From positions 1 to 45,506 of the forward strand of contig JAPKDE010000002.1 in the NCBI GenBank assembly GCA_028822675.1: a stretch of 45,506 nucleotides of DNA, given 5' to 3'. Shown one piece after another: positions 1 to 45,506 of the stretch (position 1 is the first letter of the stretch; each line of letters opens with the position of its first letter). The position numbers and the translations under genes are program-made. Source of the DNA: Dehalococcoidia bacterium (GTDB lineage Bacteria; Chloroflexota; Dehalococcoidia; UBA3495). A model generated the notes under the pieces. The model made no database searches. It saw only the letters and a program-made list of their open reading frames with translations, and was not told the DNA's origin.

Positions 1-54
1 ATCTTGGGCGCTGGTCTTCAGCATCTGCTGTATCTCGGTTAGCCCCAGGTCCAT
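1..54 (-). CDS. acyl-CoA dehydrogenase, N-terminal fragment (cut by window edge)
   Basis: Only the first 18 codons are inside the window. They read MDLGLTEIQQMLKTSAQD, the typical opening of acyl-CoA dehydrogenases (consensus like MDFGLTEEQQMLRD). A strong ribosome binding site, GGAGG (bases 60-64 read on the minus strand), lies 5 bases before the ATG and fixes the start. The rest of the gene lies outside the window, so active-site residues and substrate class cannot be judged. It is the last gene of the minus-strand block, separated from the cupin by about 215 bases that hold a small hairpin (CCGCTC/GAGCGG, 225-241). Confidence 0.6.
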   Translation of the reverse strand, partial: MDLGLTEIQQMLKTSAQD

Positions 55-269
55 GATTTCCTCCGGAATAAAAGCTTGTTATTTTGAGCGCAACTTAAGC
101 GCGACTAGTATAGCCCATAGCCTGGTGGGTGGGTAGTGGGCCTGGTCTTTCTTCTACCACAACATAAGACTACAAACCCTGCTCATAATGAGCCCTGTAT
201 CCCTGTTCACCGTAATCCTACAACCCGCTCGTGGTGAGCGGAAGGTTACAGCCAGGGCACTTGAGTAAG

Positions 270-668
270 CTAGGCCTTGGAAGGCTCCACTTCGACCACG
301 ATCTCAACCGGGGTGTTACGGGCGACGATTAGCTCCATGCCTTCCGTGCCGTCGTTGATGGGTTGGTGAACGGCTTCCGCAGGCACGTAGATGAAATCAC
401 CAGGGCCTATGACCAACTCAGTGTCCAGATTGTCTCCAATGACAAACCGACCGTGACCTTTGACCACATAGATGGCCGACTCGCAGTTCACGTGGTAGTG
501 GGCGCCGGATGCACAGTGGGGCGGGATGGTGGCAATAGCCAAATGGATCCCTGTGGATCCAGTCAGCTTCTCTGACACTCCCGCCAGACGGGTCATGGCT
601 CCGGACTGAATCTCAACTTCTAAACCGTCTGGATGAACAACACTTATTTTTTGATTGTTATCTGGCAT
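270..668 (-). CDS. small cupin-domain protein
   Basis: A 132-residue single-domain cupin. Cupin motif 1 is visible as H57-Y-H59 followed by E63, and motif 2 as PGDFIYVPAEAVHQ with H101, so the four usual metal ligands (two His, Glu, His) are present. The reading frame stays open upstream to base 830, but that part runs antisense-like through the end of the aminotransferase gene. The ATG at 666-668, preceded by TTGGAG at 7 bases spacing, is the likely start. It follows the aminotransferase by about 22 bases on the same strand and is probably cotranscribed. Such small cupins may be enzymes or sugar/metabolite binders; the substrate cannot be read from sequence. Confidence 0.8.
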   Translation of the reverse strand: MPDNNQKISVVHPDGLEVEIQSGAMTRLAGVSEKLTGSTGIHLAIATIPPHCASGAHYHVNCESAIYVVKGHGRFVIGDNLDTELVIGPGDFIYVPAEAVHQPINDGTEGMELIVARNTPVEIVVEVEPSKA

Positions 669-690
669 TTCAAACTCCAAATATTTCTGG

Positions 691-1857
691 CTAGAGGGCC
701 CGAACCATCTTGTCCAATTTGTCGATAGCCTGTTTGATGTTGTCTTGAGAGTTGGCGTACGAGAGGCGGACGTACCCTTCGCCGAACTCACCAAAGGCGC
801 TGCCGGACAGTAGGGCAACACCAGCTTCATTCATGGCGCGGTCTTCAAACTCGGCGCTGGTCAGCCCCGTGTCTTTGATGCTGGGGAAGGCATAAAACGC
901 TCCCTCTGGTTCCGGGCAATTCACCCCCGGTATGCTCCGCAGGCCATCGGCGATGAGTCGGCGACGTATTCCAAACTCGGCAATCATAGCCTCGACTTCA
1001 TCCTTGGGACCTTCGAGGGCCGCCACTGCCGCCATCTGGGTGAATGAAGCAGCGCAGGAAACGCTGTTCACGGCCAGTTTCACTATGTGGGGCACTAATT
1101 CTTCGGGGAGTATCCCGTAGCCCATACGCCAGCCGGTCATGGCATAACTCTTGGAGAAGCCGTCCAGGATAATCGTCCGCTCCTGCATGCCAGGGATGGA
1201 CGAAATGCTGTAGTGTTCTCCGGTGTACAGGATATCTTTGTAGATTTCGTCGGCCATCACGTACAAACCAGGATGTTGCTTGACGATGCCGGCGATGGTC
1301 TCCAATTCCTCTTTGGTGAGGGCTGACCCGCAGGGATTCTCCGGCGAGTTGATGATAATCAGGCGTGTTTTATCCGTAATCAGGCCAGGAAGAGCAGCAA
1401 GGTCTGGGTGGTAGTCTTTCTCTTCCAGAAGCTGCATGGGCACCGGAGTGGCGCCACAAAACTTGATCATGGATTCGTAGATGGGAAAGCCTGGGTTGGG
1501 GTAGATAACCTCAACGCCCGGTTCTGCCAGGGCTAACAGCACGTAAAACATGATTGGCTTGGCGCCCGGCGTGACCACCACGTTGGCTGGGTCAGTGTTG
1601 GTTCCCCGCACCTCGCCGCTGTTGCGGGCAATGGATTCTCGCAACTGAGGCAGTCCAGCCGTTGGACCGTAGTGCGTAAAACCGTCGGCGATCGCCTTCA
1701 TGCCAGCTTCGACAATATGCTTCGGCGTTTCGAAATCCGGCTCACCTATTTCCAGGTGAATTATCTCTTTACCCTGGGCCTCCAGGGCGCGGGCTCTGGC
1801 AAGTACTTCAAATGCTGACTCTGTGCCCAAGTCATTCATTCGGGCAGCAACTGTCAT
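691..1857 (-). CDS. class I/II pyridoxal-phosphate aminotransferase
   Basis: A 388-residue fold-type I aminotransferase of the aspartate-aminotransferase family. Seen in the sequence: SPENPCG (residues 171-177) for cofactor and substrate contacts, DEIY (203-206) for the pyridine-ring Asp, and SKSYAMTGWR with the Schiff-base lysine at about K236. An N-terminal LEIGEPDFETP segment is also typical. Start: ATG with GGAGG 6 bases upstream. It lies 61 bases downstream of argG on the same strand, so it may serve amino acid metabolism together with the arginine block, for example glutamate/2-oxo acid exchange. The exact amino donor cannot be assigned; aspartate, alanine and LL-diaminopimelate aminotransferase activities all remain possible. 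Confidence 0.9.
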   Translation of the reverse strand: MTVAARMNDLGTESAFEVLARARALEAQGKEIIHLEIGEPDFETPKHIVEAGMKAIADGFTHYGPTAGLPQLRESIARNSGEVRGTNTDPANVVVTPGAKPIMFYVLLALAEPGVEVIYPNPGFPIYESMIKFCGATPVPMQLLEEKDYHPDLAALPGLITDKTRLIIINSPENPCGSALTKEELETIAGIVKQHPGLYVMADEIYKDILYTGEHYSISSIPGMQERTIILDGFSKSYAMTGWRMGYGILPEELVPHIVKLAVNSVSCAASFTQMAAVAALEGPKDEVEAMIAEFGIRRRLIADGLRSIPGVNCPEPEGAFYAFPSIKDTGLTSAEFEDRAMNEAGVALLSGSAFGEFGEGYVRLSYANSQDNIKQAIDKLDKMVRAL

Positions 1858-1918
1858 AGGTCCTCCGGAATCAAGTGTAAATACTGGTAGCGCGCTGGTG
1901 ATGGAAATCGACTAGGTG

Positions 1919-3109
1919 TTAGTCCGATTGGGCCTGGTTCTCCGTGCGGACTGAAAGCCCGTAAATCTTGATAAAACCCTCTGCTGATTTGTGGTCAAAA
2001 TTATCAGCGCGGTCGTAGGTGGCCAGGTTGTAGTTGTACAGGGCTTTGGGCGCCTGCCGCCCAACTACCACGCAGCTGCCTTTGTGCAACCGCACCCGTA
2101 CATCACCAGTAACAAACCTCTGGGTGCTCTGGATGTAGGCGTTCAAATCAACCCGGTGAGCCGTGAACCACAGGCCGTTGTATATGACATCCGCGTATTC
2201 CTGGGCAACGCGGGCTTTCATCCGAGCCTGGTCTTTGGTCATGGTCATTGCTTCCAGAGAGGTGTGCGCCGCGTGCAGCAAAGTAGCAGCCGGGCACTCA
2301 TAGATCTCCCGGGATTTGATACCGACCAATCGGTTTTCCACATGGTCGATGCGCCCAATCCCGTGGGTGCCAGACAGTGTGTTCAGGTGATTGACCAGGT
2401 CAACGCCGCCCATACTCTCGCCGTCCACGGCAGTCGGGATGCCCTCTTCAAAGTGAATCTCAACGTAGGCAGGGTCGTCGGGGGTGTTTGCCACCGGGCT
2501 GGTCCAGAGGTAGGCATCTTCCGGGGGTTCCAGCCAGGGGTCTTCAAGTTCTCCAGCCTCAACGCTGCGGCCCCAGAGGTTCTCATCAGTAGAGAATCGA
2601 CTGCGGTTGGCGTTGATGGGCAGGTTTCGTGCCTGGCCGTATTCGATCTCATCCTCACGGCTCATGCCCCAGTCGCGGATGGGAGCAATGACATCAATCT
2701 CCGGACCCAGGGCGGCGATGCCGACTTCGATCCGGACTTGGTCGTTACCTTTGCCGGTGCAACCGTGGGCAATCGCGTAGGCTTCATGCTCTTTGGCTGC
2801 TTCCACCAAGTAGCGAGCAATCAGCGGGCGTCCCAAAGCCGTGGCCAAGGGGTATTGTTCTTCGTAGATGGTCCCAGCTTGAAGGGACGGGAATAGAAAC
2901 TCGTTGACCAAGGTCTCCCGGCCGTCAACGGTGATTGCTTCCGACGCTCCGATGCTCAGCGCCCGTTGACGAATAGGCTCAAGCTCCACCATTCCCAGGT
3001 CAATGGTCAGTGTGATTATGTCTGCGTCGTACTTTTCCTGCAGCCACGGGACAGCCACTGTGGTGTCCAGACCCCCGCTGTAGGCCAACACGATTTTTGG
3101 TTTCGCCAT
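1919..3109 (-). CDS. argG: argininosuccinate synthase
   Basis: A 396-residue, full-length ArgG. It joins citrulline and aspartate using ATP in the cytoplasm, the penultimate step of arginine synthesis. The N-terminal ATP pyrophosphatase loop AYSGGLDTT is at residues 9-17. The family motifs HGCTGKGNDQVR and APIRDW follow. The C-terminal part carries the ENRLVGIKSREIYE segment expected for the synthetase domain. It lies 45 bases downstream of hicA and in the same direction as argJ, argB and argD. A GGGAGC ribosome binding site sits about 13 bases before the ATG, a little far, so coupling to upstream translation is possible. Confidence 0.97.
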   Translation of the reverse strand: MAKPKIVLAYSGGLDTTVAVPWLQEKYDADIITLTIDLGMVELEPIRQRALSIGASEAITVDGRETLVNEFLFPSLQAGTIYEEQYPLATALGRPLIARYLVEAAKEHEAYAIAHGCTGKGNDQVRIEVGIAALGPEIDVIAPIRDWGMSREDEIEYGQARNLPINANRSRFSTDENLWGRSVEAGELEDPWLEPPEDAYLWTSPVANTPDDPAYVEIHFEEGIPTAVDGESMGGVDLVNHLNTLSGTHGIGRIDHVENRLVGIKSREIYECPAATLLHAAHTSLEAMTMTKDQARMKARVAQEYADVIYNGLWFTAHRVDLNAYIQSTQRFVTGDVRVRLHKGSCVVVGRQAPKALYNYNLATYDRADNFDHKSAEGFIKIYGLSVRTENQAQSD

Positions 3110-3154
3110 GATTTGGTTTGGTTGCTCCCTAAATTCACTTAATTTAGATTGACG

Positions 3155-3385
3155 TCAGGCGTTCAATTCTTCCAAGAACTCAATCGGAGTTATTTCTGCG
3201 TCCCGCAGTATCTTTCGAACCAGCCCTCGGCTAATGTCCTGACCAGGATGCACCGGCACCGTTACCACCCTTGCATCTTGATGTCTAAGACGGCCGTGGC
3301 TCCCACCTTGACGTATCACCTGGAACCCAGGCTTTTCCAATACCTCGATTACATCTTGAGCCTGTAGTATCGGAAGTCGAGCCAT
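3155..3385 (-). CDS. hicA: HicA-type mRNA interferase toxin
   Basis: A 76-residue protein with the compact double-stranded-RNA-binding-like fold of HicA toxins. The signature GFQVIRQGGSHGRL is present, with the catalytic histidine at about H30 after GGS. The C-terminal LRDAEITPIEFLEEL helix is also typical. In known systems HicA cleaves mRNA and is held inactive by HicB. The ATG is preceded by AAGG. It starts 14 bases after the stop of the hicB-like gene, the usual co-operonic arrangement for the hicBA order. It is unusual in being embedded between argD and argG on the same strand. Confidence 0.88.
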   Translation of the reverse strand: MARLPILQAQDVIEVLEKPGFQVIRQGGSHGRLRHQDARVVTVPVHPGQDISRGLVRKILRDAEITPIEFLEELNA

Positions 3386-3399
3386 CAGACCTTAGATTT

Positions 3400-3597
3400 C
3401 TATTTTTGAATTCCTACGAATTTCGGCAAATCAACGTCTTGGTCTTCGAGGCACAATGCGATGGCTTCTTTCATATTGGTCATGAGTTCATCAATCGTTT
3501 TGCTCTGGATGTAACAGCCTTTCAGTTTCGGGACTTCGCCGACGAAAATCCCATCTTCATCCTTTTCGATTGATACGTAAAACTTGCGGTTTGCAAT
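3400..3597 (-). CDS. hicB: HicB-type antitoxin, short form with a non-ATG start
   Basis: A 65-residue protein found by direct translation between argD and hicA. The motifs FYVSIEKDEDGIFVGEVP and LKGCYIQSKTIDEL match the HicB partial RNase-H-like fold. There is no separate C-terminal DNA-binding domain, so this is the short HicB type that neutralises HicA. No in-frame ATG, GTG or TTG lies near the expected N-terminus. The best candidate is ATT at 3595-3597, six bases after GGAG; a CTG at 3607-3609 is the alternative. The frame is otherwise intact to a TAG stop. Either a rare start codon is used or the original start has mutated, which would leave hicA without antitoxin. Confidence 0.75.
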   Translation of the reverse strand: MANRKFYVSIEKDEDGIFVGEVPKLKGCYIQSKTIDELMTNMKEAIALCLEDQDVDLPKFVGIQK

Positions 3598-3632
3598 CGT
3601 AATCTCCAGTTCTGAACCACAGACTAGCCAGA

Positions 3633-4823
3633 CTAAATCGTAGCTAGGGCGTCGCCCAGGCGCTCCATGCCCTGATCAATCTCTTCCTTAGTGACGGTCA
3701 GGGGCGGCATGAAACGAATGGTGGTGGGTCGGGGCGCGTTGAGTAGGATTCCGGCTTCGTTGGCCGCGGTCAGCACCTGGGGTGAGATGTCGCTCTCAAA
3801 CTCCATGGCGGCCAGCAGACCCTTGCCCCGTACATCAGAGATGAACGAGAACCGGCTTCTCAGGTCGTTAAGTCTGCCAAGTAGATAGGGTTCCATCTCC
3901 TTGGTCTTGGCCGGGATGTCATTATCGATGAGGAACTTGGTACCGGCGTAGGCTGCGGCGGTGGTCAGCATGTTGCCGCCAAATGTGGAGCCGTGGTCGC
4001 CCGGAACCAGAGCCATACAGTGTTCCTTGGACATGAAAGCGCCGATTGGCGTGCCGAAGCCTAAGCCCTTAGCCAAGGTCATTACGTCGGGCTCAATGCC
4101 GTATTCCTGGTAGCCAAACAAGCTGCCCAGGCGGCCCATGCCAGTCTGGACCTCGTCAAGAATCAGCAGAATGCCCTGTTTGTCGCACCAGTCCCGGACT
4201 CGTTTCAGGTAATCGTCAGCGGGAATTATTACGCCAGCCTCACCCTGCACCGGTTCGATCATTACCGCGGCAGTCCGTTCGTTGGTGGCCTCCATAATGG
4301 CTTCCACATCGTTGTAATTAACGTGAACGAAACCGGGCTGTATGGGAGTGAAATTTTCTTGGTAGTGGGGTTGGCCAGTGGCGGCCAACGTGCCCATGGT
4401 GCGGCCGTGGAACGAGTTTAAAGCCGTGATAATCTCGTAGGCTCCGTCACGGTTCAGCTTGCCGTAGCGACGGGCCAGTTTCATGGCCCCCTCATTAGCT
4501 TCTGCTCCGCTGTTGCCAAAGAAGACTAGGTCCAATGCGCTGTTCTCGACCAGGGTCTCCGCAAGCTGCAATTGGGGAACGCTATAGAACTGGTTGGAGA
4601 CCTGCATCAGGGTGCCGGCCTGCTCCGCAATGGCCTTGGTAACGTCGGGATGACAGTGACCCAACTGGTTCACGGCCCAACCGGCCACAAAGTCTAGATA
4701 CTCTTTGCCATCGGCGTCCCAGGCTCGGGTGCCCTCACCCTTGACCAGCACCACCGGTTGGCGGCGCACCGTCTGGGCGTAATACTTCTTCTCAATCTCG
4801 ATCCAATCGCTGCTCTTGGTCAT
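3633..4823 (-). CDS. argD: acetylornithine aminotransferase
   Basis: A 396-residue class III aminotransferase. It converts N-acetylglutamate semialdehyde and glutamate to N-acetylornithine in the cytoplasm. Seen: FFGNSGAEANEGAMKLAR (phosphate and substrate region, about 101-118), FHGRTMGTLAATG, EPVQGEAG, ILDEVQTGMGR with D223, and LAKGLGFGTPIG with the Schiff-base lysine at about K252. The GEAGV and LDEVQTGMGR signatures favour ArgD/LysJ over GABA aminotransferase, and the neighbours argB, argJ and argG support ArgD. It begins 53 bases after the UPF0182 gene and ends 35 bases before hicB. Confidence 0.95.
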   Translation of the reverse strand: MTKSSDWIEIEKKYYAQTVRRQPVVLVKGEGTRAWDADGKEYLDFVAGWAVNQLGHCHPDVTKAIAEQAGTLMQVSNQFYSVPQLQLAETLVENSALDLVFFGNSGAEANEGAMKLARRYGKLNRDGAYEIITALNSFHGRTMGTLAATGQPHYQENFTPIQPGFVHVNYNDVEAIMEATNERTAAVMIEPVQGEAGVIIPADDYLKRVRDWCDKQGILLILDEVQTGMGRLGSLFGYQEYGIEPDVMTLAKGLGFGTPIGAFMSKEHCMALVPGDHGSTFGGNMLTTAAAYAGTKFLIDNDIPAKTKEMEPYLLGRLNDLRSRFSFISDVRGKGLLAAMEFESDISPQVLTAANEAGILLNAPRPTTIRFMPPLTVTKEEIDQGMERLGDALATI

Positions 4824-4876
4824 TCCGGGTCTCCTCCACCATTTCGATCTTGGTCAGTGCGAGTTTTGATTTTTGA

Positions 4877-7591
4877 CTACTGGGGGTCTTGGTCTAGATT
4901 TTCTCGTAGGCGTTCAACAGCCTCTTGAAGTTCTTTTAATGCCTTGTCCAGCTCGGTGACCGTTTCTTCTATTAATCTAAGGTCGTCCGACGCAGGGTTT
5001 ACTAGGCCGTCCTCGGGAGTGCCAGTAAGGGGCGCTTTGCCCTCGAGCAGCATGGCCAGTCCTTCACCGACGCTGTCGGCCATGACAACATTACTGCCGT
5101 CGGCCAGAATCACCTTCTTTAACTCCGGAAATGCCAGCACTTCCGACTGCAGGTACAAAGGCTCCACATAGATTATCGCATCGCCCACTGGTATGACCAG
5201 TAGTTGGCCTCGGACAATCTGGGATCCGGCACCGTCCCACAATGTGAATTGCTGTGAGATGGACTGGTCGTTCTCAATCCGGGCTTCCACCTGAGCTGGC
5301 CCATCAACCTGCGGGTCGGTCGGCACATTGAAGGCGGTCAGCTTACCGTAGCTCTCGCCGTCGTTTTGGGCGATCAGCCAACCAACCAGGTTTTTCTTCT
5401 CACCTGCCGGACTGAATGGCAACATTAACACAAACTCTTCCCGTTCGCCGCCGGGCATTTGCAAAATGAGATATGAGGGGTGGACTTCTACTCCACTCCT
5501 GCCAAAGCGGGTGTCTTGGGGTATGGCCCATTGGTCTGCCTGGTTAAAGAACACCTGGGCGTCGGTTATGTGATAACGCAGATACATGTCTGCCTGAGGA
5601 GAGAACAGACCATTTGGATAACGGATGTGTGTCTGCAGGTCGGCGGGCATCTGGTCAAAATCTAGGAACAAACCCGGGAACGCCCGACGGTACATCTGTA
5701 TCAGGGGGTCACTGGTGTCTATCACATAGATAGACACCTCACCGGTAAACGCGTTGACCACCGCCTTAACGCTGTTGCGGATGTAGTTGAACCCTTCTTC
5801 AGTCGGAGTTGAGTACGGGTAACGGCCAGTGGTGGTAAACGCGTCTTGCAGCCACCACACCTGGCCCGCTTCATCCACCACCGGATACGGGTCATCGTCC
5901 ATCGTCAGGAACGGCACCAGGGCGTGCACTCGGTCGCTAATCTGACGGCGGTACTGGATACGGGTGTCAGCCTGTATCTGGTCGCTGAGCAGAATGTTGA
6001 TATCGGCAAATTGCCAGGCGTAGGCCAACCGACGGAAAGTGGAGCCGAGATTAACCCCACCAAAGCCGTCGTAGTGCACTTCGCTTCCTGATGGGTTGAT
6101 CTCCGGAGCGGTGCTGTTTACCAAGGCAAACGGCACCGGGGACTCACCGTAATACAGCTCAGGCTGCTCAATTGGAATTTCACCGCGGATGGGTATGTCT
6201 TGAATCAAAAACTCAGGACGTCCTTCATCGGGGGTGAATCCGGTAGCCGGACTCATGGCCACACCATAGCCGTGGGTGTACTGAAGCCTGCGGTTCACCC
6301 AGTTTCGGGCGTCTTCTGGCAGGTTATCCGGGTCCAGTTCTCTGGCGGCCAACAGCACCTGTCGCAACTGCCCATCCAGCACATAACGGTCTGAGTCCAT
6401 GTTCAAAAAGTTGTAATACAACTCCATGAACTGGAGTTGGTTGTACGCATCCCGCAGCGGTTCCACGTCCCAAAGCCTGATGTTTTCAATGACTCCTGGG
6501 TTATTGGCTACCAGATCAGCACTAATGTCCCCCACTGCCGGGACGGCTACCTGTTCCACCTGGTCCAATTGGTAGGCCGAGCGGGTGGCGTCGATATTCC
6601 TTTCAATGTAGACCTGCTCTCGCTCAAATTCATTGGGGTCCACCTGGAACCGCTGAAACAGCGCCGGAAACGCCAGGTTGGCCAGCAGGAACATGATGAC
6701 CCAGAGGCTGAAAGCACCGGCCATTAACCGCAGGCCGCCAAAATAATTGCTCAAGAAGAATGCCGCTGCGCCCAAAGATGCGATGGTGGTCATCAACCAA
6801 AGCACCGGTATGCGGGCGTGAACGTCGGCATAACCCGCACCGGCTAGCAATCCGCCAGACGACACAACCAACTCGTAAATGGCCAATACGTGCCCGGCGG
6901 CGATGCTCAACATCAAAAGCCCGCCGAGTATGCCAATGTGCTTCAACATCCTTGGCGCCAGGAAGAAGTTAAGGCCCCGTAGTCCATAGATTCCGGCGTA
7001 GAGGAGCAGCGACATTACCACCGACGTGATCAAGATGCCCATCACCCAGTTCTGGACGAAATGGAGCATTCGCAGCGTCACTATAAAGAAAGACAGGTCC
7101 TGGCCAAACTCAGCGTCGGACACACCAAATGACACCTTGTTCAGGAAGAGCAGGAAAACTTCCCATCGCCCCGATGCTGCTGAGCCAAAAACCGGCGCCG
7201 CAGTTAATACAGTGATAACCACTGCGCCAATCAGGAGGGCGCGCAACAACCGCATGGTGTCATCGGACACCGGAAGCGTGGACGGGCCGCGTGAGAACCG
7301 GAAGGTGAAATAGAAGTTTACAATCAGGGCGGCCGCCGTGACCGTGGTGCCACCAATGAAAAGCCAAAGTTTCATCACCAGAATCTTGGTGAATACGTCG
7401 CGGTGACCCAACTCGCCGTACCACAGCAGGTCGGTATAGACCGTGCGCAGCCACCAGAGGGTCAGGAAGGCAAATAGCAGACCCACAGAGATGATGCAGC
7501 CGTTGCGCACTCGCCGCAGGACAACATCCGAGACTCCCGGTAAACCCGGGCCTTCCGGCTCGTCGGCGTCGTTTGTTAGGTCGTAACTCAT
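4877..7591 (-). CDS. UPF0182 family large membrane protein
   Basis: A 904-residue protein of the UPF0182 family. The first about 310 residues contain some seven hydrophobic helices. Roughly 550 residues of soluble domain follow, rich in conserved stretches such as DVEPLRDAYNQLQ, NYIRNSVKAVVNAF and LAYAWQFADINILLSDQI. A short acidic coiled-coil tail ends the protein (about residues 870-904, ELDKALKELQEAVERLREN). The family's function is unknown; the topology suggests a membrane anchor with a large extracytoplasmic domain. Its position between argB and argD with short gaps on both sides suggests cotranscription with arginine genes, although nothing in the protein points to arginine metabolism. 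Confidence 0.9.
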   Translation of the reverse strand: MSYDLTNDADEPEGPGLPGVSDVVLRRVRNGCIISVGLLFAFLTLWWLRTVYTDLLWYGELGHRDVFTKILVMKLWLFIGGTTVTAAALIVNFYFTFRFSRGPSTLPVSDDTMRLLRALLIGAVVITVLTAAPVFGSAASGRWEVFLLFLNKVSFGVSDAEFGQDLSFFIVTLRMLHFVQNWVMGILITSVVMSLLLYAGIYGLRGLNFFLAPRMLKHIGILGGLLMLSIAAGHVLAIYELVVSSGGLLAGAGYADVHARIPVLWLMTTIASLGAAAFFLSNYFGGLRLMAGAFSLWVIMFLLANLAFPALFQRFQVDPNEFEREQVYIERNIDATRSAYQLDQVEQVAVPAVGDISADLVANNPGVIENIRLWDVEPLRDAYNQLQFMELYYNFLNMDSDRYVLDGQLRQVLLAARELDPDNLPEDARNWVNRRLQYTHGYGVAMSPATGFTPDEGRPEFLIQDIPIRGEIPIEQPELYYGESPVPFALVNSTAPEINPSGSEVHYDGFGGVNLGSTFRRLAYAWQFADINILLSDQIQADTRIQYRRQISDRVHALVPFLTMDDDPYPVVDEAGQVWWLQDAFTTTGRYPYSTPTEEGFNYIRNSVKAVVNAFTGEVSIYVIDTSDPLIQMYRRAFPGLFLDFDQMPADLQTHIRYPNGLFSPQADMYLRYHITDAQVFFNQADQWAIPQDTRFGRSGVEVHPSYLILQMPGGEREEFVLMLPFSPAGEKKNLVGWLIAQNDGESYGKLTAFNVPTDPQVDGPAQVEARIENDQSISQQFTLWDGAGSQIVRGQLLVIPVGDAIIYVEPLYLQSEVLAFPELKKVILADGSNVVMADSVGEGLAMLLEGKAPLTGTPEDGLVNPASDDLRLIEETVTELDKALKELQEAVERLRENLDQDPQ

Positions 7592-7653
7592 AATCTATTC
7601 AAGCGCTAGCAGTGCCGGTTCAACCATCGGCGTTGGCCAATAAAATGGGATTC

Positions 7654-8481
7654 CTACCTACGGCTCCTAAAATCACTGACAATGGTGGTTCCGGTGGAAT
7701 TCCCCCGGATACATTCTATAAGAGCATCAGGTTGCCGGCCGTCGATGATATTTGCCACGGGCGAGGACTCCAAGGCCCGTAGGCAGGCAGACAACTTGGG
7801 AATCATGCCACCCTGGATAACTCCGGAATTAGAAAGTATGTTGGCGCGGCGTCGGTCCAGACGCCGAATCACACGGCCACCGCCGTCCATAACGCCGGTA
7901 ACGTCAGTCAGGAAAACCAATTGCTCGGCCTCCAGTGCGTAGGCCAATTCCCCGGCCACCGTATCTCCGTTGATATTCAATGGACTGCCAGCGTTCTCAG
8001 AGCCGTCACGCACGTGAACACCAATGGGCGCAATCATGGGTATGAAGCCGCTGTCTAGCACGGACCTAATCAACTCACTGTTGATGGTGGTTACCTCGCC
8101 GACAAAGCCCAGGTCCGGGTTGCCGATCTTGGCCTCAACCATACAGCCATCAACGCCGCTCAAGCCAACTGAGCGTCCGCCAAACTCATGGATCAAAGAA
8201 ACCAGCTCTTTATTAATTAACCCACCAAGCACCGCAACTACAATCTCCAGACTTGGCGCATCTGTGACCCGCAGTCCGTTCACAAAGTTGGGTGCCAGAC
8301 CTTGCCTCTGCATCCATTGGGAAATAACATTGCCGCCACCGTGAACCACCACCACCTCTTGACCTTCCTGCTGCAAGCGGACCAGGTCTTTTAGGCTGGT
8401 GTCGTGGCTTCCCAAGGTGCTGCCACCGATCTTTACGACTATTGGTTTTTTAGTCGGTTGCTTAGGTGGATCGCCCGCCAA
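7654..8481 (-). CDS. argB: acetylglutamate kinase
   Basis: A protein of about 275 residues in the amino acid kinase family. It phosphorylates N-acetylglutamate, the second step of arginine synthesis. Seen: KIGGSTLG near the N-terminus, VVVHGGGNVISQW, FVNGLRVT for substrate binding, and C-terminal LTDVTGVMDGGG and IQGGMIPKL for nucleotide and substrate closure. There is no good ATG. I chose the TTG at 8479-8481 because GGAGGA lies 4-5 bases upstream; a second TTG at 8491-8493 would add four residues. It follows argJ after about 285 bases and precedes the UPF0182 gene by 62. The related LysZ activity is an alternative, but the arg neighbours favour ArgB. Confidence 0.92.
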   Translation of the reverse strand: MAGDPPKQPTKKPIVVKIGGSTLGSHDTSLKDLVRLQQEGQEVVVVHGGGNVISQWMQRQGLAPNFVNGLRVTDAPSLEIVVAVLGGLINKELVSLIHEFGGRSVGLSGVDGCMVEAKIGNPDLGFVGEVTTINSELIRSVLDSGFIPMIAPIGVHVRDGSENAGSPLNINGDTVAGELAYALEAEQLVFLTDVTGVMDGGGRVIRRLDRRRANILSNSGVIQGGMIPKLSACLRALESSPVANIIDGRQPDALIECIRGNSTGTTIVSDFRSRR

Positions 8482-8766
8482 TTCTTCCTCCAAACGCGAA
8501 CGGTTCTAATTAAAGAACCTTGATAGATACCAAACCAGAAATAATCGAAAATTTAGGCAGATATTTTGTCTGAAATAGGCTCGCATGGGTGTGGAATCGG
8601 CTGCTGGAGGGGGTCTGTCCTAGCCGCTGGAAACGTAATCAAACTGCCGCTGTAATTGTTAGTTGAAGCGGCCGTCCCACGCCCAATTATTTAATTGGAA
8701 ATTGGACACAAACGTATACGTAAACAGGTGTTGGCGTTAGGGGTTTTAATAATCGCCTGTCCCAGT
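8482..8766 (-). other. intergenic spacer between argJ and argB with two palindromes
   Basis: No gene was found in this gap. It contains a dyad CCAATTA-TT-TAATTGG (8683-8698) and the 10-base palindrome ACGTATACGT (8712-8721), both close to the end of argJ. Neither is followed by a clear T-run on the minus strand, so they look more like protein-binding sites than terminators. The gap is long compared with the other spacings in this block, so argB may have its own promoter here. Confidence 0.35.
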
Positions 8767-9987
8767 TTAAGTCGTGTAGGCACTGTTTATGACCACGTAT
8801 TCTTCTGTGAGATCGCAACCCCATGATGTGGCCCGACCATCGGCAAGGTTTAGGTTGACGCCGAATGTGACTTCAGCGCCACGCATTAGAGCTACCACAG
8901 CGTCTCTGGCAAACGGGACTGGTTTGCCCGCTTCCATGATGCAAACGCCATTGATATAAAGATCTATCTTCGATTCGACAGTCTCGGCCCCGCTACGGCC
9001 AATGGCCATAATCAACCGGCCCCAGTTGGGATCAGAACCGTATACCGCCGATTTTACGAGCAATGAAGAGGTGATTGTCTTGGCAGCCATCCGAGCGTCT
9101 GCCAGGTTCCGCGCGCCTTCGACCTCAGCAACTATTAGCTTGGAAGCGCCCTCGCCGTCCTGGGCCAATTGACGGGTCAACTGAACCAAAACCTCGGTCA
9201 AAGCATCTTTGAACGCCCCAGCGTCTTCACTGGAAGAGATCAGGGTAGTGTTGCCTGCCGCTCCGTTGGCTAGGACTACCAAGCTATCGTTTGTGCTGGT
9301 GTCGCCGTCGATGTCCAGCATATTCAGTGTGCTATCAGCGATATCAGGCAATATAGAACGTAGGAAATCCTGGTCTACAGCGGCGTCGGTGGCCACGAAG
9401 CACAACATGGTTGCCATGTTGGGATGAATCATTCCGGAGCCTTTGGCTACGCCGGAGATGTTGATATCAGTGCCACCCAGATTGATCGTGACGCCGGTTT
9501 CCTTGGTCCGGGTGTCGGTGGTCATCATTGACCGGGCCAGCAAGTTACCGCCGTCGTCCGACAATTCAATCTCATCGACACCTTTTTTAATCAGCGTCAT
9601 GGGCAGTTCAACGCCAATAACGCCGGTACTGAAGACCAAGACCTCTTCAGGTTTGACTCCAAATCCTGCAGCGGCCACCGCGGCCATCTCTTTGGCGTCA
9701 ATATAGCCTTGCTCGCCCACGCCTGCGTTGGCGATTCCGGAGTTAACAACCAGGCCACGAACTGAGCCGCCAGCTGCGATGGTCTCACGGTTCACAGTGA
9801 CTGACGGAGATACCAGAGAGCTCTTGGTAAACACTCCCGCTACCGAGCAGTGGGTGTCCGATAGGAGCATGCCCATGTCCATTTTGTCTTCAGAAAAGGT
9901 CTTGATACCCACATAGGTAGCCCCAGCTTTAAAGCCTTGGGCGGTGGTAATGGTGCCGCCTTCCACAGGGGTGATTGGGCCAGCCAT
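8767..9987 (-). CDS. argJ: bifunctional glutamate N-acetyltransferase/ornithine acetyltransferase
   Basis: A 406-residue ArgJ. It transfers acetyl groups from N-acetylornithine to glutamate (cyclic arginine pathway) and is made as a precursor that cuts itself. The cleavage motif HPNMATML is present with the nucleophile threonine at about T193, preceded by GVAKGSGMI. VNSGIANAG and SDPNWGR are further family signatures, and the C-terminal EEYVVINSAYTT is the usual tail. It is the first gene of the minus-strand arginine block. Whether it also uses acetyl-CoA to make N-acetylglutamate cannot be decided from sequence. Confidence 0.96.
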   Translation of the reverse strand: MAGPITPVEGGTITTAQGFKAGATYVGIKTFSEDKMDMGMLLSDTHCSVAGVFTKSSLVSPSVTVNRETIAAGGSVRGLVVNSGIANAGVGEQGYIDAKEMAAVAAAGFGVKPEEVLVFSTGVIGVELPMTLIKKGVDEIELSDDGGNLLARSMMTTDTRTKETGVTINLGGTDINISGVAKGSGMIHPNMATMLCFVATDAAVDQDFLRSILPDIADSTLNMLDIDGDTSTNDSLVVLANGAAGNTTLISSSEDAGAFKDALTEVLVQLTRQLAQDGEGASKLIVAEVEGARNLADARMAAKTITSSLLVKSAVYGSDPNWGRLIMAIGRSGAETVESKIDLYINGVCIMEAGKPVPFARDAVVALMRGAEVTFGVNLNLADGRATSWGCDLTEEYVVINSAYTT

Positions 9988-10091
9988 GGAGTTACCTTCC
10001 TTAGATAGTTCTAGTGTGTAGTTCTAGCCACACGGTAAAGAGCCTTTATCCGTGCCTGAGCAAGCACCGAGTATATCACAAGATTATCACC

Positions 10092-10110
10092 GATTAACCA
10101 TGGGTTAACC
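10092..10110. promoter_or_regulatory. dyad in the argJ/DUF1015 divergent promoter region
   Basis: The sequence ATTAACC-ATG-GGTTAAC forms a near-perfect inverted repeat midway between the two divergent start codons. The position fits a regulator-binding site acting on argJ, the DUF1015 gene or both. It is a visual call only. Confidence 0.35.
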
Positions 10111-10135
10111 GTGTGCCGCCACTCCAACCTGTATG

Positions 10136-10164
10136 TGGACTGGCGGTGGGGGTTCACCTATAAT
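10136..10164 (+). promoter_or_regulatory. sigma70-type promoter for the DUF1015 gene
   Basis: A TGGACT box (10136-10141) is followed after exactly 17 bases by a perfect TATAAT (10159-10164). The predicted transcript start is about 27 bases before the ATG at 10198, leaving room for the AGGTGG ribosome binding site. Confidence 0.6.
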
Positions 10165-10197
10165 AAGTAGTCTAAATTTTGAAATTCAGGTGGCAAA

Positions 10198-11481
10198 ATG
10201 GCAGCGGTAAGTCCCTTTCGAGGATGGCGGTTCAACCCGGATACAGTAGGAGACATGGCCTCAGTGCTGTGCCCTCCCTACGACATGATTGATACAGAAA
10301 CTCAAGAGGCGCTGAAACGCCAGAATCAATACAACGTGATCCACCTTGAGGCCGGAGAGGGCCTGGACTGGAACACGTCAGCCAAGGAACAATACGCTGC
10401 AGCCTCTGCTCTGTTTGACCAATGGCGAAAAGATGAAGTGTTACGCCAGGACCAAGAGCCTTGCTATTACCTGATGCGTCACAGCTTCCCCATGGGCGGC
10501 AAGACCATGTCCCGCCTGGGACTGATTGCCTCCGTTAGTTTGGAAGATTACGCCACGCGTCAAGTGTTGCCCCACGAGTTCACCCAAGCCCCGGCGATTC
10601 AGGACCGGGTCTGGTTGATGGAGTCGCTCTCGGCCAACATCAGTCCCATCATGTCCATCTTCCGCGATGCAGAAGGTGAGCTGAACAAGTTGTTCCAGCA
10701 GGTCATGACCAGCGCTCCCGAATTTGACTCCACCGACGATTCCGGCAGCGCCACGGCCCTTTGGCGCATCTCCGACTCCGCGATGCATAGCCAAATTGGA
10801 GAATTCTTCGCCACCCGGCCCATCTACCTGGCCGACGGTCACCACCGGTACGAAGCCGCCAGGCAATACCAGCTTGACCGCCACTCGGAGAGCGAGGATG
10901 CCAAAGCGCCCAATCTAGCCCACAACCACGTCATGATGACCCTAATCGCCTTCGACGATCCCGGATTGGTCGTGCTGGGCTACCACCGCACACTTAATGG
11001 AGTACCGGCGGACAAACTTGGCCGGATCAAAGCAAAGCTGAACGAACTCTTTGAATCACAGCCTCTTACTGGAAACTCCGACGCTTTGATACAGCAGGTG
11101 GACGAGCAGGGCGTCAATCAACAGCTCCTGGCTTCAGTGGATAGTGAAGGAGCCAACATGCTGGTGCTGAAGCAATCGGCCATCGACCCTAGCTGGGGTT
11201 CTCTGTCCGCATCAGAGGCGTGGGTCCTTGAGGAACAGGTGTTGCGCCCCGAGTTGGGAGACGCCACACTGGACTACTTGGATTTCATGCACGACCATGA
11301 AGAGGCTGTGGAACAGGCGAAGAAGGGCGAATTACAGATGACCTTCTTGCTGAAGCCGTTCCCGCTGGACGCCTTTGAAAGCATCGTGGGTGGCGGGCAG
11401 CGTCTGCCAAGAAAATCCACCTTCTTCTTCCCCAAGTTGCCCACCGGGTTGGTGATTAACCGCTTGGAAGGGGAGCTGTAG
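10198..11481 (+). CDS. DUF1015 family protein
   Basis: A 427-residue soluble protein of the DUF1015 family. It opens with PFRGWRFNPDTVGDMASVLCPPYDMID, which contains the family's conserved PPYD. The middle signatures ADGHHRYEAARQY (about 213-225) and NHVMMTLIAFDDPGL are also typical. The function of the family is not established; the histidine-rich ADGHHRYE motif suggests a catalytic or metal site. It has its own promoter at 10136-10164 and AGGTGG before the ATG. It is transcribed divergently from argJ and ends 18 bases before the convergent coiled-coil gene. Confidence 0.9.
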   Translation: MAAVSPFRGWRFNPDTVGDMASVLCPPYDMIDTETQEALKRQNQYNVIHLEAGEGLDWNTSAKEQYAAASALFDQWRKDEVLRQDQEPCYYLMRHSFPMGGKTMSRLGLIASVSLEDYATRQVLPHEFTQAPAIQDRVWLMESLSANISPIMSIFRDAEGELNKLFQQVMTSAPEFDSTDDSGSATALWRISDSAMHSQIGEFFATRPIYLADGHHRYEAARQYQLDRHSESEDAKAPNLAHNHVMMTLIAFDDPGLVVLGYHRTLNGVPADKLGRIKAKLNELFESQPLTGNSDALIQQVDEQGVNQQLLASVDSEGANMLVLKQSAIDPSWGSLSASEAWVLEEQVLRPELGDATLDYLDFMHDHEEAVEQAKKGELQMTFLLKPFPLDAFESIVGGGQRLPRKSTFFFPKLPTGLVINRLEGEL

Positions 11482-11499
11482 GGTAAATTATTAAGCGAG

Positions 11500-11964
11500 C
11501 TAACTGGCGGAGTGGTTGCCGTTGGTACGCTCCCGGAACCGCTCCGTGATGGCCTGCTCTGCTTGGCGGCTGTTGGCGGCGATAAAATCTTCCAATTGAC
11601 GAATCTCAGCCTGAATATCATCACTATGGGCAGCCCCGTTCTGCTTCAAGCTGGCAAGTTTGGAACGGGCCTCGTCCACTCGCTTCAACAACTGCAGGGC
11701 TTCCAGCTCTTGGGCGGCGGTATCTTTGATGACCAGTAGCCGGCGGCGGTTGGCGTCGTCGTCTTCCAGGCGCTCTTCTATCTCCCCCAGGGCCGACAAC
11801 GACAGGTCCAAAGACGCTTGGCCGTAGACAACCTGCCTGGGCAGGCGACGCAGTTGGGTCTGAAACTGACTAATCAACCCGTCTAGCTGGTCTTCTTTGT
11901 TTCGCATCTCGGCAAGGCCCAACCTTAGGGTGGCCCTTGACTGTTCAAGCTGAGAAATTGCCAT
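11500..11964 (-). CDS. coiled-coil protein of unknown function
   Basis: A 154-residue, highly charged, mostly helical protein without Cys pairs or membrane segments. Runs such as LGEIEERLEDDDANRRRL and LLKRVDEARSKLASL have the heptad pattern of coiled coils, so it may dimerise or act as a scaffold. I chose the ATG at 11962-11964 (MAISQLEQSRATL) because GGGAAG precedes it; an upstream in-frame start at 12012 would cross a terminator hairpin. It is convergent with the DUF1015 gene and downstream of the class V aminotransferase, from which a terminator separates it. No family was recognised. Confidence 0.65.
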   Translation of the reverse strand: MAISQLEQSRATLRLGLAEMRNKEDQLDGLISQFQTQLRRLPRQVVYGQASLDLSLSALGEIEERLEDDDANRRRLLVIKDTAAQELEALQLLKRVDEARSKLASLKQNGAAHSDDIQAEIRQLEDFIAANSRQAEQAITERFRERTNGNHSAS

Positions 11965-11989
11965 TTTGGCACTTCCCACAACTGGCCGG

Positions 11990-12037
11990 AAAAAATAACG
12001 CCGGAACAGCAATTACACTATTCCGGCGAACGTTTTT
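11990..12037 (-). terminator. hairpin terminator, probably bidirectional
   Basis: GCCGGAA (12000-12006) pairs with TTCCGGC (12021-12027). On the minus strand a T-rich run follows (bases 11998-11990), fitting a terminator for the class V aminotransferase gene. On the plus strand a five-T run follows at 12033-12037. Confidence 0.6.
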
Positions 12038-12136
12038 ATTTGAACCGATTATCCCACCGCAGCGGGTCTACTCCAACGGAATAAAAACCACTTCAGACGA
12101 TAATTTTAGTGCAATTCGGTGTGGAGTTGCCCCAGT

Positions 12137-13246
12137 CTATGACTTGAATCCCACTTGCGGCAGAACGATTTTCAGTGCGTCAACAACATCGACGATGTCA
12201 GATTTTTCGACTGCGCCCAAATGCCCGATACGGAAGATGTCATTGGCCATTCTCCCTTGACCGCCCGCCAACACTACGTTGTGCTCCGTGCGCATCTTCC
12301 CAACCAGCGCCTTGTTATCCACGCCTTCTGGGATTTTGATTGCGGTCACGGTGTTGGATGCGTACTGCTCGTCTGTCACCAGCAGTTCCAACCCCAGTTC
12401 ACGCATATTGTCGCGGGTGAATTGGGCGATGGTGGCGTGGCGGCCAAAGACGTTCTCCATGCCTTCTTCCAGCAGCACGTCCAGCGCCTTGCTCAGGCCA
12501 TACATGGCTGAGAGGTTTGGAGTGAATGGCGTCTGACCCTGTTCTAGATACTGTTTTGCCATGCTCAGATCGAAGTAGAACCGGGGCATCTTGGCCGTCT
12601 TCTGGGCTTCCCAGGCACGCTCGCTGACGCTGATGAAGGAAAGACCCGGCGGAATCATGAAGCCTTTCTGTGAGGCGGTTCCCACCATGTCGCAGTTCCA
12701 GGCATCAACCGGCAGGGGAATACAGCCCAGGCTGGAAACAGCGTCAACTAACAGCAGCTTGTCGAACTCGCCTTTCACAACCTTGGCAATCTCTTCTACT
12801 GGGTGGGTCACACCGGTGGATGTTTCATTGTGGGTGACCAGAACGGCTTTGATGTCTGGGTCGGCTTGCAGTGCCTTGCGAATGGCGTCCGGGTCCATGG
12901 GGCCGCCCCATTCAAAGTCCATGCGAATAACGTCGGCGCCGTAGGCTTCAACCATATCCACAAACCGGTCGCCAAAAGCTCCGGCGGTGGCAGCGATTAC
13001 CTTGTCTCCGGGGGACAGAGTGTTGACGATGGACGCCTCCAGAGAGCCAGTGCCCGATGCAGTGAGTATGTACAGGTCGTTCTTAGTCATGAACACCTGC
13101 TTCAACTGCTCTGTAGTCTTGTGAATCATCTCGCCAAATTCCGGGCCACGGTGATTAATCATCGGGTCGGACATAGCCTCGACAATGTTGTCGGGTATGG
13201 GCGTGGGGCCTGGGGTTCTCAGGTTCTGACGTGGTGTGTTCGGCAT
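12137..13246 (-). CDS. class V aminotransferase, alanine/serine-glyoxylate type
   Basis: A 369-residue fold-type I PLP enzyme of the alanine-glyoxylate/serine-pyruvate aminotransferase family. Seen: LRTPGPTPIPDNIVEAM at the start, GTGSLEAS for phosphate binding, THNETSTGV, LLVDAVSSLG with the cofactor Asp, and TASQKGFMIPPGL with the Schiff-base lysine at about K194. I use the ATG at 13244-13246; the frame could be extended eight codons to a TTG. Likely role: glyoxylate, serine and alanine interconversion, for example in photorespiration-like or C2 salvage metabolism; the donor is not decidable. A candidate promoter lies about 230 bases upstream, leaving a long leader, and a terminator hairpin follows. 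Confidence 0.88.
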   Translation of the reverse strand: MPNTPRQNLRTPGPTPIPDNIVEAMSDPMINHRGPEFGEMIHKTTEQLKQVFMTKNDLYILTASGTGSLEASIVNTLSPGDKVIAATAGAFGDRFVDMVEAYGADVIRMDFEWGGPMDPDAIRKALQADPDIKAVLVTHNETSTGVTHPVEEIAKVVKGEFDKLLLVDAVSSLGCIPLPVDAWNCDMVGTASQKGFMIPPGLSFISVSERAWEAQKTAKMPRFYFDLSMAKQYLEQGQTPFTPNLSAMYGLSKALDVLLEEGMENVFGRHATIAQFTRDNMRELGLELLVTDEQYASNTVTAIKIPEGVDNKALVGKMRTEHNVVLAGGQGRMANDIFRIGHLGAVEKSDIVDVVDALKIVLPQVGFKS

Positions 13247-13471
13247 TGGTCTTCTTGTCCTATCTGCCAACGGGCAGCGCGGTTAGCGGGGTGTGATTCT
13301 GGGTCTCGTCGACGACGGGACAGCTACGGTGAACGGAGTTACTAGCGAACTTGCGAACGGAGCGGCCAATCTGACGGCGAGATTTCAGTTTGATTTCAGT
13401 CTGGCAAAGCCGGCGTTTGCTGCGTTTTACCACGCCTGTAGAGGCGTAATTTACCGACTGGCCAAGCGGGA

Positions 13472-13526
13472 GATGATTATATCATCGTCTAGACAGGCCG
13501 TCATATGCCTGTCGTATGGCCGTCAT
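13472..13526 (-). promoter_or_regulatory. candidate promoter with operator-like repeats for the class V aminotransferase
   Basis: Read on the minus strand, ATGACG (13504-13499) is followed after 17 bases by TATAAT (13481-13476). A 15-base dyad GATGAT-TAT-ATCATC (13472-13486) covers the -10 box. The 9-base sequence GGCCGTCAT occurs twice, 22 bases apart (13496-13504 and 13518-13526), overlapping and upstream of the -35. The arrangement resembles a regulated promoter. The approximately 220-base leader (13247-13470) contains a hairpin ACGCCT/AGGCGT (13432-13447) and no convincing gene. Confidence 0.45.
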
Positions 13527-13571
13527 TTAGATAACTCCAATGGTCTTGGAGACTGGGACCAACTTGGACTA

Positions 13572-14000
13572 TCAGCCGTAATTTTCGTACAGGTAAATGA
13601 AGAAAAACAGCCCAAGAACCGCAACCTCCATCGTGGCAAAGGTCACTATTAAACCCACGCCAAACAGGGCTGATTAAATACCTCGGAACATGCGCAGCAT
13701 TGCAAGGGTGAAAAAGGTACCCGGCATCAAGAAAACAAACCCGAGGACGCCCCAATAGCTGGTGGAACCAACGCCGTTCCAGACCAGCCAAGCCCACCAG
13801 AATCCGCTGAGCAGCAACATCAAAGGGAGGGCAATCCCGGACAGAGTGATACCCCAGACAATCTCTCGGGTGAAGAAGGTTCCCAGCACCAGCAGCGTCG
13901 GTATTCTGCGGTTTGCCGCCGCCCCGCATCTGGTGCAGTTGTGGTATCCCGCCGGGTTTTCCAGTTGGCATACGGAGCAAATCCGCGTGATTTGCTCCGG
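13572..14000 (-). pseudogene. zinc-ribbon membrane protein, tandem copy 1, broken
   Basis: Direct translation gives a zinc ribbon ICSVCQLENPAGYHNCTRCG (CxxC..CxxC), then three to four membrane segments including IALPLMLLLSGFWWAWLVW. The frame meets TAA at 13674-13676 but continues in frame for another helix (GVGLIVTFATMEVAVLGLFF) to TGA at 13572. This helix aligns with the C-terminus of the neighbouring paralogue, so the TAA is premature. The codon matching the paralogue's ATG is CCG here (13998-14000), so the start is lost too. The family resembles small zinc-ribbon/DUF-type membrane proteins of unknown function. Confidence 0.6.
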
Positions 14001-14156
14001 AAAAAGTGCGTCAGATTTAGCTGTGGTCTAGCTCCAGTCATCGGCCCAAACAAGCTTCAAAAAAAGGGCTCCCAACGGTGAAATTATATCACCGACCTCT
14101 GAATGCACGTGTCGGCAGTAACGGCCTAAGGGCTATAGGCCGGTGCCGCAAAAGCT

Positions 14157-14588
14157 TTATTCAACGGAGTTGTAGAAGTTATAAATTCCCACCAATATAC
14201 CGACTACCCCAGCCGCAACCATGCCCAACATAGTCACGGCAGCAAGCGCGACGAGGCCCGAACGAACTCGGCGAAATAACAGGAGTATGGACAGGGTGAA
14301 TATCGCCCCTGGTGCCATGGCCACCAGGCCAGTTATGGACCAGTAACTGTGAATGCCCACACCCTCCCAAATCTGCCACGCTGCGAACATTCCAATACCC
14401 AGCAAGGTCAATGGCAGAAGGATGCCGGCCAAGGAAATTCCCTAGATGACCTCTCGGGCCAGAGCGGCCTGGATGACCAGCAAGGGAGGCTCGCTCCGAT
14501 CGACGTGGGCGCCGCATCGGCTGCAAAGCCGATATCCTGGTTGGTTCGCTTGTTGGCACACCGAACATTACTGCATGATCTGCTCCAT
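14157..14588 (-). pseudogene. zinc-ribbon membrane protein, tandem copy 2, broken
   Basis: A 143-codon paralogue of the adjacent copy, same strand. It has an ATG (14586-14588), then TAA at codon 7 (14568-14570), then an intact zinc ribbon CSVCQQANQPGYRLCSRCG. A second in-frame stop, TAG at 14442-14444, sits exactly where copy 1 has tryptophan (EIVWGI versus EVI-stop-GI). The membrane part (ILLPLTLLGIGMFAAWQIW and a C-terminal helix) is preserved to the TAA at 14157. Two stops make full-length translation unlikely. The C-terminal part alone could start from an internal TTG at 14432, but that would lack the zinc ribbon. Confidence 0.6.
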
Positions 14589-14822
14589 ACGGCTTCAGCC
14601 GAGCCCTCATAGTCAGCCAGTCTCAGAAATTGAGGTTAACGATATAAGCCGTTACAAAGGATGGAAGGAATCACCAAACAACCCTTAATCCTGCTCAACA
14701 GGATATACCAGTTCGGTAGTTTTTCCGCTGCAAAAAGAAACCACTACGGCGAAGTTCCCCCGGTCGGCTCACAACGCGCCGCAGGCGGCATTCGTTTCTG
14801 CACTAAACAATGACTTTTATTT

Positions 14823-15458
14823 ATGGGCGCTGACATGGCTTTAGATATTGATTTTCGACACACGGCCGTTCTATCCATGGACTTTGAAAATGACATCGTC
14901 CATCCGGAAGGAGCGCTCAAGGAATTCGGGTTCGCCAAGATGGTGGCAGACAACAATGTTCTGGAAAAGACCGGTCAACTGTTGGTAGCGGCCCGCGGGT
15001 CTGGCGTACTGGTGATCCACGTTTCGGTCAAGTTCCGCGTTGGCTACCCGGAGCGCCCCGCCAACTCCATGCTCTGGGAGGGACTCCACGCCGCCGGTGC
15101 GCTACTGGAAGGCACCTAGGGCGCACAGATCCACGACCGGGTGGCCCCGCAGCGAAGTGAAGCCGTGGTGACCAAGCGCGGCATGTCTGCGTTCACCGCA
15201 TCAGACCTGGACCAAATCCTCCGCACCAACCGCATCGGCACCTTGCTGCTGGCTGGTGTGGCGACCAACTTTGTGGTTGAGAGCACCGCCAGACAGGCCT
15301 GTGATCTGGGCTACAACACAGTGGTCGTCGGCGACTGCTGCGCATCGGTGAACCAGGAGGCCCACGATGCCTCCCTGACCACCGCGCTACCCTTCATCTG
15401 CACCATCTCCAGTCTGGAAGAGGTTCTTTCGGGCTTGAGCGTACCTGCCGGGGTATAG
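14823..15458 (+). pseudogene. isochorismatase-like cysteine hydrolase with an in-frame TAG
   Basis: One continuous frame of 211 codons interrupted only by TAG at codon 99 (15117-15119). The text around it, LLEGT-stop-GAQIHDRVAP, matches the family motif GTWGAEIH, so the TAG replaces a tryptophan TGG by a single G-to-A change. The N-terminal Asp motif (AVLSMDFENDIV) and the lysine (VTKRGMSAF) of the hydrolase triad are present. At the nucleophile position the usual NVCVEST reads NFVVEST, so the catalytic cysteine is also missing. The start could be 14823 or the ATG at 14835. Probably a recently inactivated gene. No functional partner is seen nearby. Confidence 0.7.
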
Positions 15459-15540
15459 CGCCCAGCAATTAAATGGCTCCGCCGGGGCTACGGGTGGGGC
15501 CACGGGCGGGGCTACAGGCTCCGCTGGGGCAGCAGATACA

Positions 15541-15578
15541 TCAGGGTCTCCGGCACCCACCATACGCGGAGACCCTGA
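15541..15578. repeat. perfect 12-bp inverted repeat upstream of the helicase gene
   Basis: TCAGGGTCTCCG (15541-15552) is exactly complementary to CGGAGACCCTGA (15567-15578) with a 14-base loop. No T-run follows, so it is either a weak terminator for the broken hydrolase gene or a binding site. It is preceded by a GC-rich run of imperfect GGGGCTAC/GGGGCCAC units (about 15475-15535). Confidence 0.5.
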
Positions 15579-15629
15579 AACCGTGGCCTTAAAATAGTCC
15601 GGTTTTGAAGCTAAATCCGTCTTATGTCA

Positions 15630-15638
15630 TGTTATAAT
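15630..15638 (+). promoter_or_regulatory. extended -10 promoter for the helicase gene
   Basis: TGTTATAAT is a perfect extended -10 element (TGn-TATAAT). Its predicted transcript start, six to seven bases downstream, falls on or next to the ATG at 15645-15647, which implies a leaderless mRNA. No Shine-Dalgarno sequence is seen before that ATG. Confidence 0.55.
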
Positions 15639-15644
15639 CCGCCC

Positions 15645-17909
15645 ATGACTACAGGCACAGAATTACTGGAAGGACTCAACCCCGCGCAGAAAGAGGCCGT
15701 CGAAACCGTCGATGGCCCACTGCTCATCGTAGCTGGACCCGGCAGCGGCAAAACCCGGGTGATTACCCACCGCATCGCCTACCTGGTCCGAGAATACGGC
15801 ATCAACCCCTACAACATCTTGGCCATGACCTTTACCAACAAGGCGGCCAAAGAGATGCGAGAACGGCTGGAGCGGCTGGTCGGCTCCCGCAGCGACGCCA
15901 TGACCGTGGGCACGTTCCACTCGTTCTGCGCCAAGCTGCTGCGCTGGGACGGCCAGGTCCTCGGATTGGAATCCAACTACTCCATCTACGACGCTGATGA
16001 CCAGCTCAAAATTCTCAAGGAATCCATGGAACTGGCCGATGTGGACCCCAAGAAGTTCGCTCCCCGCGCCGTGCTTGGGACCATCTCCAAAGCCAAAAAC
16101 ATGCTCTGGGACTCCCAGGCCTTCGCCAAGAACGTTGACCTAGACAACTACTTTGAAGAGACCTGCTCTAGGGTCTACAAGCACTACGAAGAAGCCCTCA
16201 CCCGCAACAACTCCCTGGACTTTGACGACCTTCTAATGAAGTCGGTCCAGCTGCTGAGCGACTTTCCTGAGGTTAGAAAAAAGTACCAGAACCGCTACCA
16301 GTACATCATGGTGGACGAGTTCCAAGACACGAACATTGCCCAGTACCAACTGGCCAAGTTCCTAGGCGAGGTCCACCACAACATCTGCGTGGTCGGCGAC
16401 CCAGACCAGTCTATCTACTCCTGGCGCAGCGCGGACATCCGCAACATCCTGAGCTTTCAACAGGATCACGCCAACTCCAAGACCATCACCCTGGACCAAA
16501 ATTACCGGTCCACTTCCACCATCCTGGACGCCGCCAAGAATCTGATCTCTATTAACGGCCAGCGCATCCAGAAGGACCTGTTCACCGACAACTCCAAGGG
16601 CGAAAAGGTACAGGTGCGCGAGGCCTACGACGAGGCTGAAGAGGCGGCGTTTGTGGTCTCAGAGTCGGCCCGCCTGGTTCGCGAAGACGGGTTCAAGCCC
16701 GGCGAATGCGCCATCATGTATCGGGTCAACGCCCAGTCCCGCGCCTTAGAAGAAGCCTGCCTACATCGGGGCACCAAGTACCGGCTGGTGGGCGGCATCC
16801 GTTTCTACAAACGGCGCGAGGTCAAAGATCTGATGGCCTACCTGCACATGGTCCACAACCCCAACGACGACATTAACCTGGGCCGGGTGATCAACATCCC
16901 GCCCCGGGGCATCGGCGCCAAGTCCATGCAGGTGCTGGCCGAGTACGCTAGGGTGAAGGGTTACGGCCTGTTTGAGGCCATGCAGGACATCGCAGCGGCC
17001 CGGCTGGGTAGCGAACCTTGCCCAGTGGGCGTCACCGCCCGAGCAGCAACGTCCTTTGCCGACTTTGCAGTCACCATGGAAAAGCTCATTGAACAGAGTC
17101 AGACCCTACCCGTGGTGGACCTGCTTGACCGGGTGCTGGAAGATACCAGGTTCAAGTACTACATCCAGGAGAGCGATGACAGCCCCCAGGAGCGCTGGGA
17201 GAACATCCTGGAACTCCGCAACATGGCCCAGGAGTTCAACGCCGAGGCACCGCCGGACGGTCTGGCCACGCTGCTAGAACGACTGTCCCTGGTGGCTGAC
17301 GTGGACAACTACGAGGACGAAGAAGACTCCATCACTTTGATCACCCTGCACCAGGCCAAGGGCCTCGAGTTCCCGGTGGTGTTCATCGTTGGTATGGAAG
17401 AAGGGATACTGCCCCACAGTCGGTCCCTGGACTCTGAAGATCAGATGGAAGAGGAGCGCCGCCTCTGCTACGTGGGCATGACCCGCGCCGAGAAACGCCT
17501 CTACCTGACACGCGCCTTCCACAGGACCGTGTATGGCAGCTCCATGGCCGGCCTCGCCTCTCGGTTCCTGCGCGACATCCCACCCGAGTTGATTACCTCC
17601 GGCACCGGCACCGGCGCCGGCACTATCGAACGCGGCACTGGCAACAAGGCCGACGGCGGCTTTGCGCCCAAGCGTCCATCTTGGAACGCCTGGCAGGCAC
17701 CGACGCCGATCGTAAATCGAGACCACCCGGTGACAGAACGTCCAACCCTGGCGCTGGGAGATTCGGTACGTCACTCGTCGTTTGGCGAGGGTGTAGTGAC
17801 CAGCTTGGAAATCACCGCCGCCGACACCGAGGTCACCATTCAATTCGCCGGCGGAGTGGGTGTAAAACGCCTGCTGCTGAGCTTCGCCCCACTAGAGAAG
17901 GTAAGCTAG
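15645..17909 (+). CDS. pcrA: UvrD/PcrA-type superfamily 1 DNA helicase
   Basis: A 754-residue 3'-5' DNA helicase that unwinds DNA during repair and replication restart. The SF1 motifs appear in order: the Q-like LNPAQKEAV, Walker A GPGSGKT (31-37), FTNKAAKEM, Walker B VDEFQDTN, DQSIYSWR, QNYRST, the ATP-coupled TLHQAKGLEFPVVF, and YVGMTRAEKRLYL. The C-terminus ends with GDSVRHSSFGEGVV, the Tudor-like tail that binds RNA polymerase in PcrA/UvrD. I chose the ATG at 15645 because a promoter lies directly before it and because helicases begin near LNPAQ; the in-frame ATG at 15624 lies upstream of the -10 box. The length is normal and no inactivating change was seen. Confidence 0.95.
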   Translation: MTTGTELLEGLNPAQKEAVETVDGPLLIVAGPGSGKTRVITHRIAYLVREYGINPYNILAMTFTNKAAKEMRERLERLVGSRSDAMTVGTFHSFCAKLLRWDGQVLGLESNYSIYDADDQLKILKESMELADVDPKKFAPRAVLGTISKAKNMLWDSQAFAKNVDLDNYFEETCSRVYKHYEEALTRNNSLDFDDLLMKSVQLLSDFPEVRKKYQNRYQYIMVDEFQDTNIAQYQLAKFLGEVHHNICVVGDPDQSIYSWRSADIRNILSFQQDHANSKTITLDQNYRSTSTILDAAKNLISINGQRIQKDLFTDNSKGEKVQVREAYDEAEEAAFVVSESARLVREDGFKPGECAIMYRVNAQSRALEEACLHRGTKYRLVGGIRFYKRREVKDLMAYLHMVHNPNDDINLGRVINIPPRGIGAKSMQVLAEYARVKGYGLFEAMQDIAAARLGSEPCPVGVTARAATSFADFAVTMEKLIEQSQTLPVVDLLDRVLEDTRFKYYIQESDDSPQERWENILELRNMAQEFNAEAPPDGLATLLERLSLVADVDNYEDEEDSITLITLHQAKGLEFPVVFIVGMEEGILPHSRSLDSEDQMEEERRLCYVGMTRAEKRLYLTRAFHRTVYGSSMAGLASRFLRDIPPELITSGTGTGAGTIERGTGNKADGGFAPKRPSWNAWQAPTPIVNRDHPVTERPTLALGDSVRHSSFGEGVVTSLEITAADTEVTIQFAGGVGVKRLLLSFAPLEKVS

Positions 17910-17936
17910 ACCCTCCAGCCATTGCGTAAGGCCTTC

Positions 17937-18085
17937 GTAGGCGTGGGTTTTCAACCCACCATGTCACTTATATATGCCGGTCAGCGAACGGAAACAATTA
18001 ACGGCCAACCTCACTCCCTCAGAAATCGGAAGCGGTCACGGGCATCGTTGATGACCAGCAGGGCAGGTTAAAAACCCACGCCTAC
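17937..18085. repeat. 149-bp element bounded by 20-bp near-perfect inverted repeats
   Basis: The left arm (17937-17956, GTAGGCGTGGGTTTTCAACC) and the right arm (18066-18085) are reverse complements apart from one base. The interior of about 110 bases shows no gene. The size and terminal repeats fit a MITE-like non-autonomous element or a large hairpin; no target duplication was identified. It lies between the helicase and the WTDGLP protein gene. Confidence 0.5.
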
Positions 18086-18138
18086 ATAACTGACATGATT
18101 CACGGTTGACCAACCGTAGATTGGAGAATTAAATCCAT

Positions 18139-19200
18139 ATGGCCAACGAACTGCAGTCCAGTCGAGTTCAAATAGCCGATTCACACCGCGCGATACAAGA
18201 CTACTGTTGGGAGCAGGGTTGGACCGATGGCCTCCCGGTTGTCCCACCCACCGAGCCATTGGTGCGGGAGATGCTCTCCGGATACGGCGGTGAGCCGTCC
18301 GACTCGCTGGGCCGCATTCAACCTGGCAACTCCAACGTTACGCTAGAGAAACTGGCCGTGAATGCCGTCATGGCCGGCTGTCTGCCCGAGCACTTCCCCG
18401 TGGTGGTCGCGGCGTTAAAAGCGGCGCTGCGAGACGAGTTCAACCTGGCGGGTAACGCGGTGACCACCGGCGGCGCGGGCCAGGTGCTAATCGTCAACGG
18501 CCCCATCGCCAAAGAGTTGGGAATCAACGGCGATGCTGCCTGTTTCGGCCCCGGCTTCAGGGCCAACGCCGCCATCGGCCGGGCGCTGCGGCTGGCCGTC
18601 CGCAACCTGGGCGGGCTGATACCGGGCGACATGGACAAGGCTACGCTGTCATCGCCCTTCCGCTACAGCTTCTGTTTCAGCGAGAACGAAGAACTCAGCC
18701 CGTGGGAGCCTCGGCACGTGGAATTGGGCTACGACCCAACCGCCAGCACGGTGACCATCGCCGCTATCTTGGGCGTCTACAACGTCATGGAAAGCACTGT
18801 TGGCACCGGGACTGCGGTGCTGCGGACACTGGCCGCCAACATGCGCGGCGTGGGCATCCCCGGCTACTACCACCTGGGCACCCGCTCGCAGATAGTGCTG
18901 GTGCTCTGCCCGGAGCACGCCGACGAGATTGCAAAGTCGGGCTTCTCGAAGGCCGACGTCCGTGAGTACATCTACGCCAACGCCCGCATGCCCATCCACC
19001 AGCTAAAAGACCTAGCCCACTACGGCAACCGAGTCTGGCCCAACTGGATCGACCAAACCAACCCTGACACCCTAGTCCCCATAACCTCCGCCGCCGACGA
19101 CATAGTGGTGGTTGTTGCGGGAGGTGGTGGCAGGCATTCTGCCTGGATGTCCGGCTGGGTTACTAGGGTTTGCACGGAAGAGGTTTTGCGACTGGGGTAG
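18139..19200 (+). CDS. conserved protein of unknown function with a WTDGLPVVPPT motif
   Basis: A 353-residue soluble protein. The N-terminal motif WTDGLPVVPPT (28-38) is striking. It is followed by VNAVMAGCLPEHFPVVVAAL, glycine-rich GNAVTTGGAGQVLIVNGP, and a C-terminal VVVVAGGGGRHSAW near the end. I recall such proteins alongside UGSC-type thiol/selenoprotein genes in environmental bacteria, but cannot confirm it here and see no UGSC gene nearby. The many glycines and the repeated beta-strand-like hydrophobic runs suggest a Rossmann-like or nucleotide/metabolite-binding fold. The ATG is preceded by GGAG at a rather long distance (12 bases). It stands alone between the inverted-repeat element and a gene-free stretch. 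Confidence 0.7.
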   Translation: MANELQSSRVQIADSHRAIQDYCWEQGWTDGLPVVPPTEPLVREMLSGYGGEPSDSLGRIQPGNSNVTLEKLAVNAVMAGCLPEHFPVVVAALKAALRDEFNLAGNAVTTGGAGQVLIVNGPIAKELGINGDAACFGPGFRANAAIGRALRLAVRNLGGLIPGDMDKATLSSPFRYSFCFSENEELSPWEPRHVELGYDPTASTVTIAAILGVYNVMESTVGTGTAVLRTLAANMRGVGIPGYYHLGTRSQIVLVLCPEHADEIAKSGFSKADVREYIYANARMPIHQLKDLAHYGNRVWPNWIDQTNPDTLVPITSAADDIVVVVAGGGGRHSAWMSGWVTRVCTEEVLRLG

Positions 19201-19639
19201 GGGGAGGGGAAAGCCACGACCAGTTTCTCGGTTAAACGGCGGTGTAAAGGAAAAAATTAAGGGGAGTTCCGGGCTAGGAGTAGGGCATCATTCCGGGTAT
19301 CAGCGGCAGGTAATTTTTCGATTATCGCTCGTCGTTCTGACATTACCTTGTTTCGGCACGGTATGACACTCGGTTATTTTCATGCTGAAACGAAGATTCA
19401 CGGCTAGCATCTAACATTTTAGCGGCCTGATAATAATCATGATTCCACAGTTTGTTCAAGGTCTATAGTCTTGCCGACCGTGCCTAGAATGTCTATAATT
19501 TAATCTTGGGAGTTGACAATCATCGTTCATCGTTCGCATGTTTAATCTGACCAGCGTGAAACTAGTTCGACCTTTCTTCCCGTACCGGTAAGGTAAAAGC
19601 ATATGAGCATATGTTAGGGAGACCGAACCTAGCCCGTAA
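19201..19639. other. gene-free stretch
   Basis: About 440 bases with no supportable gene, terminator or RNA. Base composition shifts to visibly more A and T than in the preceding gene, marking the left side of the HEPN-containing segment. The short direct repeat CATATGAGCATATG is at about 19600. Confidence 0.4.
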
Positions 19640-20262
19640 CACTGCCAGGACTTTAGTGTCAGTTTCCATCTGACACTACCCGAAGGTATATCATCTGCGG
19701 CAATTGAAGGTTCATCCAATCTCAAAGACAGCTCTGGAAATGCTATCGCCTTCTACGGCAAAAGCTACCTATACGGTCATAAGGCCTACGTTGTTGAAGG
19801 TGTCATCCGCCAAATTTAAGGCAACGATTATTACATCAATTTCATGATTTCCCAAGAGGATCGTGCGAAGCCTCCGCCAGAAATTGAAACTCCCCACCGA
19901 CTTTTAGAGATTTTAACAAGCGCTTCATCTCTCAACTCCATTGAGGTCACTCTGACCGCCACCTACAGCTACGCATCAACCGACCCAAGATGGCGTTGCC
20001 CATCACAATGGACGAGGCCGTGGAACTCAACAACGGACGTTCTTTCACCCATATTGACGGAGTTAGATTCAGTAGCTATGCAAATGATGTTGTCAAAGAC
20101 TCCATTGAGGTAAAACTTGAGGGGGAAGCGGATATCCTCCATAACATAGTTCTGAAGCAAAGAAAGGCTATCGATAGAAATTTGATTCGCTCACTTTTTA
20201 GGGAAGGGTCGAAGATGTCGTTGAAGCTAGTGTCGAAACAAGAGGACACATCCAATGGCTAA
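19640..20262 (+). pseudogene. decayed gene upstream of the HEPN-like pair (unknown family)
   Basis: Direct translation from 19640 gives a protein-like stretch (FSVSFHLTLPEGISSAAIEG, then NAIAFYGKSYLYGHKAYVVE). It is broken by TAA at 19817-19819 and continues in the same frame through GNDYYINFMISQEDRAKPPP to about 19985. There the coding signal shifts frame into MALPITMDEAVELNNG and runs to TAA at 20260-20262. No start codon was found at the beginning. The stop overlaps the ATG of the next gene (ATGGCTAA), so the original gene was translationally coupled to it. The downstream 90 residues (from 19990) might still be made as a separate small protein. No family was recognised. Confidence 0.5.
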
Positions 20263-20794
20263 CAGCAGCAAAACTTCAGTCGTCGAGATTGATGGAGCTA
20301 CAATCAGCACTTGGGGGCCTGGCCACGACCATTGGCACCAAGCAATATCTGATCGATACCTACTAGTAGAAATAAAAACTCCACGCGCCGTTGTGGTTCA
20401 TTCTGGGAAAGGCACTCAGTATCTAATTAAGCTACACGGGGTGTTATCGAATGCCGTGTCAGACTTGGCCATTTCCCGCGGTGTTGCAAGTGACCGAATT
20501 ACAACGGTCAACCAAGCGACGGATAAATACATCGATCTCATGAAAAAAATTCCAGAAGTCATAGAAGTTCACCTCGCCGACGATGAGGAAGGGCAATCAC
20601 TATGGACTGTCATTTCTGCGACGCCTTTTGAGAACGAACCCAGGGACCGGGTTTTCAGCGCTCAAATAGAGATTATGCGAATGATGGACAAACCTCTCTT
20701 AGAATTTCATTTGACGAATATTCAAGAAATGCCAGGTGGTTCCATCAATGGTGGTGTCCAATCGATTGGCACCGTCTTGTGGAGCGCGTATTAA
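20255..20794 (+). CDS. unknown protein, first gene of a two-gene HEPN-like module
   Basis: A 179-residue intact protein without membrane segments. The N-terminal half is beta-rich (YLLVEIKTPRAVVVHSG, YLIKLHGVLSNAVS). The C-terminal half (LWTVISATPFENEPRDRVF, then AQIEIMRMMDKPLLEFHL) follows a pattern I associate with small uncharacterised domains of the type LWxxI..RxxVYxAExxIM..F. The ATG overlaps the preceding stop, and the gene's own TAA is followed directly by the next start codon, so it is tightly coupled to the HEPN-like gene. The base composition is more AT-rich than in flanking genes. A toxin-antitoxin or defence role is inferred only from this coupling. Confidence 0.55.
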   Translation: MANSSKTSVVEIDGATISTWGPGHDHWHQAISDRYLLVEIKTPRAVVVHSGKGTQYLIKLHGVLSNAVSDLAISRGVASDRITTVNQATDKYIDLMKKIPEVIEVHLADDEEGQSLWTVISATPFENEPRDRVFSAQIEIMRMMDKPLLEFHLTNIQEMPGGSINGGVQSIGTVLWSAY

Positions 20795-21181
20795 TTGACC
20801 ACAACGGTAGCGAAGAATGTTTCTCAAGCCGAGAAAAATGAATCGTTCTCGCGCGCTATTGCTGTGCCGAAGACTCTACCTGAACGGTGTACAGATTGGG
20901 AAGTAATCAGTCTCTTTTATTCTGCTCTCCACTATGTCGACGCTTTCTTGGTTTCCGTTCATGGAGTTCCAGCGGGTAGTCACAAACACAGAAACTTCTT
21001 TGTGGTGACTACACCCGACTTTAATACCATCGCTATTCGTTACAAGGATCTCTACCAACGAAGCAGGGAAGCTCGTTACGATCTTGTCCCGATGGCACCT
21101 GAATTCGTGGATAAACTTGAACTCGAAGCATTCAGACCAATTAGGGCTCATATGAGGGATTTGCTGAATTTGCCTGGATAA
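20795..21181 (+). CDS. HEPN-like all-helical protein, possible RNase/toxin partner
   Basis: A 128-residue helical protein. The segment WEVISLFYSALHYVDAFL, then GSHKHRNFFVV, then IRYKDLYQRSREARYDL has the layout of HEPN domains: an aromatic helix with ALHY, a conserved His/Arg turn, and a late YxxLYxxSxxARYD helix. The canonical R-x4-6-H catalytic pair is not clearly present; SREARYD occupies the corresponding place, as in several HEPN-like families, so nuclease activity is uncertain. The start is TTG, immediately after the TAA of the upstream gene with no gap, implying reinitiation. HEPN proteins often pair with an antitoxin or nucleotidyltransferase; the upstream gene would be that partner. 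Confidence 0.55.
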   Translation: MTTTVAKNVSQAEKNESFSRAIAVPKTLPERCTDWEVISLFYSALHYVDAFLVSVHGVPAGSHKHRNFFVVTTPDFNTIAIRYKDLYQRSREARYDLVPMAPEFVDKLELEAFRPIRAHMRDLLNLPG

Positions 21182-21550
21182 TGCTACACCGTCTGGTTCG
21201 CATGAATTATCCTGTCGACCCACCAGGCAACCAAACCCAACGTACAATCGCCACAACTCTCCAATTGGGCAATTTTGTTCGGACGGCCTGTTCTGCTTCC
21301 CTAGCTAACAACATGTCCGTCCCGCGTCTTTTAACCCGTGGGCAGTCTTGAATTGAACCGCGACACGCTTATATGTTCAGACTGGCAGACCGACCTGAAC
21401 ACACTATTCCCTGTTGCACCACTGCCGATAAGTTCACAATAGTATCCGGAGATTTAATCCCCAAAGTTGACACCACCCGCCCCAATCCTTGATGATACCC
21501 ACGCTCTTTCCGAGCGCAAATAATCCGTCACTATAGAGGAGGCGCCTGCC
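21182..21550 (+). other. gene-free stretch upstream of the alcohol dehydrogenase
   Basis: About 370 bases without a convincing gene or terminator hairpin. It ends in the strong ribosome binding site GAGGAGG of the dehydrogenase gene, so its right end must contain that gene's promoter; no clear -35/-10 pair stood out. Confidence 0.4.
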
Positions 21551-22645
21551 ATGGTTAAGGCCGCCGTGTTGTACGAACAGAAGAGTCCGATGGTTATCGA
21601 AGATGTGGAGTTGGACGACCCGAAAGCCGGGGAGGTGCTGGTTAAGATCGGCGCCGCCGGCATCTGCCGCAGCGACCGCCATTACATGCACGGCGACGCC
21701 CCCACTCTGCTTCCAGTAGTCCTCGGACACGAGGGCGCAGGCACGGTCGAGGCCGTTGGCCCTGGTGTAACGTCGGTTCGACCCGGACAGCAGGTTATCC
21801 TATCCTTTGTTTCATCCTGCGGACGCTGTAAAAGCTGCCTCACCGGTAGCGCCCATCTTTGCGACACCCACGCTGCCGCCGGCGCGTTCATGTTCGACGG
21901 CACAACCCGCCTCCACAAGGGCGACACCCGCATCCACCACTTTGGCAAGACCGCCTGCTTCGCCGAGTACAGCGTGATGCCCGAAGCCGCAGTGGTCCCC
22001 ATCGAGACACCCATCGGCATGGACATCGCCGCCATGATCGGCTGCTGCGTCCCCACCGGGGTCGGCGCAGTCATCTCCAGCGCCAAAGTTCCGCCCGGTA
22101 GCACCGTGGCCGTCATCGGCTGCGGCGGCGTAGGCCTGAACGTGGTCATGGGTGCAGCCCTGGTCAACGCCTCCAAGATCATCGCCGTGGACATCCGCGA
22201 ATCTCAACTCGAGTTCGCCATGAAATTCGGCGCCACTCACACGGTAAACGCCTCGGACAAGGACCCGGTGGCCCAGGTTAGGGAGTTGACCGACGGCAAG
22301 GGCGTCGACTACGCCTTTGAGGTCTTCGGCTCAGCCGATACCACCAAGGCTGCTTACGACATGACCGGCAAGAGCGGCACGGTCACCATTGTCGGCATCG
22401 CTCCGGTGGGCGCCGAGGCCGGTATAAATGCGATGGACATGGTTCGGAACGAGAAGACCATGCGCGGCACCTACTATGGCTCTACCCAGGCTGCAATTGA
22501 TATGCCGAAGCTAGTGGACATGTACGTGTCCAAGAAGTTGAACCTGGACGACTTGGTGGTTCGCCACTATTCCCTGGACAAGATCAACGAGGCCTACGAC
22601 GACATGGACAAAGGCGAGGTAGGCCGCGGCATAGTAATGTTCTAG
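21551..22645 (+). CDS. zinc-dependent alcohol dehydrogenase (MDR family)
   Basis: A 364-residue medium-chain dehydrogenase that oxidises an alcohol (or reduces the aldehyde) with a nicotinamide cofactor. Catalytic zinc ligands are seen at C39 (GICRSDRHY) and H60-E61 (LGHEGAG). Structural zinc cysteines are at C90, C93, C96 and C104. The Rossmann motif VIGCGGVGLN follows. The structural-zinc loop and overall form resemble class III and NDMA-type alcohol dehydrogenases. GAGGAGG lies about 8 bases before the ATG. It is a single-gene unit ended by a clear terminator (22691-22720). The substrate cannot be deduced. Confidence 0.92.
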   Translation: MVKAAVLYEQKSPMVIEDVELDDPKAGEVLVKIGAAGICRSDRHYMHGDAPTLLPVVLGHEGAGTVEAVGPGVTSVRPGQQVILSFVSSCGRCKSCLTGSAHLCDTHAAAGAFMFDGTTRLHKGDTRIHHFGKTACFAEYSVMPEAAVVPIETPIGMDIAAMIGCCVPTGVGAVISSAKVPPGSTVAVIGCGGVGLNVVMGAALVNASKIIAVDIRESQLEFAMKFGATHTVNASDKDPVAQVRELTDGKGVDYAFEVFGSADTTKAAYDMTGKSGTVTIVGIAPVGAEAGINAMDMVRNEKTMRGTYYGSTQAAIDMPKLVDMYVSKKLNLDDLVVRHYSLDKINEAYDDMDKGEVGRGIVMF

Positions 22646-22656
22646 CCAGCGCAGCT

Positions 22657-22797
22657 GGGTTTTCGGATGCTCTGAATTGGTTTTGCAGACAAAGCTCCCT
22701 TATCCAGGGGGCTTTGTTTTCTTGCGCCGGCACGGCCGGGTTTCGTGGATGCTCTAGTTTGGTTTTACAGGCAAAGCTCCTTTATCCAGGGGGCTTT
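22657..22797 (+). repeat. tandem duplication of a terminator-bearing segment
   Basis: Two diverged copies (22657-22715 and 22738-22797), about 81 bases apart, share GGATGCTCT, then TTGGTTTT, then the hairpin AAAGCTCC/GGGGGCTTT. The duplication gives the alcohol dehydrogenase two terminators in series. Confidence 0.6.
22691..22720 (+). terminator. Rho-independent terminator after the alcohol dehydrogenase gene
   Basis: AAAGCTCCC pairs with GGGGGCTTT across a short loop and is followed by GTTTTC. It lies 46 bases after the stop codon. Confidence 0.75.
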
Positions 22798-22798
22798 T
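22773..22798 (+). terminator. second, duplicated terminator
   Basis: AAAGCTCC pairs with GGGGGCTTTT, the second copy of the preceding terminator with a shorter T-run. Confidence 0.55.
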
Positions 22799-22843
22799 CG
22801 CGGCGTTTAGGTATCACTATCCAGACTACCCATTCCTCCCATC

Positions 22844-22975
22844 TGTCATCCTGAGCAAAGCCGAAGGATCTGCCGTACCTCGCCGTGACAAACACGCCGC
22901 TGCCGCCACCAAGCCACGGCTTCCATGCCAGCTTGGCAGATTCTCCCCCCGCCTCCTGGCGGACTCAGAATGACA
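22844..22975. mobile_element. MITE-like repeat, copy A (132 bp)
   Basis: It begins TGTCATCCTGAG and ends CTCAGAATGACA, which are near-perfect terminal inverted repeats. Its interior (CGAAGGATCTGCC, CTTGGCAGATTC) is itself partly palindromic. It carries no gene. Copy B (23070-23201) has the same length and clear identity over its whole length. Confidence 0.75.
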
Positions 22976-23069
22976 GGTCTAAGGGCAGGACGGCTTTGTA
23001 CGTCTTTGTTCGGCTTTGCTAGTCATTTAAGCGTCTACCCATTGATTCACGCAATGCACCCCGCCCATC

Positions 23070-23201
23070 TGTCATCCTGAGCGAAGCCGAAGGATTTGCC
23101 ATACCTCGCCGTGACAAACACGACGCTGCCGCCACCGAGCCACATCTTCCATGCCAGCTTGCCAGATTCTTCCCCTGCCTCTCGGCGGACTCAGAATGAC
23201 C
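23070..23201. mobile_element. MITE-like repeat, copy B (132 bp)
   Basis: Same ends and length as copy A, in the same orientation, 94 bases downstream. The last base of the right end differs (GACC instead of GACA). The element ends 7 bases before the first codon of the truncated ATPase, so its insertion or an associated deletion may have removed the gene's 5' part. Confidence 0.75.
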
Positions 23202-23208
23202 GGTCAGG

Positions 23209-25951
23209 GTGGAGCGGCTGCACGACGGGCGTGGTTCAGTGGTTTGTCTCATAGGTGAAGCCGGACTTGGCAAATCCAGCTTGCTCAACCAAATGCACGC
23301 CGAGTGGGACAAAATTGCCGGGGACGATGCACCGTGGATCGAAAGTCGTGGCGTTTCCTATGACACCTCTCGCCCGTATGGGTTGTTCTCTCAACGTATG
23401 CTTCAAGTTGTAGGGGTGTCCGATAGTGACTCCGTAGCAACCGCACGGGCAAAAGTTGCGGAGGCACCAACAATATTTCCACCAGAGGTCCAATCTAAGG
23501 TGGTCAACGCCATATCGCTTCTATTAGCTTTTGAGCAAGAAGTGGACGGTCAGAAAGTCAGGGATGAACTCCACGACGCCTGTAATAGTTTATGGCGGGC
23601 TGTCGCCACACACTCACCAACCGTCATCGTAATGGATGATCTGCATTGGGCCGACCCTGCATCAGCAGACCTCATGATTGACTTGTTCCCCCTTCTGGAG
23701 GACGTTCCCCTACTGATGCTGTGCTCGTTCTGCCCCGGAGCGGCAGTCCCCCGCCTGGCGGGTTAAACAGGCCGCAGAGACTGAATACCCCCATCGCTAC
23801 ACCGAGGTCAGCCTAAGCCCACTATCCGACAACGACTGTGATGAGTTATTTGGCAATCTGCTTGGTGTATCAGAGTTTCCACCGCAGTTAAGACAGATAA
23901 TTTTAGATAAGACTGACGGCAATCCATTCTTCTTGGAAGAGTTCATCCGAACGCTCATCGACAACGGTACCGTCACTCGTGACGAATCCGGAACGCACTG
24001 GCGTGCCGATACGAACTACGACGAGATATCGATTCCAGATAACCTGTTGGCCTTACTGACGTCTAGGATTGACCGGCTTGAAGAGGACGCCAGACGCACC
24101 CTCCAATTGAGCTCGGTCATTGGCCGGTCTTTCTACCGTGGTGTCTTGGAGTTGATTGCCGATTCCAGCGAAACATTGTACCGGCAACTCAGCACCCTGC
24201 AGCGTGCAGAACTGATTCGCGAGGAAGCCCGAGTGCCGGAGTTAGAATATATATTCCAACACGACCTCACTCAGGAAGCAGCCTATAACTCCATCCTCCT
24301 GCGAGAACGCCGAGAGTTTCATCTGCGCGTGGGCGAGGCGGTTGAAAAGCGTTTCAATGACCGACTGGAAGAGAACGCCCGCCTACTTGCCCGCCACTTC
24401 TACCAGGCAGGGCAAATCGAAAAGGCGTTGAAATATTCGGTCAGGGCCGGTGAAGAATCCACCAGGCTGTACGCCAACGATGAGGCAATCACCAATTACA
24501 CACACGCAATTGAGATGGCGACGAAAGGCGATTATTCAAACGATCAATTAATGTCCCTTTACATTGCCCGGGGCCGCGCCCAGGAAGTCAGTGGCAAGCA
24601 GGATGAAGCCTTAGTCGGATACTTAGATCTGGAAGAGCTGGGCCGGAAAGAGCTGGACGCCGCCGTTGAAATGGCTGCGTTAGACCGAATGATCACGATC
24701 TATTCAACCTTCTCAGGGCGGCCCGACGCTGCCTTGGCCAGAACGATGTCAGAACGGTCACTCGTTCTGGCGCAGCAATTGGGCGACCACCCCACCGAGG
24801 CCAAAACCTTATGGAACAACCTTCTCGTAGAGGTTCTAGCCGGCGAATATTACAAGGCGCTTGAGTTTGGAGAACAATCACTGCAGATCGCCAAACAATA
24901 TGACTTCCAAGAACAAATCGCGTTCACGTTGCAAGATTCCAGCCGCGCCCATGTTGCCGTGGAGCAATTCCCGGAAGCCGAGGCCGCTTTTGCAAGCGCT
25001 CGGGCGCACTAGCGCGCCACTAACAACGCTACGATGCTGGCCGACAATCTCTTCAACGCTACCGGAGTTTCATGCGCCCAGGGAAATTTCCCCGAAGCAA
25101 GTGAATTCTTTCAGGAAGGGCTAAAGGTCAGCCGTTCGATCGGCAGCGTACATCTGGAAGTAGTCGGCTTACTCGCCTCCGTCCAGGTCCATATGAATTC
25201 CGGTGATATTGACCAGGCACTGTTGGCGGTTGAAGCTGGGATTGAGAAGCTAGGTCAGATTGTCGACGCTGGTATCGTCACCGCGTTTATTCATTCAACA
25301 GCCGGTGCTATTTACAGTCTCATTGGTATGAGCGGACCCGCGATTGACCATGCTCTCATCGCCACTGACATAACCGAGCCAGCGCGAATGTGGTACTTTA
25401 CCGCCCCGTTAGCGCTGGGATACGTACATTCTGGCCGCCTACAAGAAGCGGCAGAAACCCTGCAACCCATCTACACACAGCCTCGATTCACGTCCAAACG
25501 CCACATGGAATACTTTGAAATAATCACCTCCATGCCGGACGTGGTAAGAGGCGAATTGTTGTTGGCGGAGAAAGATTTCCAGCAGCTAGTAGAGTACGAC
25601 CTCAAGTCTCATGGTTATAATGGCTACGTAAGTGAAGACGCTGTCCTTCCTGACCTGCTACGAATCAAGGGGGTAGCTCTGGTCGCTCTGGGCCGAGTCG
25701 ATGAAGCCTGAGAAGTATTGGAAAAAGCGCAGAAAATAGCAGCGGCGCATGTCTCACGGCTGGACCTGTGGCGCATCCTATTTGAGTTGAGTGAGATCGC
25801 GGGGCTGCAGGGCCGTCACGATGACCAAACACAATTGCTTGGGCAGTCCAGAGAACTGATCGACTACATCTCTGAACCCTGTGGCCGACCAGAAGTTCTC
25901 CACACTTTCCTGAACGGTCCGGTCGTTCGCCGAGCACTCGGCAAAGTCTAA
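23209..25951 (+). pseudogene. AAA-TPR ATPase of the adenylate-cyclase/LuxR type, truncated and broken
   Basis: A long remnant. Walker A GEAGLGKS stands only about 16 codons from its left end, and Walker B VIVMDDLHWADP follows. A winged-helix-like part (DGNPFFLEEFIRTL, then TLQRAELIREE) and many TPR-like helices complete it. In relatives an N-terminal domain, often a class III nucleotide cyclase, precedes Walker A; here it is missing next to a MITE. A +1 frameshift occurs near 23731-23737, because the frame 23732 onward restores RPERQSPAWRVKQ. In-frame stops follow at 25010-25012 (TAG) and 25709-25711 (TGA), with coding similarity continuing in frame after each. Non-functional as a full-length protein. 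Confidence 0.75.
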
Positions 25952-26006
25952 TCAATCCAGCCAATCAAGCAACAAGAAGATCAATAAGGCTGCACGAAAA
26001 ACTTAA

Positions 26007-26450
26007 ATGGAAGAACTAACCGTTAAATTGGTGGAAACCGAAGAAGAGATGGAGGGCGCGCTGGAAGTGCGCTTTCGGGTGTTCGTTGCCGAGCAGCAGG
26101 TGCCCATGGACGAAGAGCTTGATGAGTTCGACTCCTCAGCCACCCACGCCATAGTAGTAAATAATGGCGAAGTGGTTGCCACCGGCCGGCTGGTTTACGG
26201 CAATGAGGACACCGCAGTACGAATCGGCCGCATGGCGGTTGATGCGGAGTGGCGACGCAAAGGGCTTGGTGGCCGCCTTTTGCGGTTTCTGGAAGAAGAA
26301 GCAGCTACCCAGGGTGTGAGCACCTACATCCTAAACGCCCAGGAATACGTCAAAGAGTTCTACGCCAACCATGGCTACGAAGAGCGTGGCGAGACCTTCC
26401 TGGAAGCGGACATAGTCCACGTCCTGATGCGAAAAGAAGCCAACTACTAG
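26007..26450 (+). CDS. GNAT family N-acetyltransferase
   Basis: A 147-residue acetyl-CoA-dependent acetyltransferase of the single GNAT domain type, close to the YjcF/ElaA group. FRVFVAEQQVPMDEELDEFD is the typical N-terminal substrate loop of that group. VRIGRMAVDAEWRRKGLGGRLL contains the pyrophosphate-binding R/QxxGxG turn (RRKGLGG), and ILNAQEYVKEFYANHGY completes the fold. The substrate is unknown. The stop codon lies inside a long terminator hairpin (26436-26463). Confidence 0.88.
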   Translation: MEELTVKLVETEEEMEGALEVRFRVFVAEQQVPMDEELDEFDSSATHAIVVNNGEVVATGRLVYGNEDTAVRIGRMAVDAEWRRKGLGGRLLRFLEEEAATQGVSTYILNAQEYVKEFYANHGYEERGETFLEADIVHVLMRKEANY

Positions 26451-26463
26451 TGTAGTTGGCTTC
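26436..26463 (+). terminator. perfect 12-bp hairpin over the GNAT stop codon
   Basis: GAAGCCAACTAC (26436-26447) pairs exactly with GTAGTTGGCTTC (26452-26463), loop TAGT. The gene's stop lies in the loop. Only a weak T-rich stretch follows (TATATTTA). It may act in both directions, since a convergent gene ends at 26498. Confidence 0.6.
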
Positions 26464-26497
26464 CTATATTTACTTGGCGATTTAACCCTGGCTGATT

Positions 26498-26800
26498 TTA
26501 GCCAGCTAGAGCGCCTTTCTCCAGGTTCTGAACGTCCATCCTGGCGATATGGCTTGAAGGCTGGTCGCCTAGGGATTTGAAGCCATCCGAATTTCGGAAC
26601 TCGTCCTCTTTGGCGGGCACGTCCGCACCGTCGGCGAACCGGCGGACCCAGATGAACTGGTTGTGGTCAGCATTGACCCATTGGGCCACCACGGGAATAC
26701 CCAGCGCTTCGTGGGCCGGCTTGATCCCGGTATCAAATAATTTCTGCCATGAATCCATCATTCCCTTGTTGATGGTGTAAGTGCGCATCTGGTCAACCAT
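26498..26800 (-). CDS. NIPSNAP family protein (copy 2)
   Basis: A 100-residue dimeric alpha-beta barrel-type protein of the NIPSNAP family. It opens with QMRTYTINKGMMDSWQKLF, the family's signature N-terminus, and ends with SSHIARMDVQNLE. It is about half identical by eye to the gene immediately upstream, which implies a tandem duplication. GGAGA lies 7 bases before the ATG. NIPSNAP domains often accompany small-molecule catabolic enzymes; the enolase-superfamily gene upstream on the same strand may be a functional neighbour. No catalytic residues can be named. Confidence 0.85.
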   Translation of the reverse strand: MVDQMRTYTINKGMMDSWQKLFDTGIKPAHEALGIPVVAQWVNADHNQFIWVRRFADGADVPAKEDEFRNSDGFKSLGDQPSSHIARMDVQNLEKGALAG

Positions 26801-26834
26801 TATTTATCTCCAGTTATCTTAATTATTACGCCGT

Positions 26835-27140
26835 TTACTTAGCTGTTTGCAGAACTTCTTCCACCAACCGAACGTCCATCTTGGCTATGTGGTCAGTGGG
26901 TTTGCTGCCCAGAGCTTTGCGGCCATCTGAGGCGAAGTAAGCGGCCTCTTTATCGGGTATCTCTTCTGCAGTGGCAAATGTCCGTATCCAAACGAAGTCG
27001 GCCCCGTCGGCGCTGACATAAGTGGACACGATCGGAATCCCAAGGCCCTCGTGAACCGGTCTGATCTGCTTGTCAAAAAGCTCCAACCAAGAGTCCATCA
27101 TTCCCTTGTTAATGGTGTAAGTCCGAATCTGTGCAACCAT
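26835..27140 (-). CDS. NIPSNAP family protein (copy 1)
   Basis: A 101-residue paralogue of the downstream gene, sharing QIRTYTINKGMMDSWLELFD and TDHIAKMDVRLVEE at equivalent positions. The strong ribosome binding site AAAGGAG lies 6-7 bases before the ATG. The 34-base gap to copy 2 indicates one transcript. A repeat of the TGTCATTCTGAG type (27199-27373) lies just upstream, between it and the enolase-superfamily gene. Confidence 0.85.
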   Translation of the reverse strand: MVAQIRTYTINKGMMDSWLELFDKQIRPVHEGLGIPIVSTYVSADGADFVWIRTFATAEEIPDKEAAYFASDGRKALGSKPTDHIAKMDVRLVEEVLQTAK

Positions 27141-27198
27141 GGTTTTCTCCTTTGTATTCAGTAGTTGAATGCTCGAATTGTATGCCTGTTCCGGATTC

Positions 27199-27373
27199 TG
27201 TCATTCTGAGCCAGCTCACGCCCTGTCATTCCTAGCTTGCCCACGCCCTGTCATTCTGAGCCAGCCGAAGCGGCGAAGAATCTGCCAGTTGTGCCGGATG
27301 CCCTACTGCCCTTCTCCCAACACCAGTCTGCCTACTACTGATTGGTAGATCCTTCGCTCCGCTCAGGATGACA
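27199..27373. mobile_element. MITE-like repeat, copy C, with a triplicated left end
   Basis: It starts TGTCATTCTGAGCC and ends GCTCAGGATGACA, matching the ends of copies A and B. The left end is repeated three times at a 25-base period (27199, 27224 and 27249, each TGTCATTC...), the middle one diverged. The body holds GAAGAATCTGCC and AGATCCTTCG, near-complementary arms. No coding content. Confidence 0.7.
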
Positions 27374-27409
27374 GGTGGGTGCCGCAGTGTGACCGATGCG
27401 GGAAGTTGT

Positions 27410-28507
27410 CTAGACCGCGTATCGCTTGAACGCTTCTTCACTGAAGGCCAGACCCAAGCCCGGCTTGTCCGGCACTTCGAGGCAGCCATCAACAAAGTTG
27501 GGAAGCTCTTCCCATAATTTCAACGTCCAAGGCATGAACTCAACGGTCAGACCGTTGGGTATCGCGCCCATCAGTTGAATGTGAATCTCCGGTATCAGGT
27601 GGCTTACCACCGGTAGGTTGAACGCCTCAGCCATGCCCGCAACCTTGCGCCATTCAGTGATGCCGCCCACGCGCAGCAGGTCAATCATCACAATATCTAT
27701 GGACCGGTTCTCGATTAACTGCCGGAAGGGATTGATCCCATAGACGTACTCACCGGCGGCGATCGGCGTGGCCAATGCGTCGGCCACCCTGGCCAGACCC
27801 TGATAGTCATCATGGGCAACCACGTCTTCCAGCCAGAACAGGTTGAATTCCTCAACCCGCTTGCCAATGGTCGTGGCCTGGTTCACGTTCCAAAGTTGGT
27901 TAATGTCGCACATGATGTCAATGTCGTCGCCTACGGCCTCTCGCAGGGTTTTCATGCGCAGGACTTCTTTGGCGGGGGTGTCTTCAGCGCCCATCTGCGA
28001 CTTCATCTGCTTGAAGCCTTTAGCCACCAGCGCCGGGCCAATCTCGGCAAGTTGCTCCAGGTTCATGGCCCGCATCAGGGCGCCGCTAGCGTAGGTTGGC
28101 ACCCGTTTGCGGTAGCCGCCCAATAGGGAACTCACCGACTGGTTTAAGGCCTTGCCTTTGATGTCCCACAGTGCCATGTCCACAGCGGCCATTGCCAGGG
28201 TCAGCAGTCCGCCGGGGCCGGAACCACCGGTCTTGGCCCGTAGGTCTTGCATCACCGATTCGATCTGCATGGGGTCCTGACCTTCAGCTATCCCACAGAG
28301 CGCTTCCACGACGCTGGCCAGCGCGGGGGCTAGAGGGCTGACTCCCTGACCAGGAGCAAAGGTCACGCCGATGCCTTCAATGCCCTCATCGGTCATCATC
28401 TTGAGGGTGACAAAGGCCCGCATTCCGCCGGCTTTGGGCTGCACATCCACCAATTGCTCGTCCGCTGGTGCGTGCAACATTGTTACTTCAGATTTTGTTA
28501 TCTTCAT
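27410..28507 (-). CDS. enolase-superfamily enzyme (mandelate racemase/muconate lactonizing type)
   Basis: A 365-residue protein with a capping domain and a TIM barrel. Such enzymes abstract a proton alpha to a carboxylate and stabilise the enolate with Mg2+. Metal ligands fit D201 (MCDINQLW), E227 (FWLEDV) and E253 (AAGEYVYG). A candidate catalytic histidine is H303 (VVSHLIPEIH). The usual KxK base motif after strand 2 reads K169-S-Q171, an uncommon form. I chose the ATG at 28505-28507, preceded by AAGGAAGAGC, over a start six codons upstream. The direction and neighbours (two NIPSNAP genes) suggest a catabolic unit. The substrate is unknown. Confidence 0.88.
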   Translation of the reverse strand: MKITKSEVTMLHAPADEQLVDVQPKAGGMRAFVTLKMMTDEGIEGIGVTFAPGQGVSPLAPALASVVEALCGIAEGQDPMQIESVMQDLRAKTGGSGPGGLLTLAMAAVDMALWDIKGKALNQSVSSLLGGYRKRVPTYASGALMRAMNLEQLAEIGPALVAKGFKQMKSQMGAEDTPAKEVLRMKTLREAVGDDIDIMCDINQLWNVNQATTIGKRVEEFNLFWLEDVVAHDDYQGLARVADALATPIAAGEYVYGINPFRQLIENRSIDIVMIDLLRVGGITEWRKVAGMAEAFNLPVVSHLIPEIHIQLMGAIPNGLTVEFMPWTLKLWEELPNFVDGCLEVPDKPGLGLAFSEEAFKRYAV

Positions 28508-28519
28508 GCTCTTCCTTAT

Positions 28520-28600
28520 GGTCAAAATATGACCGTAAAATCTGCCGTTTAGGACACATTGTTATCAATTTGTGACCGTAAAATCTGCCGTTTAGGACAC
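28520..28600 (-). promoter_or_regulatory. 28-bp direct repeats upstream of the enolase-superfamily gene
   Basis: An identical 28-base sequence beginning TGACCGTAAAATCTGCC occurs at 28530-28557 and 28573-28600, 43 bases apart, which is about four helical turns. An inverted half site GGTCA-aaata-TGACC (28520-28534) overlaps the first copy. They lie 13-93 bases before the gene's start. Exact identity suggests either a recent duplication or a constrained binding site. Confidence 0.55.
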
Positions 28601-28660
28601 GTTAGAGGCCAGATTCTAACATAACCTAGCTTCAATTTTGGCCATCTGGCGATTAGTGTA

Positions 28661-28689
28661 TTGACAGAGAGAATGGGCTGGGCTACCAT
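28661..28689 (+). promoter_or_regulatory. sigma70-type promoter of the padR-arsM unit
   Basis: A consensus TTGACA (28661-28666) is followed after 17 bases by TACCAT (28684-28689). The transcript would start near 28696, about 95 bases before the PadR ATG. Confidence 0.65.
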
Positions 28690-28702
28690 ACTCAACTAGC
28701 TA

Positions 28703-28740
28703 TAGTATTAAAGCAGGTTTAGTATTCCTAAATTAGTATT
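28703..28740 (+). promoter_or_regulatory. operator-like TAGTATT repeats downstream of the promoter
   Basis: TAGTATT occurs three times in the same orientation (28703, 28720, 28734), with TTTAG-tattc-CTAAA forming a small dyad around the middle copy. The position just after the predicted transcript start fits autorepression by the PadR protein encoded downstream. Confidence 0.45.
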
Positions 28741-28790
28741 ATCGCCGCCGGCAAATCTCGAGAAGGCACCATAAGGCAAGGCGAAATAGA

Positions 28791-29183
28791 ATGACCAGTA
28801 TAAAATTAGAATCCAAAGCAACGGTGATGCAGACCGAGGCCTACTGGGAAAACCTGGTGAAGCGCAGTCTGTGCCGATTCTTGCTCCTGGCCCAATTGGC
28901 CAAGGGCCCGGTCCACGGCTACGGTATCAACCAGGCCATCAAGGAAGCCTGCCAAGGCTGCTGCGAACCCACAGAGGCCATGGTTTACTCAACCATGAAA
29001 GAACTGCAGGACGGCGGCTACGTTGACTGCCGAATGGAAGAGCACCAGGGCCGCCAACGCCGCGTGTGTTGGCTAACGGACTCCGGTAATGAAGCCTTCA
29101 GGGCTGCCGCCCGAGTCTGGAGGCACATGCTTCCGACCGTCGAAGACTGTATTGAAAGGGCCTTAGGCGACCCAGAAAAATAG
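28791..29183 (+). CDS. PadR family transcriptional regulator with a CxxCC cluster
   Basis: A 130-residue winged-helix regulator. The PadR core is seen as LLAQLAKGPVHGYGINQAI, then VYSTMKELQDGGYVDC, then RRVCWLTDSGNEAF (the wing). Unusually, a cysteine cluster C54-x2-C57-C58 lies between the first helices, where ordinary PadR proteins have none, and C80 and C93 could join it in space. Thiol clusters of this type bind As(III) or soft metals in ArsR-type sensors. The gene directly precedes an arsM gene (82-base gap), so I infer that it senses arsenite and represses its own operon through the TAGTATT repeats. Confidence 0.82.
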   Translation: MTSIKLESKATVMQTEAYWENLVKRSLCRFLLLAQLAKGPVHGYGINQAIKEACQGCCEPTEAMVYSTMKELQDGGYVDCRMEEHQGRQRRVCWLTDSGNEAFRAAARVWRHMLPTVEDCIERALGDPEK

Positions 29184-29265
29184 AAGATTGCCTAGACATG
29201 CCATTAAGCGAAGACAAGTAGAAACCCGGTAGTTTTGATATTAAAAAGCCAGGGAGGACCATAAG

Positions 29266-30078
29266 ATGGCCACCGATCAAGAGAAGATAAAAGACCTAGT
29301 CAAAGAACGTTACGGTGCACGGGCAGAGCGGGTGATCAACCTTACTCCGGCCGAACTTGACCACGACCACGACGGGGGCTGTGGCTGTTCCACCGACACT
29401 GCATGTTGTGGGGCTGCGGACAATGACCACGCCATGGCGCTCTATACGGATGGCCAACTGGCTGGCCTGCCAGCCGAGTCCGTGGCAGCCTCTGCTGGCT
29501 GCGGCAACCCCACAGCTTTAGCCGGACTGCAAGCCGGTGAGCGGGTGCTCGACTTGGGTTCAGGCGGCGGCATCGACTGCTTCCTGGCCTCCCAGCAGGT
29601 TGGCCCCACCGGAATTGTCACCGGTCTGGACATGACCCCGTCCATGCTGGAACTGGCCCGCACCAACAAAGCCAAGCTGGGCATCGAGAACGTGGAGTTC
29701 GTCCAGGGTGAGATGGAGAAGATGCCCATCCCTGACTCCAGCGTTGACGTAATCATCTCCAACTGTGTCGTCTGTCTGTCTCCGGACAAGGACGCTGTGT
29801 TCACAGAGAGCTTCCGAGTGCTGTCAGCCGGTGGTCGCATCCACCTCTCCGACGTGATGGCGCTAACCGACGAAGGCCCCAGCGTGTCTTCACCCGAGGA
29901 CTGGGTCTCTTGCACCGCAGGCGCAGAGCATGTTGACGTCTACCGCGACCGGTTGGTTCGCGCCGGATTCACAGACATCGAGTTCACCAGTGAACAGGCC
30001 GATTACATGAAGGACCGCGCGGAGCGGCCCGCCACCAACACCGCCGGTTACAAAGTGGTAGCCCACAAACCGGCCTAG
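29266..30078 (+). CDS. arsM: arsenite S-adenosylmethionine methyltransferase
   Basis: A 270-residue class I methyltransferase that methylates arsenite using S-adenosylmethionine. The SAM motif VLDLGSGGGIDCFLAS is at about 94-109 and GLDMTPSMLELA follows. The arsenic-binding cysteines match ArsM: C79 (SAGCGNPTAL), C157 (SNCVVCLSPDK, which adds C160 where asparagine is usual) and C206 (SCTAGA). A His/Cys-rich N-terminal stretch with C39, C41, C47 and C48 adds further soft-metal ligands. It follows the PadR gene in one unit and ends at a strong terminator. The start has AGGGAGG a few bases upstream. Confidence 0.93.
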   Translation: MATDQEKIKDLVKERYGARAERVINLTPAELDHDHDGGCGCSTDTACCGAADNDHAMALYTDGQLAGLPAESVAASAGCGNPTALAGLQAGERVLDLGSGGGIDCFLASQQVGPTGIVTGLDMTPSMLELARTNKAKLGIENVEFVQGEMEKMPIPDSSVDVIISNCVVCLSPDKDAVFTESFRVLSAGGRIHLSDVMALTDEGPSVSSPEDWVSCTAGAEHVDVYRDRLVRAGFTDIEFTSEQADYMKDRAERPATNTAGYKVVAHKPA

Positions 30079-30100
30079 GGCCTCTTCGGCCAGGCAAATT

Positions 30101-30146
30101 AAAAGAGCGGCGTCCCGAATAGTTGGGACGCCGCTCTTTTTGTTTT
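30101..30146 (+). terminator. strong Rho-independent terminator after arsM
   Basis: AAAAGAGCGGCGTCCC (30101-30116) pairs exactly with GGGACGCCGCTCTTTT (30125-30140), followed by TGTTTT. The 16-bp stem is perfect. Confidence 0.92.
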
Positions 30147-30254
30147 ATAGATTGACCGTTTCAGTTTGCAACTTTATACCCCGCACTACCTATTTCGGTG
30201 CCTGTACCGTAACTGTTTCCCCACGAATAGAGCACTGATCCAAGAGGAGTGAGT

Positions 30255-30860
30255 ATGGCTAAGTTAGCTTTCTACACCTACGGAATTCTTGAAGACTCCC
30301 ATGGGAGTCTCCATAGTAAAGGGTTTGTAGATAGAGTCCCTTTCGTGTTTGAGTCTGCAGAGAAAGCTGAGGGATTCATTGATCGTGCCGGTTCCAGATA
30401 TTTGGAAACCCAGGACTCCCCCTGGGGAGACCCAGCGGCAAGTCCCCGATTCACTGCTGAACAACGGGAGGCTAGAATTAAAGACGATTCGGTCACGACG
30501 GCTGCCTCTGACGTATTCGAAGCAGCGACGGTCTCAATCTGGGACGATTGGGAATCTGTCTACGCCTTTGCCTACAACGGTCGCCATATGGAGGCGCTGA
30601 AGAAGCGATCAGAGTGGTTCGTAAAGCCGGAGTGGCCAACGTCTGTAGCGTGGTGGGTTGAAGACGGAGAGACTCCGACCAGAGAAGATGCAACCAGCCG
30701 ACTAGAACACCTGCACGACAAGGGTTCCACTCCCCATGCCTTTGATTTCAAGACGCCCTTGGACGCCTCCGGCACGCCGTGGAAGATAGACCGGTCAAAG
30801 ATTCAGGAACGGGCCAAAACGATGAAGGCGTTCGACGAGGATAATCCCAGGGAGGTGTAA
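30255..30860 (+). CDS. DUF3291 domain protein
   Basis: A 201-residue soluble protein. The segments WDDWESVYAFAYNGRHMEALKK reduce to the DUF3291 pattern SxxAFxY..H.EAL.KR, and WPTSVAWWVEDGETPTREDA with RLEHLHDKGSTPHAFDF completes it. This family is related to antibiotic-biosynthesis-monooxygenase-like ferredoxin folds; no biochemical function is known to me. AGGAG lies 5 bases before the ATG at 30255; a GTG six bases earlier is in frame but too close to the ribosome binding site. It stands between the arsM terminator and a convergent PIG-L deacetylase whose stop is 6 bases away. No evidence ties it to arsenic. Confidence 0.75.
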   Translation: MAKLAFYTYGILEDSHGSLHSKGFVDRVPFVFESAEKAEGFIDRAGSRYLETQDSPWGDPAASPRFTAEQREARIKDDSVTTAASDVFEAATVSIWDDWESVYAFAYNGRHMEALKKRSEWFVKPEWPTSVAWWVEDGETPTREDATSRLEHLHDKGSTPHAFDFKTPLDASGTPWKIDRSKIQERAKTMKAFDEDNPREV

Positions 30861-30866
30861 AAACAC

Positions 30867-31586
30867 CTACCCCAACTCAATCCGCTTAAACCCTTCTGCA
30901 AAGGCCATGCCGACTTTCTTGCCGGTGGCTATGCGGCCCTGTCGGAACCAGTCTCCCGCATGCTCTTGATCCACCTGCGAAACATGGGCCTTGAGCGCTT
31001 TTACAGCCGTGTCCATATGGGCTTCTACGTTCACAAATTGGTCTGAGTTTTTGCCGCCACCGGATATCCAGACCTCCCGAACTTTATGCGGTTCCAGACC
31101 CTCTTCCAAAAATTCGGGGAAGGTCAATCGGTCTCGCGCCGTAGGAAATACCGCCGATAGTGCAGCCTCACCCGCAGCGAAATGATCCGGATGCCCCAGG
31201 TAATGGCCTGACTCGATATTCCTGGCCGGGCTATTCGTAATCACCACGTCAGGCTTGTGGCGGCGAATCTCACGCGTGATGTCCTTGCGCAAGGCCAACG
31301 TGGGTTCAAGGTAAGCATCGGGGTAGCCTAGAAAAACTATGTCTTTAAGCCCCAGGATTTTGCCCGCGTCCCGCTGTTCTTTTTCCCTAATCTTGATTAA
31401 CTTTTCACCGGTCATATCAGGGTCTGGGCTGCCTTTGCTGCCGTCGGTGCACAGAACGTAGACCACATCCCAGCCCTCGGCACACCATTTAGCCACTGTG
31501 CCTGAGCAACCCCACTCGGCATCGTCCGGGTGGGCCATAATCACCATTCCTCTACTGAATGGTTTTTGATTTTCCGCGTCGGCCAT
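30867..31586 (-). CDS. PIG-L/LmbE family deacetylase
   Basis: A 239-residue zinc-dependent N-acetylglucosaminyl-type deacetylase. The motif MAHPDDAEWGC (about 17-27) supplies the His and two Asp of the metal site. The later HYLGHPDHFAAGEA provides the third zinc ligand. CTDGSKGSPDPDM matches the family's TxGxxG loop. I chose the ATG at 31584-31586, after GGAGG; the frame is open about 110 codons further upstream, but that part lacks family similarity. The substrate could be an N-acetylated sugar or another amide; nothing in the context decides it. Confidence 0.88.
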   Translation of the reverse strand: MADAENQKPFSRGMVIMAHPDDAEWGCSGTVAKWCAEGWDVVYVLCTDGSKGSPDPDMTGEKLIKIREKEQRDAGKILGLKDIVFLGYPDAYLEPTLALRKDITREIRRHKPDVVITNSPARNIESGHYLGHPDHFAAGEAALSAVFPTARDRLTFPEFLEEGLEPHKVREVWISGGGKNSDQFVNVEAHMDTAVKALKAHVSQVDQEHAGDWFRQGRIATGKKVGMAFAEGFKRIELG

Positions 31587-31786
31587 TGAAATAATCCTCC
31601 AGACTGTAGGGGCCGATAAATAACGGCACAAAAATGCCGATACAACGTCCAAATTGGCCTCATTTAGGCACAATTTGAAGTGTATCATAGCGTCTTTGCC
31701 ATCGCCTACGGTAGCCACATATCCGTTGCCGTCTGGCCACGGGGATGCTAGTCTGAGGCTCAAATACCAACACCGGGGAGCGCTGC

Positions 31787-32185
31787 ATGCCCACTCTATG
31801 GGCCCAAACATCAAACTTCCAAAACATATCGGTGGGCGACGACCTTCCGATACTGGTGAAATTCGAGTTCCGCATGCCGATACCTGATGGTGCAGGCGCG
31901 CTGGCCGTTTCGCCAAAAGAAGAGCTGGTCACCACGGAAAAACTGTCCGGCTACGTGAAAGAGCTTTTGCTAAAAGGTTTCCCGGCGACCGGCGTCAACA
32001 ACGATAGCACGACAATAGCAGTTTCAATTCTGACCGACTTCCTACCCGGAGATACCGTCAGCCTCTCGGGCCGGGTGGTTGGCAAGTCTGAAGACGGAGA
32101 TGGGGAGCGGGTGAAGTGCGAGGTAACTGTCGAGTCTGAAAAGGGTGACATTCTAGCCACAAGCCAGGTTATGGTTAGTCTCTAG
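31787..32185 (+). CDS. hot-dog-fold (MaoC-like) protein lacking the catalytic segment
   Basis: A 132-residue protein. The start (NISVGDDLPILVKFEF) and the end (FLPGDTVSLSGRVVGK, then VKCEVTVESEKGDILATSQV) match the first and last strands of MaoC-type hydratase or thioesterase hot-dog domains. The middle, where hydratases carry an Asp and a His in a short ASGDxNPIH-like helix, has no equivalent residues. It may be a non-catalytic or thioesterase-like binding protein. GGGGAG lies 6 bases before the ATG. Its 3' end overlaps the convergent membrane-protein gene by 11 bases. It is divergent from the PIG-L gene. Confidence 0.6.
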   Translation: MPTLWAQTSNFQNISVGDDLPILVKFEFRMPIPDGAGALAVSPKEELVTTEKLSGYVKELLLKGFPATGVNNDSTTIAVSILTDFLPGDTVSLSGRVVGKSEDGDGERVKCEVTVESEKGDILATSQVMVSL

Positions 32186-32597
32186 ACCTGGGAATCCTAG
32201 GCGTTCTTCTGCGCCTACGGGCTGAGGGTCGTGGCCGGAATGTGTCTTCCGGCTCTTCAAGCTCTTGGCTTTCTTGCAGACCAGATGTTTTGTCCAACTC
32301 TGCCATTTGCTTCTTGTAGGCAGCCCACTGCACCTGGGTGACCAAAGTGAGAAGAATCCCGGGTACGTGAAACAGCATAATCGGCTGATATATACCGTCG
32401 TTCAACCATCTGACTCCAAGCACGCCAAGCACGATTATGAACGCCCAAGCCACGCCGCCGAGCATAACGTTTTCGTTCCACGGCGACCGGATGGCCAGTA
32501 GAGACCCCGCCGGCCACATGATAAACATGGGAAGCATGTATTCCGGTCGGTAGTACCAGGGTTTGGGGTAGGAGGGTCCCTGCGGTTCTTCTTGCAT
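32175..32597 (-). CDS. small membrane protein of unknown function
   Basis: A 140-residue protein with a short cytoplasmic start and about three hydrophobic segments (MLPMFIMWPAGSLLAI, VAWAFIIVLGVLGV, IMLFHVPGILLTLVTQV). A charged tail ends in RPSARRRRRTPRIPRSRD. The basic tail could bind membrane phospholipid or nucleic acid. No family was recognised. The ribosome binding site is weak. It probably forms a unit with the 87-residue gene upstream on the same strand. Confidence 0.6.
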   Translation of the reverse strand: MQEEPQGPSYPKPWYYRPEYMLPMFIMWPAGSLLAIRSPWNENVMLGGVAWAFIIVLGVLGVRWLNDGIYQPIMLFHVPGILLTLVTQVQWAAYKKQMAELDKTSGLQESQELEEPEDTFRPRPSARRRRRTPRIPRSRD

Positions 32598-32656
32598 CTT
32601 CGTTAGTGTTTTTAGCGTTTGTGTTTCTAGTTGGTAGTTCTTAGGTGGTTCGGAAT

Positions 32657-32920
32657 CTAGTTGCGGGCCAGCAGCATGTGGAATTCTATAGGTTCTATGG
32701 GTCGCTCTTCTCGGATGCAGGCAACGGCATACTCAATGCCCATACGGGCGAAACCGGTGTATTCCAGGGCGTGATTGCCCATAATAACCAGCGGGAGCTC
32801 TCCGTCCATCTCCACACCCAGTTGGCTGGCATCCTCGTCGTCAATCTGCAACTCAATCTGGCGTCCGGTTAGCCGCTCGATCTTTTCTCTGATTTTGTCC
32901 AGAAATTCGCTGTCTTCCAT
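32657..32920 (-). CDS. small protein of unknown function
   Basis: An 87-residue acidic protein without membrane segments. Its first part is charged and helical (FLDKIREKIERLTGRQIELQ) and its second part is mixed (ELPLVIMGNHALEYTGFA). It contains no recognisable motif. The start ATG is not preceded by a strong ribosome binding site. It has about 180 gene-free bases on its upstream side, before the LysR gene's end, and 59 bases to the membrane protein downstream. The call rests on length, start, and coding-like composition. Confidence 0.5.
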   Translation of the reverse strand: MEDSEFLDKIREKIERLTGRQIELQIDDEDASQLGVEMDGELPLVIMGNHALEYTGFARMGIEYAVACIREERPIEPIEFHMLLARN

Positions 32921-33102
32921 ATGGCTAGTACCCTTTAGTAATTACCCTTTTTACTCTGGCCGGTTAGTCAAATATTCTATGACCGCTGGCTGCTTTCAGG
33001 CGACTGTCACCGTGCCATCGATTCTAGCACCTGTTCACTTAAAAAAGTGGACCGCCGCTAGGCTCAAAGGCCATGGATGTATTCCTGGACTCATACCTAG
33101 CT

Positions 33103-34005
33103 TCAAATACCGACCGCTGCGGACTTAAGGTCCGTAATGAACTCCCAGGTAGCCTCGGACAGATTATTATTCTCCCTGACGGCCACTCCAATTTGTACCG
33201 GAGGGAATATATGACTTAGGTCTAGGACGCCGAACTTGGAGTTGGCGTCCTGATTAGACGCAAATTGATAGGTGATCGTTATAGCCACACCCATTCCGAT
33301 CTCAACGTACCGCCGGACCAACTCACTGTTCTCCATTTCAAGGCTCACCTGCGGCTGTAGTCCTCTTTCACTCATGGCATTTTCGAAATATCTGCGGGTG
33401 TAACTCTCTAGGCTCAATAGAATTAGAGGCCATTTAGCGATGGTTTCTAGGCTAATAGTCGGGTTATCTAATATCGGATGCCCGATGGGTGCCATCAGAT
33501 GGAATGGCGCATCGAAAAGGTGGACAAACGAGATACCCCTAATTTCTTCGTCAGGGGCATGAACAACCACCATATCGACCTCACCGGCTTCAAGTGCGTT
33601 CATCAAAACTTGGTATGGTCTGGCTACCACTTTCACTTGAGCGTCCGGATATCGCATTCGATAATCTTGTAGCGCTGACGGGAGATAGTGGAGCGCAAGA
33701 TCTGGATATGAGCCAATACTGAAAGACCCCAACTGGCCTGACCCGCTCATCTGATCGTTCAACGCTGTAAGCCCACTTTCCACCGATGACACCAGAGGGC
33801 GGGCTAGTTCAAACAGCTTTTGGCCCTGTTGAGTGAGTTTTATTGGCCGCCGGTTCCTATCAAACAGATTTGCGCCAATATCGCGTTCCAATTTTTGAAG
33901 ATGCGCGGTCACCGTCGGCTGGCCCAGATCCAGTAACCGGGCCGCTTGAGATACGCTGCTCAAACGAGCGGTATGATAAAAACTTATCAGTTCACGAATA
34001 TCCAA
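33103..34005 (-). CDS. LysR family transcriptional regulator, CysB-like position
   Basis: A 300-residue LysR-type regulator. The N-terminal winged helix-turn-helix reads SVSQAARLLDLGQPTVTAHL, then KLERDIGANLFDR. It is followed by a two-lobe effector domain (about 90-295). It is divergent from the thiol dioxygenase gene and next to rhodanese and sulfite-oxidase-like genes. I therefore infer that it controls the sulfur island and senses a sulfur metabolite, as CysB-type LysR proteins do. A perfect inverted repeat in the intergenic region (34097-34136) is a plausible binding site. The effector is unknown. Confidence 0.9.
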   Translation of the reverse strand: MDIRELISFYHTARLSSVSQAARLLDLGQPTVTAHLQKLERDIGANLFDRNRRPIKLTQQGQKLFELARPLVSSVESGLTALNDQMSGSGQLGSFSIGSYPDLALHYLPSALQDYRMRYPDAQVKVVARPYQVLMNALEAGEVDMVVVHAPDEEIRGISFVHLFDAPFHLMAPIGHPILDNPTISLETIAKWPLILLSLESYTRRYFENAMSERGLQPQVSLEMENSELVRRYVEIGMGVAITITYQFASNQDANSKFGVLDLSHIFPPVQIGVAVRENNNLSEATWEFITDLKSAAVGI

Positions 34006-34096
34006 GCAGACACCTCTCGCCTAATTACAGTTACGCAATCTAGCCCGGTCTACTCTCACGTTGCACATTGTTTTGCGTATCTTCGTGAGTGCCAAG

Positions 34097-34136
34097 TTTA
34101 ATGCATAGTATCATTTTATGGATACTATGCATTAAA
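34097..34136. promoter_or_regulatory. perfect 16-bp inverted repeat, candidate LysR operator
   Basis: TTTAATGCATAGTATC (34097-34112) is exactly complementary to GATACTATGCATTAAA (34121-34136) with an 8-base spacer. It lies between the LysR and dioxygenase start codons, immediately upstream of the candidate dioxygenase -35 box, the classical position of a LysR activation site. A hairpin role is less likely because no gene ends there. Confidence 0.65.
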
Positions 34137-34145
34137 TGTGCGTGG

Positions 34146-34175
34146 TTGACGGTAGCTTAACCCTACAATCATAAT
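34146..34175 (+). promoter_or_regulatory. candidate promoter of the sulfur island
   Basis: TTGACG (34146-34151) and CATAAT (34170-34175) are separated by 18 bases. The promoter lies 10 bases downstream of the inverted repeat and about 87 bases before the dioxygenase ATG. Confidence 0.5.
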
Positions 34176-34261
34176 TCACCTTAATTATCGTCAGATTTCA
34201 TACTGGACCAGGTTCTCTAGATTTTTAGGTTTACGATTTCACGGGGGAAGGAATTATCACC

Positions 34262-34846
34262 ATGACCATAGTCAAGTATTCCCTGGAAGATTTCACCCAC
34301 GACATGGAAGATCTGCTGAAGAGTCAGCCTGGCAACCAGCAGATATTTGACAAGGGTTCGACTTGGCTGGAACGACTGATCAGCAACCCTGACTCCATCC
34401 CCATGGAATTCAGGACCCCCCTGGGCTCAGGCCCCCGCCCCAACCACGCATCCCGCATGCTCTACCAGGGAGAGAGTGGCTTACAGGTCACCGCAGTTGT
34501 CTGGGGATCCGGTGACCACCTTGGCCCCCACGACCACCGCACATGGGGCATGATTGGCATCCTGGAAAACGCCCTCACGGAAACCAGGTACCGCCGCATC
34601 GATGACCATGACGTAGACGGTTTTGCCAAGCTTGAAAAAGACCGGGCCGCCACCGTCCAACCAGGCGAAATCACCCTGCTAGTCCCCGACGAAGACGAGA
34701 TTCACCAGATGGACAACCACACCGACAAATCAACCGTGGAGATCCACGTTTACGGCAACGACCTACGAAGCATCGACCGGAACGCCTTCAATCTAGAGAC
34801 CGGCAAGATCACCACTTTCCGCACGAGCAGATGGGACAACTGTTAA
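34262..34846 (+). CDS. thiol dioxygenase, cysteine/3-mercaptopropionate dioxygenase family
   Basis: A 194-residue cupin that uses Fe(II) and O2 to oxidise a thiol to a sulfinate (or a persulfide to sulfite). The iron ligands fit H90 and H92 (GPHDHRTWGMIGIL) and H148 (DEDEIHQM). The following IHVYGNDL supplies the family Tyr at about Y164. PHDHxTWGMIG and the HVYG motif are typical of the mercaptopropionate-type branch. GGGGGAAGG lies upstream of the ATG. It is the first plus-strand gene of the sulfur island and is divergent from the LysR gene. Its natural thiol cannot be named from sequence. Confidence 0.85.
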   Translation: MTIVKYSLEDFTHDMEDLLKSQPGNQQIFDKGSTWLERLISNPDSIPMEFRTPLGSGPRPNHASRMLYQGESGLQVTAVVWGSGDHLGPHDHRTWGMIGILENALTETRYRRIDDHDVDGFAKLEKDRAATVQPGEITLLVPDEDEIHQMDNHTDKSTVEIHVYGNDLRSIDRNAFNLETGKITTFRTSRWDNC

Positions 34847-34989
34847 TAGATATTTAATACGGAAATCCCCGGCGTAAATCCCTGGCGGAGGTCTTTGGGC
34901 GGAAGGCTTTGTGAGACGTGAGCCGAGCTGAATTGTTGGTGTCTCGTCTAGATTGGTTTAGTAACCATATAACCGAGGAGAAAACTTAG

Positions 34990-36567
34990 TTGGCCCAAAA
35001 GATTGCCTCAAACGACCTCAAATACCTAATGGAAGGAAAATCTCCCTTCGCGCTGATTGATGTCCGCGAGTCGGGCGAGTACAACGCCACCCACATCCCC
35101 GGTGCCGCACTGATTCCCAGACGGCGCATCGAATTCATCATTGAAAGTTCCGTGCCTCACAAGGGCACCCAAATAGTGATCTGCGACGACGATGGCCGCC
35201 GCGGCGCGCTTGCCGCAGCAACACTGGACAACCTGGGCTACACTAACGTCCATTATCTGGAGGGCGGCACCAACCGCTGGGCCAGCAATGATCTCCCCAC
35301 CGAATGGGGCGTAAACGTCCCCACCAAGGACTTTGGCGAGATGCTGGAAGTGGTCCACCACGTGCCTGAAATTACCGCTGATGACCTACACCAGCGCATT
35401 GAAAACGGCGAAAAGCTGGTCATTTTAGACACCCGCACCCCTGAGGAATACAACAACTTCTGCATCCCCGGCGGGCGCTCCATGCCCGGCGGTGAGCTGG
35501 CCCTCAGGATCACCGATATCAAGAACCAAATCGATGATGACACAACCGTGGTCATCAACTGCGCCGGGCGCACCCGCAGCATCATGGGCACCCGCGTGCT
35601 GCAGCGCATGGGCATCAACGCCGTTGGCCTGAAGAATGGAACCTCCGGCTGGCTGTTGGCCGGCTACGAACTTGAATACGGCGGAGACCGCCTGACTTTG
35701 CCCGAAGTCTCCGATGAGAGCCAAGCCGCGGCTGAAGAATACGCCGCCCGGTTGGCCAGCGAAGACGGCGTTGGCTACCTGGACATTCCCGCTCTGCAAG
35801 AAATGCTGGCCAAGCAAGAGAAAGAATCGGTCTACCTGATTGATGTCCGCACTGAAGACGAATACAAAGCTGGTCACATTCCCGGCTTCCGCTGGTTCCC
35901 CGGTGGACAGGCCGTACAGCGCTCTGACGATGTGGCCGTGGTCAAGAACGCCATCTACATCTTCTGTTGTGACGGCAAGGCGAGGGCCACCATCACAGCC
36001 TCGCTCTATCGCCAGCTTGGGCATGAGAATGTCTTTGCCGTAGACGGCGGCTCCATTGCCTGGGAGAGTGCCGGACAAACCATGGAATCGGGGTTCCCAA
36101 TCAGTACGTTGGCCGGCATAGACGCGGCTAACGCGACCGTAAAAAAAGTCTCACCCCAAGAACTGAGCGACAACCAGCCAGACTTGGTTCTGTTTGTTGA
36201 TACAAGTGAAGACTTCTCCAAGGGGCACACTCCGGGCGCAAAATGGATCACTCGCAGTTGGCTTGAGGTTGAAGTCATTGAAGCAGCCCCATCCAAAGAC
36301 ATGTCTATCACCGTAAGTTGCAGAGACGGACGTGGCGCAACTCTGGCCGGTGCCACGCTGCAGAGCATGGGATATACCAATGTCACCGCGCTGGACGGCG
36401 GCATGGCTGCCTGGAGAAAGGCTGGACTGCCGGTGGAAGAGGGCCTGACCGGAATCATCCGCCCGCCCTCAGACATCAACTACCTGGGCGTTTCCCGCAG
36501 CTACGGAGAAATGATGAATTACCTGCGGTGGGAAACCGCCCTGGGCGAAAAATACGCCGCTGATTAA
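34990..36567 (+). CDS. four-domain rhodanese (sulfurtransferase)
   Basis: A 525-residue protein built of four rhodanese domains in series (about 1-105, 125-230, 262-365 and 385-480). Each keeps a cysteine at its active-site loop: C65 (VICDDDGRRGAL), C191 (NCAGRTRS), C326 or C327 (FCCDGKARA) and C444 (SCRDGRGA). Rhodaneses carry sulfane sulfur as cysteine persulfide. A tail (RPPSDINYLGVSRSYGEMM) follows. The start is TTG, with GAGGAG about 9 bases before. It sits between the thiol dioxygenase and the molybdoenzymes, so it may relay sulfur between them. Two-domain forms are common; four catalytic-looking domains are unusual. Confidence 0.9.
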   Translation: MAQKIASNDLKYLMEGKSPFALIDVRESGEYNATHIPGAALIPRRRIEFIIESSVPHKGTQIVICDDDGRRGALAAATLDNLGYTNVHYLEGGTNRWASNDLPTEWGVNVPTKDFGEMLEVVHHVPEITADDLHQRIENGEKLVILDTRTPEEYNNFCIPGGRSMPGGELALRITDIKNQIDDDTTVVINCAGRTRSIMGTRVLQRMGINAVGLKNGTSGWLLAGYELEYGGDRLTLPEVSDESQAAAEEYAARLASEDGVGYLDIPALQEMLAKQEKESVYLIDVRTEDEYKAGHIPGFRWFPGGQAVQRSDDVAVVKNAIYIFCCDGKARATITASLYRQLGHENVFAVDGGSIAWESAGQTMESGFPISTLAGIDAANATVKKVSPQELSDNQPDLVLFVDTSEDFSKGHTPGAKWITRSWLEVEVIEAAPSKDMSITVSCRDGRGATLAGATLQSMGYTNVTALDGGMAAWRKAGLPVEEGLTGIIRPPSDINYLGVSRSYGEMMNYLRWETALGEKYAAD

Positions 36568-36640
36568 TCACGGCAATTCATAACGGAGCACACGGCAACA
36601 AGACCCTAAGTCACCCAACTAAAACCTGAGGAGAGATTCT

Positions 36641-37837
36641 ATGTCGACGACACGACAAGATGGTGTGGTTCCTGACTTTCTAAGAATGGACGAGGCGATC
36701 GGCTCAGACCCGGCCAATGCCGACAAGACCGGCAACTGGCACGGCTGGCCCACTAAAGATTTGAACCCGGTCACTCTCATGGATGACGAGGGCCGCACGG
36801 TGCGTATCCGCACCCCCGTGATGGACCTAGAAGGACTCATCACACCCACAGACCTTCATTACACAGTGCAGCACTTTGCCGTTCCCCCCGTGGTCGAGAC
36901 GGACAAGTGGGAGCTAAAAGTTCACGGCGAGGTCAAAAACGAACTCACCCTGAACTTTGACCAACTGCGCCGTTTCCCCGGTCGCACAGTACGCACGGTT
37001 ATGGAGTGCTCCGGCAGCGACGCCACCTTCTTTGAGTATTTCAAGGGCGAAGGCCCCAAGCCCTCCCGCACCCAAGAGTGCATGATTCTCAGCGCCAGCG
37101 AATGGACCGGTGTGCCTTTGGCCGCCGTCTTGAATGCCGCGGGGTTGTCTGACAAATCCCTTTACGTTCGCGCGGTAGGCAATGATGACGGCGTTCCAGC
37201 TTCCGCCGCCGAGGGCACCAAACCCTTCTATTACGACAAGGGCCTGCCCATACACAAAGCGCTTCATCCTGACACACTCTTGGCCTACGCGCAGAACGGG
37301 CAACTCCTAGAGCACCTCCACGGCGCGCCGGTCCGACTCTTGGTGCCTGGCTGGTCCGGCAACTGGTCGGTAAAATGGATCACCGATCTTGAGATCACAG
37401 AAAAGATGCCCGAGTGCTGGTACCACTACGAGTTCTACTACTACGGCAACGGTGTAGATGACCCCAACAAAGAACTCATCACTACCCTGGGCGTCAAGTC
37501 CATCATCACCCAGCCAAACGACGATGTGGAAAAGATGACCAAAGGCGTCCAGATGATTCGGGGCTATGCCTGGAGCGGCGCTGGCGCGATATCAGAGGTC
37601 GATGTGAGCACCGATGGTGGCGAGACGTGGAATTCCGCGCATATAGAGGCCCCTCGCCACGACCAGTTCATGTGGGTCCGGTGGTCATACCAGTGGAATG
37701 CAGACAAGTCGGGCGACTACACCTTGATGGCCCGCGCCGCCGATGACGTGGGCCGAGTACAGTCTCGCGTGCCTCGCTACAACAACATGCGCAAGAATTT
37801 CAGCGCCATAGTCGGATATCCAATCACAGTTGAATAG
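36641..37837 (+). CDS. sulfite-oxidase-fold molybdenum oxidoreductase (first copy)
   Basis: A 398-residue protein with the sulfite oxidase architecture: a molybdopterin domain (about 75-270) and a Mo-co dimerisation domain (about 280-398). The molybdenum cysteine is C123 in MECSGSDATFF. HGAPVRLLVPGW and GNWSVKWI follow, and the C-terminal EVDVSTDGGETWNSA is characteristic. There is no Tat or Sec signal, so it should be cytoplasmic and may need a soluble electron acceptor. GAGGAG lies 8-10 bases before the ATG. It probably oxidises sulfite formed by upstream steps; this is inferred from context. The tail of the gene has two extra copies downstream (37814-37926). Confidence 0.9.
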   Translation: MSTTRQDGVVPDFLRMDEAIGSDPANADKTGNWHGWPTKDLNPVTLMDDEGRTVRIRTPVMDLEGLITPTDLHYTVQHFAVPPVVETDKWELKVHGEVKNELTLNFDQLRRFPGRTVRTVMECSGSDATFFEYFKGEGPKPSRTQECMILSASEWTGVPLAAVLNAAGLSDKSLYVRAVGNDDGVPASAAEGTKPFYYDKGLPIHKALHPDTLLAYAQNGQLLEHLHGAPVRLLVPGWSGNWSVKWITDLEITEKMPECWYHYEFYYYGNGVDDPNKELITTLGVKSIITQPNDDVEKMTKGVQMIRGYAWSGAGAISEVDVSTDGGETWNSAHIEAPRHDQFMWVRWSYQWNADKSGDYTLMARAADDVGRVQSRVPRYNNMRKNFSAIVGYPITVE

Positions 37838-37926
37838 CAAGATCGCATTTAAGACAAAAGGTTACCCTGTCACTGTCGAGTAGCACGAACACTTAAAATA
37901 ACGGGTATCCTGTCACGGTTGAATAG
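37814..37926 (+). repeat. triplicated 3' end of the first molybdoenzyme gene
   Basis: Three segments, 37814-37837 (the gene's own end), 37860-37883 and 37903-37926, each read G-Y-P-(I/V)-T-V-E-stop in the forward direction. The steps are 46 and 43 bases, and the spacers are also related (CATTTAAGA, CACTTAAAA). Between copies nearly all differences are in third codon positions (GGA/GGT/GGG, ACA/ACT/ACG, GTT/GTC/GTT), with one Ile-Val change. The pattern fits tails of genuine gene copies kept under protein-level selection before the bodies were lost. Confidence 0.7.
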
Positions 37927-37959
37927 CAATACACGTGATAGAAAATCCAGGAGTAGAAC

Positions 37960-38310
37960 ATGCCAATAATTGACCACGCAGATGTGCGTCTCGCACCTAC
38001 TACCGAGCGGTTGCGAGAGCGCTATCTGGTATCTAAAGACCAAGGTGCGGTATCATTGACCGTGAAAGAAGTGGAGATTTCTCCCGGCTGGGAAGGGCGC
38101 TTGCACACCCACTCGGTGGATGTCTCGATTCAAATATTATCCGGCGCCATTCAGGTGATTCTTGGCGACGACGTTAAAACGGTGCGCGCCGGCACTACTC
38201 TCCTGGTTCCACCAGGACTGCCGCACAAGCTCATACATCATCTCTGGACTCCGGCATTGGTGTTAATCACCTACCCATCGTCCGAGTTGGAGACCGAGCA
38301 CTTGGAATAG
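37960..38310 (+). CDS. small cupin protein in the sulfur island
   Basis: A 116-residue cupin. Motif 1 gives H49 and H51 (GRLHTHSVDVSIQIL) with aspartate at the place of the usual glutamate, and motif 2 is RAGTTLLVPPGLPHKL with H89. The metal site is therefore largely complete. AGGAG lies 8 bases before the ATG. It sits between the two molybdoenzyme genes in the same direction. Likely roles are a further oxygenase or a ligand-binding accessory; it is too short and generic to name. It is not closely similar to the thiol dioxygenase upstream. Confidence 0.75.
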   Translation: MPIIDHADVRLAPTTERLRERYLVSKDQGAVSLTVKEVEISPGWEGRLHTHSVDVSIQILSGAIQVILGDDVKTVRAGTTLLVPPGLPHKLIHHLWTPALVLITYPSSELETEHLE

Positions 38311-38402
38311 AGATTCCAGAGTCTAAGAAATCCAAGGCCTCGGCCTAATCAAGCTAAAAAATACGGTTTAAAAACACCGCAACATTTTGAGGAGGAGCCC
38401 AT

Positions 38403-39512
38403 ATGGCCCTGCCACAGATTGGCACCAAAGCAGAACCGCAGATCATTCCCACAAACGCTGGCCTTCGCACGTGGGCCGTGCCGCCGCAGGGTCTGCAGGA
38501 GAACATCGTCCCCAATGACCTGTTCTACATTCGTAACCACTGGAAGGACTCCCCGAAAATAGACATCAATACCTTCCAATTGAAGATAGATGGCGAGGTT
38601 GAACGGACTATTTCTTTGTCTTTTGAAGACCTCAAAAAGTTGCCCCAAAAGCGCTTCCAGGTAACCTTTGAGTGTTGCGGCAACAGCCCAGTGCCTGAGT
38701 ATTACACCAAGGCCTTGCGCATCAGTTCCGTCATGGAGCAGATTAAGGGTCATGGCATCATGGGCAACGCTGAGTGGGCCGGTGTCTCACTGAAAGACGT
38801 GTTGGAACTGGCCGGAGTAAAGAGCTCGGCCGTTGAAGTGATGTTTGAAGGTGCCGACCACGGCGCCGACGAAGTAGTGGGCGACCCATCTGAGGTCACC
38901 TACGAGCGCAGCCTACCCATGGAAAAGGCCTTGCACGAAGACACGATTCTAGCCTATGAAATGAACGGCGAGCCGCTACCCATCGACCACGGTTATCCGC
39001 TGCGTCTCTTAGTTTCAGGCTGGTATGGCATGAACTCCGTCAAATGGCTGGTAGGCATACACCTACTGGACCACAAGTTTGAAGGGTTCTACATGACCCA
39101 GCGCTACATGACCATGAACGAGCCGGGCAACCCTGAGCCTTACCGCTACTACGGCAAGTTGCAGGTCAAGTCCATCATCACCAACCCCGTACCCGGGGAG
39201 ATCATCCCTGCCAGTGGCTACACTCTGGCTGGCGCAGCCTGGTCAGGTGAAGAGGATGTCGAGAAAGTAGAGATCAGCACCGACGGCGGTGAGACCTGGG
39301 GCCCGGTGGACACCCTTCACCCGCGCACCGCGTACTCCTGGTACCGCTGGGAGCACAACTGGACACCGCCCGCCGCAGGCAAGTACACCATCATGTCTCG
39401 GGCGACCAACGTTGATGGCGTCACCCAGCCCATGGAGTTCCCGAACCCTTGGGATGGACGCGGCTACGGAAACAACATGGTGTTCCCGTATGATGTAGAA
39501 GTACGCGGGTAG
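38403..39512 (+). CDS. sulfite-oxidase-fold molybdenum oxidoreductase (second copy)
   Basis: A 369-residue paralogue with the same two domains. The molybdenum cysteine fits C91 in FECCGNSPVPEYY, a doubled cysteine (C91-C92) inside the usual ECxGN motif. GYPLRLLVSGWYGMNSVKWL matches the pterin-binding part, and EVEKVEISTDGGETWGPV-like sequence marks the dimer domain. There is no signal peptide. GAGGAGG lies 8 bases before the ATG. It lacks the longer N-terminal extension of the first copy. Two unlike copies in one unit suggest two substrates or two subunits of one complex; the sequence does not decide. Confidence 0.9.
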   Translation: MALPQIGTKAEPQIIPTNAGLRTWAVPPQGLQENIVPNDLFYIRNHWKDSPKIDINTFQLKIDGEVERTISLSFEDLKKLPQKRFQVTFECCGNSPVPEYYTKALRISSVMEQIKGHGIMGNAEWAGVSLKDVLELAGVKSSAVEVMFEGADHGADEVVGDPSEVTYERSLPMEKALHEDTILAYEMNGEPLPIDHGYPLRLLVSGWYGMNSVKWLVGIHLLDHKFEGFYMTQRYMTMNEPGNPEPYRYYGKLQVKSIITNPVPGEIIPASGYTLAGAAWSGEEDVEKVEISTDGGETWGPVDTLHPRTAYSWYRWEHNWTPPAAGKYTIMSRATNVDGVTQPMEFPNPWDGRGYGNNMVFPYDVEVRG

Positions 39513-39557
39513 AGGTTCGAGCCTAGACCCGAAAAGGTCTAATATAGAGTCAATAGT

Positions 39558-39839
39558 TTGATTGTAGCGAAACGAGTTCCCGTCCCGCTGGTATTCTCAC
39601 TGGTACTAGCGCTAGTCCTGGCCCTAATAATTTTCTTTGGGGCCTGGGCGGTGTCGGCTGATGTGGGGACCCAGCGGACCTTGGCCTTTGGCATACCAGG
39701 CACTACGGCAACGCTGAGCGGAACCACGGTGGACGGGACGGATAATGGTGCCTATCAAACCGACCAGATAGGCGGCCACGAACTGGCTGGCGACACCTGG
39801 TGGGGCAACGCTTTCCTATCGGCCTGCCCGCTGCATTAA
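39558..39839 (+). CDS. small secreted or membrane-anchored protein, possibly degraded
   Basis: A 93-residue frame starting at TTG. An uncleaved-looking or signal-type hydrophobic segment (VFSLVLALVLALIIFFGAW) follows KR, then a Ser/Thr/Gly-rich part and the end FLSACPLH. A sulfite dehydrogenase partner at this position would be a cytochrome c, but only a single C-x2-H-like end (CPLH) is present, not CxxCH. It may be a truncated cytochrome-like partner or an unrelated envelope protein. There is no clear ribosome binding site. The call is weak. Confidence 0.35.
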   Translation: MIVAKRVPVPLVFSLVLALVLALIIFFGAWAVSADVGTQRTLAFGIPGTTATLSGTTVDGTDNGAYQTDQIGGHELAGDTWWGNAFLSACPLH

Positions 39840-39895
39840 CCTGCTGCACTGAATAGAAATAGGCAAAAATATACAATATACAACGAGGACCCAGA

Positions 39896-39929
39896 GAAAC
39901 CGGGCCGTTTAACCAATAGGCCCGGTTTC
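39896..39929 (+). terminator. GC-rich hairpin before the MFS gene
   Basis: GAAACCGGGCC (39896-39906) pairs with GGCCCGGTTTC (39919-39929), 11 bp. The sequence after it (CCTTGA) is not a T-run, so it may be a Rho-independent-like hairpin of low efficiency or an RNA-stability element at the end of the sulfur unit. Confidence 0.45.
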
Positions 39930-39949
39930 CCTTGAGATATACCAAAATC

Positions 39950-41335
39950 ATGGTGGTCACCAATACTGCAGCACCCACTCCCGTCCGCGCTCGTAGAGGA
40001 ATCCACCGAGCCTGGTTCATACTAGCCATCCTAGCGGTAGCCCAGGTCACAGCGCAGTCCATCAGCATGTCCGCTGGAATCATGGTTGCTCCGCTGAACG
40101 ATCCGGACGGCCCATTTGGCTGGAACATTGGAATAATCGCCGCTGGGTTGGCCACCTACTACGTCTGCGGCGCCACAGTGGCTCCCATCACCGGCATGCT
40201 TGGTGACCGGTACGGCGCTCGTCCTTTGATGTTTGCCTGCGGGTTGCTGTACATGACCAGTATGATTCTGGTTGGCACCATCACCCACCTCTGGCAGTTC
40301 TTCTTGTACTTTGGCGTAATGTTGTCCGTCACTCAGTCTCTGGCAATGGTGCCTTTGTTAGCTTCCGTCAGCGGTTGGTTCAAGATTAAACTCGGTTTGG
40401 CCACTGGAATCCTCTGGGCCGCGGGCGGCGTTGGAGCAGCAGCGATCGCTCCCTCCGTGGCCAACCTTCTGGACGCCTTTGGTTGGCAGACCACATTTAC
40501 CATCATCGGCATAGCGGGCGGCGGAACGTTGACTGTGCTCACGTTCTTCTTCCGGTCAAAGCCGTCCGACGCAAATACCATCGCTTTTGGAGCGTCAGTC
40601 AATGACGTCCCCGAGGTTATCCGAAGCAAAGAAATCACACGCCTACGGTTGAAGGTCTTCAACAAGGCCATGCGCAAGACCAGGGCGTTTTGGAACCTGC
40701 CAACCATTCACGGGTTGGGGTGCGCGGGTCACGGCATCATTCTGATCTACTCGATACCGCTCGCCATTGAGCAGGGCATTAGTCTTTCGACCGCGTCATT
40801 CATCCTGGCCATCATTTCCGTCTTCAGCATCTTTGGCCGGTTCGTGTCCCCAATATTGGCCGAGCGATTTGGCGGGAAGCCAATCATAACCACCGCGCTA
40901 TTGATACAGGGCACCACAGTCTTGGTGCTGTTCTGGGCCCACGAAGCCTGGACCTTCTACCTATTCGGCGCACTGTTTGGACTGGGATTTGGCGGTGAGA
41001 TGACGGCCTATCTGGTGGTCAACCGACAGTACTTCGGCACTGGCCCTCTGGCCACGCTCTATGGGTTTGAGACCATGGGCGCGCTCTCCGGCCATGCAAC
41101 CGCAACTGTACTGGGCGGGCTGGCCATCTACGCCACCGGGTCGTTCTACCCGGCGCTGGTCATGTCCATGATCTTCAGCCTATCTGGCGTGTTTGTGGTA
41201 CTCAGCATGGAGTCCAACAAGAAAATCTTGATTCCTGACTGGGAAGACGGTCTGCCACCCTATGCCAGGACCACGCCTCAAGTTGCTGAAGAATCAGTCC
41301 GTGCCGCACTATTAGAGCAGGTAGAAATCGACTAG
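39950..41335 (+). CDS. major facilitator superfamily transporter
   Basis: A 461-residue membrane transporter with about twelve hydrophobic segments, the first (HRAWFILAILAVAQVTAQ) starting about residue 18. The cytoplasmic loop-2 motif is GMLGDRYGARPL, and a mirrored RFVSPILAERFGGKP follows the seventh helix, as in monocarboxylate/oxalate-formate-type MFS members. I chose the ATG at 39950; a TTG at 39932 is in frame but would add charged residues and no ribosome binding site is seen for either. Placed after the molybdoenzymes, it could import an organosulfur substrate or export sulfite/sulfate or a product; the direction is not readable. Confidence 0.85.
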   Translation: MVVTNTAAPTPVRARRGIHRAWFILAILAVAQVTAQSISMSAGIMVAPLNDPDGPFGWNIGIIAAGLATYYVCGATVAPITGMLGDRYGARPLMFACGLLYMTSMILVGTITHLWQFFLYFGVMLSVTQSLAMVPLLASVSGWFKIKLGLATGILWAAGGVGAAAIAPSVANLLDAFGWQTTFTIIGIAGGGTLTVLTFFFRSKPSDANTIAFGASVNDVPEVIRSKEITRLRLKVFNKAMRKTRAFWNLPTIHGLGCAGHGIILIYSIPLAIEQGISLSTASFILAIISVFSIFGRFVSPILAERFGGKPIITTALLIQGTTVLVLFWAHEAWTFYLFGALFGLGFGGEMTAYLVVNRQYFGTGPLATLYGFETMGALSGHATATVLGGLAIYATGSFYPALVMSMIFSLSGVFVVLSMESNKKILIPDWEDGLPPYARTTPQVAEESVRAALLEQVEID

Positions 41336-41365
41336 CAAATTCCAATCTGAACTCTGGTGATTAGC

Positions 41366-42040
41366 ATGGCCGACCTCATTGATTTGACCTTGACTCTGGG
41401 CAGCGACCGCATCAGCCTGGTGCCGGGGTTGGTTGGGGTGGAGACGGAGTCGATTCAGACCCACGAAACCCATGCTCGTTCTAATCAAAAGCTTTGCCTG
41501 GCCACACACATCGGCACCCACGTAGACGCCCCGTTCCATTTTGTGGACGGTGCCACCACAGTTGAAAACATGCCCCTGGAGAAATACGCCGGACCGGCCA
41601 TATTGTTGGACCTACGTGCGGCGTCCAAGGGTCAAGAGCCGCTGACCATCGCTGAGGTCACCGAAGCTGGTGCTAACCCGGAATCGGTCAAAGACCAGAT
41701 CGTTGTGCTGTTCACTGGCTGGGCGGAGGCTGAGTCGGGCGGCCCTCGGTTCTATGGACACGGCCCCTACCTTGGGACCGACACCGCCGGCTACCTGGCT
41801 GACTGCGGAGCCAACGCAGTAGCCGTGGACTTTCCCATCGACAAACACCCGGACACACCTCTGTCCACCATCAAAGACTTCCCGGTGCACCGGCTGCTAC
41901 TGGGTCAGAACATCCCACTCATCGAGAACCTGATTAACTTGGACAAGTTGCTGGGCAAGAAGTTTGAACTGTGGGCCTTGCCCCTCAAACTCAAAGGCGG
42001 AGACGGCGCTGCCACCAGGGCCGTTGCCCGTATCCTCTAG
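41366..42040 (+). CDS. cyclase-family metal-dependent hydrolase
   Basis: A 224-residue protein of the cyclase family (kynurenine formamidase-like). The defining motif HIGTHVDAPFHF (H48, H52, D54, H58) binds the metal, and the C-terminal end LWALPLKLKGGDGAATRAVAR is also conserved. The reaction in this family is hydrolysis of an amide or lactone, such as N-formylkynurenine. The start is ATG at 41366 with GGTGATT before it; GTG at 41357 is possible. It lies 30 bases after the MFS gene and is probably cotranscribed with it. The substrate is unknown. Confidence 0.85.
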   Translation: MADLIDLTLTLGSDRISLVPGLVGVETESIQTHETHARSNQKLCLATHIGTHVDAPFHFVDGATTVENMPLEKYAGPAILLDLRAASKGQEPLTIAEVTEAGANPESVKDQIVVLFTGWAEAESGGPRFYGHGPYLGTDTAGYLADCGANAVAVDFPIDKHPDTPLSTIKDFPVHRLLLGQNIPLIENLINLDKLLGKKFELWALPLKLKGGDGAATRAVARIL

Positions 42041-42063
42041 CCTTACATTTAAATGACCACTAG

Positions 42064-42702
42064 ATGACCACGCCCAATGTCAGGCCGATCTTGCTGGCCA
42101 CCGGCAACAGTGACAAACAGCAGGTGTTCCGAACTCTTCTTGGTGGTTTGCCATTTAGCCCGGTCACACCGGCAGAACTTGGCGTCTCGGCATCAACCCA
42201 AGAAAACGGCGACACCCATCAGGACATTGCCATTGAAAAAGCAATTGCCTGGTCAGAGGCAGGCTCCATGCTGGCCATCGCCTCTGATGGTGGACTGCTC
42301 ATCCCCAGTTTGGGTCCGTCATGGCAGAGCCGCCACACCCGCAGGTTCGCTGGTTCTGATATCACTGACTCCCAACGCGTTGATGCCCTGCTGGAACTGA
42401 TGCAGCCTTTCACAGGAGTCGACAGAAACGCCTCTTGGGCAGAAGCGGTCGCAATTGCCTACAAAGGGCGCCTATTGGCCTCCTGGGAACTCCAGGGAGC
42501 CACTGGTGAGATAGCTCAGGCAAAACCACCAGGCTCCATTCCGGAGTTTTGGGCCTTCACCATCTGGAATTTTCCCCAACTGGGCAAGACTTACAACGAA
42601 TTAACCGCCGAAGAGCTGCTGTCCCTCAACGACCATTGGAGCCAATTTGGCCGTTTGGTACGTAGAATCTTCGAGTCGATATTTGTTCCACCAATGGATT
42701 AG
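42064..42702 (+). CDS. Ham1-like nucleoside triphosphate pyrophosphatase
   Basis: A 212-residue protein resembling RdgB/HAM1, which removes damaged purine nucleotides (ITP, XTP) from the pool by cleaving the pyrophosphate. The N-terminal LLATGNSDKQQVF matches the phosphate-binding ATxNxxK motif. AIASDGGLLIP occupies the place of the conserved DDSGL, but with SDGGL, and GSIPEFWAF differs from the usual GYGYDP. The catalytic motif is thus diverged, so the activity may differ from standard HAM1. It starts 23 bases after the cyclase gene and is on the same strand as the MoxR/CoxE-like pair. Confidence 0.7.
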   Translation: MTTPNVRPILLATGNSDKQQVFRTLLGGLPFSPVTPAELGVSASTQENGDTHQDIAIEKAIAWSEAGSMLAIASDGGLLIPSLGPSWQSRHTRRFAGSDITDSQRVDALLELMQPFTGVDRNASWAEAVAIAYKGRLLASWELQGATGEIAQAKPPGSIPEFWAFTIWNFPQLGKTYNELTAEELLSLNDHWSQFGRLVRRIFESIFVPPMD

Positions 42703-42761
42703 CCCAATGCCTTTGGGATACAATTTGCGTGCCTGGCCCAAAACGCCATCAACGGGAGACA

Positions 42762-43751
42762 GTGACCCTTTTGACGACCACCGATAAATCATCAAATAAG
42801 CCCTCGGATAAACCGACTGGCGAGTACCAAGCTCCCGAGTCCATTGAAGATGTTCAAAAGCTGCTACGGGACCAGGTCTACATATCTGACCGCTCCTTGG
42901 CAGTTCCTATATTCTTGGCCCTAAAATTGCAGCGGCCCCTGTTTTTAGAGGGCGAAGCTGGCGTTGGCAAGACCGAGATCGCCCGCGCCCTGGCTGCCGG
43001 GCTGAACACCAAGCTAATCAGACTCCAATGCTACGAAGGCTTGGACATCAACCAGTCTGTCTACGAGTGGAACCACGCCCGCCAGATACTGGAGGTTCGC
43101 CTGATGGAAGCGTCTGGCGACGTTGACCGGGATTCGGCTAACGCAGACCTCTACAGCGAGCGGTTCCTGATTAAACGCCCGCTGCTCCAGGCCATTGACG
43201 AGGCCGAAGAGCGACCGCCGGTGCTCCTGATTGACGAGCTTGATCGCTCTGATGAAGAGTTTGAAGGGTTCCTGCTAGAACTGCTGGCCGACTACCAGAT
43301 CACCATCCCGGAGTTGGGCACTTTCAAGGCTGCCCATCCGCCTATCGTGATCATCACATCCAACCGCACCCGAGAAATTCACGACGCCCTGAAGCGCCGC
43401 TGTCTCTACGCCTGGGTTGACTACCCCGATTACCAGAAAGAACTGCAAATCATCTCTGCCAGACTTCCGGACGCACCCAAGAGGCTGGCCGAACAGGTCA
43501 CCGCTTTCATCCAGGAGATGCGTGAGACCGAGCTATTCAAGATTCCGGGCATCACCGAAACCCTGGACTGGCTGTCGGCGCTCTTAGCCTTGAACCAAAC
43601 TGAACTAGACCCGGCAGTGATCGACGACACCCTGGGCATGATGCTCAAGTACCAGGACGACATCGAATCGGTCAAGGGCGAACCCGTCCGCGCCATGCTG
43701 GAACGCTCCAAGAACCACGGCCCCCGTCGTGGCGGCCGTGGCCGCGGTTAA
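42762..43751 (+). CDS. MoxR-family AAA ATPase
   Basis: An approximately 329-residue AAA+ ATPase of the MoxR class, chaperone-like enzymes that mature metalloenzymes or assemble complexes together with a VWA-domain partner. Walker A is GEAGVGKT (64-71) and Walker B is PPVLLIDELDRSDEEF. ITSNRTREIHDALKRRC contains sensor 1 and the arginine finger. The C-terminus ends in a basic RRGGRGRG tail. I chose the GTG at 42762-42764 behind GGGAG; an upstream GTG at 42729 would add 11 residues. The CoxE-like gene follows after 10 bases, so they form a pair. Confidence 0.88.
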   Translation: MTLLTTTDKSSNKPSDKPTGEYQAPESIEDVQKLLRDQVYISDRSLAVPIFLALKLQRPLFLEGEAGVGKTEIARALAAGLNTKLIRLQCYEGLDINQSVYEWNHARQILEVRLMEASGDVDRDSANADLYSERFLIKRPLLQAIDEAEERPPVLLIDELDRSDEEFEGFLLELLADYQITIPELGTFKAAHPPIVIITSNRTREIHDALKRRCLYAWVDYPDYQKELQIISARLPDAPKRLAEQVTAFIQEMRETELFKIPGITETLDWLSALLALNQTELDPAVIDDTLGMMLKYQDDIESVKGEPVRAMLERSKNHGPRRGGRGRG

Positions 43752-43761
43752 GGGGTTTTAG

Positions 43762-45096
43762 ATGGCGGATAGAATTCCGGGTCCAATCCCAATCCTCCCC
43801 AATGATGCCGGTGAAGATGGCCACATACTGCATAGCCTCACGCTCTTTGGCGAGATGCTGCGTAGGGTGGGGCTGGAGATCGGCTCCGGAAACATGCTGG
43901 ACTTGGTCCGCTCCACAGAGCACGTATCCATTGGTCGGCGCGGTGAGTTCTTCCAGGCAGCCCGCAGCATCCTGGTGCACCGCAAGCAGGACTTACCCAT
44001 TTTTGACGAGGCTTTCCAGGTGTTCTGGCGCAAGCCTTCTGATCGCACCACCACCATGGATCTACGCTCGTTGGGAGAACAGAAACGCTTCAAGAAACCT
44101 CAGATTTCGACCGGTCGCGATGACGAAGCAGAGGGCGATAATTTTTTGGAAGGGAATCCCGATGACGATTCGGTCCAGAATGTGGATTTGAGCCGCACCT
44201 ACAGTGCGGTTGAGGTATTCCGACAGAAGGATTTCTCTGAATTCACTGCTATGGAGATGACCGAAGCCCGCCACATGATGGGCAACCTGACCTGGGATTT
44301 GGGACACCGCCGCACCCGGCGATTGGCCCCCGGGCGGTCTGGCCCCTTGGATCTCAGACGGACCATGCGGCAGAGCTTGAAATACAACGGCGAGTTCTTG
44401 GACCTGGCCCACCGGACACCCAAGGAAAAACCGCGCTCTCTGGTGCTGATCTGCGATGTAAGCGGCTCCATGGAACGCTACACCCGTATGCTCTTGCAGT
44501 TCATACACACCATCTCCGGTGATTTCGACCAGCTTGAAGCGTTCTTGTTCGCCACACGACTTACGCGTATCACCAGGAGCCTGAAGTACCGCAGCATTGA
44601 CCAGTCCATTGATGAAGTTTCCAAGGCGGTGCCCGACTGGGCTGGTGGAACCCGTATCGGCGACGCAGTTAAAACCTTCAATTACCAATGGCTGCGGCGG
44701 GTGATAAGGGGCCAGGCAGTGGTGCTGATAATCTCCGACGGCTGGGACCGGGGCGACCCGGAATTACTGGCCAAAGAAACGTCCCGCTTACAACGCAGTT
44801 GCCACCGACTAATCTGGCTGAACCCACTCCTGGGTTCGCCCACCTACCAGCCCCTAACCCAGGGCATGAAGGCTGCACTGCCGTTCGTGGACGACTTCCT
44901 ACCAGTCAATAACCTAAACAGCCTGGATTCGCTCTCGCAGCACTTGAGTAGTTTGGGGCCGGACCGGCAATTGGGTCAGCCCTACCGAGCGCCTGCTCCT
45001 GAAGAAACTGAGCTGGAACCGGTGGCTGAAGACCGGCCCATTGACCGGCTGAACCTGCCGTCGTTCCAACACCCATTGTGGGGCAAACGACGCTAG
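43762..45096 (+). CDS. VWA-domain protein, CoxE-like
   Basis: A 444-residue cytoplasmic protein that partners MoxR ATPases. The N-terminal helical part (about 1-220) is followed by a von Willebrand factor A domain. The metal-ion-dependent adhesion site is intact: D232, S234 and S236 in CDVSGSM, then GGTRIGDAV for the threonine and ISDGWDRGD for the distal aspartate. CoxE-type proteins help insert the metal centre of CO dehydrogenase, but no cox structural genes are in the window, so the client is unknown. The start ATG lies 10 bases after the MoxR stop, without a strong ribosome binding site, which suggests coupling. Confidence 0.88.
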   Translation: MADRIPGPIPILPNDAGEDGHILHSLTLFGEMLRRVGLEIGSGNMLDLVRSTEHVSIGRRGEFFQAARSILVHRKQDLPIFDEAFQVFWRKPSDRTTTMDLRSLGEQKRFKKPQISTGRDDEAEGDNFLEGNPDDDSVQNVDLSRTYSAVEVFRQKDFSEFTAMEMTEARHMMGNLTWDLGHRRTRRLAPGRSGPLDLRRTMRQSLKYNGEFLDLAHRTPKEKPRSLVLICDVSGSMERYTRMLLQFIHTISGDFDQLEAFLFATRLTRITRSLKYRSIDQSIDEVSKAVPDWAGGTRIGDAVKTFNYQWLRRVIRGQAVVLIISDGWDRGDPELLAKETSRLQRSCHRLIWLNPLLGSPTYQPLTQGMKAALPFVDDFLPVNNLNSLDSLSQHLSSLGPDRQLGQPYRAPAPEETELEPVAEDRPIDRLNLPSFQHPLWGKRR

Positions 45097-45097
45097 T

Positions 45098-45506
45098 CTA
45101 GGCGATAAGTTTGGGTGGTTGTCGCCACACAGTCGCTCGCAAAAGCAAGACCACACCAAACGAAAAACCGGCCAGAACCCCACCGGCCACGGCGTCCAAG
45201 ATAAAGTGGTTGCCCGTGAGGGTGATGGCGAAGAAAGTCAGAAATGGGTACAGCAACCCAACCAGACGATATTTTCCAGGAAACGACCGCCAGAACAACA
45301 CACCCAGGATCACCGTCCAGCTAAAGTGCAGGCTGGGCATGGCGGCTGAGATGTTGTAGAAGGTGGCCATGTCTTCGCTGCCGTAGAACTTTGGCCCAAA
45401 CTCTTGAATCGAGTCCACCAGGTCAACGCCGGGAATGGCGAACGGTGAGGCCACCGGGAAGGTCATGAATATAAGCAGCGCCCCGGCCAGGTTGATTAAG
45501 ACCACC
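45098..45506 (-). CDS. PAP2-family membrane phosphatase, C-terminal part (cut by window edge)
   Basis: The frame is open to the right edge, so only the last 136 codons are present. Several membrane segments are seen. Phosphatase motif 2 is AAMPSLHFSW (PSxH) and motif 3 is TGNHFILDAVAGG (H-x3-D). These match the PAP2_3/inositolphosphotransferase type, which hydrolyses or transfers phosphate of a lipid or inositol compound at the outer face of the membrane. Motif 1 would lie outside the window. It is convergent with the CoxE-like gene, with stops 2 bases apart. Confidence 0.8.
   Translation of the reverse strand, partial: VVLINLAGALLIFMTFPVASPFAIPGVDLVDSIQEFGPKFYGSEDMATFYNISAAMPSLHFSWTVILGVLFWRSFPGKYRLVGLLYPFLTFFAITLTGNHFILDAVAGGVLAGFSFGVVLLLRATVWRQPPKLIA

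Follow-up and report, generated by a model that had tools for sequence, protein, structure and literature searches.

What does the row of sulfur-related genes at 34262–45096 encode: one obligate pathway from thiols to sulfate, or a core to which other functions can be joined? The window, the whole 45,506-nucleotide stretch of Dehalococcoidia DNA analysed here, carries in this span about eleven genes together with a divergent LysR gene. Frame and Pfam scans confirmed that all genes named by the initial annotation are intact same-strand frames at the coordinates claimed, with LysR on the opposite strand. The genes up to 41335 are as described, but the block does not end there; it continues through a cyclase, a Ham1-like protein, a MoxR-type AAA ATPase and a VWA_CoxE protein to 45096. 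The inventory was correct for what it named but incomplete, as a small conserved gene at 39558–39839 had been overlooked. The cluster is not a chance arrangement: the same gene order recurs in other Chloroflexota genomes, as had been suggested for a check, and the cluster genes are under purifying selection (dN/dS 0.02–0.25 in the comparisons with measurable dS, six loci). We read it as a conserved, probably cytoplasmic, sulfur-oxidation cluster of Chloroflexota.

The LysR-type regulator (33103–34005, minus strand; PF00126 and PF03466) reached no NCBIfam cut-off among the matches listed (25 of 54 families). Its position opposite the row holds for the window but not as a general part of the cluster, because a recognisable ortholog (73–94%) was found only in L001, L004 and L065 among 80 rhodanese-selected loci, 67 of which have at least 2,500 nt upstream for this count. 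A perfect inverted repeat with 16-bp arms and an 8-nt loop (34097–34136), in front of the promoter, is a probable LysR operator; by eye, its core TATCATT...GATACT is present upstream of the promoter in the same three loci, with one base altered in L001. Other perfect repeats with arms of at least 12 occur in the window at 15541, 26436 and 30101, and the repeat alone is therefore no proof of an operator. The promoter candidate, TTGACG-18-CATAAT (34146–34175, plus strand), is graded probable, and promoter-like sites in the region are at chance level (7 found versus 7.6 expected). TTGAC and CATAAT stand at the equivalent position in L001, L004 and L065, and six loci without LysR show by eye TTGACA...GATAAT or CATAAT at the promoter position; in L094 such a site lies directly 5′ of the first molybdoenzyme gene. 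In the window, LysR acting at the palindrome would switch the gene set.

The first gene of the row (34262–34846, plus strand) encodes a thiol dioxygenase of the cysteine dioxygenase superfamily (CDO_I). Its three Fe-binding histidines, H90, H92 and H148, are present in 48/48 sequences (the window and 47 loci). So is R173, at the position of Arg168 of the Gln-type 3-mercaptopropionate dioxygenase, a residue that binds the substrate carboxylate according to the available text of PMC8050391. The Ser-His-Tyr motif of CDO-type thiol dioxygenases is absent from all 48 sequences, which have Glu160-His162-Tyr164, with Glu replacing Ser. The Gln62/Arg60 position holds Tyr in 26, Trp in 15, Arg in 7 and Gln in none of the 48, by a pairwise alignment with 3uss that runs through a gapped region, so that the match of the Arg (window, L002–L005, L027, L080) to CDO Arg60 is uncertain. 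On these residues, the family as a whole is classed as neither a Gln-type 3MDO nor an Arg-type CDO. The Pseudomonas 3mdo dioxygenase is Gln-type, unlike the window family.

The next gene (34990–36567, plus strand, TTG start) encodes a rhodanese with four stretches of PF00581. The candidate catalytic cysteines Cys65, Cys191, Cys327 and Cys444 are kept in 79, 81, 81 and 77 of 81 sequences, respectively. The structure 1yt8, which we take to be PA2603, is an end-to-end relative. Proteobacterial relatives are 33.7–36.7% identical among the matches listed (30 of 46 plasmid records). In all four proteobacterial regions examined, from 46 records matched, the dioxygenase–rhodanese relatives adjoin TauD, SsuD/LLM, TauE or metC; the two genes are directly adjacent in three of these regions, and metC and another rhodanese lie between them in the fourth.

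Two molybdoenzymes of the SUOX fold follow, Moco1 and Moco2. Moco1 (36641–37837, plus strand; PF00174, Oxidored_molyb, and PF03404, Mo-co_dimer) is related to SoxC and SorA, with bit scores below every NCBIfam cut-off (soxC 230.1 of 420, SorA 163.3 of 600, SorT 155.1 of 570). The Mo-ligand Cys123 is present in 27/27 sequences and in 15 of the 16 in set A2 (P0218 has Arg). In alignments with 2xts, 2blf and 4pw3, the first substrate-Arg position is Val76 in all 27 and all 16 sequences, whereas Arg occupies it in SorA (R55), SorT (R78) and SoxC. With Val in place of this active-site Arg, Moco1 is unlikely to be an ordinary sulfite oxidase; the description 'two sulfite-oxidase-fold enzymes' is correct as to fold, but Moco1 is without this Arg. 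That neither molybdoenzyme has a signal peptide was borne out by a simple N-terminal residue scan, which found no twin Arg within residues 1–35 and no hydrophobic segment within residues 1–60. No c-type cytochrome partner gene was found among the 38 window frames scanned with Pfam. In 12 of 13 loci with Moco1 only, an acyl-CoA-dehydrogenase-fold protein takes the place of cupin and Moco2, and the thirteenth, L026, is cut by a contig end. This protein, scored in L017 only, had weak best matches to two sulfur enzymes, SfnB at 48.5 bits against a cut-off of 430.9 and methanesulfinate monooxygenase at 30 bits.

Moco2 (38403–39512, plus strand; Oxidored_molyb and Mo-co_dimer), aligned to 2blf, is SorA-like. 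Its Arg44, His46, Cys91 and Tyr235 correspond to SorA R55, H57, C104 and Y236 in 21/21 sequences, and Pro96 stands at the SorA Arg109 position in all 21, a position at which SoxC (2xts) likewise has no Arg in the alignment. The NCBIfam scores are again below the cut-offs (SorA 243.9 of 600, soxC 210.5 of 420, SorT 161.2 of 570). Moco2 is the likely enzyme for oxidising sulfite to sulfate. The small cupin before it (37960–38310, plus strand; PF07883) has His 49, 51 and 89 in 21/21 sequences and is strictly linked to Moco2, the 20 cupin loci among the 80 being the 20 Moco2 loci.

The overlooked gene (39558–39839, plus strand, TTG start) encodes an unannotated 93-aa protein with an N-terminal TM helix, a variable linker and a C-terminal TWWGxxxLxACPLH motif, found in 24 of the 80 loci and the window, with L008 added by similarity. 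Its 87 homologs are without Pfam domains; those named are hypothetical proteins of Chloroflexota/SAR202 or marine samples, with two exceptions labelled TRAP transporter small subunit. The protein itself had no NCBIfam match and only below-cut-off Pfam matches, and its dN/dS is 0.09–0.25. It is a probable partner of the MFS transporter that follows (39932–41335, plus strand; PF07690), a member of the L-lactate/oxalate-formate (monocarboxylate) branch whose best NCBIfam match is SfMCT (125.8 of 320 cut-off bits) and whose true start is perhaps ATG 39950. Between the two genes lies a hairpin with perfect 11-bp arms (39896–39929, plus strand), possibly a terminator or attenuator. Raw folding energies of unshuffled sequence are −22.3 kcal/mol for a 40-nt stretch of the window and −18.4 to −26.6 at the equivalent place in L001, L002, L003, L006, L013, L022 and L027; no clear hairpin is seen in the L017 group. 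Further on the plus strand come a cyclase-family hydrolase (41357–42040; PF04199; 12 of the 56 loci whose downstream flank is complete), a Ham1-like nucleotide pyrophosphatase (42064–42702; PF01725; 23/56), a MadB-like MoxR-type AAA ATPase (42729–43751; 267.7 of 475 cut-off bits) and a VWA_CoxE protein (43762–45096; PF05762, 208 bits; 12/56). MoxR lies within 13 kb of a Moco gene on the same strand in 34 of 38 family genomes with both.

Distribution was followed in 50 genomes from the family of the nearest relative, uncultured and mostly marine bacteria. Rhodanese and at least one Moco gene occur together in 40, neither occurs in nine, and rhodanese alone occurs in one (G309, where a contig end lies 1,081 nt away), so that the rhodanese is found in 41 and a Moco gene in 40. 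The co-occurrence has a Fisher p of 4e-9, in a test that ignores phylogeny and in which most of the nine double-negative genomes are small; the dioxygenase–Moco association is weaker (p 0.02). Rhodanese and Moco1 lie no more than 6 kb apart on one contig and strand in 27/33 genomes, rhodanese and Moco2 in 24/27, and Moco1 and Moco2 in 18/20. A MoaA domain was found in 46/50; G001 and G003 bear Moco genes with no MoaA match and are perhaps incomplete genomes. Further SUOX-fold genes lie elsewhere in the genomes (2 to 7 matches each in six genomes). Class-wide, Moco1 (E ≤ 1e-100) is present in 1 of 294 genomes.

The reading that we prefer, and to which we give an even chance, is a cytoplasmic sulfur-oxidation funnel that ends in sulfite and sulfate and has a fixed core to which entrances can be added. 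The core would be Moco1 and Moco2, with the cupin accompanying Moco2 in every case, and the four-domain rhodanese would supply it either directly or indirectly. Moco2 would likely oxidise sulfite to sulfate, and Moco1 would act on something other than free sulfite, such as a sulfinate, a thioether or sulfoxide, or protein-bound sulfur. The dioxygenase would be an optional entrance converting a carboxylated, 3-mercaptopropionate-like thiol to a sulfinate, the MFS transporter and its 93-aa partner may import the carboxylated compound, and MoxR and VWA_CoxE perhaps help molybdoenzyme maturation. Observed directly are which genes are present, their order and linkage, the conservation of residues, the purifying selection and the absence of single genes while the core is kept; all the substrates, the electron acceptor, import, maturation and regulation in this reading are inferred. 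Counted for it are the rhodanese–Moco co-occurrence, the tight linkage, the SorA residues of Moco2, the frequency of MoaA, the acyl-CoA-dehydrogenase-fold substitute with its sulfur-enzyme matches and the proteobacterial sulfur-gene neighbours. Counted against it are the lack of any cluster gene for a cytochrome or another electron acceptor, Pro at the R109 position of Moco2, the extra SUOX-fold genes and the two Moco-bearing genomes without MoaA. Two literature points also count against it, each from the available text: the AprBA-Sat sulfite route of SAR202 could make Moco2 redundant (PMC5864207), and deletion of the rhodanese partner in P. protegens had no significant effect on 3-MPA (PMC12947264).

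The obligate chain first proposed, in which sulfur passes from a dioxygenase-made sulfinate by way of the rhodanese to sulfite, the substrate of both molybdoenzymes, with every step required, fits the gene order, which matches the supposed order of steps. Among 71 loci with 1,500 nt or more of upstream sequence, 43 also have the dioxygenase no more than 2 kb ahead of the rhodanese; of the 31 family genomes that carry the two genes, 28 have them within 6 kb on one contig and strand. Natural variants among close relatives nevertheless count against it. Moco1-cupin-Moco2 is kept in five loci that have lost one or both of the other genes: L001 has no dioxygenase in the cluster and L065 only a stub of it, L097 has no rhodanese there and L099 only a remnant, and L094 has neither. 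Ten of the 40 Moco-bearing family genomes have no dioxygenase, though in at least two of these (G303, G330) a contig end truncates the cluster. Sulfur transfer from dioxygenase to rhodanese domains is unsupported, sulfinates contain no sulfane sulfur, and Moco1 is without the first substrate Arg. We consider this chain improbable. Similarly doubtful is that Moco1 is a cytoplasmic sulfane dehydrogenase acting on rhodanese-carried persulfide, as SoxCD does on SoxY, with Moco2 finishing the released sulfite. SoxC is the best family model of Moco1, although below its cut-off, and 2xts its best PDB match; its gene directly follows that of the rhodanese, and all 33 Moco1 family genomes have such a rhodanese, counting second copies elsewhere. 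All four rhodanese domains have Cys in nearly all sequences, whereas 1yt8, in a pairwise alignment, has none in domains 1 and 3. However, SoxC itself retains the Arg that Moco1 has lost, no SoxD-like cytochrome or SoxYZ was found among the window frames scanned, and L094 and L097 have Moco1 without a cluster rhodanese.

An operon of convenience, with a sulfite detoxifier, an unrelated molybdoenzyme and its maturation genes as neighbours and the dioxygenase–rhodanese pair as an independent unit, is in our estimate unlikely. It would account for the pair occurring without other cluster genes in 12 of 56 full-flank loci and the rhodanese alone in 19, for Moco1-only (13) and Moco2-only (6) loci, for the hairpin before the transporter and for MoxR without Moco in 3/41 genomes; against it, the rhodanese is present in all 40 Moco-bearing genomes, and the block order is kept while single proteins diverge (Ham1-like down to 46%). 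More speculatively, Moco1 might represent a new functional SUOX-fold class, cytoplasmic and with the first sulfite-binding Arg lost, that oxidises carrier-held sulfur (persulfidated rhodanese) or a sulfinate; with Moco2 and the cupin it would form a soluble, cytochrome-free counterpart of Sox in SAR202-type Chloroflexota, a proposal that we rate as a long shot.

The dark ocean harbours abundant SAR202-type Chloroflexota, to which sulfur turnover is attributed (PMC5864207, available text), but the enzymes that link organic thiols to sulfate in them are mostly guessed. The cluster is a compact candidate whose genes lend themselves to testing one at a time. It provides natural variants without single genes, a subfamily of molybdoenzymes whose active site is altered, one of thiol dioxygenases whose motif is altered, and a small protein linked to the transporter, for which we found no description in the open-access literature. 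Rhodanese and sulfite oxidation have already been proposed for SAR202 (AprBA-Sat; sulfite oxidase in single-cell genomes), and the cluster is not described in the available text of the same papers (PMC5864207, PMC5395668, PMC9416657, PMC6946804). The terms 'dioxygenase', 'molybdopterin', 'mercapto' and 'molybd' each occur 0 times in PMC5864207, as do 'rhodanese', 'sulfite', 'molybdo' and 'mercapto' in PMC6946804; a MAG listed in the former, Io17-Chloro-G4 (L008), carries the cluster.

The thiol dioxygenase and four-domain rhodanese are a known pair, 3mdo-tst of Pseudomonas. In P. protegens CHA0 (c14110-c14100) a thiol dioxygenase and a thiosulfate sulfurtransferase apparently form one transcription unit (PMC12947264), and the P. 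aeruginosa counterpart, PA2602-PA2603, has the LysR gene PA2601 beside it (PMC12947264, PMC8151288). The window resembles it in the same-strand order of dioxygenase and four-domain rhodanese with LysR adjoining, and differs in that no molybdoenzymes, cupin or MFS are named with 3mdo-tst in the available text of these two papers. In Variovorax paradoxus B4, a thiol dioxygenase, a rhodanese and a molybdopterin oxidoreductase were jointly proposed for sulfite handling in mercaptosuccinate degradation, and the Advenella mimigardefordensis row is LysR-Msdo-beta-lyase-rhodanese; the available text of PMC5373536 describes for neither a gene row that combines two SUOX-fold enzymes with a cupin, and the Advenella row includes the beta-lyase. 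The view that the combination is undescribed was upheld to the extent of the open-access text available, in which we found no account of a molybdoenzyme block added to the dioxygenase–rhodanese pair. Compared with SorA, SorT and SoxC, both molybdoenzymes are homologous and have the Mo-ligand Cys, and Moco2 also has the SorA Arg, His and Tyr; unlike them, Moco1 and Moco2 are without a signal peptide or a cluster cytochrome gene and score far below the NCBIfam cut-offs, and Moco1 has Val at the Arg position.

The window contains the gene set that the initial annotation had placed in one direction, here as Pfam-scanned frames. The forward-strand row opens with a thiol dioxygenase (from 34262) and a four-domain rhodanese (from 34990), followed by Moco1, a molybdenum enzyme of the sulfite-oxidase fold (from 36641), a small cupin (from 37960), Moco2, of the same fold (from 38403), a small unannotated membrane-protein gene (39558-39839) and an MFS transporter (from 39932). 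Cyclase-family, Ham1-like, MoxR-type AAA and VWA_CoxE genes, in that order, take the row to 45096. A LysR gene (33103-34005, reverse strand) diverges from it, and the region between LysR and the first gene holds an inverted repeat whose 16-bp arms match perfectly (34097-34136) and then a promoter-like TTGACG-18-CATAAT (34146-34175). The same LysR is found in three other loci (L001, L004 and L065), where the repeat core and promoter are kept as judged by eye, while six LysR-less loci inspected by eye have TTGACA...GATAAT or CATAAT as promoter instead. The window has further perfect inverted repeats (arms of 12 bp or longer) at 15541, 26436 and 30101, one of them matching the LysR-side palindrome in length. 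A perfect 11-bp hairpin (39896-39929) lies directly ahead of the transporter's likely start, and the cluster could conceivably give two transcripts. An intergenic gap ahead of the transporter was considered and dropped, because the small gene occupies that space.

Other genes of the window include a PIG-L deacetylase (30867-31616, reverse strand). In 10 of the best 80 of 93 loci the cluster has a same-strand PIG-L gene upstream of it, and a PIG-L gene immediately precedes rhodanese in the Rokubacteria loci L018, L020, L068 and L070; a connection to low-molecular-weight thiols is possible. An arginine-biosynthesis-like row (1919-9987, reverse strand) comprises argininosuccinate synthase, class-III aminotransferase, amino acid kinase and ArgJ, with the gene of a 904-aa UPF0182 protein within it.

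Conservation was measured in loci from a rhodanese-alignment search, which gave 93 confirmed places, the best 80 being kept. Co-occurrence counts in these 80 are skewed towards rhodanese because the loci were picked by rhodanese patterns; ortholog thresholds were chosen by us, and incomplete frames, such as that of L026 for Moco1, are absent from the alignments. L001, from a Dehalococcoidia metagenome genome, is the nearest contig found and encodes proteins 84-98% identical to those of the window; other related loci are from records titled SAR202 cluster or Chloroflexi. The L001 transporter gene matches only as two short pieces (L001:14799-15427, 75-79% identity), reflecting either gene truncation or an assembly fault. 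The gene order recurs in other genomes. Of the best 80 loci, 56 extend 9,950 nt or more downstream; in these, same-strand downstream matches numbered 20 for Moco1, 13 for cupin, 13 for Moco2, 20 for MFS, 12 for cyclase, 23 for Ham1-like, 21 for MoxR and 12 for VWA. Rhodanese had no downstream cluster genes in 31 of the 56, with dioxygenase present in 12 and absent in 19. Across the best 80 of 93, cupin and Moco2 occupied exactly the same 20 loci; six had this pair without Moco1, and 13, some of them cut short, had Moco1 without the pair.

The 50 genomes of the G001 family, that of the nearest relative, are a less biased sample than rhodanese-selected loci, but all are relatives of G001. Here Moco1 was present in 33, Moco2 in 27, dioxygenase in 33 and rhodanese in 41. 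Rhodanese accompanied at least one Moco gene in 40/50 and neither was found in 9/50, counts that ignore kinship, the genomes without both being mostly small; in the single genome with rhodanese alone (G309), the contig ends 1,081 nt away from that gene. At E <= 1e-100, Moco1 was found in one of 294 genomes of G001's class, namely G001. Purifying selection acts on all cluster genes, with the Moco genes among the most constrained (dN/dS 0.035-0.080, six comparisons).

In close relatives with Moco1 86-97% identical, the entrance genes are variably present. L001 has no dioxygenase in the cluster and just a 22% distant relative in the rest of its genome; L065 has a dioxygenase stub matching residues 3-32; in L097 the dioxygenase is followed by Moco1 without an intervening rhodanese; L099 retains a remnant of the rhodanese; and L094 lacks both genes, with a same-type promoter immediately before Moco1. 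All five retain Moco1-cupin-Moco2. Among these relatives, the molybdoenzyme block is thus the stable part, and thiol oxidation is one optional entrance. The linear route inferred initially, from thiol oxidation to sulfite oxidation, has partial support, dioxygenase, rhodanese or both being absent from the cluster or reduced in close relatives. A second rhodanese (60-62% identity) lies elsewhere in G338, G340 and G339, the genomes of L097, L099 and L094, and rhodanese is found somewhere in all 40 Moco-bearing genomes of the family. Ten Moco genomes have no dioxygenase, some being cut at contig ends (G303, G330). Off-cluster four-domain rhodaneses of 60-62% identity are located at G001:C32, G002:C62, G336:C55, G338:C293, G339:C12 and G340:C118.

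The two molybdoenzymes differ in their active-site residues. SorA-like Moco2 has equivalents of SorA Arg55, His57, Cys104 and Tyr236 in 21/21 sequences, and Pro where SorA has Arg109. Moco1 is SoxC/SorA-like, with the Mo-ligand Cys in 27/27 sequences (Arg there in one of 16 homologs of a separate set, A2) and the equivalent of SorA His57 retained. Its Val76 aligns with SorA Arg55, SorT Arg78 and the SoxC Arg. Three PDB chains deviate from the remaining SorA/SorT chains at this Arg: 2ca3 has Met at 55, 5k3x has Lys and 5wa0 has Gln; from the alignment, we read them as engineered mutants. Since Val76 replaces an Arg with a role in electron transfer in SorT (extracts of PMC4760952), Moco1 is unlikely to bind sulfite or hand over electrons in the manner of known enzymes. 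A simple scan detected no export signal in either enzyme, in agreement with the absence of signal peptides noted initially.

In 48 aligned dioxygenases (window plus 47 loci), the three His and the equivalent of the carboxylate-binding Arg are conserved throughout; in 3-MPA dioxygenase this Arg binds the substrate carboxylate (residue roles from portions of PMC8050391). Glu replaces Ser in the Ser-His-Tyr motif, and the residue aligned with the Gln/Arg type position is Tyr in 26, Trp in 15 and Arg in seven, those of the window and of six near relatives. The candidate Cys of rhodanese domains 1-4 is conserved in 79, 81, 81 and 77 of 81 sequences, unlike in the nearest structure, 1yt8, whose first and third domains align without Cys. 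In ten loci where no dioxygenase precedes rhodanese (L045, L050, L051, L055, L056, L058, L059, L061, L078 and L079), a succinyl-CoA-ligase-like gene lies upstream (PF13607 in L045).

The 39558-39839 protein begins with a single hydrophobic helix (19-residue mean 3.06), continues with a variable linker and ends in a near-invariant TWWGxxxLxACPLH. This motif occurs in 24 of the best 80 of 93 loci, L008 having a relative, and small-gene matches occur in 33/50 G001-family genomes. The gene adjoins the transporter wherever both are visible, as judged from similarity in 21 loci and from the motif in L007 and L065, the exceptions being L001, with its fragmented transporter, and L013, whose sequence stops before it. 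A protein search gave 87 homologs without Pfam domains; named ones are hypothetical apart from two labelled TRAP transporter small subunit. We infer that the product is a transporter accessory subunit.

Clusters without cupin-Moco2 have other neighbours. An acyl-CoA-dehydrogenase-fold protein follows in 12/13 Moco1-only loci and in L052, L026 being too short; the sole one scored, from L017, best matches SfnB and methanesulfinate monooxygenase, weakly. A luciferase-like monooxygenase gene is near the cluster in 11 loci of the Moco1-only/L052 group and in L067; in L017, where its family and position were checked, it is divergent and upstream. Together these neighbours point to sulfinate and sulfonate chemistry, with scores far below curated cut-offs. 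In L017, Uma2-type frames (11742-12089, by eye; 14810-15517, PF05685) separate rhodanese, Moco1 and the gene that follows.

We favour a cytoplasmic funnel for sulfur compounds, in which thiols would enter through the dioxygenase and sulfane sulfur through rhodanese. Moco2, with the cupin, would be the sulfite oxidase, and Moco1 would act on a sulfur substrate other than free sulfite. The transporter and its small partner would import a carboxylated thiol or sulfinate. The molybdoenzymes may be assisted by MoxR and VWA_CoxE, which resemble CO dehydrogenase maturation proteins. In plant sulfite oxidase the electron acceptor is O2, by analogy a possible candidate here.

No description of the whole cluster was found among the titles and abstracts listed by searches of open-access literature; SAR202 papers, in the parts available, mention rhodanese, AprBA-Sat and a sulfite oxidase. 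The thiol dioxygenase and four-domain rhodanese are an already known pair. According to excerpts of PMC12947264, P. protegens 3mdo-tst are homologs of PA2602-PA2603, and rhodanese deletion in that species had no significant effect on 3-MPA; LysR PA2601 adjoins PA2602 (passages of PMC8151288). A molybdoenzyme and rhodanese were proposed for sulfite from mercaptosuccinate in V. paradoxus (PMC5373536, in part). In four proteobacterial plasmid regions examined, from 46 matching records, a rhodanese 35-36% identical lies among organosulfur genes, with a cysteine dioxygenase gene in its row in 4/4 and immediately adjacent in 3/4.
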